Source: Rhodospirillaceae bacterium (lineage in GTDB: Bacteria; Pseudomonadota; Alphaproteobacteria; UBA828). From it: 32,136 nt of DNA. The notes below the pieces were generated by a model, which was not told the origin of the DNA, did no database searches, and saw nothing but the letters and a program-made list of their open reading frames with translations. The stretch spans positions 1 through 32,136 of the forward strand of contig PBDG01000044.1 of the NCBI GenBank assembly GCA_002717225.1. The letters are read 5' to 3'. The first letter of the stretch is position 1, and each line of letters begins with the position of its first letter. Shown here piece after piece: positions 1 through 32,136 of this stretch. The position numbers were made by a program, and so were the translations under genes.

Positions 1-302
1 ACTGCGCTCGGATGGCGGACACCGATGAAGGCGTATCCTCGATCGCGCATGTCCTCGAACAGGGATTGCCTGGCCATCTGACCCGGCATGAACCCAACGC
101 CGTTGGCGATGGCGAAGCGGTCCGGTGGGTGAGTCTCCGCCAGCCGCCCGGCGTCTAGGACCGGCAGCCCAGTGGGGCCGGTCGCAGATTGGTCGAGCGC
201 CGGATCACACACCCCGACGACTTCCGCGCCGGACAGGAGAAGAGCGTCGAGCACAACGCCGCCATGCCCACCCGCACCGAACAGAATCAACGGTTTGCTC
301 AC
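1..302 (-). CDS. NeuD/PglD-type sugar O/N-acyltransferase, N-terminal part (runs off the left edge)
   Basis: The GTG start at 302-300 overlaps the TGA stop of the NeuB gene, so translation is probably coupled. About 100 codons are visible before the window ends. The N-terminus carries a glycine-rich Rossmann-like motif (ILFGAGGHGGVVLDAL, about residues 6-21) followed by GVCDP. This is the substrate-binding domain of the NeuD/PglD/PerB family. The left-handed beta-helix acetyltransferase domain that would normally follow lies outside the window, so catalytic residues cannot be checked. Family members acetylate nonulosonic acids (NeuD, O-acetylation) or UDP-4-amino sugars (PglD). Placement as the last visible gene of a legionaminate-type operon fits either role. 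It could therefore supply the missing dedicated N-acetyltransferase (LegH role) or decorate the finished sugar. Confidence 0.8.
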   Translation of the reverse strand, partial: MSKPLILFGAGGHGGVVLDALLLSGAEVVGVCDPALDQSATGPTGLPVLDAGRLAETHPPDRFAIANGVGFMPGQMARQSLFEDMRDRGYAFIGVRHPSA

Positions 303-1381
303 TGATCGAGTGCCTCGTCCGCCACATAGGCGCGCCGCGCGGGCGTGCCGAGAAGATCCCAATAACGCATCGGCGACACGCCGCCGCCGGGCCGTTTGGC
401 CGTCATGCAGTCCGCCGTCAATGTTTCGCCGGCGGCGATCGGCCGGGCGGCGACGAGGCTACGCCGAGCGATGGGGAGATTTTTTTCCTCTGACAGCGTG
501 CACACCTTGCGCGCCTCGCCCAGCCCGGCCTCGACCGCACGGACACCGGATACCATGGCGCCAAGTTCGGAAGGCTCCAGCGATGCCGCGTGATCCGGCC
601 CAGGCAGCGACCGGTCGAGGGTGAAATGCTTCTCCAGCACCGCCCCACCGCGTGCCGCCGCGGCGAGCGAGATCGCGATTCCCACCGTATGATCGGAATA
701 GCCGACGGGAAGCGCGAACCGTTCGCGCATGGCATCCATCGCCCTGAGATGGATATCCTCGAAGGGCGCGGGATACTCAGTCGTGCAATGGAGCAAGGTA
801 ACCAGCCGCGCCAGATCGCCGCGAGCCATGGCAGCTTCAAACGCGGTCTGGAAGGCCTTGCGCGACGGCACTTCGCCAGGCGGCGCGTCCAAGCCGAAGG
901 CGATAATGCCGAGCGCTTCCTCGATTTCCTCCAAATTCGCCATGCCGGTGGACAGAATGATCGGCAAACCCGACCGGGCAACGGCCAAAATGAGCGGCCC
1001 ATTGGTGATTTCGCCGGAAGGTATTTTCATGCGCTGCACGCCGATATCGCCAACCAAAAATTCGGCGCTTTGCTCGTCGAACGGCGTTGACAGAAACTCG
1101 ATGCCCAGGCCCTCGGCCTGGGCGGCAAGACCGCGGAAATCTTCGTCCGACAATTCGAGTTGACGGATCATCGCCAGCTGATCTTCCGCCGTCCCCGTCG
1201 CAGCGCTCTGATAGGCCGCCTTGGGCGTGTTCTTGGCCACCACTTTCTCGGCCTTGAAGGTCTGGAATTTCACCACATCGGCGCCGGCGGCGGCGGCGGC
1301 CTCGATCAGGCGCCCGGCGAGGAGCAGCGAGCCATTGTGGTTGACCCCGGCCTCGGCGATAACCAATACGCGGTCAGACAT
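299..1381 (-). CDS. neuB: N-acetylneuraminate/legionaminate synthase (NeuB/LegI)
   Basis: This 360-residue cytoplasmic enzyme should condense phosphoenolpyruvate with a 2-acetamido hexose (ManNAc, or 2,4-diacetamido-2,4,6-trideoxymannose in the legionaminate route) to give a nine-carbon ulosonic acid. The N-terminus has the IAEAGVNHNG motif. It is followed by VKFQTF, EFLSTPFDE and KIPSGEITN, the last favouring the NeuB/LegI branch over PseI. The C-terminal 70 or so residues (SLVAARPIAAGE region) form the SAF/antifreeze-like domain. The length is normal. The ATG at 1381 was chosen because the protein then begins directly with the conserved IAEAG strand and overlaps the NeuC stop by 8 nt; an upstream extension to 1528 would lie inside neuC. 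LegB and LegC nearby make a legionaminate-type substrate more likely than plain ManNAc. Confidence 0.93.
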   Translation of the reverse strand: MSDRVLVIAEAGVNHNGSLLLAGRLIEAAAAAGADVVKFQTFKAEKVVAKNTPKAAYQSAATGTAEDQLAMIRQLELSDEDFRGLAAQAEGLGIEFLSTPFDEQSAEFLVGDIGVQRMKIPSGEITNGPLILAVARSGLPIILSTGMANLEEIEEALGIIAFGLDAPPGEVPSRKAFQTAFEAAMARGDLARLVTLLHCTTEYPAPFEDIHLRAMDAMRERFALPVGYSDHTVGIAISLAAAARGGAVLEKHFTLDRSLPGPDHAASLEPSELGAMVSGVRAVEAGLGEARKVCTLSEEKNLPIARRSLVAARPIAAGETLTADCMTAKRPGGGVSPMRYWDLLGTPARRAYVADEALDQ

Positions 1382-2555
1382 GAAAAGCGTCTCCGGCGGA
1401 CGGCAGATCGACAAATTTCTTGTGCAGCAGCGCGCCCGGGTCGGCGATCTCCTTGAGAATACACAGCACCCTGGCGGCAGTGTACCCATCGCCATAGGGG
1501 TTCTCGATATCCTTGCAGTCGAGTTCAAGTGCCGCGTTGAGTGCTGCGCCGATGGCCCGTCTGTCGGGCGCGCAATCGATCACCGAGGCCGCCCGCAACC
1601 GCCCGCCCTGCCGGTCGCCGATATTGACCGCCGGCGTGTGCAGGGACGGCGCCTCCAAGAGGCCGCTCGACGAATTGCCGACCACCACGTCCACCTCGTT
1701 CATGACGCTGAGATAGCGCCGATGTCCGAGCGAAGCGACTGCCACGGCGTTCTCCTGGCGTGCGACGAAGGCGTCGAGCGCCGCGGTCAGGGCCCGGCCT
1801 TCCGGGTCAGCATTGGGCTTGGTGAAGATCAGACCGCACACGTCATATTCCGCCAACGCCTCGAGAAGCGCAGCGAATTGATCGAGGGAAGGCACCATAT
1901 CCAATGTCGCGGGGTGGAAGGTGATCAAAAAATTGCGTTCGCGGAAGCGAAACCCGAGATCGTTCTCGAGCTCGTCGCGGCACATCAGGGTCATGCAGCG
2001 TAGAGCGTCGAGGCCAGGATCGCCTACGACGTGAACGCGCGCGGCATCCTCGCCCAACTGCCGCACGCGGCGCCCGGCATCCGCCGAAGCGACGAAATGC
2101 AGGCTGGCCATTTTGGTGATCGCGTGGCGCATGGCATCGTCGAAAGAGCCTTCGGTCACGTCACCGCCGGAGAAATGAATCAGCGGCAAGCCCATCACAA
2201 GCGCCGTCTCAGCCGCAGCCAAGGCTTCAAAGCGGTCGCCCAGCAACAGCACAAAGTCAGGCTTTAGCGCGGCGAAGGCATCGGCCAGGCCGGACAAGGC
2301 CAGGCCCATGGATTTCGCCACGCCAATTCCTGTATCGTCGGGCGTTACGATTTCCACCCGCGAATCGATGGCGAATCCGTCCGCCTCAATCTCGCGATAG
2401 GTCAGGCCGAATTCGGGCGCCAAATGGGTGCCCGTCGCCACCACTGACAAGTCGAACTCTCCGTCATCGCGCAGTTCGGCCATGACAGGCTGGAGCAGTC
2501 CGTAATCAGCGCGGCTCCCGGTGACAGCGCAGATGCGCATTGGTTTCGTTCTCAT
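1374..2555 (-). CDS. neuC: Hydrolysing UDP/GDP-N-acetylglucosamine 2-epimerase (NeuC/LegG)
   Basis: This 393-residue enzyme is of the NeuC/LegG family, which removes the nucleotide and inverts C2 to yield the free manno-configured sugar used by NeuB/LegI. The N-terminal VTGSRADYGLLQPV motif is the hallmark of the family. DFVLLLGDRFEALAAA, PLIHFSGGDVTEG and the C-terminal GNSSSGLLEAP are the GT-B-fold nucleotide-sugar-binding segments. The ATG at 2555 overlaps the previous stop (ATGA) and has AAGGA about 10 nt upstream; an in-frame ATG at 2540 lacks such a site. With LegB and LegC in the window, the likely substrate is a nucleotide-linked 2,4-diacetamido-2,4,6-trideoxyglucose. The presence of a PtmE-like gene argues for the GDP-linked version used in Campylobacter, but the sequence alone does not fix UDP versus GDP. 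Confidence 0.93.
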   Translation of the reverse strand: MRTKPMRICAVTGSRADYGLLQPVMAELRDDGEFDLSVVATGTHLAPEFGLTYREIEADGFAIDSRVEIVTPDDTGIGVAKSMGLALSGLADAFAALKPDFVLLLGDRFEALAAAETALVMGLPLIHFSGGDVTEGSFDDAMRHAITKMASLHFVASADAGRRVRQLGEDAARVHVVGDPGLDALRCMTLMCRDELENDLGFRFRERNFLITFHPATLDMVPSLDQFAALLEALAEYDVCGLIFTKPNADPEGRALTAALDAFVARQENAVAVASLGHRRYLSVMNEVDVVVGNSSSGLLEAPSLHTPAVNIGDRQGGRLRAASVIDCAPDRRAIGAALNAALELDCKDIENPYGDGYTAARVLCILKEIADPGALLHKKFVDLPSAGDAFHV

Positions 2556-3988
2556 TGTCTCGGTCCTTGCGTACCAGCGGCGCGCCACACCCAACAATAT
2601 TGGGTCCGGTTTTCGCCGAGGAACGGCATGTCGAAATTGCGTGGCGGGCGCGCAACATCACGCACGAAACCAGCCGTCTCAAAAGCGCGGATGGAAGCTC
2701 TGTTTTCTTCGAAAATCCAAGCTTCGGTAGGGCGCCGCTCGCCGGCTTCGACAAGTTTTTCAATCGCAAGCGCCAGCAAGCGGCGGCCCACCCCGCGTCC
2801 GGCTTCGCTGGTCGCAACACCCAGCGTCATCTCCAACGTCGCCCCGTGATCATCCAAATAGACATAACCGACCCGGCGCGCGCCGCAGGTGCCGATAAAG
2901 ATGGAACGCGACTCAATCCGCAAATTCCGGTCGTACCAATCCTGAAGGCCAAGCCAAATGGGCGGCTTGGTGTGGCCCGACCAAACGATATTATCGACGT
3001 CACATTTCAAGCGGAAGAAAAAGGCGAAATCACCGGCCGACGCGGGCCGCAACGTTACGTCTTCGTCTTTCAGATCCGGCGTCGGCTGAAATCGGTAACT
3101 AAGGAACTTGCCCTTGCGGTCGCGCGTCAGCCGGCCATAGGCATCGCGGTCAAAGATGATCCCGCCGGTGTAGAACGCGATGCGGCGAGGCGAGAACCGA
3201 GTCTTGAACAAGAGAAGCGAATCGCTGAGGCCACTGCCGCGCCCGCCGCCAAGATGCATCCAGCGTTGGCCCGCCGCCGCGTACCGGTTGATCGCATCTT
3301 CGAGTAGAAGGTGATGTGCGAATTTCTTGCGCGCATGAACGGTCCCGCCGGAAAGATGGTAGTGGGCGAAGCACCCGCTATGGAGAAAACAGGCAACGGC
3401 GATCGCCTCACCGTCCAGTTCGGCCACGCGCACATCGGCCCAATCGGCGGCGAGCAGTGTCTCGAAATGATCGCGCCGGAAGAAGTAATCGTCCTCAGCC
3501 TTGTTGCGCGCCAGGCCAGTCTCGTAAAGGGTACGGAACAAATCGCCTTCGCCTACCTCCAAGCGGCGCAGGGTGAGCGATTTTTCCGCTTGCCGCAGGG
3601 AGTAGCGGGTGCCCTTGGTATAGTTCCGATGACGCACCTCCTTGGGCTCGGCGAGATCGACCAGCACGGTCAACCGGTCGAAACGGATCTGATCAAACCA
3701 GCCGCGAAACGCCAGCGGATTGAGGAAGGGATGCATGCGGATGAACTCGGCAACTCGGCCGCGATCCGCCTGGCGCCGGCGCCACTCGCCGATACCGCGC
3801 CAAAAAGCATCGTCGTCGCGCGCCACGGGCCCGCCATAACCCCAGGGAATCTCCAGATCTTCGAGTTCCTCGCCGGGAATTTGTCGCACGGCACTGGTAT
3901 GGCGGAAGCCCGGCAGTTCCAGTGAATCGACCTTGTCGGGCGCAGCGTAGAGGCGGACGAATTGCGGATCAAAATAGATATCTGACAT
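2552..3988 (-). CDS. FemAB-like acyltransferase fused to a GNAT N-acyltransferase
   Basis: This two-domain protein has about 478 residues. Residues 1 to about 330 resemble FemAB/BioF2-like GNAT-fold proteins: a basic helix with Y-T-K-G-T-R-Y-S-L-R, then HYHLSGG, then the strong MHLGGGRGSGLSDSLLLFK segment typical of peptidyl/aminoacyl transferases. From about residue 340 there is an independent GNAT domain (VTLRPASAGDFAFFFRL), with the acetyl-CoA loop GRGVGRRLL and a C-terminal ENRASIRAFETAGF helix. In legionaminate operons a single GNAT enzyme (LegH) acetylates the 4-amino group made by LegC, and the C-terminal half is a good candidate. The FemAB-like half could add a second acyl or aminoacyl group; this is inference. 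The ATG at 3988 was chosen because MSDIYFDPQF begins the recognisable domain. In-frame ATGs at 4006 and 4033 are possible, and none has a convincing ribosome-binding site. ATGA overlap with neuC. Confidence 0.8.
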   Translation of the reverse strand: MSDIYFDPQFVRLYAAPDKVDSLELPGFRHTSAVRQIPGEELEDLEIPWGYGGPVARDDDAFWRGIGEWRRRQADRGRVAEFIRMHPFLNPLAFRGWFDQIRFDRLTVLVDLAEPKEVRHRNYTKGTRYSLRQAEKSLTLRRLEVGEGDLFRTLYETGLARNKAEDDYFFRRDHFETLLAADWADVRVAELDGEAIAVACFLHSGCFAHYHLSGGTVHARKKFAHHLLLEDAINRYAAAGQRWMHLGGGRGSGLSDSLLLFKTRFSPRRIAFYTGGIIFDRDAYGRLTRDRKGKFLSYRFQPTPDLKDEDVTLRPASAGDFAFFFRLKCDVDNIVWSGHTKPPIWLGLQDWYDRNLRIESRSIFIGTCGARRVGYVYLDDHGATLEMTLGVATSEAGRGVGRRLLALAIEKLVEAGERRPTEAWIFEENRASIRAFETAGFVRDVARPPRNFDMPFLGENRTQYCWVWRAAGTQGPRQ

Positions 3989-4023
3989 GACTTCTTCGGG
4001 CTTCATGCCGTAAAGCGTCAGGC

Positions 4024-5073
4024 TTATAGGCATGCGCGCACCAGTTCCGCCATGCGGCGCATGTCGCCGGGCGAATAACGCTGGTCGACCGGCAATGCTA
4101 CCAACGCGTCGCTCATTCGACAGGCCCGAAGATGCGCACTGTCCCGCGGCACCGCGTTCGGCCAAAGCGGCGTAGCAAACACCCGCCGCTCACGCAGACG
4201 GGAAAGAAGCGCCCCACGATCCCGGGCGGCGAAGGGCCAAGCGAAGGGTGTTCCGGGGCCAGGCGGCAGCAGACATTCGAGCTCCGACAGTTCGGAATCG
4301 AGGGCGGCAGCATTTGCCGAACGGCACCGCATATGATGCGCCCGGTCAGTGCGCATCAACAGGTCCCGCGAACGCTCGGTTATGCGGCACGCATGATCTG
4401 GCAACGCCTTCTCGGATTTTTCGACCAAGCCCAAGGCCTCGGTCTCGCGGTCCGGATCTTTCAGGGCGAACAGCTCTCTCGCGGCCCGCTTCAATCGCAC
4501 GGCCTCTCCAGCAAGCGGCAGCGCCTTGATGGCGCTATGCTCCCCGTGCGGAACTTTACCGAGGCGCAAAGCGGCGCCGTCGCCGATCGCCAGGGCCTTG
4601 CGTGGACAGGAGAGAACGGCGCCGCCGGCGGGCGGCGCGAAATCGAGGTGACCGAAGGCGCTTTGCGCGGCATCAACAACGACGGCAAAGCGCTCACCCA
4701 GCGCGCCGGCTAGAGCCCCGGCGTCGAGCCAGGGCGCTATGCCGAAGGGTGCCGGCAACAGTACCAACGCTCGCCCCTCAGCACGCTTGGCGAGACTTGA
4801 AAGATCCGTTTCGCCATAGTCGAATCGCGTCACCGCGAGCCCGCGCCGGCGAAAAAATGCGGGCACCGTCGGACAGGTATAGGCGCAAACGAGAGCGCAG
4901 TTAAACGGACCAAAGGCTTCGAGAAACCACGCCAATGCGGCGCGGCCGTGGGAAAACAGCAGAATCTTGGGATCGGGCGCGGTGGGCCGCTGCAAGAGAA
5001 CGTCGCAGCCTGCGGGCAATTCTCCGCCGAAGCGCTCGAAGGCCGGTGGGACGGCCTGACACGCTTCGTTCAT
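4024..5073 (-). CDS. Divergent DegT/DnrJ/EryC1-like PLP-dependent protein
   Basis: This 349-residue protein has the fold-type-I pattern of sugar aminotransferases but low similarity to its neighbour LegC. The Asp that pairs with the PLP ring sits in VVVDAAQSAFG (D134). The Schiff-base Lys is in SCPRKALAIGDGAAL (K159), in the position of LegC's NKVITTGGGG lysine, so it could be catalytically competent. The usual N-terminal W-V-S-S-G-type substrate segment is not evident. The start overlaps the LegC stop (ATGA at 5073), which implies coupled expression. Many surface-glycan loci carry such a second DegT-like protein of unknown role. A second amination, or an acyl-donor function with the adjoining FemAB-like protein, are both possible. 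I cannot assign a substrate. Confidence 0.72.
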   Translation of the reverse strand: MNEACQAVPPAFERFGGELPAGCDVLLQRPTAPDPKILLFSHGRAALAWFLEAFGPFNCALVCAYTCPTVPAFFRRRGLAVTRFDYGETDLSSLAKRAEGRALVLLPAPFGIAPWLDAGALAGALGERFAVVVDAAQSAFGHLDFAPPAGGAVLSCPRKALAIGDGAALRLGKVPHGEHSAIKALPLAGEAVRLKRAARELFALKDPDRETEALGLVEKSEKALPDHACRITERSRDLLMRTDRAHHMRCRSANAAALDSELSELECLLPPGPGTPFAWPFAARDRGALLSRLRERRVFATPLWPNAVPRDSAHLRACRMSDALVALPVDQRYSPGDMRRMAELVRACL

Positions 5074-6239
5074 GCCGCCGCCAGCCGCGCGCTGCTTGGG
5101 AGGCAGAGCAAGCTCGCGAAAATACGCTCGGCGCCGGGCAGCGCCATTCGCGGGCAATCGCGATACATCGGCAGAAGATGCATCGGCGTCCAGGCCGGTC
5201 GCGTGAGGTAACCGGCGGCGTTCGTCGTCTCAATTACCTGATCGCGCAACATCGGATCGGCGGCATCCAGCATCACACCGTTGAGCCAATGGTTACTGCT
5301 GCCGTCGGCCGGCTCCGCCACCAGGGTAGCCCCGTCAACCGACCCGAACGCCGCCCGGTAGCGTTCGGCCAGTTTGCGCTTACGGGCAAGTTGGTCACCC
5401 AGCGAATCGAGCTGAGCGCGGCCGAGGGCGGCATTCAATCCCGGAAGCCGGTAGTTGAAGCCAACCTCGTCATGGACGAATCCAACCCCGCCTTCGCGAC
5501 GAGCGGTGGTGGTCAGGTGTCTGGCATAAGCCGCGATTTCCGAATCGTCGATCAGAACGGCACCACCGCCGCCGGTGGTAATCACCTTGTTACCGTTGAA
5601 GCTGAGAGCGCCGGCGATGCCGAAGGTTCCGGTATGGCGCCCGGCGAAATAACTGCCAAGCGATTCGGCGGCATCCTCGACCAAGGCCAGCCGATAGTGC
5701 GCCGCCAGCTCCTGAAGCGCGGCCATATCGGCCGGCACCCCTAGCACATGCACCGCCAACAAGGCACGAATGGAGCGGCCCGTCATGCGGTTGACCGTCC
5801 CCTCGGGTGTGTCCTCGCAAACGGTTTCGAGATAGGCGGCGAGCGCGTCCGGATCGATGGCGAGGCGCTCCGGATCGCTGTCGACGAAATGCGCGACGGC
5901 GTCGCAATAGCTGACCGCGTTGGCGCTGGCGACGAAAGTCAGGCTCGGCATCAACACTTCGTCGCCCGGCCGCACCCCCGCAAGCCGCAGACATATATGA
6001 AGCGCCGCTGTGCCGTTCACTACCGCCACCACATGGCGAGCAGCGGTGACTTCGGCCAGCGCTTCCTCGAAGCGCTCGACATAAGGACCGGCGGACGAGA
6101 CCCAGCCGCTGGTGAGGCAGTCCTGCACTGCCGTGCGGTCCGCCGCGCCGAATTCAGGTTCGTGCAAGGGCACCGGCGCGCCCGCGGGCCCAATGGCTTG
6201 CTCGATGGCCGCTAAAATATCGTCGGAAATTTCAGTCAA
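5070..6239 (-). CDS. legC: LegC-family nucleotide-sugar aminotransferase
   Basis: This 389-residue PLP enzyme of the DegT/DnrJ/EryC1 class closely follows the LegC pattern: SGWVSSAGPYVERFE near residue 44, SLTFVASANAVSY near 99, EDAAESLGS with PLP-ring Asp189, and SFNGNKVITTGGGGA with Schiff-base Lys218. LegC transfers an amino group from glutamate to the 4-keto group of the nucleotide-linked 6-deoxy-4-hexulose made by LegB. The product is then N-acylated. The start is a TTG at 6239-6237 preceded by AAAGG with 6 nt spacing, overlapping the stop of the radical SAM gene by 8 nt; no ATG lies nearby in frame. Length and active-site residues are intact. Its partner LegB is encoded 16 kb away on the other strand. 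Confidence 0.93.
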   Translation of the reverse strand: MTEISDDILAAIEQAIGPAGAPVPLHEPEFGAADRTAVQDCLTSGWVSSAGPYVERFEEALAEVTAARHVVAVVNGTAALHICLRLAGVRPGDEVLMPSLTFVASANAVSYCDAVAHFVDSDPERLAIDPDALAAYLETVCEDTPEGTVNRMTGRSIRALLAVHVLGVPADMAALQELAAHYRLALVEDAAESLGSYFAGRHTGTFGIAGALSFNGNKVITTGGGGAVLIDDSEIAAYARHLTTTARREGGVGFVHDEVGFNYRLPGLNAALGRAQLDSLGDQLARKRKLAERYRAAFGSVDGATLVAEPADGSSNHWLNGVMLDAADPMLRDQVIETTNAAGYLTRPAWTPMHLLPMYRDCPRMALPGAERIFASLLCLPSSARLAAA

Positions 6240-7200
6240 GATGGCCTTTCAGATCGAACGGCAGTTCGCCCGCCCCGATACTTCCTTCCGCCACATAGTG
6301 ATGGATCAAACATTTGAACGAAGGCTCGCCTGACAGAGTCCCGTGCACGCTGCATTTGTCGCAGGGCGCAAAATCGCGCTTTCCCAACATCAATTTGCGC
6401 CGCACCTCGAGCATACGCGGGGCCAGCCAAAGCTCGTCCAAATTTTTGTCGTTGAGATTGCCGACCACGATTTTGCGACCCCAATCGTTGGAGCAAAAAA
6501 GCACGTCGCCGTTCCAGTCGAGCAGCATTTTGTAAAACGGGTAGTGGCAGCGCATTTCCAATGCTTTTGCCAACGGGCCGACATCGGCCTCCGGGGCGTT
6601 CAACACGCCGGAACGATTGTTCAGCGTGAGAGCGAAATCCTCTCCCGCCCCGACCCAATGCGGACGAAGTTTCCAATGCCCGTCGGGAACCTTAGCCTCC
6701 GCTACCAGCGCCTCAAAATATGGCCGCTGCTCGGGGCCATCATAGAGGTTGATATAGAGGTATGTCAGTCCGGCCTCAAACAGGTCCGTTATCAAGTCGG
6801 CATTCAAGCGATCGCCATTGGTGTTGATCTCAATGGTATTTTCCGGGCACCGGCGGCGAATGCGACCGACGATCTCGGTAAACCCCTTATGTAACAGCGG
6901 CTCGCCGAAACCGGAAAAGGAGAAACGGCAGGAAAGACCGAGGCGCGCCACTTCATCGGCCAGTCGATCCACCAGTGAAATATCCATGTTGAGATTTCGG
7001 TTGGGATAAATCTTGGGATCGACACGCGGGCAAAACACGCAGACCCTGTTGCACAGTTCCGTGATGTTCAATTCTATGGTCAACAGGCTGGCCATCGGCC
7101 GATCATCGACCTGGCGCGAAAAATGTTCTTTTTCCTGCGCCTTGCGGTGTGTCAGGTGCGGATCGATGAAGTCAGGCGATCTGTTTGAAGTATCGGTCAT
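6232..7200 (-). CDS. Radical SAM/SPASM-domain enzyme
   Basis: This 322-residue radical SAM protein has the 4Fe-4S/SAM-binding CxxxCxxC motif as CNRVCVFC (C50, C54, C57), followed by FSFSGFGEPLLH (the GE-type SAM motif) and IEINTNGD. A C-terminal SPASM-like auxiliary cluster region is present, with conserved cysteines in MRCHYPF, LFCSNDW and CDKC. The nearest familiar proteins are uncharacterised SPASM proteins of glycan and peptide-modification loci. Its position between the Gfo/Idh oxidoreductase gene and LegC suggests that it modifies a nucleotide sugar or polyprenyl-linked sugar, for example by dehydrogenation, deoxygenation or epimerisation. The actual reaction cannot be read from sequence. 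The ATG at 7200 lies 34 nt after the stop of the upstream gene. Confidence 0.85.
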   Translation of the reverse strand: MTDTSNRSPDFIDPHLTHRKAQEKEHFSRQVDDRPMASLLTIELNITELCNRVCVFCPRVDPKIYPNRNLNMDISLVDRLADEVARLGLSCRFSFSGFGEPLLHKGFTEIVGRIRRRCPENTIEINTNGDRLNADLITDLFEAGLTYLYINLYDGPEQRPYFEALVAEAKVPDGHWKLRPHWVGAGEDFALTLNNRSGVLNAPEADVGPLAKALEMRCHYPFYKMLLDWNGDVLFCSNDWGRKIVVGNLNDKNLDELWLAPRMLEVRRKLMLGKRDFAPCDKCSVHGTLSGEPSFKCLIHHYVAEGSIGAGELPFDLKGHLD

Positions 7201-7234
7201 AATGAGTTCCCCGCTGGATCCGCGGCTGATCCAG

Positions 7235-8221
7235 TTATTGAATTTCTTCTATGAATTGCTGGGTCGCCAGCGCTTGACCCACGCTTGCGCCAGGGCCGAA
7301 ATCGCCGCTCAGGAAAGCTTCCATCTGGGCCAGAAATCCCGGCTTAAATTCCACCGGCTCGTCAACGAGCTCGGCAACGTGCGGCATGTAACGCCTGATT
7401 TTCGAGCGCGGCGAAATTTCCATGATTTCATAGCGATCGAAGATGGAAAGCATCTCCAATGGCGACAGGGACCAATTGGTGTGGTCATCGAAAAGAAATC
7501 GCATTCCGGCGGGGCTTGGATCGCTGGCGTTCAGTGCGAGGTGAACCGGCGCACCATCCTCCGTCTCCAACAAACCATTGATCGACGTAAACGGAACTTC
7601 CTTTTCCCGCTTACGATAAAGCTTCACAATCAAAAGCCGGCCGAGCAAATGCAGGACGAGGTCGAGCGTGTGGGCCGAGGAAAACGTCAACAAATGCGGA
7701 ATGATTTCGCTGCCATGGGCCTTTTGCTGACGCGTCAGGTCCTCGGAGACCGTCACATAAACCGCCTTTAGCCCGCCCTCGCCAAGACGCGCGCGCAGCC
7801 GTTCAGCCGTCCCATAGTAACGGCGGTTGAACCCGATCAGCTTTCCATCGATTTTGGCGTCGGGAGACTTCAGCGCGGCTTCGATCGAAGCGGCATCGAG
7901 TCCAATTGGCTTTTCGATAAGCATCGGTTTTTCATGAGCCAACAGCCTTGGCAGCAAATCCGGGGTCGCATACCACGGCAGCGCCACCACGAGCGCATCG
8001 AGACTGTCGTCATCGAGCAGCGCCTCGACTCCTGTGACTATTCGGGCTTCTGGGGCCACGCCGCGAATTTCCTCGATCCGTGGCGAATTCGCATCCTTCC
8101 CCGCCGCCGCCACAACCTCGTGACCGCTGGCGATCACGGCGCGGGCATGCTGAATCCCGGCCGGACCGATCCCGGCGATGCCAACGCGCTGACGGTCGTC
8201 TTTCGTGTTAGAGTGGGACAA
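7235..8221 (-). CDS. Gfo/Idh/MocA-family NAD(P)-dependent oxidoreductase
   Basis: This 328-residue protein opens with a Rossmann fold, VGIAGIGPAGIQHARAV, and contains the LIEKPIGLD segment in which the Lys of EKP is the usual catalytic or structural residue of the family. The C-terminal domain with HTLDLVLHLLG matches the alpha/beta oxidoreductase sheet. The start is a TTG at 8221-8219, fixed by a perfect AAGGAGG (8228-8234) with 6 nt spacing; longer ATG/GTG starts would read far into the upstream gene. It overlaps the end of that gene by 14 nt. Members oxidise or reduce hydroxyls of sugars and nucleotide sugars. Here it probably works with the neighbouring radical SAM enzyme on a glycan precursor; the substrate is unknown. 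Confidence 0.87.
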   Translation of the reverse strand: MSHSNTKDDRQRVGIAGIGPAGIQHARAVIASGHEVVAAAGKDANSPRIEEIRGVAPEARIVTGVEALLDDDSLDALVVALPWYATPDLLPRLLAHEKPMLIEKPIGLDAASIEAALKSPDAKIDGKLIGFNRRYYGTAERLRARLGEGGLKAVYVTVSEDLTRQQKAHGSEIIPHLLTFSSAHTLDLVLHLLGRLLIVKLYRKREKEVPFTSINGLLETEDGAPVHLALNASDPSPAGMRFLFDDHTNWSLSPLEMLSIFDRYEIMEISPRSKIRRYMPHVAELVDEPVEFKPGFLAQMEAFLSGDFGPGASVGQALATQQFIEEIQ

Positions 8222-10007
8222 GAGATTCCTCCTTTTGGTGAGACACGCTCTGGCGCGCAACGCGGGTCCCCAGTTCCCGGGCAAGAGCGTCGATACCGGG
8301 TGTGTCGGCCGGCCAGCGATAGGGCGCGATTTCCGCGTCCTCGAGGGGGCGGCCCGTATGGGCATCCAGAATGGCCTGGATCATGCTTGGCAGTTGCGCC
8401 GCCTTGCGAGCGCGATAGAGAACCGAACGGTCATCCCTCGTCGGCAGCTCATCCCGAGCCGGCAGGAAACTGTAGCGTGACGTCGCACCCCACAGCAAAA
8501 CGGGTTTGCGCGCGAAGATGGCTTCCTCGACTGTGGTCGAATGGAAGCTGACCAAGAGGTCGGCGCGCGCAAGATCCTCATCGAACGGCACGTCGCGCAT
8601 CTTGATTTCGCAGTTCGCCGGCGGCGCCACCAATTTCGTCAGCGCCTCGAGATCGCATTCGGGCTTGTACTTGGCGCGAATGAGAAGGCGCGTGTCCTTC
8701 ATTCGGTCGACCGCCCGCGCCAGGGCCCGCGACACCGTCACGAAGGCATCGCCGGTCAGGAAGACATAGGAGTGCGGAAACCACCAAGCCGCGTAGGTAT
8801 CCGCCAGCAGGATCAGACGTTCGCCCGGCGGGCGTGCCACAGGCGGCGCGACGGGCCGCGCAACGATAGGCCGAATGCTACTTCTCACCGGTTCGGAAAA
8901 TGCGACCCGCGCGGCCTTGCCGCCTGCCGGAGAGAAGAAAAGCGGTTCGTCAACAAGACCGTCAGGATATCGCGCCCTCAGATATCCCACGCAACCATCA
9001 TACGCCAACGCGCCTTCGGGCGGCGCCAGGGCGTTGCGACTCATGACCACCCGTGGCGCTCCTATATCGCCGCAGGCTTCGGCAAGGACATAGCTTTGAA
9101 TGTGGGATACCTCTGCCGCGATGAAGGCATGCGGATCATAGCTAGCGACGATGCGCTCGGCCTCTTCGCGAAGGGATGGCAGGCGCGCAAATTTATAAGC
9201 CAGCAGGTCGCGATACAGTTCGAGCGGAAAACGGATAACCGGATCGGACATCGAAGCGACCGCCCTATCGGCAAGCCGGCTACCCGCTTTGTCATCGGGG
9301 GAATCGACCATCGACACTTGAACCATGCCGTGGGGATTGGACGCTCTCACGATTTCTCGCCCAAGCTTAAGATATTCTCGCCAACCGGACCGGGGCAAGC
9401 CTACAACCAAGCTGCGAACCACGAGCCCCTGCTTTCCAAACGCCTGAAACAGGCCAAATTGCTCTTTGGCGGTGCCCAACACCAACCGTGCCTGGGAATG
9501 ACGATGCGGCCGCAGCGCCAGGCGACGCAGCAAGCGGTAGAGATCGGCGAACGGCGGCGGCGCGATGCGGGCGGCCTTGGCCTCTCCGGCAATCTTGGGC
9601 GTCAGGAAATGCCGCGCGACGGACCGGAAGGCGTCCGTTCGCTCGGTTTCGAGGGTAAAATCATCACCGGCGGGAACCAGCCAGGGCCCCGCGGCGCCAA
9701 GCGAATACCAAAGTCGACACGCGCCGTATGCCACGCGGTTAATTTGATCGATAACGATCTCACGCTCCGCCGGCGATGCCGGCACAAAGGCCGCGAGGGC
9801 CGCGCGCCGCGCTTTCGTCACGCGCGCAACCGTACGCGCCTCCGCGCAATCCGCGTAACGCGACATTGCGTCGATCACCGACCAAGGCCCATCTTCGGCA
9901 ACTGATCGAGCGTTGGGTGTAAGCGCCAACACGTTGTCGATTGCCGGCACGTCCGCCGCTGTCAAATTACGCCAATCGGCACGGGTGACGAGAACGGCTT
10001 CGACCAT
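8208..10007 (-). CDS. Large GT-B-like surface-carbohydrate protein, possible nonulosonate glycosyltransferase
   Basis: This 599-residue soluble protein has no predicted signal peptide. I do not recognise it with certainty. The C-terminal 180 residues have the shape of a GT-B donor-binding half. A strand ERLILLADTY starts it, then LLIRAKYKPE. DLLVSFHSTTVEEAIFARKPVLLWG matches the element seen in capsule and polysialyltransferase-like enzymes, where a small-residue/TT/E cluster binds the nucleotide. The middle segment VVRSLVVGLPRSGWREYLKLGREIV could be another Rossmann unit. The start at 10007 shares one base with the ABC transporter stop (TGATG). In an operon that makes CMP-nonulosonate and encodes an exporter, it is a reasonable candidate for the transferase that uses the activated sugar. 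That is inference from context. Confidence 0.7.
   Translation of the reverse strand: MVEAVLVTRADWRNLTAADVPAIDNVLALTPNARSVAEDGPWSVIDAMSRYADCAEARTVARVTKARRAALAAFVPASPAEREIVIDQINRVAYGACRLWYSLGAAGPWLVPAGDDFTLETERTDAFRSVARHFLTPKIAGEAKAARIAPPPFADLYRLLRRLALRPHRHSQARLVLGTAKEQFGLFQAFGKQGLVVRSLVVGLPRSGWREYLKLGREIVRASNPHGMVQVSMVDSPDDKAGSRLADRAVASMSDPVIRFPLELYRDLLAYKFARLPSLREEAERIVASYDPHAFIAAEVSHIQSYVLAEACGDIGAPRVVMSRNALAPPEGALAYDGCVGYLRARYPDGLVDEPLFFSPAGGKAARVAFSEPVRSSIRPIVARPVAPPVARPPGERLILLADTYAAWWFPHSYVFLTGDAFVTVSRALARAVDRMKDTRLLIRAKYKPECDLEALTKLVAPPANCEIKMRDVPFDEDLARADLLVSFHSTTVEEAIFARKPVLLWGATSRYSFLPARDELPTRDDRSVLYRARKAAQLPSMIQAILDAHTGRPLEDAEIAPYRWPADTPGIDALARELGTRVARQSVSHQKEESLVPL
8228..8234 (-). 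promoter_or_regulatory. Strong ribosome-binding site deciding a TTG start
   Basis: On the minus strand the bases read AAGGAGG, followed by 6 nt and a TTG codon at 8221-8219. It lies inside the last codons of the upstream gene. It is the strongest Shine-Dalgarno sequence I noticed in the left operon and is the main evidence for where the Gfo/Idh protein begins. Confidence 0.8.
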
Positions 10008-11791
10008 CAGCCGGTCGCCCGCGCCATCTGGCGGAAGGTGTCATTGTCGCGCAGCAAATCCGCATAGGCGCCCGATGCCTCGATCTCGCCAGCCTTCAGC
10101 ATGTAGACCATGTCGCAGTGGCGGACGGTGGTCAGCCGGTGGGCGATGGTGATCACCGTGACCCGACCATGCAGATCCCGAATGGCGTCCTCGATCACCG
10201 CTTCGGTGATGCCGTCCAGGGAACTGGTCGCCTCGTCGAGCACGAGGACCGACGCCTGGCCGTAGAGCGCGCGGGCGATGCCGATGCGTTGGCGCTGCCC
10301 ACCCGACAGGCGGATACCGCGTTCGCCGATGATCGTATCGAGCCCATCGGGCAGGCTGTCGACGAAGTCGGTGAGATGCGCCGCCTGCATGGCGCCGCGC
10401 AGCTGGCCGTCGTTGATTTCGTCCTCGGCCACGCCGAGGGCAATGTTTCGCCGGATGGTGTCGTCGGCCAGGTAAATCATCTGCGGCACATAGCCAACAT
10501 TGCGCCGCCAGGCGCGTACATTGTCACGATCGATGACGGTGCCATCGACGGTGAGCCGCCCCGAACTGGGCTCCAGCAGGCCAAGGATCATGTCTACCAG
10601 GGTCGTCTTGCCGACACCCGTTGGGCCGACGAACGCAATCGAAGCGTTCTTAGGAATCGTCAGGGAAATCCCGTTCAGCGTATCGCTCGGCGCGCCGCCA
10701 TAACGAAACCGCACGTCATCCAACCGCATGCGATCGGAAAACGGCATCGCGTCCGGCGTTTCCGCGTCGGCGCGCAGACGCTCGTCCGTGCTGGCCAGCA
10801 TCGATTCGCTGAGATCGTCGAGTATGGCCCGGTTGAACTGGAGACCGGCAAAACTCGAGAACAATCTGTGGACCGACGGCATCAAGCGGTAGAACGCGGC
10901 AACGAACAAGGTCAGCGTCGTCGTCACCTCGGCGGTGCTGGCGTCGCTGCGCGACATCACGAAGGCGATGACCAACAGGCCGCCAACCACAAGGATCTCC
11001 AGGCCGAAGCGCGGTATTTCCACGAACATCTGGTAAATGATGGAGTTGCGCGCAAAGCGATGGGACACGCCGAAGAACTTCTCGGTGAAATGGCTCTCGC
11101 GCCCGAGAACCTTAATCTCCTTGATACCGTTGATCGCCTCGCCCGTGGTTTTGTAGAGAAGTTCGTTGTAATGACGGTTGGCCTGCCCGAGACGCAGCAG
11201 CCGCCGGCGGGACAACCACAGAATGCCGCCGGCCAGACCGCCCAGTACACCGAGCGTGCCGAGCGTAACCAGCGGATCGTTGAAGAACAACATTCCGAGA
11301 ATGGCCGCCAACATCGCCAGGTCGGCGATAATCACCAGCCAGGAGTAGAGATAGCTGGTAATCAGCTGATTGACTTCATAGGTGATGTTCTTGGTCAGCG
11401 TTGCGCTGTTGGCGGAATGAAAGAAGCTGAACGGGTGCGCCATGTAACTGGCCAACAGACGTGTCGCCAGGGCTTTTCGCATGGTGTGCAAAAAGGCGAG
11501 GCGCACCCAGACCGCGAACGCACCGAACACGTTGCGGAATGCGATAACGAGGAACAGCGCGATCCCAGCCACGGGCAAGAACTCGCGATATTCCATCGGT
11601 CCCACCGCCTCCATGAGCGGCGCCAGAATGCGATTCGACGCCATCGCGGCGGGATCGCTGACAAGCGCGACGAAGCCGGCAATCGCGGCGACACCCACCA
11701 CCTCGACGCCGGCAACGCTTAACATCACAAGCAGCACGAAGGGCAGCTTGAAACGCTCCTGCGCTGTCATTAAAGAGAGAAGCTGGCGCAT
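10007..11791 (-). CDS. ABC exporter, fused membrane and ATPase domains (PglK/MsbA-like)
   Basis: This 594-residue half-transporter has about six hydrophobic segments in residues 15-310 and a nucleotide-binding domain from about residue 350. The ATPase motifs are complete: Walker A GPTGVGKTT (about 386-394), Q-loop YVPQMIYLADDT, signature LSGGQRQRIGIARA (about 493), Walker B VLVLDEATSS (about 515), and the H-loop in TIAHRLTTV. The closest functional group is the PglK/lipid-linked-oligosaccharide flippases and MsbA-like lipid exporters. It probably flips the polyprenyl-linked glycan, or a glycolipid, across the inner membrane as a homodimer. The start at 11791 lacks a good ribosome-binding site; an ATG at 11770 is the alternative. 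Its place in the middle of the legionaminate operon argues for a dedicated role. Confidence 0.92.
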   Translation of the reverse strand: MRQLLSLMTAQERFKLPFVLLVMLSVAGVEVVGVAAIAGFVALVSDPAAMASNRILAPLMEAVGPMEYREFLPVAGIALFLVIAFRNVFGAFAVWVRLAFLHTMRKALATRLLASYMAHPFSFFHSANSATLTKNITYEVNQLITSYLYSWLVIIADLAMLAAILGMLFFNDPLVTLGTLGVLGGLAGGILWLSRRRLLRLGQANRHYNELLYKTTGEAINGIKEIKVLGRESHFTEKFFGVSHRFARNSIIYQMFVEIPRFGLEILVVGGLLVIAFVMSRSDASTAEVTTTLTLFVAAFYRLMPSVHRLFSSFAGLQFNRAILDDLSESMLASTDERLRADAETPDAMPFSDRMRLDDVRFRYGGAPSDTLNGISLTIPKNASIAFVGPTGVGKTTLVDMILGLLEPSSGRLTVDGTVIDRDNVRAWRRNVGYVPQMIYLADDTIRRNIALGVAEDEINDGQLRGAMQAAHLTDFVDSLPDGLDTIIGERGIRLSGGQRQRIGIARALYGQASVLVLDEATSSLDGITEAVIEDAIRDLHGRVTVITIAHRLTTVRHCDMVYMLKAGEIEASGAYADLLRDNDTFRQMARATG

Positions 11792-11819
11792 TCGGAGGCG
11801 TTACCTTCCGTCGCTCGCA

Positions 11820-12398
11820 TCAGGCATAGGCGACGTAACTCTCGCACACGGTCCCGCGCACATCCTTTAACAGGTGCGCCGCACGGAGCGATTTGAATTT
11901 CTCACTTTGCCAGGCGTCGAGAAGATCCGTCTCGTTGAGGTTTCCCATGTGAAAGCGTCCGTCATGGTCGAAGCAACATGCCGCCAGCATGCCGTCCCAG
12001 GTAATGTGCCCCTCGGTAAAGAGAGCCCAGCACGGCGGCGGATCGCGCAGCGCGCCGACACGGCAGGGATTTCCCGCTGTGATCGTCCACTCCAGTTCCG
12101 TCTCGCGCTCGGCGGCGAGGTCGCCCTGGTTGTAGAGCGGCAAGGCGTATATCTCGTCGACATAGGGCGTCACCTGTTCGCCCAGCGCCGCCATGCGTTT
12201 GCGATGCTCGCCGTTATACAAAATATAGGAGGCGTAAATACCGCAATCATGGCCGCCTTCATCGCGCACCCGGCGGGACTCGCGGAGATTATCGATCACC
12301 TTGTCGAACAACTCCGGCTTGACCCCGGCAACATCGGATAACTGGTCCGCGTCGGTATAGGTAATCGCATCGATTTGCGTGGTCATGGAGCGGGTCAT
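11820..12398 (-). pseudogene. N-terminally truncated radical SAM/SPASM protein (C-terminal half only)
   Basis: About 192 residues match only the back half of radical SAM/SPASM glycan-locus proteins: KPELFDKVIDNLRESRRVRDEG, DCGIYASYILY, ALPLYNQGD, then the SPASM segment CWALFTEGHITWDG and ACCFDHDGRFHMGNL. The radical SAM core with CxxxCxxC is absent, and only about 135 nt separate this start from the upstream gene, so it has been deleted. The last SPASM pair also looks damaged: the protein ends VCESYVAYA, where relatives usually have VCExC. An ATG at 12398 with AAGGA upstream would still allow translation, and an ATG at 12386 is possible. I read it as a decaying gene, although a standalone SPASM-only protein cannot be excluded. 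Confidence 0.65.
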
Positions 12399-12532
12399 GG
12401 CAGGACGTTCCTTCTCGTCGGAGTGCAACTCACCCCGGCAGAACCGCTGTTTGCTTCCCCAAGAAAAACATGTTCAAGAAATACTTGGTCGGTTCGCCGG
12501 CGGTGCGCTTGCCGCGCAAACAACGGCCGGCG

Positions 12533-13600
12533 TCAGCTCTTGCGCTCGTCATGAGCCGATTTGAGATCGTCGGGCCGGCCTATATCCCGCCAATATTCAT
12601 GCACGGGGAATATGCCGAGCCGGAATCCCGCGCGCTTGGCCAATTCGAGAATCTCCGGCATATCGACAGGGCGATCCGGCGGCACCAGCCCGATGATTCG
12701 CGGCGACAGCAAATAGATGCCGCCGGCCACGAGATATTGATAAGTCGGCTTTTCATCGACGCCGGTAAGGAGACCGCTATCGTCATGGCGCAACACGCCA
12801 TAGGGAATGTCGACCTCATAGGGCGCGGCGCCGACCGTCCCATCATAGCCGTGACGGAAGTGAAATTCGGTGAGCGCCTTGAGATCGACCTCCGTCAGAA
12901 CGTCGCCATTGATCACCAGAACGGGCCCGTCGAGATTGGCCGGCAGCTGGCCCAGCGCGCCGGCGGTTCCTAAGGGCTCGGTCTCGTTGATGAGGCGAAT
13001 ATCGGCCTGATTGGCGCGCGCGTCGACGAACGATGCGATCTGATCTGCGAGATAATGAACAGCGATGTGAACTTCGGGAATGCCCGCCTTTTCAAGCTGA
13101 CTCAAAACATGCTCCAGCACCGGCTTGTCGGCCACCTCGAGCAACGGTTTGGGGCGCTGCTTAGTGTGATCGCCCAGGCGCCGGCCGAAGCCGCCAGCCA
13201 TCACCAGAACCCGCCCGATCGTGCCGTCATGGCGCTGCCGAGTCAGAATTCGAACCAGCCGTCCGTCAGCATCCACCACGGGCAGGAAAAAGGACGTGTC
13301 GATCACCACTTCATTGTTGTCGGCCTCAGCCTGGGTCGCGATCCTTGGCGAGGTGTTCATGCACCCGCTGACCGGCTCGTCAAGATCCATGCTGGCTAAC
13401 ATGGCACGGCGAATATCGCCGTCGGTGACCGTGCCGAGCACACGCCGCTCGTCGTCCAGCACCACCTGAAACAAATTCGGCGATGCCCGTTCGATGCGCG
13501 CCAGTGTTTCGCGGATCGTTGCCCCCGGTCGGCAAATCAGCAAATCGTTCGACGCAGTGTCAGCGATTCCGTAAGGCGGCGTTGCGGAATCTTCAGCCAT
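12533..13600 (-). CDS. ptmE: CBS-domain sugar-1-phosphate nucleotidyltransferase (PtmE-like)
   Basis: This 355-residue protein has a pair of CBS motifs in residues 15-125 (GTVTDGDIRR and LVRILTRQRHDG). These are followed by a nucleotidyltransferase domain with VLVMAGGFGRRLGDHT, the PKPLL loop and the metal-binding VINGDVLT. It ends with the characteristic HEYWRDIGRPDDL. The architecture matches Campylobacter jejuni PtmE, which makes GDP-glucosamine in the GDP-linked legionaminate pathway, so the same first step is the best guess here. The CBS pair probably senses an adenine or other nucleotide. The ATG at 13600 overlaps the upstream stop by 8 nt and is preceded by AGGAAAGAG. An upstream start at 13672 would add a tail with no matching domain. 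Confidence 0.85.
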   Translation of the reverse strand: MAEDSATPPYGIADTASNDLLICRPGATIRETLARIERASPNLFQVVLDDERRVLGTVTDGDIRRAMLASMDLDEPVSGCMNTSPRIATQAEADNNEVVIDTSFFLPVVDADGRLVRILTRQRHDGTIGRVLVMAGGFGRRLGDHTKQRPKPLLEVADKPVLEHVLSQLEKAGIPEVHIAVHYLADQIASFVDARANQADIRLINETEPLGTAGALGQLPANLDGPVLVINGDVLTEVDLKALTEFHFRHGYDGTVGAAPYEVDIPYGVLRHDDSGLLTGVDEKPTYQYLVAGGIYLLSPRIIGLVPPDRPVDMPEILELAKRAGFRLGIFPVHEYWRDIGRPDDLKSAHDERKS

Positions 13601-14339
13601 AATCTCTTTCCTGCCTTGCATCGGCGCGCGTCGGGGGCGCAAAATCGTGATGCCGCGCCATTGCCTCGGCAACGATGAAATCGTACTCCTCGTCGATATC
13701 GACGGCGCGCTCGCGCGGCACTACGACGGCGCGCATGGGCGCCATGTAGATACGCTTTTCTTGCTGCAGCGCCGCCCGCCGCACCACCCAGACCGCACCC
13801 GCCGGCAATAGCGCCGGCTCGATGAGCTGAGTGTGCTGGCGTGTGCCAGCGAGGTCACCGCCCATCATCAATTCGACCTCGCCCCGTTCCGTCTTGCGAA
13901 ACATCCATTGCGGCGGCTCGCTAACCTGCCGGGCCAGAAAGCAGCAGCGCGTATCGCTCTCCTCGAGCCGGTCGAGACAGGCATCGATATGATCGGCCTC
14001 GATGAACGGCGCCGTCGGCTGGATGAGCGCCGCCAGATCGAATGTTTCACCGCATTCGCGGTCAAGAGTTTCCAAAGCATGCAGCAAGACCTGATCCGGG
14101 CCGACATAATCTTCAGCCAGCACCTCGGGCCGAAGGAAGGGAACATCGAGGCCCCAGGTCCGCGCCACTGCGGCGATCTCCTCGTCTTCAGTGGAGACGA
14201 CGACGCGGTCAAGCCGGCTTGCCTGCGCCGGCCGGCCGGCCCAAGCGAGCAGCGGTGCGCCGAGCAGCGGGCGAATCACCTTGCGTGGAATCCGCTTCGA
14301 TGCACCTCGGGCGACGATGACACCCAAGGACCGGGTCAT
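13593..14339 (-). CDS. legF: CMP-nonulosonic acid synthetase (NeuA/LegF-type cytidylyltransferase)
   Basis: This 248-residue enzyme should transfer CMP from CTP to the free nonulosonic acid. The N-terminal VIVARGASKRIPRKVIRPL is the CTP-binding P-loop-like motif of the CMP-NeuAc synthetase family (usual form ARGGSKxIPxKN), with Ala-Ser replacing Gly-Ser. ALIQPTAPFIEADHID is the sugar-binding region. RAVDIDEEYDFIVAEAM at the C-terminus carries the metal-binding Asp pair. The ATG at 14339 is preceded by GGGAG; an overlapping TTG at 14342 is less likely. In this operon the product would be CMP-legionaminate or a derivative. Size is normal and no key motif is missing. Confidence 0.9.
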   Translation of the reverse strand: MTRSLGVIVARGASKRIPRKVIRPLLGAPLLAWAGRPAQASRLDRVVVSTEDEEIAAVARTWGLDVPFLRPEVLAEDYVGPDQVLLHALETLDRECGETFDLAALIQPTAPFIEADHIDACLDRLEESDTRCCFLARQVSEPPQWMFRKTERGEVELMMGGDLAGTRQHTQLIEPALLPAGAVWVVRRAALQQEKRIYMAPMRAVVVPRERAVDIDEEYDFIVAEAMARHHDFAPPTRADARQERDYG

Positions 14340-14369
14340 CAAATAGCTCCCGCGACGAACGCCATAGCC

Positions 14370-15623
14370 TCACGACACTCGATGGCGCAGCTCCCAGCCG
14401 TCATTGATCCGGCGCCAGAGATGGGGCGAGCGAAAGCGGTCGGCGATCTCGAAAAACTCCGTCTCGTCGAGACCCAAATAGTTGAGGAACTCGGGAAAAA
14501 ATTTGCGCGGAAATTCTTCGTCGTAACGATGCACAAGAGCGACCGCCTCGTCGCGCTCAATATGATGGTTACGGATTTCCTGGCTCGCATCATAGGTTGC
14601 GCGGCCAATGCCGAACTTAATCAACGTCGTCCAGTAGTGATAGGGATCGGTCTTGTCGTCGATCGAGTTGTATTTCGAGTAGGTACCTTCGGTGCGTTCG
14701 GTATTAGCGACGAAATTCGTGTGCTCGACCGCGTAGTAATAATTCTGCTGTGGCGTCCATTGCAGGTAATAGCCGAGATAATGCACCTCGATCTCAGCAC
14801 CCGCGAGGACATCGGTATCGGCCGGCAGATAGGGCGTGATTTGCGCCGGCAACACGCCGTGCTCAGGCAGTTCTGAAATCGGCACGCCGCCAAGATACAT
14901 CTCCTCACCCTGGCTCTGCGCGAAATAGCGCTCACGCCGGCGCGCGCCCTCGTTCTCGTCGATGGGGTTGCCGTATTCCGCTTCATTCTCGCCATAAAAA
15001 ACCAGCGGTAGGTTCATTCTGAGCGCCATGGTGGGCGCGAAGTTTTTTTGACCGAGAATAAACGGCTGGAAGGGATGCAACAGATTCTCATAGGCCAGAC
15101 GGGTCAGCTTGCGATGCACCTGACCGTCCGGCGTGAAGAGATAATTGTCGAACCCGCCCATATGCAGCCAATTCTGGAAATTGCGCCAGCCCACATCGGT
15201 GTAGAGATGCGGCGCCCAGGTGACCGTCAGCGGATGCATATCGTATTTGGTCTTCAAGATATGCGAGGCATACACCGAATCCTTGCCTCCAGAGCCAGGC
15301 GCTAGGCAATCGTAGGAGCCGTTGCGTGAGCGGTACTTGTCGCACAGCGCACGAAGCGCCCGTTCGCGTTCCTCCCAATCGACCTCGACATCCTTCTGTT
15401 CGGCATAGCGGCAAGCGTCGCAGATACCGTCCTCGCCGAAGTGAATCGTATTCTTCTTGCTATCACGGCGATGTTGAAACTCGACGGAAGAAGACGGTCG
15501 CTGATTTGAGATAACGCAACGACCGCAGAACTTCACCTCGCCCGGCAATCCGTATTTGACTTCCAGCCGACCATCAACGGGATCGTCGATGAAATCCACC
15601 GCGTTATTACTCGAAACCACCAT
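14370..15623 (-). CDS. N-acetyl sugar amidotransferase (PseA/WbpG/PtmG-like)
   Basis: This 417-residue PP-loop ATPase has SGGKDS at 111-116 (adenylating the N-acetyl carbonyl). A probable zinc ribbon is formed by C33/C36 and C68/C71. Two further conserved stretches are APTMALRMNLPLVFYGENEAEYG and LGYYLQWTPQQNYYYA. The family converts an N-acetyl group to an acetamidino group using ammonia released from glutamine. The gene touches the HisH-like gene (TGA followed directly by ATG) and lies next to the HisF-like gene, the same trio as Pseudomonas WbpG/HisH2/HisF2. The likely substrate here is a legionaminate-type sugar or its precursor, as proposed for Campylobacter PtmG; a different hexosamine is possible. 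Confidence 0.92.
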   Translation of the reverse strand: MVVSSNNAVDFIDDPVDGRLEVKYGLPGEVKFCGRCVISNQRPSSSVEFQHRRDSKKNTIHFGEDGICDACRYAEQKDVEVDWEERERALRALCDKYRSRNGSYDCLAPGSGGKDSVYASHILKTKYDMHPLTVTWAPHLYTDVGWRNFQNWLHMGGFDNYLFTPDGQVHRKLTRLAYENLLHPFQPFILGQKNFAPTMALRMNLPLVFYGENEAEYGNPIDENEGARRRERYFAQSQGEEMYLGGVPISELPEHGVLPAQITPYLPADTDVLAGAEIEVHYLGYYLQWTPQQNYYYAVEHTNFVANTERTEGTYSKYNSIDDKTDPYHYWTTLIKFGIGRATYDASQEIRNHHIERDEAVALVHRYDEEFPRKFFPEFLNYLGLDETEFFEIADRFRSPHLWRRINDGWELRHRVS

Positions 15624-16259
15624 TCACTTTGTCCCAGTCACGCCAACCTCAGCAAAAAAATTTCGCAACATTTGCAGGCCAACCGGCCCACTCTTTTCAG
15701 GATGAAATTGACAGCCTACCACCTGTTCCTGCCTCACGATCGCCGGCACTGCGAGCCCATTGACATCGCTGGTCGCTACGATTGAATCGTCTTCCGCAAA
15801 GAAGCCGTAGGAATGAACGAAATAGGTCATGATATTGTCGGACAAGCCTTTGCACAGAGGGTCGTTTCGATGCTTGTCAAGTCTCCTCCAGCCCATATTG
15901 GGAATACGAATACCGCCCTGTGTGAAGGGCTCCGGCAGCGCACGCACCAAGCCGGGGATAATGCCGAGCCCGTCGCGTGCGCCAAATTCCTCGCTCTTCG
16001 CCGCGAGAATCTGCATGCCGAGGCAGATGCCGAGCAGCGGAATACCTTGGGAGGCGGCGTCGCGTAATGGTGTCACCAACTCCCGGTCCGCCAGCGCGTC
16101 CATGGCGTCGGCGAACGCCCCAACACCGGGTAGAACGATAGCCGCAGCCGCCCGAATATCCTCGGGTCGCTCGCTCACCGCATGGTCGACGCCTATGTGC
16201 GAGAGTGCGTGCGACAGGCTGTACAGATTGCCGCGGCCATAATCGATGACGGCAATCAC
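15624..16259 (-). CDS. hisH: HisH-like glutamine amidotransferase subunit for sugar amidination
   Basis: This 211-residue class-I glutamine amidotransferase has the nucleophile Cys79 in GICLGMQ and the His186/Glu188 pair in CQFHPEKSG. The oxyanion strand is in LPGVGAFADAM. It has complete catalytic residues and should release ammonia from glutamine and pass it to its HisF-like partner. The GTG start at 16259 overlaps the HisF-like stop (GTGA). No other his genes surround it, and the PseA/WbpG-type gene follows immediately. I therefore read it as the ammonia supplier for acetamidino-sugar formation, not as part of histidine biosynthesis. Confidence 0.92.
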   Translation of the reverse strand: MIAVIDYGRGNLYSLSHALSHIGVDHAVSERPEDIRAAAAIVLPGVGAFADAMDALADRELVTPLRDAASQGIPLLGICLGMQILAAKSEEFGARDGLGIIPGLVRALPEPFTQGGIRIPNMGWRRLDKHRNDPLCKGLSDNIMTYFVHSYGFFAEDDSIVATSDVNGLAVPAIVRQEQVVGCQFHPEKSGPVGLQMLRNFFAEVGVTGTK

Positions 16260-17020
16260 TGGCGAACCTCCCAGCCGGCAGTCGCCAGCTCAGATTTGAG
16301 TGCGGGTAGCGGCAGGCGGTCATAGTGAAACAACGAGGCGCAACAAACCGCATCGCACCGACTCTCTTCCAGAAGCATCTGAACATGCGCGCCTTCCCCT
16401 GCGCCGCCGCAAGCGATGATAGGCACCGAAACTCTATCTCGTACCGCCTTGACCAGTTCGATGTCGAACCCTTTTTCAGTACCTTCCATGTCTACCGACG
16501 TGACAAGGATCTCGCCAATACCCCGTGCCTCGGCCTCAGCTACCCAATCCAAAACGTCAACCCCGGTTTGCTCACGGCCATTGTCGGTCAGCGCCTCCCA
16601 CTTGCCGGCGTCCCGCCGTTTCGCTTCAACCGACAGCACGACGCATTGCCGGCCGAAGGCCTCGGCAGCTTCGGTGAGAAAGTCGGGTCGCTGAAGGGCG
16701 GCAGTATTGATGGCCACTTTGTCAGCACCACTCCTGAGCGCGGCAACGATATCCTCTACACTGCGAATAGCGCCGCCTACCGTCATCGGCACGAAGAGCT
16801 CGGCGGCAGCTTCTTCGACCACGGAAAGAATGCTGTTACGGCCGTAGAGCGACGCAACAACATCCATGTAAATAATTTCGTCTGCACCCTGCTCATAATA
16901 TTTTCGCACCATCGCGCCTGGTTGGCCGACCACCTTGAGTCCCTCCAGATGAATACCCTTGATCACATTGGGGCCCTTGATATCGATGCGGGCAATAATC
17001 CGGACCGGCGGCACATTCAT
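16256..17020 (-). CDS. hisF: HisF-like (beta/alpha)8 partner of the sugar amidotransferase
   Basis: This 254-residue TIM-barrel protein of the HisF2 subgroup begins RIIARIDIKGPNVIKGIHLEG and has the diagnostic stretch IIYMDVVASLYGRNS. Canonical HisF has CLDVK at the first strand and SVDAK at the fifth; here these are RIDIK and SVEAK. The first catalytic Asp is kept, but the cysteine and the second catalytic Asp are changed (to Glu). Such changes are seen in LPS-locus HisF2 proteins that channel ammonia to WbpG and do not make imidazole glycerol phosphate. The gene overlaps both neighbours by four bases (ATGA, GTGA), so the trio should be made in fixed ratio. Confidence 0.92.
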   Translation of the reverse strand: MNVPPVRIIARIDIKGPNVIKGIHLEGLKVVGQPGAMVRKYYEQGADEIIYMDVVASLYGRNSILSVVEEAAAELFVPMTVGGAIRSVEDIVAALRSGADKVAINTAALQRPDFLTEAAEAFGRQCVVLSVEAKRRDAGKWEALTDNGREQTGVDVLDWVAEAEARGIGEILVTSVDMEGTEKGFDIELVKAVRDRVSVPIIACGGAGEGAHVQMLLEESRCDAVCCASLFHYDRLPLPALKSELATAGWEVRQ

Positions 17021-18510
17021 TGGGCGGCGCCCTTGCGATGCCCGGTTTCCTCCCAGGCGCTTAAACTGGACAACAAATTCTCGTAAGCACGCTGCACGCC
17101 CGATTGATCATAATTCTTACCGTCGGACGTGGTGTAGTCGCCCATATCAAACGAGGTCGCGATGATGGAGGAAAGGAATCGGCTACCGTCGGCCTGAGCC
17201 CCCACATGATTGAATTCCGGCGACAAAGCCCAAGCGAGGTCACCTTTCAGCCGCGCCTCATCGGTCTTCAACCGAACATGCGGCAGGAAATTATAAAGAT
17301 TGTGGCGCCCGAAGGAGATGACCGGTTTGCCCATGACTGCCGCCTCGAAACCACCGGTACCAGTAATTGTGGCTATTGCGGTGGCAGCACGGACAACTTC
17401 CAGGCCCAATTCGCGAGTATCGAGTAAACGGACGTTTTTGAATTCCTTGATCTGCGCGTAGAAATCGCGCGGCCGCCGGCCCATCGCTGCTAGGGTTTCC
17501 TTGACAGCTAGAATCACTCCTGCCGGCAGATCACGGGATAACGCAGCGATGCAGGAGAGCTGGTAAAAATATTCTGGCGACAACGTTTGCAAAGCCATTT
17601 CCGGCTCGGTGTGGAGTGGATAATATACGAACGGCTGCCCCGCCAATTCCCTTAGCCGACACATGCCAGGACCGGTCAGGCGGCGTGTGTCGCGCCAGCG
17701 CCGGATGTGAAGAGCCAACTCGTCCATCATGTAATAACCTCTGCCCTTCTCATAGCCGCGCAACCACCAATATCCCCGCCGCGCAGCGGTCATCGCGAGC
17801 ACATGGCTCAATTCGAATAGTCCCCGGGATTTGAGAAATTTTGCGCGGTTGACGAGATGATCGTGATACGGACTTTCAATATCCTTGCTATTCGCTTTGC
17901 TGGTCGACGTGAATGCAGCCTCAAGATTGGGTGCTGAAAAATACTCGTTTTCCGCCCAGTAGTAGTAATTCTTATAGCGGGCACCAGCCATGAAGCGGTA
18001 GGGGACGCCGTGCGCTCGGGCAACGGTCGCGGGGATTTTGCCACCGCTGATGAAGAGCGTTGGCGAATGCTTGGCAATTTCCGCCTCCCAATAATCGAGC
18101 GTCTCATTGTAGGCGTGCAGCATTTGGACGTAGCTCGTCTTCGTGGAATAACGCGAACGCGGATGGCGGAATCCACCCAAGGCATAGCCCCGCCCGAGAT
18201 GACGATCGGATACAGCAAGGTGGTTATAGGTACAGCCGAGACGTGCCTCGTGCACCCTTGCCCGTTCTAGCACGGCACCATGATCAAGATCTTGTGCACC
18301 TATACTCTGATAGAGCGTGCACACCTGATTGACGGAATCAATCACGCCGGATTCGCGGTAGGTCTCGTAAAACCGAATGTCCTGTTTGTTGTTGCAATAG
18401 AGATGTATTTCGCTCCCGTGATGCTTTTTTAGGAGTCCGAAGACATCCAATTGCACGAATCGCGTGGCCGAGCCTGGCAAGGCGAAAATTCGTGACAAAG
18501 CATCACTCAT
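17017..18510 (-). CDS. Capsule-type polysaccharide biosynthesis glycosyltransferase
   Basis: This 497-residue protein resembles the Capsule_synth/KpsC-KpsS and surface-carbohydrate transferase families. Evidence is a C-terminal GT-B-like part with FVYYPLHTEPEMALQTLSPEY, AVKETLAAMGRRPRDFY, and the nucleotide-sugar contact region TITGTGGFEAAVMGKPVISFG. Earlier, LFISGGKIPATVARAHGVPY looks like an N-terminal Rossmann segment. No signal peptide or membrane helix is evident. The ATG at 18510 has AGGA upstream, and the stop overlaps the HisF-like start. It is a candidate transferase for the CMP-nonulosonate or for a capsule linker sugar; the donor cannot be told. Confidence 0.8.
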   Translation of the reverse strand: MSDALSRIFALPGSATRFVQLDVFGLLKKHHGSEIHLYCNNKQDIRFYETYRESGVIDSVNQVCTLYQSIGAQDLDHGAVLERARVHEARLGCTYNHLAVSDRHLGRGYALGGFRHPRSRYSTKTSYVQMLHAYNETLDYWEAEIAKHSPTLFISGGKIPATVARAHGVPYRFMAGARYKNYYYWAENEYFSAPNLEAAFTSTSKANSKDIESPYHDHLVNRAKFLKSRGLFELSHVLAMTAARRGYWWLRGYEKGRGYYMMDELALHIRRWRDTRRLTGPGMCRLRELAGQPFVYYPLHTEPEMALQTLSPEYFYQLSCIAALSRDLPAGVILAVKETLAAMGRRPRDFYAQIKEFKNVRLLDTRELGLEVVRAATAIATITGTGGFEAAVMGKPVISFGRHNLYNFLPHVRLKTDEARLKGDLAWALSPEFNHVGAQADGSRFLSSIIATSFDMGDYTTSDGKNYDQSGVQRAYENLLSSLSAWEETGHRKGAAQ

Positions 18511-18549
18511 GGCTCGTATTCCTGGAGTTCAAGATGGCATGAGCTTGGC

Positions 18550-19356
18550 TCATACATCGCTCTTTCTTGCCGGCTCGCCGGCATGTACAGCCTGGCGTGG
18601 ACGCCGCAGTACGGCACTTGCCTGGCCGACCGTCGTAGCCAGCCAGATCAGGTTGGCGCTCACTCCGAATGCTACGGTCAGGCCAAGGTAGACCCAGCGT
18701 CCTTCCGGCAGAAGGATTAGCCAAGGCGCAAAGCAATAGAGATTCATCGACAGCCGGACTGGCCAATTTCTTATCCGTTCAAAATAATTGATCCGTGCTG
18801 TGTCTTTATCGCTGAGAGGTCCGGTTCGCCTGATCATCCATTCGCGCACGAAGCTAAAACGGTGGCGTGCCGTCCCGGTCAGCAGCGCAATGATGCTGGC
18901 GATGCCACCGATCACCATCGCCGCACCGCCGCCACCATCCTCCCAAAGACCAATAGCGATAGCGAAGGGCGCCGCGAACAGAACGACATCGTCTGCAAAT
19001 CCATCAATGAACTTACCCCAGTAATTGCCCTTGTCGTCGAGCCGCGAAAGATTGCCATCGACGCAATCGAGCACATAGGCGAGCGTAAAAGCGACAAGCC
19101 CGACAAAGCCAACCCAATAGTTACCGATGGCGAACAGCACCAGGGAAAAACCGCCGATCAGAAGGCGGAGCAAAATCACTTGATCCGCGGTTACGCCCAA
19201 ATTGTAGAACGCCGGCGTCATCAGATTGGCGAGTGGGCGGGCAAAATAGGCGAGGCTAATTGGCTCGTCCTCCGGCGCGCGGAAGGACGCCCTTACTTCA
19301 GCCAACCCAATCCGGATACGGCCACCGGAAAACCTACCCGTGCGGCTCTCTGTCAT
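18550..19356 (-). CDS. CDP-alcohol phosphotransferase family membrane protein
   Basis: This 268-residue integral membrane protein has about six hydrophobic helices. The family motif D-x2-D-G-x2-A-R-x8-G-x3-D-x3-D is present as D97, D100-G101, S104-R105, G114, D118 and D122. The only change is Ala to Ser at 104. Enzymes of this class move a phospho-alcohol or phospho-aminoalcohol from a CDP or CMP carrier to a lipid or sugar hydroxyl. The ATG at 19356 has GGGGAG at good spacing; the longer reading to 19401 lacks support. It is the first gene of the long minus-strand operon. Because a phosphonate-activating gene lies 5 kb away, it could transfer a phosphonate head group; ordinary phosphatidyl or phosphoethanolamine transfer is equally possible. 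Confidence 0.85.
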   Translation of the reverse strand: MTESRTGRFSGGRIRIGLAEVRASFRAPEDEPISLAYFARPLANLMTPAFYNLGVTADQVILLRLLIGGFSLVLFAIGNYWVGFVGLVAFTLAYVLDCVDGNLSRLDDKGNYWGKFIDGFADDVVLFAAPFAIAIGLWEDGGGGAAMVIGGIASIIALLTGTARHRFSFVREWMIRRTGPLSDKDTARINYFERIRNWPVRLSMNLYCFAPWLILLPEGRWVYLGLTVAFGVSANLIWLATTVGQASAVLRRPRQAVHAGEPARKSDV

Positions 19357-19508
19357 GAGTCTCCCCAGTCTGAATGTTTGTTTGCAAAAGCCGCCACCCA
19401 AGCGATCCCATTTGCGCTATCAATCGCTCCAGCTTCGCGGTATTCCTAATGAACATGTCTCAGCGAGTTCATGACCGCCCGCGCAGGGCCAGATGGAAGG
19501 CCCGGATC
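19357..19508. promoter_or_regulatory. Divergent intergenic region between the long minus operon and the hydrolase gene
   Basis: About 150 nt separate two genes that point away from each other, so promoters for both must lie here or overlap the coding starts. The segment is moderately AT-rich around 19371-19400, including a TTTGTTTGCAAAA stretch. I could not identify a convincing -35/-10 pair on either strand. Confidence 0.35.
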
Positions 19509-20621
19509 ATGGCGGCCCAGCGGCGGGCGATGGCACTTCTCGGTCGACCCATCGATCCCTATCCACGGGCCAGGGAAAATCTTTATCTCAGCCCGAGTCA
19601 AAGCCACTGGGCCGAGATGAGTGCCATTCATCCCCAGCTTTCCCATATCGGTGCGGCGCGCGGTGATATCGGCGAATGGCAGCTTGAGGCGCGCGAAAAA
19701 CTCGCCGAGCTCACTGGATACAGCGCTTCGACCACGATCCCCGAAGAGATGACCTGGGACGCGACGACGCTTTCCGACGGCTACTACCGCACTTCCTACT
19801 ATTTGCGCGTAGCACCTAGTCGTGACGTCCCGGTTCATATCATTACCCGCCCGGAGAGCAAGTCGCCGCAACGCGTTATGATCTGTCTGCACGGTACCAA
19901 TTCCGGCGCACATTTGGCCTGGGGCGAAGTGCGCCTGCCGGCCGACCACGAAAGGCTGGCCCGGGGTGCGGATTTTGCTTTGCAAGCAGTTGCGCAGGGC
20001 TGGCTGGCTGTCGTGATTGAGCAAAGCTGTTTCGGTGAGCGGCGGGAGAAGCAATTGGCGAAATGCTCCGCCGATCCTTGTATCGACGCAGCCAACCATG
20101 CGCTTCTCCTGGGGCGAACCCTGATCGGTGAGCGAGCATCCGACATCAGTGCCGTGTTCAACTGGCTGCATGCCGACTCCGAGCCCAAAGCGCCGCGCGG
20201 TAGCCCTACTGTTGTGCTCGGACACTCTTCCGGCGGCAGCGCCGCTCTCCTTGCGGCCGCGTTGGATCCCCGTCTCAACGGCATCGTCGCCAGCGGCTGC
20301 GTCGGATATTGGAGTGATACGATCATGCGACGTGCCGATGGCGGTGGCCAAAACATAATACCGGGTATTCTGCACTGGCTGGAGATGGATGATGTTGTCG
20401 GTCTGTGCGCACCGCGTCCCACTCTGCTGATTTCGGGGACCAATGATCATATTTGGCCAGCAAGCGGAATGGTTGCAGTTGCCGATTCCACCACCGAGAT
20501 TTTTGCCGCGGCTGGCGCCAAGGACAGGATCCGTAAGATTTCCGTGGATGGCGGGCATCGCTTTTATCCAGACGAAACTTGGCGTGGGATCGCAGAGCTG
20601 TTCAACAACGCCAGGTCGTAA
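19509..20621 (+). CDS. Alpha/beta hydrolase (dienelactone hydrolase/acetyl-esterase-like)
   Basis: This protein of about 370 residues has the alpha/beta-hydrolase elements in order: oxyanion strand MICLHGTNSGAH, nucleophile elbow GHSSGG, acid segment LLISGTNDHIWP, and catalytic His in GGHRFYPDETW. There is no signal peptide, so it probably acts in the cytoplasm. Relatives include carbohydrate and xenobiotic esterases, so it could remove an O-acetyl group from a glycan precursor; no substrate can be named. The ATG at 19509 is preceded by GGAAGG at 8 nt. ATGs at 19449 and 19455 would give a longer, arginine-rich N-terminus but have no ribosome-binding site. It stands alone between genes on the other strand. 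Confidence 0.82.
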   Translation: MAAQRRAMALLGRPIDPYPRARENLYLSPSQSHWAEMSAIHPQLSHIGAARGDIGEWQLEAREKLAELTGYSASTTIPEEMTWDATTLSDGYYRTSYYLRVAPSRDVPVHIITRPESKSPQRVMICLHGTNSGAHLAWGEVRLPADHERLARGADFALQAVAQGWLAVVIEQSCFGERREKQLAKCSADPCIDAANHALLLGRTLIGERASDISAVFNWLHADSEPKAPRGSPTVVLGHSSGGSAALLAAALDPRLNGIVASGCVGYWSDTIMRRADGGGQNIIPGILHWLEMDDVVGLCAPRPTLLISGTNDHIWPASGMVAVADSTTEIFAAAGAKDRIRKISVDGGHRFYPDETWRGIAELFNNARS

Positions 20622-20650
20622 TCTCGCAGCCATTTGGATTTCCTAGTGGT

Positions 20651-20664
20651 GTTTCGCAAGAAAC
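20651..20664. terminator. Weak hairpin between convergent genes
   Basis: The bases GTTTC-GCAA-GAAAC form a five-pair stem with a tetraloop, followed on the plus strand by CTTTCC. It sits in the 66-nt gap between the hydrolase stop and the stop of the convergent glycosyltransferase-DUF924 gene. The position suits a bidirectional terminator, but the stem is short and the U-tract poor. Confidence 0.25.
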
Positions 20665-20687
20665 TTTCCTGCCTCATGCCTCGTTTT

Positions 20688-21785
20688 TCAGCCCAGCGCC
20701 TGGAGAAGGGCCACTGCTTCCGCCTGGTGCGCCAGATCCTCGCTATGCTGAAGTGGTAGATAGAGAAATTTCCGCTGTTCGGGCGTCAGGAGACGATCAA
20801 AGCCTTTCGCCATGGATTCGCGGTGCGCCTCAAGTGCCATCGCATCGCTGGCGACGGCACCCACGCCGCCGCGATGAATGTTACGGGAAAACTGATCCAA
20901 CAGAAGAATCTCGGCAAGCGCGCCCCAGGGAGTCACACGCCAACCGCGCATCTCACCGAGAACCGCGCGCGCGTGAAGATCGACGAATCTCTCCCGCACC
21001 TCTCTGTCAAAAACCACGTCCTTGGCATGCCACAGTTTCGGATTCGCCTCCTCAAACCAGAAATCTAGTATATTCCAAACATCAACACCGCCCTCGCGCT
21101 GAAATGCCTCCTCTTCAGCCAACCACTCGGCGGCATAGGACACATTCTGCCAATTGTCGAACCATGGGCCACCTCTCGTATAGTGAACCACGTTCGGCGG
21201 ATAGCCGTCCTCGGGTGGTTGGCTCCATCCTTCAAGCCAATTCCAAGTCTCTGCAACGGCCCCGAGCTCGTCATCCTCTAACCACTGAAAACGATGAAGG
21301 AAAGCACCGGTCTCGGCGCTTACCTTTTCAGGGGATAGCGCGCGGTTTTTAGGGTGACCGCAATTGTAGAGCACCAATGAAGACCAATTCTTGCGCGGAT
21401 ATACTGTCTGCACAGATCCATCCATCTTCATGGTTTCGGGTGGCCGGTGATCATGGTGTACGCACATCGCCGCATAACGGTCGTCGATTTGATCGATTAA
21501 TTTCTGCACGTCACCAAGCCACAAAAAATCGCAATCACAGAAGATTGCCCAGCCATCAAATCCAGCAAGGTGCGGGACCAAAAACCGGGTGTAGGTAAAT
21601 TCGGTGGATGCTAGCGGATCAGTCGCCCGCGAATAGATTCCTGCCTCGCGCAAAACCTGTTGCCGCAATGCGATGACCTGAACGGGTTCAGAAGTGCGAT
21701 CTAAAATCGAATGACGACACACTTGGTACGCGATATCCTCGCGGCTGTCCCAGCCAACATAGATTCGAATTGGTTGTTTAGTCAT
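20688..21785 (-). CDS. GT8-like glycosyltransferase fused to a shortened DUF924 domain
   Basis: This fusion has 365 residues. Residues 1 to about 225 look like a small GT-A glycosyltransferase of the GT8-like type: IRIYVGWDSREDIAYQV at the start, TEFTYTRFLVP, and the metal/nucleotide motif D84-C-D86 in FCDCDFLWLGD. Residues 235-365 match the first two thirds of DUF924 (VWNILDFWFEE, PWGALAEILLLDQFSRNIHRG, PLQHSEDLAHQAEAV). The family normally continues for about 50 residues, including a RFGRFPHRN-type segment that is missing here, and I do not find it in other frames after the stop. The start was set at the ATG at 21785, where the domain begins; neither this nor 21824 has a clear ribosome-binding site. 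It may add a sugar to the glycan; the role of DUF924 is unknown. Confidence 0.75.
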   Translation of the reverse strand: MTKQPIRIYVGWDSREDIAYQVCRHSILDRTSEPVQVIALRQQVLREAGIYSRATDPLASTEFTYTRFLVPHLAGFDGWAIFCDCDFLWLGDVQKLIDQIDDRYAAMCVHHDHRPPETMKMDGSVQTVYPRKNWSSLVLYNCGHPKNRALSPEKVSAETGAFLHRFQWLEDDELGAVAETWNWLEGWSQPPEDGYPPNVVHYTRGGPWFDNWQNVSYAAEWLAEEEAFQREGGVDVWNILDFWFEEANPKLWHAKDVVFDREVRERFVDLHARAVLGEMRGWRVTPWGALAEILLLDQFSRNIHRGGVGAVASDAMALEAHRESMAKGFDRLLTPEQRKFLYLPLQHSEDLAHQAEAVALLQALG

Positions 21786-22074
21786 GGGGCTTGGATTTTT
21801 CAGTGGTTTGCACGGGCGTGTCATAGCGTGCGACCAAGAATAGTTTGCAAACTAAGTCACAGTAACCGCTTAAAACGAGGAATTGAGCAGACGAGCAGAT
21901 CATAAAATTGTGCCCAAATTTCAGCGTCGAAAGCATCTCCTCTCTAAAACTATTTCTCAGACTAGGTCTCGATCAGCCAAAAATGGAAAACGTGACGCTG
22001 CAAATTGCAGATGTGAGGTGCGCAACAATTCAAATTCGAATACCGCCGGTGGACGAATTGGAAGCGGGTGTGAT
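21786..22074. promoter_or_regulatory. Divergent intergenic region upstream of legB with two palindromes
   Basis: Two genes diverge from this 289-nt AT-rich stretch. It contains a perfect 14-bp palindrome, TAGTTTGCAAACTA (21841-21854), and a 13-bp one, CTGCAAATTGCAG (21998-22010). Either could be an operator, as both share a TTGCAAA/GCAAATTGC-type core. An open reading frame in phase with legB extends back across most of this region, but its codons look random and the conserved domain starts only near 22,100. I could not place a promoter with confidence. Confidence 0.4.
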
Positions 22075-23109
22075 ATGAGCGCCGCCATGACCAACAGTGA
22101 CAATGAATTCAGCGGCAAGCGAGTTTTGGTGACGGGTGCCGACGGCTTTATCGGCTCCCACCTGGCCGAAGCACTGGTGCACACAGGCGCTGAGGTTACC
22201 GCACTTGCATTCTACAACTCCTTTGGCACCTGCGGTTGGCTCGATGAAATCGCTAATGAGACACGCTCCGCCATGCACATCGAGCTCGGCGATGTGCGGG
22301 ACGGCGTACAGATGCGCTCCCTCGCAGAGGGCATCGATATCATCTTTCACCTGGCAGCGTTGATCGGCATTCCCTATTCCTATGTTGCTGCGCAATCCTA
22401 CGTCGACGTCAACATCCACGGCACGCTCAATCTTTTGGAAGCGTCGCGCACCGGCATGGTAGGACGCTTCATTCATACTTCGACTAGCGAGGTCTATGGC
22501 TCGGCGCAAACCAGACCAATCTGCGAAGATCATCCGCTGCATGGCCAGTCACCCTATGCAGCGAGCAAGATCGGCGCCGATCAGATGGTCGAAGCCTTCG
22601 TCCGCTCGCATGGCATACCAGCGGTAACGCTCCGCCCGTTCAACACTTTCGGCCCACGCCAAAGTGAGCGTGCGGTGATCCCGACGACTATTCGCCAAAT
22701 GCTCGATCCGGCTTGCACGAAGATTTTTCTGGGAGATCTCAGCACAACACGCGATTTCACCTTCGTCGGCGATACAGTGCGTGCGTTTCTCGCCCTTGGC
22801 GGCGCCGCGAACGCAGAATTTGGTAAAGTCTACAACGTCGGCACCGGCGTCGAAATCAAAGTCAGCGAAGTGGTAACCCAACTCGGCGATATCACAGGCT
22901 GCAACAAGCCGATCGTCAGTGAAGAGACGCGCATTCGCCCGGAACATTCCGAGGTTCGCTCGCTCGTTGCCGACGCAACGCGTCTGACCAACCTTTCCGG
23001 CTGGCAGCCGCAAACCGTTCTTGAAGACGGCCTTAGCCGTTGCATCGACTGGTGGCGCGAGCGCATCGCCAGTGGACGCCAGCGTCGCAACAACAGTTAC
23101 GTCCGTTAG
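22075..23109 (+). CDS. legB: NAD-dependent nucleotide-sugar 4,6-dehydratase (LegB-type SDR)
   Basis: This 344-residue extended short-chain dehydrogenase has an NAD-binding VTGADGFIGSHL near residue 20, the catalytic region HTSTSEVYG with the YxxxK pair in SPYAASKIGADQM, and PFNTFGPRQSERAVIPT. Very LegB-like diagnostic stretches are LAFYNSFGTCGWLDEI, AALIGIPYSY and LGDLSTTRDFTFVGDT. LegB removes water from nucleotide-linked GlcNAc to give the 6-deoxy-4-keto intermediate for LegC. The ATG at 22075 has GGAAG about 10 nt upstream; a second ATG at 22087 is less likely. It is encoded on the opposite strand and 16 kb from legC, in a more AT-rich part of the island. Confidence 0.92.
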   Translation: MSAAMTNSDNEFSGKRVLVTGADGFIGSHLAEALVHTGAEVTALAFYNSFGTCGWLDEIANETRSAMHIELGDVRDGVQMRSLAEGIDIIFHLAALIGIPYSYVAAQSYVDVNIHGTLNLLEASRTGMVGRFIHTSTSEVYGSAQTRPICEDHPLHGQSPYAASKIGADQMVEAFVRSHGIPAVTLRPFNTFGPRQSERAVIPTTIRQMLDPACTKIFLGDLSTTRDFTFVGDTVRAFLALGGAANAEFGKVYNVGTGVEIKVSEVVTQLGDITGCNKPIVSEETRIRPEHSEVRSLVADATRLTNLSGWQPQTVLEDGLSRCIDWWRERIASGRQRRNNSYVR

Positions 23110-23416
23110 CCCACACATTTTTGATCTTTCCATGTCATGTCTCGGAGCAAAGCCTTTGTATCATCGCGGAAATTGGCGCCTTCAAACTTAGTGCTCTCTG
23201 CTTATTTGACAGCGATGCCCGGTGCCACCTCTCCTCTGCAAAATAGTCGATCAAGCCATGGTGGTTGGTGTTTTCCCCCGGACAAGAGAATTTTAGGCCG
23301 CGGTGGTTTTCCACAGTGGTAATGTCATTCCCAACACAGTTAAGTTTGTTAACGTTGACGACCAGATAATCGATCTCACTCGCCAAGGTAGAGTAGATAA
23401 AGCTGCTACCGCCCAG
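23110..23416. other. Non-coding gap between legB and the convergent regulator gene
   Basis: This 307-nt stretch holds no gene I can support. An 83-codon reading frame on the minus strand (23386-23135, TTG start, no ribosome-binding site) has a protein-like composition but matches nothing I recognise. A short stem GTGG-TTTT-CCAC lies near 23303-23314. On the minus strand, GGCGGTAGC (23413-23405) lies just past the regulator stop. Confidence 0.4.
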
Positions 23417-24049
23417 TCACCTGTTGCTACTCGGCAGCGCTTCCAACGATCGGGTCACGCCAAGTATCGAAGGAACGAGCACGCGGAGCGGTTGTAGTTC
23501 GCCGATCAGCCCATCATAGATAGCTTGTGGCTCGTTTAGTGCTGTAAGGATTGCCGCGTCGGGGCGGTCTAACGCACTGAGCGCTTTAACTACTGAAAGA
23601 CCCAGGCAGGTCTCACCAGCTCGCCCAGGGGCAACGACCCCTTGCAGCACCACATCGTGTTCGCGTGCCGAAAGGATGGCGATTTCCGCCAATTCGCCAT
23701 CACCAGCTAGGGCCAAGTGGCGCCAGCCAGCTGCAGTACATTGCATGAAGATTTCATTATATTGCACCCGCGCGCGGCGAAAGAAGGTCAGCGAATCTGA
23801 GAGATATTCTGCGGTAAGGCGGGTTTTTTCAGTAAACCCCTGGGGCGTTAGATAATAGGCGTAGCGATTCGGTGGAATTTCGCTAATTTTGATCAATCCT
23901 TTTCGCACACACCGCTTCACATAGCTGTTGGTCATACCGAGCGCGATGCCTAATTCCTTGGCCAAAGTGCGCTGATTGACATTTTCCGATTCGCCGACAC
24001 GGACCAAAATGTCGCGGATAATAGCGTCGTCACGATCTTTGCGGCTCAT
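23417..24049 (-). CDS. Winged-helix transcriptional regulator with a C-terminal Rossmann-like domain
   Basis: This 210-residue protein has a winged helix-turn-helix in about residues 10-75: NQRTLAKELGIALGMTNSYVKRCVRKGLI is the helix-turn-helix and NRYAYYLTPQGF the wing. This pattern is common in regulators next to surface-polysaccharide genes. A linker helix (LTFFRRARVQYNEIF) leads to a C-terminal domain with LALAGDGELAEIAIL and VVLQGVVAPG. That domain resembles the nucleotide/CoA-binding Rossmann fold of the PglD N-terminus, so it may sense a nucleotide sugar. It is transcribed away from the phosphonate operon. The shared gap contains three identical-pattern inverted repeats that are the obvious candidates for its binding sites. 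The start at ATG 24049 has only a weak ribosome-binding site. Confidence 0.83.
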   Translation of the reverse strand: MSRKDRDDAIIRDILVRVGESENVNQRTLAKELGIALGMTNSYVKRCVRKGLIKISEIPPNRYAYYLTPQGFTEKTRLTAEYLSDSLTFFRRARVQYNEIFMQCTAAGWRHLALAGDGELAEIAILSAREHDVVLQGVVAPGRAGETCLGLSVVKALSALDRPDAAILTALNEPQAIYDGLIGELQPLRVLVPSILGVTRSLEALPSSNR

Positions 24050-24137
24050 ACGCAGGGTCCGGCAGGCATAATACGCCGTTTTCGGATTGGAAGCACCGGA
24101 TGAACTAATAACATGTTGATATAATGCATAATTTTGA

Positions 24138-24149
24138 GACGCTACCGCC
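24138..24149 (-). promoter_or_regulatory. ops-like element (11 of 12 bases) in the regulator leader
   Basis: Read on the minus strand this is GGCGGTAGCGTC, differing only in the last base from the E. coli ops pause element GGCGGTAGCGTG that recruits RfaH. It lies about 88 nt before the regulator start codon in the transcribed direction. A NusG/RfaH-like gene is encoded 3.5 kb away. The match may be chance, and the last base matters for ops function in E. coli, so this is only a candidate. Confidence 0.3.
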
Positions 24150-24241
24150 GTTCCAGGTGCCCGATGGCAACCCGGTCAGCCGATATTAAGGGCCCAACAA
24201 CCGGACCCGGATGGCGCCAGAAAATCTAGAACGACTCCAAT

Positions 24242-24256
24242 GTTCATTCTATGAAC
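24242..24256. promoter_or_regulatory. Operator-like inverted repeat 1
   Basis: GTTCA-TTCTA-TGAAC, a perfect five-base inverted repeat around a five-base spacer. First of three in the gap upstream of the PEP mutase gene; its centre is 34 bp from that of repeat 2. Confidence 0.7.
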
Positions 24257-24275
24257 GCGTGTGCTGACCGTTATC

Positions 24276-24290
24276 GTTCATTTATTGAAC
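24276..24290. promoter_or_regulatory. Operator-like inverted repeat 2
   Basis: GTTCA-TTTAT-TGAAC, with the same arms and spacing as repeat 1. It is 34 bp centre-to-centre from repeat 1 and 32 bp from repeat 3, so all three fall on nearly the same face of the helix. Confidence 0.7.
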
Positions 24291-24307
24291 ATCAAATCAA
24301 GAAATTT

Positions 24308-24322
24308 GTTCAAAATTTGAAC
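24308..24322. promoter_or_regulatory. Operator-like inverted repeat 3
   Basis: GTTCA-AAATT-TGAAC, with arms identical to repeats 1 and 2. It ends 100 nt before the PEP mutase start codon, close to where the operon promoter should lie. Occupancy here could block or position RNA polymerase. Confidence 0.7.
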
Positions 24323-24422
24323 GTAGAAAGTTTGAGAATTCATTTCAAAGCATGGACTTTTTATTCAGCTTTGCCACGTGCTACGATTCAGCGGCTGGCT
24401 AAATAGAAGTGACAGGCGAAAC

Positions 24423-26099
24423 ATGGCGACAAAAATCGAGGGTGCAACAAACAGAGCGGCGCTACGCACCAAAACGCAGAAACTTAAGCATGCGCTAGTC
24501 AAAGAAAAACTCGCCTTCGTCATGGAAGCGCATAACGGCCTGTCGGCGAAGATTGTCGAGGAAGCAGGATTCGAGGGTATCTGGGCTTCCGGACTCTCTA
24601 TGTCCGCGGCCCTCGGCGTGCGTGACAATAATGAGGCCTCCTGGACCCAGATACTCGAGCAACTCGAATTCATGGCTGATGCCACCAGCATCCTAATTCT
24701 AGTCGACGGCGATACCGGCTATGGCAATTTTAACAATGTCCGTCGGCTTGTAAAAAAGCTTTGCCAACGCGGCATCGCCGGCGTCTGCATCGAAGATAAG
24801 CTCTTTCCCAAGACCAACAGCTTCATCGGCGAAGGTCAACCACTCGCCGATGTCGAAGAATTTTCCGGCCGTATCAAGGCTGGCAAAGACAGTCAGGACG
24901 ATTCAGATTTCCAGATAGTTGCCCGTGTTGAGGCCCTGATTTCTGGTCATGGGATGACAGAGGCGTTGAGGCGCGCTGAAGCCTATCACGCCGCCGGTGC
25001 CGACGGCATCCTGATCCATTCGAAGAAGGCTGAAGCAGATGAAATTCTCGATTTTGGTCGCGAATGGGCGGGACGGGCACCTTTGGTGATAGTCCCGACC
25101 ATGTATTACAAGACACCAACCGACGTATTTCGCGAGACAGGTGTTTCTCTCGTCATTTGGGCCAATCACAATCTTCGAGCCGCTTTGAGCGCCATGCGTG
25201 AGACCAGTCGGCGCATCATGGAAGAGCAGGCCCTAACTTCGGTGGAAAGCGAGGTGGCAAGTGTCAAGGAAGTCTTCGATATCGTGGGCCAAGGTGAATT
25301 GGCAGCGGCCGAAGCAAGATATCTTAAACCCAAGAGCGGTGAATATAAATGCATCGTGCTAGCCGCGTCGCGCGGCTCGGCTCTTGGAATCCTCACAGAG
25401 CGTCTGCCCAAATGCATGCTCGATATCCGTGGAAAGCCGCTTCTTCATAGGTTGGTGACAACACTCAACGAAGGTGGCCTGCGCGATATTTGCGTAGTTC
25501 GCGGCTACCAGAAGGAAGCCATTAACCTTGCCAATATCCGTGCCATCGACAATGACGCTTATGCTAAGTCTGGCGAGGCGACGTCATTGGCCTGCGCTAC
25601 CGATCAATTAGATGGTGCGACAATCATCTCCTACGGTGATATCCTATTCCGGCCCTATATTTTAGAAAATCTGCTCGCCACCACAGGCGACATCACCACA
25701 GTGATCGACGCGCGCTGGCGCGGAGCCGGTCACTGGGAAGCTGGACGGCAGGTGGATCTTGCTAGCTGTAGTCGCACCTTCACCGGCGAATATCTTGACG
25801 AGGAACCGATCCTGTTAACTGCCCTTCACACGAGAGACGGTGACAGTGAAGATAACAACGACGGTGAATTCTCTGGCGAATTTATCGGCCTTATCAAATT
25901 AAGCACAAAAGGGGCGGCGGCTGTAAAGCGTGAATTGGCAGCGATGAAATCTGAGGGTGTCCTTGACATGGCCGACCTGCCGAACCTCCTCAACCGTCTA
26001 ATCGCCACTGGTGAGTCCGTCGAAGTACTCTATGTGACAGGGCATTGGCTTGATGTCGACGATGCTTTCGACCTTGCCAAGGCACGTAATGTGGTGTGA
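24423..26099 (+). CDS. aepX: Phosphoenolpyruvate mutase fused to a nucleotidyltransferase-like domain
   Basis: This fusion has 558 residues. The first 285 or so form a PEP mutase/isocitrate-lyase-type barrel: [19 protein letters not shown] (metal-binding) and [10 protein letters not shown] at 124-133, the EDK-x5-NS signature that separates true PEP mutases from lyases. It should convert PEP to phosphonopyruvate, making the C-P bond. From about residue 309 a nucleotidyltransferase-like domain follows ([24 protein letters not shown], later ISYGDILF and TGHWLDVDD). In related PepM fusions this part is a PntC-like cytidylyltransferase that activates a phosphonate as its CMP ester. Here the usual G-x-G-x-R loop reads S-R-G-S-A, lacking the expected Arg, so activity of this half needs caution. 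The ATG at 24423 follows AGGCGAAAC; the frame is open back to 24378 but without support. Confidence 0.92.
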
Positions 26100-26124
26100 G
26101 CCCGATAAGCGAAAAGTATAGCGC

Positions 26125-27276
26125 ATGATCACGGCAGCCGATTTTCTTGAGCCCGCCCGGGAGCTGGGTTACGATTTTTACTCGGGTGTGCCGTGCTCTT
26201 TTCTTACGCCGCTAATAAATCGGGTTATATCCGATCCCAGACTCAACTATGTCGGCGCGGCAAGCGAGGGCGAAGCGATGGCAATTGCGTCCGGCGCCTG
26301 GCTTGCCGGTCGCAAGACGGTGGTGATGTGCCAAAATTCTGGCCTCGGCAACATGGTCAACCCACTTACATCACTGAATTGGCCGTTCCGCATTCCAAGC
26401 CTCTTGATCGTCACCTGGCGCGGCAAGCCTGGCCTTAAGGACGAGCCTCAGCACGAATTGATGGGCAGAGTTACCGGCCAGTTACTTGATACAATCCAGG
26501 TGCGTCACACAACTTTCCCCAGGTCGCCTGGAGAAATCCCTGGCGCGCTGGAAACGGCGGAGCAACACATTTCTGAGACTGGCCTCCCTTTCGCCTTGAT
26601 CATGGAAAAGGGCTCGGTTGGCGATGAACCGCTCGACCAACCCAAACCAACAACACCACTTGCAAGCCTCCTAAAGGACAGATCGAAAGGTGGCCCGCGC
26701 CCTGCGCGTGCCACTGTGTTGCAGAAATTACTCGATATTGTATCGGAAGACACAGCTATCATCGCAACAACGGGCAAGACCGGGCGAGAACTATTTACTC
26801 TGGACGATCGCTGCCAGCAACTCTACCAAGTTGGCTCAATGGGCTGTGCAAGCGCAATGGGGCTTGGCGTCGCACTCAACACATCCCACCCCGTGATCGT
26901 CATCGACGGCGACGGTGCAGCACTTATGAAGATGGGAACACTCGCCACCATTGGAGCCTACCGGCCAGAAAATCTCGTCCATCTTGTGCTAGACAATGGC
27001 GTGCACGATTCGACAGGCGGTCAGGCAACGGTCTCGCCCAGCGTCTCATTCTCCGCCGCCGCCGGAGCTTGCGGGTATCCGAAATCCCACTCGTGCGATT
27101 CGATCGACGGCTTCGCAGCCGCTCTAAAAGATGGACTGGCAGGCGCCAAGCCTTGCCTGATTCATCTCCTTATCGCGCCGGGCTCGCTCACCCCACTTGG
27201 ACGACCAACGATAACGCCATCCCAAGTAGCGCGGCGTTTCAGGGAATTTCTCACATCGCAAAACTCCCCGTATTAA
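26125..27276 (+). CDS. aepY: Phosphonopyruvate decarboxylase
   Basis: This 383-residue thiamine-diphosphate enzyme should pull the unfavourable PEP mutase reaction forward by decarboxylating phosphonopyruvate to phosphonoacetaldehyde. The N-terminal PYR domain starts YDFYSGVPCSFLTPLINRV. The conserved AASEGEAMAIASGAWLAGRK contains the activating Glu. The C-terminal PP domain has the metal/ThDP motif from GDGAALMKMG (about 262) to LDNG (about 290). Length is normal for Ppd and shorter than general ThDP decarboxylases. It lies 25 nt after the PEP mutase gene, clearly in the same operon. Its end overlaps by 4 nt the end of the convergent NusG-like gene. No aminotransferase or alcohol dehydrogenase for phosphonoacetaldehyde follows directly. 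Confidence 0.94.
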   Translation: MITAADFLEPARELGYDFYSGVPCSFLTPLINRVISDPRLNYVGAASEGEAMAIASGAWLAGRKTVVMCQNSGLGNMVNPLTSLNWPFRIPSLLIVTWRGKPGLKDEPQHELMGRVTGQLLDTIQVRHTTFPRSPGEIPGALETAEQHISETGLPFALIMEKGSVGDEPLDQPKPTTPLASLLKDRSKGGPRPARATVLQKLLDIVSEDTAIIATTGKTGRELFTLDDRCQQLYQVGSMGCASAMGLGVALNTSHPVIVIDGDGAALMKMGTLATIGAYRPENLVHLVLDNGVHDSTGGQATVSPSVSFSAAAGACGYPKSHSCDSIDGFAAALKDGLAGAKPCLIHLLIAPGSLTPLGRPTITPSQVARRFREFLTSQNSPY

Positions 27277-27770
27277 AGTGGTTCGATATCGTTACCGGAA
27301 ACCGAAACCCGCACCTCTCGGCCCATCAGTTTCAACAAAATCATCACCCGGTCGGAATCGAGTTCGGTCTCGAATATGCCTTCCAGATCGGCCATAGGCC
27401 CGCCCTGTACGCGCACCTGGTCACCAGCTTTGACAACGCTGCGTGAAATCTCGAAGTTGCCATCCTCGCCGGCCCGGGCGCGCAAACCCGAGACAATGTC
27501 ATCGCCAATACGGAGTGGACCGTCGGCGCCGGACACAATCGTGTGCACACCAAAAGTTGAAAGGATCGGCCTCCAGGGCTCGGAAGACATATCAAGGCGA
27601 ACGAAGAGATAGCGCGGAAAAAGTGGTCGCAGAACAGTTTCGACTCGGCGCGCATGACGACGCATTTTATAATACATCGGTAGCCAGACTTCATAATCCT
27701 GGCGCAAGAGGTTGGTCTCAGCGCGGCGTTCCGAGTTGGCCCTACAATGAACCACGTACCAATTTCGCAT
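27273..27770 (-). CDS. NusG-like specialised transcription elongation factor (RfaH/NusG paralogue)
   Basis: This 165-residue protein starts NWYVVHCRANSERRAETNL, the NGN domain that binds the RNA polymerase clamp. It continues with VLRPLFPRYLFVRLD and ends in a KOW domain (KAGDQVRVQGGPMADLEGIF). It is about the size of RfaH. Isolated NusG paralogues inside polysaccharide islands usually prevent premature termination of the island's own long operons. An 18-gene minus-strand operon nearby would suit such a factor. The ATG at 27770 has GGAAG 5 nt upstream, and the longer reading to 27836 is unsupported. The gene stands alone: it is convergent with the decarboxylase gene and divergent from the next membrane protein gene. 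Confidence 0.9.
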   Translation of the reverse strand: MRNWYVVHCRANSERRAETNLLRQDYEVWLPMYYKMRRHARRVETVLRPLFPRYLFVRLDMSSEPWRPILSTFGVHTIVSGADGPLRIGDDIVSGLRARAGEDGNFEISRSVVKAGDQVRVQGGPMADLEGIFETELDSDRVMILLKLMGREVRVSVSGNDIEPL

Positions 27771-27849
27771 TTGTCTTCCGAACAGTTTCCGTTTCCAACG
27801 AGCCCCTGAACCGAGTAGACTTCGCGCGGCGCGCAATCAAGCAAATTCC
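27771..27849. promoter_or_regulatory. Short divergent gap between the NusG-like gene and the flippase-like gene
   Basis: Seventy-nine nucleotides separate two diverging genes, so both promoters should be here or just inside the neighbouring starts. I see no convincing -35/-10 pair and no copy of the GTTCA-N5-TGAAC repeat. Confidence 0.35.
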
Positions 27850-28872
27850 ATGCCCCCGGAACAAATTACCGCAAGCTCAAAATATTCTGTCAAGCGACTC
27901 ATGATGATCGCCGCTAAACTCGCAGTCACTGGCGTTCTGATTTGGTATTTGCTGAGCAAGGTAGATTTAGCAAAAAGCGGCGAGCATCTTGCATCTTTCG
28001 ATGTCGGGTGGGGCTTGCTCGCGGTATTGGCGCTGGCTTCAATTTTTCTTATTGCTTCAGTGCGCTGGAGAATTTATGCGCGAGCGCTAAAAATACCGCT
28101 CGGCAAAGGTATTGCCTTTCGTATCTATCTCATCAGCCAGTTTCTTGGCCAGGTCTTGCCTGCAGGAATCGGAAATGATGCGGTGCGCGTCTGGCTTTTG
28201 GCACGACATGGAAATGCCGTCGGACCGAGCGCCTCGAGTGTCGTTCTGGAGCGTCTTACCGGACTGATTGGCAATATAGTGCTAATCGCTGCCCTGTTGC
28301 CCCTCACCTTTACCTATATCGACGACACCAGCATCCGTTTGGTTGTCATTTTGGTCGTCGCCATCTGCGCAGCTGGAATCTTTGCCCTATTTGGAATTTC
28401 TTTTCTCCCACATCTAATGACCAAATGGCGAAGCGTAGCCATGATTTCCAGGCTGGCTGACATCGCGAGCGAGGCGCGACGCGCTAGCTTTATGCTAAAA
28501 CCCGCCGCAACGGCTTTCCTGCTTTCATTATCAATGCACCTCACTGCGGTATTGGCTGCCTACTTGATTGCGCTCGGGCTTGATCTCGAACTTTCAGCAG
28601 AGGCGTGCTTGGCGCTCATGCCCATCGTTCTTTTGTTGGGCACGCTGCCAATATCCCTCGCAGGGTGGGGCGTGCGTGAAGGAGCAGCGGTAACGGCACT
28701 GAGCTATGCCGGTGTCGCATCGAGCGAAGCACTGACACTATCGATCCTGTTTGGTCTCTCGTTATTGACGGTCAGTCTATTTGGCGCGATCTTCTGGCTG
28801 TTCCAGCGGCGCAGCACAGTGCTCACACGGGTAAATGAAAAGAAATCCGGCAACGAGGCCGCGCTGCAATGA
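27850..28872 (+). CDS. LPG-synthase-TM/flippase-like integral membrane protein (UPF0104 type)
   Basis: This 340-residue polytopic protein has about eight hydrophobic segments. It shows the layout of the lysylphosphatidylglycerol_synthase_TM/AglD family: SVRWRIYARAL, then FRIYLISQFLGQVLPAGIGNDAVRVWLLARHG with SVVLERLTGLIGN, and the late LPISLAGWGVREGAAVTAL motif. Proteins of this group sit beside polyprenyl-phosphate glycosyltransferase genes and are thought to move or protect lipid-linked sugars; only a few have proven roles. The stop overlaps the start of the methyltransferase-GT2 gene (ATGA), linking it to that module. An internal ATG at 27901 is a possible alternative start. Confidence 0.84.
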   Translation: MPPEQITASSKYSVKRLMMIAAKLAVTGVLIWYLLSKVDLAKSGEHLASFDVGWGLLAVLALASIFLIASVRWRIYARALKIPLGKGIAFRIYLISQFLGQVLPAGIGNDAVRVWLLARHGNAVGPSASSVVLERLTGLIGNIVLIAALLPLTFTYIDDTSIRLVVILVVAICAAGIFALFGISFLPHLMTKWRSVAMISRLADIASEARRASFMLKPAATAFLLSLSMHLTAVLAAYLIALGLDLELSAEACLALMPIVLLLGTLPISLAGWGVREGAAVTALSYAGVASSEALTLSILFGLSLLTVSLFGAIFWLFQRRSTVLTRVNEKKSGNEAALQ

Positions 28873-30365
28873 ACTCACATACCAAACCACTCCGTCTCAA
28901 CACCGATAACACTGCCGAACAAGCGCGCGTGCGTCGCGCCAGCCAGATCCGCGAGTACTATGATCGATTAGCACCTAACCGTGATAAATGGATCGCGCGA
29001 AACGCCTATTTTCACAATGAGGACAGCCGTTATACGCGCTTTCTTGTTCCTTCCGGGCTTAAGGTATTGGATCTAGGCTGCGGCACCGGACATATGCTGG
29101 CCAAACTCCAACCGTCTGAAGGCGTCGGCATCGATATTAGCCCAAAAATGATCGAGGCAGCACAGCGAAATTACCCGGCTAAGAGCTACCCCAACCTTGA
29201 ATTTATGGCCGGCGATATTGAGGACCCCGCGGCTCTCGATGCGCTGGACGGCCCATTCGAAGTGATCATCCTGTCGGATACCGTTGGTCTCCTGGAGGAT
29301 GTCGAAGCTACCTTCGCGAGTCTTCACCGCCTATCTTCCAGAGAAACCCGGATTGTGGTCGCCTATTATTCCTGGCTGTGGACGCCGGCCATTACTTTTG
29401 CCGAGTTTTTGGGTGCCAAAATGCGCCAGGTCCCGCTTAACCGACTAGGGCCTGAGGATGTGTCGGGACTCCTGGAACTCGCCGATTTCGACGTCATCAA
29501 ACGCGATTGGCGCCAGCTTGTGCCAAAACGACTGTTCGGCCTCGGTCCGCTTATCAACCACTCCCTGGCCACCCTGCCTATCCTCCGTCGCCTCAGCGTG
29601 CGCCATTACGTAATCGCCCGCTCGCGCCGCTTTGCCGGGCTCGACAATCCCTCGACCACTGTCGTCATTCCGTGCCGTAATGAGCGTGGCAATATCGCGC
29701 CTGCGGTCTCCAGGTTGCCAGATTTCTGCAGCGACGTCGAAATCCTCTTCGTTGAAGGCCATAGCAAGGACGGCACGCAAGAGGAGATCGAACGAGTCAT
29801 TCATAGCAATCCAGAGCTCGATATCAAGCTGATAACACAAACAGGAAAAGGTAAGGGTAGCGCCGTGCGCGAGGCGTTCGACGCGGCGCGCGGCGAAGTT
29901 CTCATGATCCTCGACGCTGATCTCACCGTCCCACCCGAGGCGCTACCCAAATTTTACGAAGCGCTCGTCAGCGGGAAGGGTGAATTCATAAATGGCACCC
30001 GACTGGTCTATCCGATGGAAAAACGCGCCATGCGGCCACTCAATCTGATCGCCAACCTTTCCTTCTCAGTGATATTCTCCTGGCTTTTGAATCAGCGCTT
30101 TACCGATACTCTTTGCGGCACCAAGGTGCTATCCAAGGCACATTATCTTAGCATCGCGAAGAACCGCGCCTATTTCGGAAATTTCGATCCGTTCGGCGAT
30201 TTCGACCTGATTTTTGGCGCCTCCAAGCTGAACCTCAAAGTGATCGAAATTCCCATACGCTATGCCGAGCGGACATATGGCACGACGCAGATTTCTCGCT
30301 TTCGCCACGGCGTGCTGCTCCTGCGCATGGTGATCTTCGCTTTCCGCAAACTCAAGGCATTATGA
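28869..30365 (+). CDS. SAM-dependent methyltransferase fused to a GT2 (DPM1-like) glycosyltransferase
   Basis: This fusion has 498 residues. Residues 1 to about 250 are a class-I methyltransferase: REYYDRLAPNRDKW, the SAM-binding VLDLGCGTGHML and the acidic GVGIDIS. Residues about 260-498 are a GT2 glycosyltransferase of the polyprenyl-phosphate mannose/glucose synthase type: TTVVIPCRNERGNI, FVEGHSKDGT, metal-binding DAD in LMILDADLTVP, and late segments NGTRLVYPM and TDTLCGTKVL. The GT half probably makes a polyprenyl-phosphate-linked sugar on the cytoplasmic face. The methyltransferase half may methylate a sugar or a quinone-like acceptor. ATGA overlaps at both ends couple it to its neighbours. 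It carries no membrane helices beyond a weak segment near the C-terminus. Confidence 0.87.
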   Translation: MNSHTKPLRLNTDNTAEQARVRRASQIREYYDRLAPNRDKWIARNAYFHNEDSRYTRFLVPSGLKVLDLGCGTGHMLAKLQPSEGVGIDISPKMIEAAQRNYPAKSYPNLEFMAGDIEDPAALDALDGPFEVIILSDTVGLLEDVEATFASLHRLSSRETRIVVAYYSWLWTPAITFAEFLGAKMRQVPLNRLGPEDVSGLLELADFDVIKRDWRQLVPKRLFGLGPLINHSLATLPILRRLSVRHYVIARSRRFAGLDNPSTTVVIPCRNERGNIAPAVSRLPDFCSDVEILFVEGHSKDGTQEEIERVIHSNPELDIKLITQTGKGKGSAVREAFDAARGEVLMILDADLTVPPEALPKFYEALVSGKGEFINGTRLVYPMEKRAMRPLNLIANLSFSVIFSWLLNQRFTDTLCGTKVLSKAHYLSIAKNRAYFGNFDPFGDFDLIFGASKLNLKVIEIPIRYAERTYGTTQISRFRHGVLLLRMVIFAFRKLKAL

Positions 30366-31105
30366 TGTTGGGCGCCACGCCGGCGGCTGCGATTCTTGAT
30401 ATTTATCGAGGAACATGGCGCAGCAAGGCGGCACTTCGCGCGATCTACGGTGACTATTACCGGCGCATGGTGAAGGGACTGAAAGCCGGTCCGACCCTCG
30501 AACTAGGCGCGGGTAGCGGGCATTTGCGCGAGCATCTCAGCGACGTGGTGCTAACCGATATTCAGCCAGCATCCTGGCTCGATGCCACTGCGGACGCGCA
30601 AATGCTTCCCTTTAAAGACGCCTGCTTCGAAAGTGTTCTCATGCTGGATGTGCTGCATCATATCGAGAATCCGCCGCGGTTTTTCGCCGAGGCGGCACGC
30701 GTGCTTAAGCCCGGTGGGCGGGTAGCGATGGTTGAGCCGGCGATAACACCCCTCAGCGGGTTCTTTTACCGCTATATGCATCCCGAGCCGGTCGATATGC
30801 GCGCGGATCCGTTCATCAGCCCAAAAGCAGACCCGAATCGCTCGCCCTATGACGCCAATCAGGCGGTGCCCACTCTATTATTTCACCGCCACCGCAAACG
30901 ATTCGAACGTTATTTTCCGGATTTCCGACTACGGGAAGTGCGCTATTTGAGCCTCTTCGCCTACCCGCTTTCCGGCGGATACCGGCGCTGGAGTCTAGTC
31001 CCGGCATTTCTGGTCCGTCCAATTCTGTTGGGCGAAGACGCGCTCCTCAAGCTTCTCGGCCCAGCCATGGCTTTCCGACTCCTGGTCCATTTGGAGCGGA
31101 GATAG
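30362..31105 (+). CDS. Class-I SAM-dependent methyltransferase
   Basis: This 247-residue protein has the SAM-binding motif TLELGAGSGHLREHL (about residues 45-59), an acidic loop in VVLTDIQP, and the methyltransferase-11-type strand FESVLMLDVLHHIENP followed by RVLKPGGRVAMVEP. The C-terminal part (FERYFPDFRLREVRYLSLFAYPLSGGY) is hydrophobic and typical of enzymes acting on lipid-linked or sugar substrates. Its ATG overlaps the stop of the preceding fusion gene (ATGA). A second methyltransferase in one module suggests at least two methylations of the same glycan or lipid; the acceptor is unknown. Confidence 0.87.
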   Translation: MMLGATPAAAILDIYRGTWRSKAALRAIYGDYYRRMVKGLKAGPTLELGAGSGHLREHLSDVVLTDIQPASWLDATADAQMLPFKDACFESVLMLDVLHHIENPPRFFAEAARVLKPGGRVAMVEPAITPLSGFFYRYMHPEPVDMRADPFISPKADPNRSPYDANQAVPTLLFHRHRKRFERYFPDFRLREVRYLSLFAYPLSGGYRRWSLVPAFLVRPILLGEDALLKLLGPAMAFRLLVHLERR

Positions 31106-31123
31106 AAGCGTGATAGCAGCATA

Positions 31124-32136
31124 ATGATCGAAAAACGCACGCTTTGGCTCATATTTACTGCCGCAACCCTGGTTCGTCTTGCCTATACGCTGGGACTATA
31201 TATCGCCCTGGGCGCCGAAACCTTCCTCGTCGAGGATTCAGACCTCTATCTTTCTCTCGGACGGGACTTCGTGACGGAAGGCGATTTTGTCCGCCTGCTG
31301 GATGGAGAGCCCGGCTATCGGGTTGAGACTGAGCGCATGCCACTCTACATCATTTGGCTAGCGATCCATCAATGGCTGAGCGGGTCAATGACTCCTCTGT
31401 TCCCGGCACTGACACAAGGTGCGGTGGACGCCTTTGCCTGCGTCTTGATTGCACGGACCGCTGCGTTACTTGATCCCCGCCTCTTGCTGCCTGCAGGATT
31501 AATTGCCTCGTTCAATCCGACGCAATTTGTGGTCAGCGCTATGATACTCACAGATTCCCTTTTCTTTTTCTTCGTCTGTCTCATGCTCTATGCCGCCATT
31601 AAATGGCTACGCGAGCCGAATTGGCGCTGGACACTGCTGCTGGGTCTCGCCCTGGGCCTCGGCGTCTCCACTAGAGTCATGCTACTGCCCGCGGTTGCCG
31701 CACTCGCGATCGTACTACCGCTCGCTCTTGTTTGGTTACGGCGCTTCCGTGTGGCGGCACTTGCCCATGTTGTCGCCTTTGTCATTATTTGCGTTACGCT
31801 TCAAGCGCCTATATTAGTGCGCAATGTTAGCATGTACGGATCCGTGCAGCTTACCAGCCAAGCAGGCGCCCACACTTTACTCTGGCTTGCACCAGCAGTT
31901 CTGGAAGCAGTCGACGGCACACCGCATGCGGAAGGCGCGCGGATCATGCAGACGCGCTACGAAAAAGGACTAGGCGGACCGCAATCAGTCAATCCATTTG
32001 AGCGGTCTGCACAGATGTCGGAAGCGGCGTGGCGCGCCATCGGCGATCTCGGCACCGGCGCCATAATTAAGGCCTGGCTTACCGGCGCAGCGATCAGCCT
32101 GTTTTCACCTGCCGCCATTCTCTCGCCACCAGTGAG
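31124..32136 (+). CDS. ArnT/PMT-like (GT-C) membrane glycosyltransferase, N-terminal part (runs off the right edge)
   Basis: At least 337 codons are open from the ATG at 31124, 18 nt after the previous stop, to the edge. The protein starts with a membrane helix (TLWLIFTAATLVRLAYTLGLYIALG). It then has a periplasmic loop with acidic VEDSDLYLSLG, the position of the catalytic Asp in GT-C enzymes (ArnT, PMT, RgtA families). At least six further hydrophobic segments follow, including ILTDSLFFFFVCLMLYAAI and the long LLLGLALGLGVSTRVMLLPAV. Such enzymes take a sugar from a polyprenyl-phosphate carrier and add it to lipid A, a glycan or a protein outside the membrane. It pairs naturally with the upstream DPM1-like domain. 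Its C-terminal soluble domain is outside the window. Confidence 0.82.
   Translation, partial: MIEKRTLWLIFTAATLVRLAYTLGLYIALGAETFLVEDSDLYLSLGRDFVTEGDFVRLLDGEPGYRVETERMPLYIIWLAIHQWLSGSMTPLFPALTQGAVDAFACVLIARTAALLDPRLLLPAGLIASFNPTQFVVSAMILTDSLFFFFVCLMLYAAIKWLREPNWRWTLLLGLALGLGVSTRVMLLPAVAALAIVLPLALVWLRRFRVAALAHVVAFVIICVTLQAPILVRNVSMYGSVQLTSQAGAHTLLWLAPAVLEAVDGTPHAEGARIMQTRYEKGLGGPQSVNPFERSAQMSEAAWRAIGDLGTGAIIKAWLTGAAISLFSPAAILSPPV

Follow-up and report, generated by a model that had tools for sequence, protein, structure and literature searches.

A FemX-like/GNAT fusion protein in a legionaminic-type operon as a possible aminoacylating and capping enzyme of bacterial surface sugars

The window (the whole 32,136-nucleotide stretch of Rhodospirillaceae bacterium DNA analysed here) encodes a FemX-like half and a GNAT N-acetyltransferase domain in one chain, and we tentatively propose, with a probability of roughly 0.4, that this protein has two N-acylating functions in a legionaminic-type pathway, its FemX-like half adding an aminoacyl group and its GNAT half capping the amine thereby introduced. 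The computational evidence comprises the fold and homology of both halves, their fusion, the operon around them, a tie of the family to LegC-type pathways, and the repeated occurrence of the family together with N-modifying enzymes. Judging by related genes in many bacteria, sialic-acid-like surface sugars may carry amino acids as decorations. Residue numbers below are those of the 478-residue protein P0001, to which the corrected protein adds 15 N-terminal residues.

2552 to 4033, minus strand: FemAB(FemX)-like/GNAT fusion protein, 493 aa; a start at 3988 gives the 478 aa of P0001
3083 to 4033, minus strand: N-half, FemX-like double GNAT, residues 1–302 and the extension of 15 residues at the N-terminus; FemX Lys305 aligns with the invariant Lys262
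2555 to 3073, minus strand: C-half, GNAT N-acetyltransferase domain, residues 306–478, with the GxGxG-type loop AGRGVG

The minus-strand frame at 2552–3988 is as an earlier note on this DNA had given it, but the start was moved to the ATG at 4033 (MPISLTLYG...), 15 codons upstream, which is favoured by homologous residues in two relatives (L024 and L026) and by overlap with the upstream stop. The same note had placed a FemAB-like half and a GNAT in a single chain, and the two-domain fusion is confirmed: it occupies a single frame, both halves have Pfam matches, and the same two-domain protein is encoded by an isolate, Pacificispira spongiicola KN72 (L024; 61% identity across the FemAB part), and by a second MAG (L026, genome G236; 48% identity over 472 aa). 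An artefactual or chance fusion was rejected, given two more genomes that carry it, one of them an isolate. We also rejected a phage or defence gene, there being no phage match, viral relative or PADLOC match for P0001. No NCBIfam model matches the protein. Nor is the fusion ubiquitous in its lineage, as it is present in 1/21 genomes of the family (the window genome alone), 1/22 of the order and 2/385 of the class.

Structure prediction was run for both halves, and the N-half, far from being structurally unrelated to FemAB, adopts the FemABX double-GNAT fold. Its AF2 model (pLDDT 90.8, pTM 0.87) matches FemX, FemA and Sbb17/Sba18 with VIA Z scores of 22.5–24.3 over 258–282 residues; these head the structural matches from Foldseek and VIA, followed by MprF/LPG synthase. 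Sbb17/Sba18 are aminoacyl-tRNA-dependent synthases with structures solved with the amino-sugar compound streptothrisamine. In sequence, residues 127–249 match PF13480 (Acetyltransf_6; 29.5 bits, cut-off 22), and residues 195–268 match FemAB PF02388 at 21 bits, below the cut-off of 24, which a relative (L089) clears with 45.2. A family profile searched against the PDB at E≤0.01 returned FemX and aminoacyl-tRNA peptide synthases exclusively (8/8 rows). Against the FemX model NF047883 (cut-off 500), the scores were 33 for L070 and 28 for the FemAB part of L036, both far too low, and no model matched L163 in the same search.

We aligned 50 sequences, namely the window protein and 49 of the best 80 loci, leaving out many Planococcus near-copies and the formyltransferase and PglD fusions; an earlier alignment including four GNAT rows was discarded because those rows were misaligned. 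Lys262 aligns with FemX Lys305, a catalytic-site lysine, and a lysine is kept at this position in 50/50 rows. The CoA-type motif [QR]xxGx[GA] is present in the FemAB C-lobe of a single row. As the characterised double-GNAT relatives that head the structure list use aminoacyl-tRNA, this is a reasonable predicted donor for the N-half, but fold alone does not prove a donor. A rather unlikely alternative is that the FemX-like half is a LegH of an unusual kind, drawing on acetyl-CoA or acyl carrier protein to add ordinary acyl groups, with a second or redundant GNAT half. This would fit with annotation of PF13480 proteins as N-acetyltransferases (plasmid matches, for example), with the one acetylation that the standard product requires at the LegH slot, and with the FemAB-like gene in exactly that slot in L031, L040 and L070. 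The other 49 C-lobes without the CoA motif and the aminoacyl-tRNA users among the top structural matches argue against it, and under it the repeated fusions to other enzymes that N-acylate or methylate would be redundant.

The C-half (about residues 305–478) is, as modelled, an ordinary amine-acetylating GNAT. Residues 311–442 match PF00583 (35.6 bits, cut-off 20.7) and PF13302 (29.6, cut-off 25.4), and the closest structure is MJ1062 (3eo4; Z 18.5), followed by BlmB, SpeG, AAC(6') and PseH, with Z of 17.3 to AAC(6')-Ib with acetyl-CoA and 16.4 to PseH. This proximity to MJ1062 and PseH would fit direct C4 acetylation too, which counts against aminoacylation followed by capping. The acetyl-CoA loop keeps GxGxG with Ala instead of Gln/Arg at its first position; among standalone GNATs, the strict [QR]xxGx[GA] motif is present in 4/12. 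Degeneracy affects the loop in L024 and L026 and the entire tail in L027 and L028, such that the L027 tail is unrecognisable as a GNAT and that of L028 nearly so; all four belong to one clade (support 100/100), within which the capping step is thus not conserved. This pattern is what might be expected if the GNAT half were a decaying or purely structural appendage and the FemX-like half alone were active, but we consider this improbable for the window protein, with its intact modelled GNAT, its GxGxG loop and two Pfam cut-offs passed, and with similar GNATs encoded as separate genes adjoining the FemAB-like gene in Clostridium.

The operon that contains the fusion gene is translationally coupled, in the order LegC, DegT-like, fusion, LegG, NeuB and NeuD/PglD-like, the last gene being cut by the contig end. 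The last five genes listed below are located elsewhere in the window.

5070 to 6239, minus strand: LegC-type aminotransferase (TIGR04181)
4024 to 5073, minus strand: divergent DegT/DnrJ/EryC1-fold protein, no Pfam match; genomic partner of the FemAB-like family
1374 to 2555, minus strand: LegG/NeuC hydrolysing 2-epimerase (TIGR03568), overlapping the fusion gene by ATGA
299 to 1381, minus strand: NeuB/LegI nonulosonate synthase (TIGR03569)
1 to 302, minus strand: NeuD/PglD-like acetyltransferase, 5' part, running off the contig end; start codon GTG, overlapping the stop codon of NeuB
12533 to 13672, minus strand: CBS-nucleotidyltransferase (PtmE-like), NDP-sugar supply
13593 to 14342, minus strand: CMP-nonulosonate cytidylyltransferase (NeuA/PseF-like), PseF score under the cut-off
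14370 to 15623, minus strand: N-acetyl sugar amidotransferase WbuX (TIGR03573), HisH/HisF partner, acetamidino formation
15624 to 16259, minus strand: HisH-like glutaminase
16256 to 17020, minus strand: HisF-like cyclase

The coupling to NeuC/LegG that the earlier note described is borne out by the ATGA overlap at 2555–2552. Its placing of the fusion in the position of LegH fares less well in the window, where a NeuD/PglD-like gene, which it had missed in the first 302 bases, lies 3' of NeuB, but does apply to L070, where the FemAB-like gene alone occupies the LegH slot of a complete operon. The fusion is thus not the sole N-acetyltransferase candidate between the LegC and LegG/LegI steps, where LegH acetylates GDP-4-amino-4,6-dideoxy-GlcNAc. 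The NeuD/PglD-like fragment is 55% identical over 97 aa to a hexapeptide protein of L024, hexapeptide genes being present at both L024 and L026, and a gene of this type was named LegH in Plesiomonas (PMC4481668). The NeuD/PglD-like protein of the window could be the C4 acetyltransferase, which also counts against the aminoacyl-plus-cap model. A further point against that model is that neither the window nor the loci of 27 chosen relatives contain a tRNA gene, so that no dedicated donor is seen; the window has no Rfam match either.

By homology, the FemX-like half is a member of a widespread family that spans several phyla. Its members include FemAB-like genes of Campylobacterales, which lie within ptm-like loci (L162–L165), legionaminic loci of the flagellar type. 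Among the 80 best-scoring loci from a search with one peptide, which are not a random sample, 26 are nonulosonic-acid clusters (NeuB/C) and 28 are PglC-type sugar clusters with no overlap, and LegC is present in 46. In two loci (L025, truncated by its own contig end, and L098) no FemAB open frame was called, and these are kept in denominators of 80 and dropped from those of 78; ORF calling also misassigned frames in some GC-rich loci, such as L021, where a NeuC-FemAB-NeuB arrangement seen by tblastn is absent from the ORF list. Because the two cluster types are mutually exclusive, what they share is a 4-amino-4,6-dideoxy NDP-sugar, and the context implies that this is the acceptor.

An alternative explanation, which we regard as unlikely, invokes two separate amines: either the GNAT half or the NeuD/PglD-like protein is the C4 acetyltransferase in the role of LegH, and the DegT-like protein adds a further amine that the FemX-like half aminoacylates. 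The earlier note proposed something similar, a diamino sugar bearing two different acyl groups, and such a product is possible. A DegT-like gene is found in 33 of the best 80 loci, within 250 bp of the FemAB-like gene in 22/78, and its product has a sugar-aminotransferase fold with the PLP Lys and Asp invariant in 32/32 aligned rows; a NeuD/PglD-like gene is in the operon, and an 8-amino nonulosonic acid is described from Flexibacter (PMC3210612). Many FemAB-like loci, however, have no DegT-like gene, including 10 of the 26 nonulosonic-acid loci, and HMM searches of L070 found no DegT-like, GNAT or hexapeptide gene, leaving the C4 amine as the one acceptor known. In most loci there is also no identified oxidase to make a further carbon available for amination; a Gfo/Idh gene is present in the window.

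FemAB-like proteins are repeatedly paired with N-modifying enzymes. Besides the GNAT fusions (the window, L024 and L026), there are fusions to a formyltransferase (L036, and by sequence likeness L041 and L052), to a PglD-like domain (L089) and to a methyltransferase (L164), and a free GNAT gene adjoins the FemAB-like gene in L064, L065 and L071. In nonulosonic-acid loci, N-modifying neighbours flank FemAB in 11/26 cases, compared with 5/26 for NeuB, 3/25 for NeuC and 3/21 for LegC, a moderate enrichment obtained with HMMs built partly from genes near FemAB.

In the aminoacyl-plus-cap model that we prefer, the FemX-like half would use aminoacyl-tRNA to place an aminoacyl group, most likely alanyl or glycyl, on the 4-amino group (later the C7 amine) introduced by LegC on NDP-4-keto-6-deoxy-GlcNAc. 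The newly added alpha-amine would then be acylated by the GNAT half with acetyl-CoA, and the N-(N-acetyl-aminoacyl) sugar would pass through LegG and NeuB to become part of the nonulosonic acid. We infer the donor, amino acid, acceptor position, step order and the role of the DegT-like partner; the sequential order is preferred over two acyl groups on the sugar because fewer free sugar amines are needed. Still tentative is the broader proposition that unrecognised, widespread tRNA-dependent transferases aminoacylate bacillosamine- and legionaminic-type 4-amino sugars and that fused or adjacent GNATs, formyltransferases and methyltransferases cap them, the window protein being the alanyl/glycyl-plus-acetyl version.

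Amino-acid acyl groups (N-acetyl-alanyl, glycyl and others) are known chemically on bacterial amino sugars, and a published enzyme for the amino-acid step on nonulosonic acids was not found in the literature searched. The FemX-like family is a concrete candidate for this step in several phyla. It would link aminoacyl-tRNA to cell-surface glycans beyond peptidoglycan and lipids and, if the proposal is true, aminoacyl-tRNA feeds the diversity of surface sugars.

Among known systems, the FemABX enzymes (FemX of Weissella viridescens and of Staphylococcus aureus, and FemA), Sbb17/Sba18, PacB and Orf11 share the double-GNAT fold, HMM similarity and the Lys305 equivalent with the window fusion, and Orf11 and, by their complexes, Sbb17/Sba18 resemble it further in having an amino-sugar compound as acceptor. 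Unlike FemABX, the window fusion sits in an NDP-sugar/nonulosonic-acid pathway without a peptidoglycan or antibiotic setting, is fused to a GNAT, and has a predicted donor. The LegH, PglD and PseH acetyltransferases are similar in pathway setting and likely use the same nucleotide-sugar pool, and the GNAT half resembles PseH and MJ1062, but PseH and PglD-type enzymes have no FemX-like half, and the window has a PglD/NeuD-like gene besides the fusion. The Clostridium difficile type B flagellin locus, as described in PMC5207245 and PMC5207246, pairs a FemAB-superfamily gene (CDR20291_0244), for which no mutant was obtained, with an FdtB-like aminotransferase (0247), and its amino sugar is acylated by a peptide glycine; this likeness is by description, and the locus differs in having glycyl-acylated Fuc3N rather than a nonulosonic acid and no fusion in that account. 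As to products, 4-(N-acetyl-D-alanyl)amino-4,6-dideoxyglucose is a known sugar (PMC3210612), and Vibrio vulnificus CMCP6 makes Leg5Ac7AcAla (PMC7371886), in which the N-acetyl-alanyl group at C7 is the type of product predicted for the window fusion.

The fusion gene lies on the minus strand, and the open frame at 2552–3988 given by the earlier note is present there. Its start was probably misplaced; the most likely initiation codon is the ATG at 4033, giving 493 aa, because the resulting N-terminus (MPISLTLYG...) has counterparts in the isolate Pacificispira spongiicola KN72 (L024) and the metagenome-assembled genome G236 (L026). The operon is organized as follows:

5070–6239, LegC, first of the operon
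4024–5073, DegT-like protein, between LegC and the fusion
2552–4033, minus strand, FemX-like/GNAT fusion, after the DegT-like gene
1374–2555, LegG, after the fusion
299–1381, NeuB, after LegG
1–302, NeuD/PglD-like gene (5' end), last of the operon, cut by the contig end

Adjacent genes share a few bases at their junctions (ATGA or the like), suggesting translational coupling. Upstream are a PtmE-like nucleotidyltransferase, a CMP-nonulosonic acid synthetase, a WbuX/HisH/HisF set for acetamidino formation, and a PglK-like transporter; much of this gene set is kept, rearranged, in G236 and P. spongiicola. A radical SAM/SPASM protein with named-family scores far below cut-off (6232–7200, minus strand) is directly upstream of LegC, and a second SPASM fragment is at 11820–12428.

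By Pfam, the fusion protein contains PF13480 mid-protein and a C-terminal GNAT domain, each above cut-off, and scores slightly below cut-off for FemAB (PF02388). An AF2 model built on a 50-row alignment (mean pLDDT 90.8, pTM 0.87) supports the proposal that a FemAB-like half precedes a GNAT half, with residues numbered on the 478-aa version: residues 1–297 match FemX, FemA and Sbb17/Sba18 with Z of 22.5–24.3 (VIA), and residues 305–470 match the MJ1062 C-terminal domain (Z 18.5), followed by BlmB, SpeG, AAC(6')-Ib and PseH (Z 16.4). Foldseek ranks Weissella viridescens FemX first (E 5e-14), then Sbb17/Sba18, LPG synthase, S. aureus FemX and FemA, and SpeG-type acetyltransferases match the C-half. 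A 10-row sequence profile searched against the PDB at E≤0.01 recovers FemX (5e-21), 9wqw (2e-12) and 6snr (5e-10), and nothing else besides further FemX and 9wqy chains. Lys262 aligns with FemX Lys305 and is invariant in all 50 rows; a CoA motif is absent from the FemAB C-lobe in 49 of the 50.

When a pathway starts from NDP-GlcNAc, the acetyl group on the C2 nitrogen is there from the outset, and the free amine is therefore the C4 amine made by LegC, the future C7 amine of the nonulosonic acid. The pathway steps are set out in PMC6137143. We propose that the FemX-like half would aminoacylate this C4 amine. The resulting aminoacyl amide would carry an unblocked alpha-amine and offer the GNAT half a natural substrate; in relatives, formyl- and methyltransferases would act on the same kind of new alpha-amine. 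We give this sequential model a probability of about two in five, because three observations stand against a simple story: a NeuD/PglD-like gene is also in the operon, the GNAT tail has decayed in part of the fusion clade, and the model leaves the DegT-like protein without a role. Two serious but less probable rivals stand beside it: that the FemX-like half aminoacylates a further amine made by the DegT-like protein, and that it is an unusual LegH using acetyl-CoA or an acyl carrier protein.

The GNAT fusions form a single alphaproteobacterial clade of five members (the window, L024, L026, L027 and L028; support 100/100). An HMM seeded partly with the window recognises the tail in the window itself (162 bits), L024 (48) and L026 (99), and barely or not at all in L027 and L028. 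FemAB-like domains are elsewhere fused to a formyltransferase (L036 by Pfam; L041 and L052 alike by sequence), a PglD-like hexapeptide domain (L089) or a methyltransferase (L164). L064, L065 and L071 have a free GNAT next to FemAB; its signature (LKCDEENIYWTGH in L065) resembles LKCDxDNIxWSGH of the window's C-half. Within nonulosonic loci, FemAB has an N-modifying gene next to it or joined to it in 11/26; the corresponding counts are 5/26 for NeuB, 3/25 for NeuC and 3/21 for LegC. This excess is only suggestive of a real association, because the HMMs were built in part from FemAB neighbours. Across the full set of 78 loci it is small (FemAB 19/78, LegC 9/46, sugar transferase 6/28).

The DegT-like protein is present in 33 of the 80 relatives' loci kept for counts (16 nonulosonic, 14 PglC-type). 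It has no match in Pfam or NCBIfam; its model (pLDDT 93.2) matches DegT-type sugar aminotransferases, and the PLP Asp and Lys, assigned by alignment with LegC, are invariant in 32/32 rows. Possible roles are making another amine or preparing the donor. At L100:6216–7961 a PglC-type sugar transferase and the DegT-like protein are fused into a single frame.

These 80 loci are the best-scoring of 377 relatives that the FemAB-like alignment picked out of 434 pattern matches in a scan of genomes. NeuB/NeuC share the locus with the FemAB-like gene in 26, a PglC-type transferase in 28, and the two together in none; LegC is present in 46, and 60 have at least one of the three. The settings are strongly clustered on a tree of the 80 FemAB domains (16 changes, where shuffling gives a mean of 38). 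One operon (L070) runs almost gapless as dehydratase-LegC-FemAB-NeuB-NeuC-PtmE-NeuA; at L040:9949–10842 an ORF6N/Rha phage-antirepressor-type gene sits between NeuB and NeuC in an otherwise gapless operon. FemAB-like matches at 1e-6, mostly weak, occur in 45 of 348 Campylobacterales genomes, and in L162–L164 the genes belong to ptm-type loci, adjoining methyltransferases and a PtmG-like gene. The legionaminic locus L163:1–15500 has its FemAB-like gene between two methyltransferases and the PtmG-like gene, a position we take to be comparable to C. jejuni Cj1321–Cj1326. Three Planococcus loci (L057, L075, L083) each carry four FemAB-like genes within 17 kb, as though for assembling a chain of several residues.

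Elsewhere in the window, a PEP mutase (TIGR02320, above cut-off) fused to an NTP-transferase domain precedes a TPP enzyme like phosphonopyruvate decarboxylase (24378–27276, plus strand); with a CDP-alcohol phosphatidyltransferase (18550–19401), these possibly constitute a surface-phosphonate branch. A stand-alone LPG_synthase_TM (MprF flippase-type) domain (27850–28872, plus strand) lies beside a methyltransferase-GT2 fusion (28869–30365). An ORF at 20688–21824 (minus strand) matches DUF924 in its C-part, from residue 252 on, and nothing in Pfam matches its N-part of some 250 aa; it is either an unusual fusion or a frame change.

The fold and type of chemistry are already known; the nonulosonic setting and the fusion are apparently new, as far as we are aware. 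Full-text searches, covering few subscription journals and thus no proof of absence, returned no publication linking FemAB to nonulosonic acids or bacillosamine, and no description of the family in the nonulosonic pathway (queries included legionaminic with aminoacyl-tRNA and nonulosonic with alanyl). Leg5Ac7AcAla is an existing example of the predicted product class (PMC7371886), and N-acetyl-alanyl and N-acetylglycyl groups occur on 4-amino-4,6-dideoxyglucose (PMC3210612). In C. difficile type B flagellin, as described in PMC5207245 and PMC5207246, Fuc3N is acylated by the glycine of a taurine-Ala-Gly unit; the authors' candidate acyltransferase is 0244, of the FemAB superfamily, for which a mutant was not obtained, and an FdtB-like aminotransferase is encoded near it.

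Follow-up and report, generated by a model that had tools for sequence, protein, structure and literature searches.

A probable 2-aminoethylphosphonate pathway dispersed over three loci of a Rhodospirillaceae genome, with a candidate phosphonotransferase in a hopanoid operon

The 32,136-nucleotide stretch of Rhodospirillaceae DNA analysed here (the window, part of contig C42 of a genome assembly of 74 contigs that is 87% complete with 3.8% contamination) carries two genes for the opening steps of phosphonate synthesis next to a set of legionaminate-type sugar genes, and an earlier note on it held the final phosphonate to be unknown for want of a transaminase. Which phosphonate could this bacterium make, and to what would it be attached? 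From protein families and gene order we consider it fairly probable that the genome encodes a dispersed 2-aminoethylphosphonate (AEP) pathway that ends at a CDP-alcohol phosphotransferase; this degree of confidence does not extend to a hopanoid acceptor, which is discussed separately below.

Phosphonate genes in the window and elsewhere in the genome

The first of the two genes (24423-26099, forward strand; matches to TIGR02320, PF13714 and PF12804) encodes a PEP mutase, PepM (residues ~16–302), fused to a C-terminal domain of LicC/PntC fold (residues ~307–558). Its mutase part scores 382.6 bits against TIGR02320 in profile searches (cut-off 319.55), has the Mytilus PEP mutase as its best PDB relative (E 6e-117), and carries in its translation, at residues 124–133 (24792-24821, forward strand), a signature of the EDKxxxxxNS type that is the PEP mutase motif (PMC6697681). 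The C-terminal part is an NTP_transf_3 domain, as expected from the earlier description of a mutase joined to a nucleotidyltransferase-like (NTase-like) domain; PepM proteins fused to PF12804 domains, the arrangement common to the window and to the survey that described it in 2019, are frequent and account for about one third of the PEP mutases surveyed there (PMC6697681). The second gene, ppd (26125-27276, forward strand), encodes a ThDP-dependent phosphonopyruvate decarboxylase, Ppd (TIGR03297, 422 bits, cut-off 312.5), and is present in 18 of the 20 genomes examined of the window's family. With both enzymes above curated cut-offs and the signature in place, the claim that a C-P bond is made here is borne out; as assigned from their families, PepM would convert PEP to phosphonopyruvate and Ppd would convert this to phosphonoacetaldehyde. 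Relatives of the pepM-NTase fusion were searched for in viral contigs and none was found. The phosphonatase PhnX (TIGR01422), looked for as a mark of a catabolic phosphonate cluster, gave no match in 14 family genomes, and the control search likewise matched nowhere. In one genus of the family (g6; genomes G010, G013, G015, G017, G018 and G019) pepM-NTase and ppd lie on different contigs and pepM-NTase lies without a surface-glycan block, which scatters the pathway still further than in the window genome.

The absence of an AEP transaminase (AEPT) that the earlier note recorded holds for the window but not for the genome: the search for phnW or aepZ that it had proposed returned a single AEPT above cut-off in the whole genome, on contig C36 (TIGR03301, 434.9 bits, cut-off 360.8), an enzyme that would convert phosphonoacetaldehyde to AEP. 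An AEPT above cut-off is found in 27 of 33 genomes examined, the six exceptions being incomplete or fragmented assemblies or having weaker matches only, so nearly all well-covered relatives have one and the product need not be left unnamed on this ground. In a phylogenetic tree the C36 copy sits within the clade of its own genus with a support of 100/99; we therefore take it to be native, and binning contamination was rejected as its source. In the same tree, AEPT copies that are linked to a mutase do not form groups apart from the mutase-less ones, and two of its rows (G062 and G072) have branches too long for placement.

Candidates for the two remaining steps lie together on a third contig, C33 (locus L114), in the gene order hpnG, shc, hpnA, CDP-alcohol phosphotransferase, PntC, hpnD, hpnC, dxr. 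The hopanoid genes among these are recognised by shc (squalene-hopene cyclase) at 799 bits, hpnA at 501 (cut-off 368), hpnD at 302 (cut-off 279) and hpnC at 244 bits, just below its cut-off; a second squalene-hopene cyclase gene (698 bits) lies at G000:C58:36340-38205. The stand-alone PntC-type cytidylyltransferase (7795-8538 of the locus) would convert AEP to CMP-AEP, and the small CDP-alcohol phosphotransferase (7035-7682), whose DxxDGxx(A/S)R...GxxxDxxxD motif is intact, would release CMP and place the AEP group on the hydroxyl of an acceptor at the membrane. Beyond phosphonoacetaldehyde, all substrates and products are inferred from family membership and gene company, as are the acceptor and the enzyme that serves as transferase. 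The stand-alone NTase scores E 8.5e-7 against 2xme and E 1e-6 against 6pd1, and it and its partner are about as similar to inositol-phosphate enzymes as to PntC, so that CMP-AEP is a presumed product of the NTase. In the IPCT-DIPPS pair of inositol-phosphate synthesis an NTase is likewise partnered by a CDP-alcohol phosphotransferase, with similar sequence scores, but the pair considered here co-occurs with PepM, Ppd and AEPT.

The Pnt pathway of Treponema denticola and Atopobium rimae (PMC6697681) shares PepM, Ppd, AEPT and a LicC-type cytidylyltransferase with the window genome. It differs in that the genes here are split over three loci, and in that the candidate transferase is the CDP-alcohol phosphotransferase of the hopanoid operon instead of a LicD-like enzyme.

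Co-occurrence and gene neighbourhoods in relatives

The fused mutase was found in 30 of 142 relatives, counting matches better than 1e-100. A stand-alone PntC is present in 28 of these 30 genomes and in 4 of the 112 others, squalene-hopene cyclase in 29 of 30 and 23 of 112, and a strong AEPT match in 26 of 30 and 10 of 112. Outside the window's family, PntC occurs in 10 of 11 fused-mutase genomes and in 2 of 110 without it (p 6e-12), and the cyclase in 11 of 11 and 21 of 110, respectively (p 1e-7). All co-occurrence tests here treat genomes as independent; the set from outside the family has, for the most part, a single genome per family, which reduces the effect of shared ancestry without abolishing it. 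A separate sample of Caulobacteraceae (n = 199) has the cyclase in all seven carriers of the fused mutase and in 29 of 199 genomes overall (p 7e-7).

The comparison of neighbourhoods of PepM-NTase fusions that had been suggested gave PntC, the CDP-alcohol phosphotransferase and hopanoid genes as constant partners across the class. In other alphaproteobacterial families the fused mutase, Ppd, AEPT, the stand-alone PntC-like NTase and the small CDP-alcohol phosphotransferase form one cluster that often adjoins hopanoid genes, and not, as in the window genome, a set of genes spread over the unlinked contigs C42, C36 and C33. Eighty loci around the fused mutase were compared in all. Among the 60, from public genomes, that span ≥12 kb, Ppd is found in 52, a PntC-like NTase in 44 (a few of these matches may be the fused domain itself), the CDP-alcohol phosphotransferase in 36, AEPT in 35, HpnA in 17 and the cyclase in 15. 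The 15 loci with the cyclase within 10 kb of the fused mutase compare with about 0.3 expected by chance, and after exclusion of fused-domain matches a stand-alone NTase remains in 50 of the 80 loci. One locus, L177 (NZ_VCCH02000054.1), is titled Mycobacterium sp. KBS0706 and is probably misnamed or contaminated, as its phosphonate-hopanoid genes look alphaproteobacterial.

Squalene-hopene cyclase is absent from the genomes of Agrobacterium cavarae (L208) and Stappia stellulata (L212), both of which have the fused mutase, and no CDP-alcohol phosphotransferase of the C33 type is present at their fused-mutase loci. Because these two bacteria lack the cyclase, hopanoids are neither obligatory for such systems nor the sole acceptor in all of them.

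Acceptor and product

Because the PntC-type enzyme and the transferase lie inside a hopanoid operon and the fused mutase tracks the cyclase, the most likely acceptor of AEP is a membrane lipid. That this lipid is a hopanoid polyol is possible but well short of probable, and we would only tentatively propose a hopanoid with an AEP (or hydroxylated) head group, built through CMP-AEP and the CDP-alcohol phosphotransferase of the hopanoid operon, with the fused PntC-fold domain as a non-catalytic regulator. The evidence on the destination pulls in two directions, since the hopanoid genes, PntC and CDP-alcohol phosphotransferase are partners across the class, whereas at the level of the window's family the neighbours are surface-glycan genes (below).

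A linkage of this kind was reported in 2021, when a Roseomonas PEP mutase was found linked to squalene-hopene cyclase, AEP was predicted and an 'undiscovered terpene-phosphonate' was suggested (PMC8776678). Those Acetobacteraceae clusters have the same mutase-cyclase linkage, and the linkage alone was reported; here it spans many alphaproteobacterial families, some genomes with unlinked loci among them, with PntC and the CDP-alcohol phosphotransferase named as the genes that connect the two pathways. The text of a 2025 survey of alphaproteobacterial hopanoids does not contain the word 'phosphonate' (PMC12583986), which we counted against the hopanoid reading, and a literature search whose coverage ended short of subscription journals found no description of a phosphonohopanoid. 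What we believe to be new is that the pathway is completed from the rest of the genome, that the PntC and CDP-alcohol phosphotransferase pair ties it to hopanoid operons, that the co-occurrence has been put in numbers, and that the fused domain has lost active-site residues (below). For the attachment of bacterial cell-surface phosphonates, the analysis offers a candidate transferase in the conserved CDP-alcohol phosphotransferase encoded next to a PntC-type enzyme, and it suggests membrane lipids, with hopanoids more tentatively among them, as the acceptors in a lineage that is widespread in the sea and in soil. Since hopanoids also serve as geological biomarkers, an overlooked class that bears phosphonates, if it exists, would have consequences for lipid analysis and for the study of marine phosphonate cycling.

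CDP-alcohol phosphotransferases (PF01066) normally act on lipid or polyol alcohols, and by analogy with the Kennedy pathway the acceptor could be diacylglycerol, with CMP-AEP and diacylglycerol giving an AEP phosphonolipid and the hopanoid linkage reflecting co-regulation of membrane-lipid genes. The usual substrates of the family and the two fused-mutase genomes without the cyclase are consistent with this possibility, to which we give some weight but not the larger part; it leaves unexplained the cyclase in 11 of 11 and 7 of 7 fused-mutase genomes of independent families, and the CDP-alcohol phosphotransferase gene that adjoins hpnA.

AEP as the product could also be questioned. AEP hydroxylases are PhyH-like, and 31 of the 60 longer loci of other families have, next to the fused mutase, a gene for a PhyH-family dioxygenase, which could hydroxylate AEP (for example L055:8033-9043). 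We nonetheless regard another product, such as 1-hydroxy-2-aminoethylphosphonate or 2-hydroxyethylphosphonate, as unlikely for the window genome, since AEPT is present and conserved, and the neighbourhoods of pepM in the window's family show no PhyH-family gene beside it.

The fused domain and the sugar island

The fused NTase-like domain (25341-26096, forward strand) was studied with alignments, AlphaFold2 and Foldseek. Its AlphaFold2 model (pLDDT 93) has as its best PDB match in Foldseek the PntC-AEPT protein 6PD2 (E 1.1e-17, query TM 0.74), with LicC next, and in this model the LicC/PntC fold is present. The acidic metal-site residues are retained and the domain is strongly conserved. However, where the PntC loop reads GxG(T/S)R...PK the window domain reads SRGSA...PK. 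In the alignment, with residue numbering checked against 6pd1, Ala320 (codon 25380-25382) stands at the position of Arg15 of T. denticola PntC, the equivalent of Lys153 is also alanine, and Lys330 (codon 25410-25412), the equivalent of Lys25, is kept. The same pattern is seen in 102 fused domains (mostly from Alphaproteobacteria, with a few from Verrucomicrobia and one from a deltaproteobacterium, and about a dozen of them second copies from the same genome): Arg15 is kept in 1 of the 102 and in 62 of 62 stand-alone enzymes, Lys153 in 7 of 102 and 61 of 62, and Lys25 is invariant (100%) in both groups. The stand-alone enzyme of C33 has the equivalents of all three residues (LAAGIGRRIGNVTEGKPK and the Lys153 column of the alignment).

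Replacement of Arg15, Lys25 or Lys153 by alanine leaves T. denticola PntC with <10% of its activity (PMC6697681). The fused domain differs from that enzyme in lacking Arg15 and Lys153, both of which PntC needs, and this argues that it is probably not the CMP-phosphonate synthase; it is probably instead a regulatory or differently specific partner of PepM. The earlier suggestion that it makes a CMP-phosphonate is thus weakened, in that its PntC fold stands but the two residues are lost and a canonical stand-alone PntC is encoded elsewhere in the genome. We find it doubtful that the fused domain is nonetheless a divergent but active synthase, with the C33 cytidylyltransferase serving another compound: the fold, the Lys25 equivalent, the acidic metal-site residues and the strong conservation would fit such activity, but the Arg15 and Lys153 equivalents, either of whose replacement costs the T. 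denticola enzyme >90% of its activity, are not conserved, and a stand-alone PntC co-occurs almost 1:1 with the fused mutase. The active-site residues of PepM-fused NTP-transferase domains should be checked before these are counted as PntC.

The legionaminate-type island (299-17020, reverse strand) lies outside the phosphonate pathway proper, and the presence of such flanking genes, as first described, is confirmed by LegC, NeuB-type, NeuC-type and WbuX matches above cut-offs. Its genes, all on the reverse strand, encode NeuB-type (299-1528; 448 bits, cut-off 400), NeuC-type (1374-2597; 428 bits, cut-off 236), LegC (5070-6239; 471 bits, cut-off 420), a PtmE-like CBS-NTase (12533-13672), a CMP-sugar synthetase (13593-14342), WbuX (14370-15623; 350 bits, cut-off 203), HisH (15624-16259) and HisF (16256-17020) proteins. 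A LegB-like 4,6-dehydratase is encoded by an ORF at 21883-23109 on the forward strand (TIGR04180, 396 bits, below the cut-off of 475), whose true start is probably near 22060. LegB, LegC, NeuC/LegG, NeuB/LegI, PtmE, a CMP-sugar synthetase and a WbuX/HisH/HisF-type amidotransferase are also the components of loci for legionaminate of the acetamidino type, which are separate from the phosphonate pathway and are linked to it here by adjacency alone.

The window is not devoid of a recognisable phosphonotransferase, as had been stated, since a CDP-alcohol phosphotransferase gene, possibly for a second phosphonotransferase, lies in the island at 18550-19401 (reverse strand; PF01066, 32.9 bits, cut-off 22); its D-x2-D-G-x2-S-R...G-x3-D-x3-D motif is intact and its product is 33% identical over 118 amino acids to the C33 enzyme, a distant relation. 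A homologue is present at 1 of the 80 fused-mutase loci, and it was rejected as a general phosphonotransferase on this ground.

In the window's family pepM adjoins sugar or glycolipid genes, not hopanoid genes, and pepM-ppd keeps constant neighbours: a MarR-type EPS-associated regulator to the left of pepM (23417-24049, reverse strand; PF13412; TIGR04176, 59.6 bits, below the cut-off of 88) and, to the right of ppd, an RfaH/NusG-type antiterminator (27273-27836, reverse strand; PF02357; TIGR01955, 131 bits, cut-off 144.5), an LPG_synthase_TM/flippase-like membrane protein (27850-28872; PF03706), a methyltransferase-GT2 fusion (28869-30365) and a PMT-type glycosyltransferase (31124-32136; PF02366, PF13231) that extends past the window to contig position 32509, the last three on the forward strand, as is a further methyltransferase gene (30362-31105). 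LegB, PtmE-like and LegC-like genes recur to the left of pepM-ppd within the family; within the genus, LegB orthologues that are 77–79% identical adjoin pepM in three relatives and PtmE-like genes (~49%) recur beside it, in one case also with NeuB, NeuC and LegC homologues. This recurrence, the conserved flippase-like, GT2 and PMT genes, the island transferase and the frequent adjacency of glycan genes to marine phosphonate clusters (PMC8931226) would fit decoration of a legionaminate-containing surface glycan with AEP or another phosphonate, the 18550-19401 product being the transferase, yet we judge this quite improbable, since relatives' neighbourhoods contain no homologue of that transferase, pepM-ppd is constant in relatives in which the cassettes of the island have diverged or are missing, and position is the sole link between the two products.

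The sugar island also contains a gene for a radical SAM protein with a SPASM domain (6232-7200) and a short ORF with a SPASM domain only (11820-12428), and near these are encoded a large protein that matches no Pfam family (8208-10007) and an ABC transporter (10007-11791); together they may form a peptide-modification system. Finally, the ORF at 20688-21824 joins an N-terminal stretch of ~250 residues without a Pfam match to a DUF924 domain; genus relatives have shorter homologues that are separate from each other, so that the ORF may be a fusion or a frame artefact.
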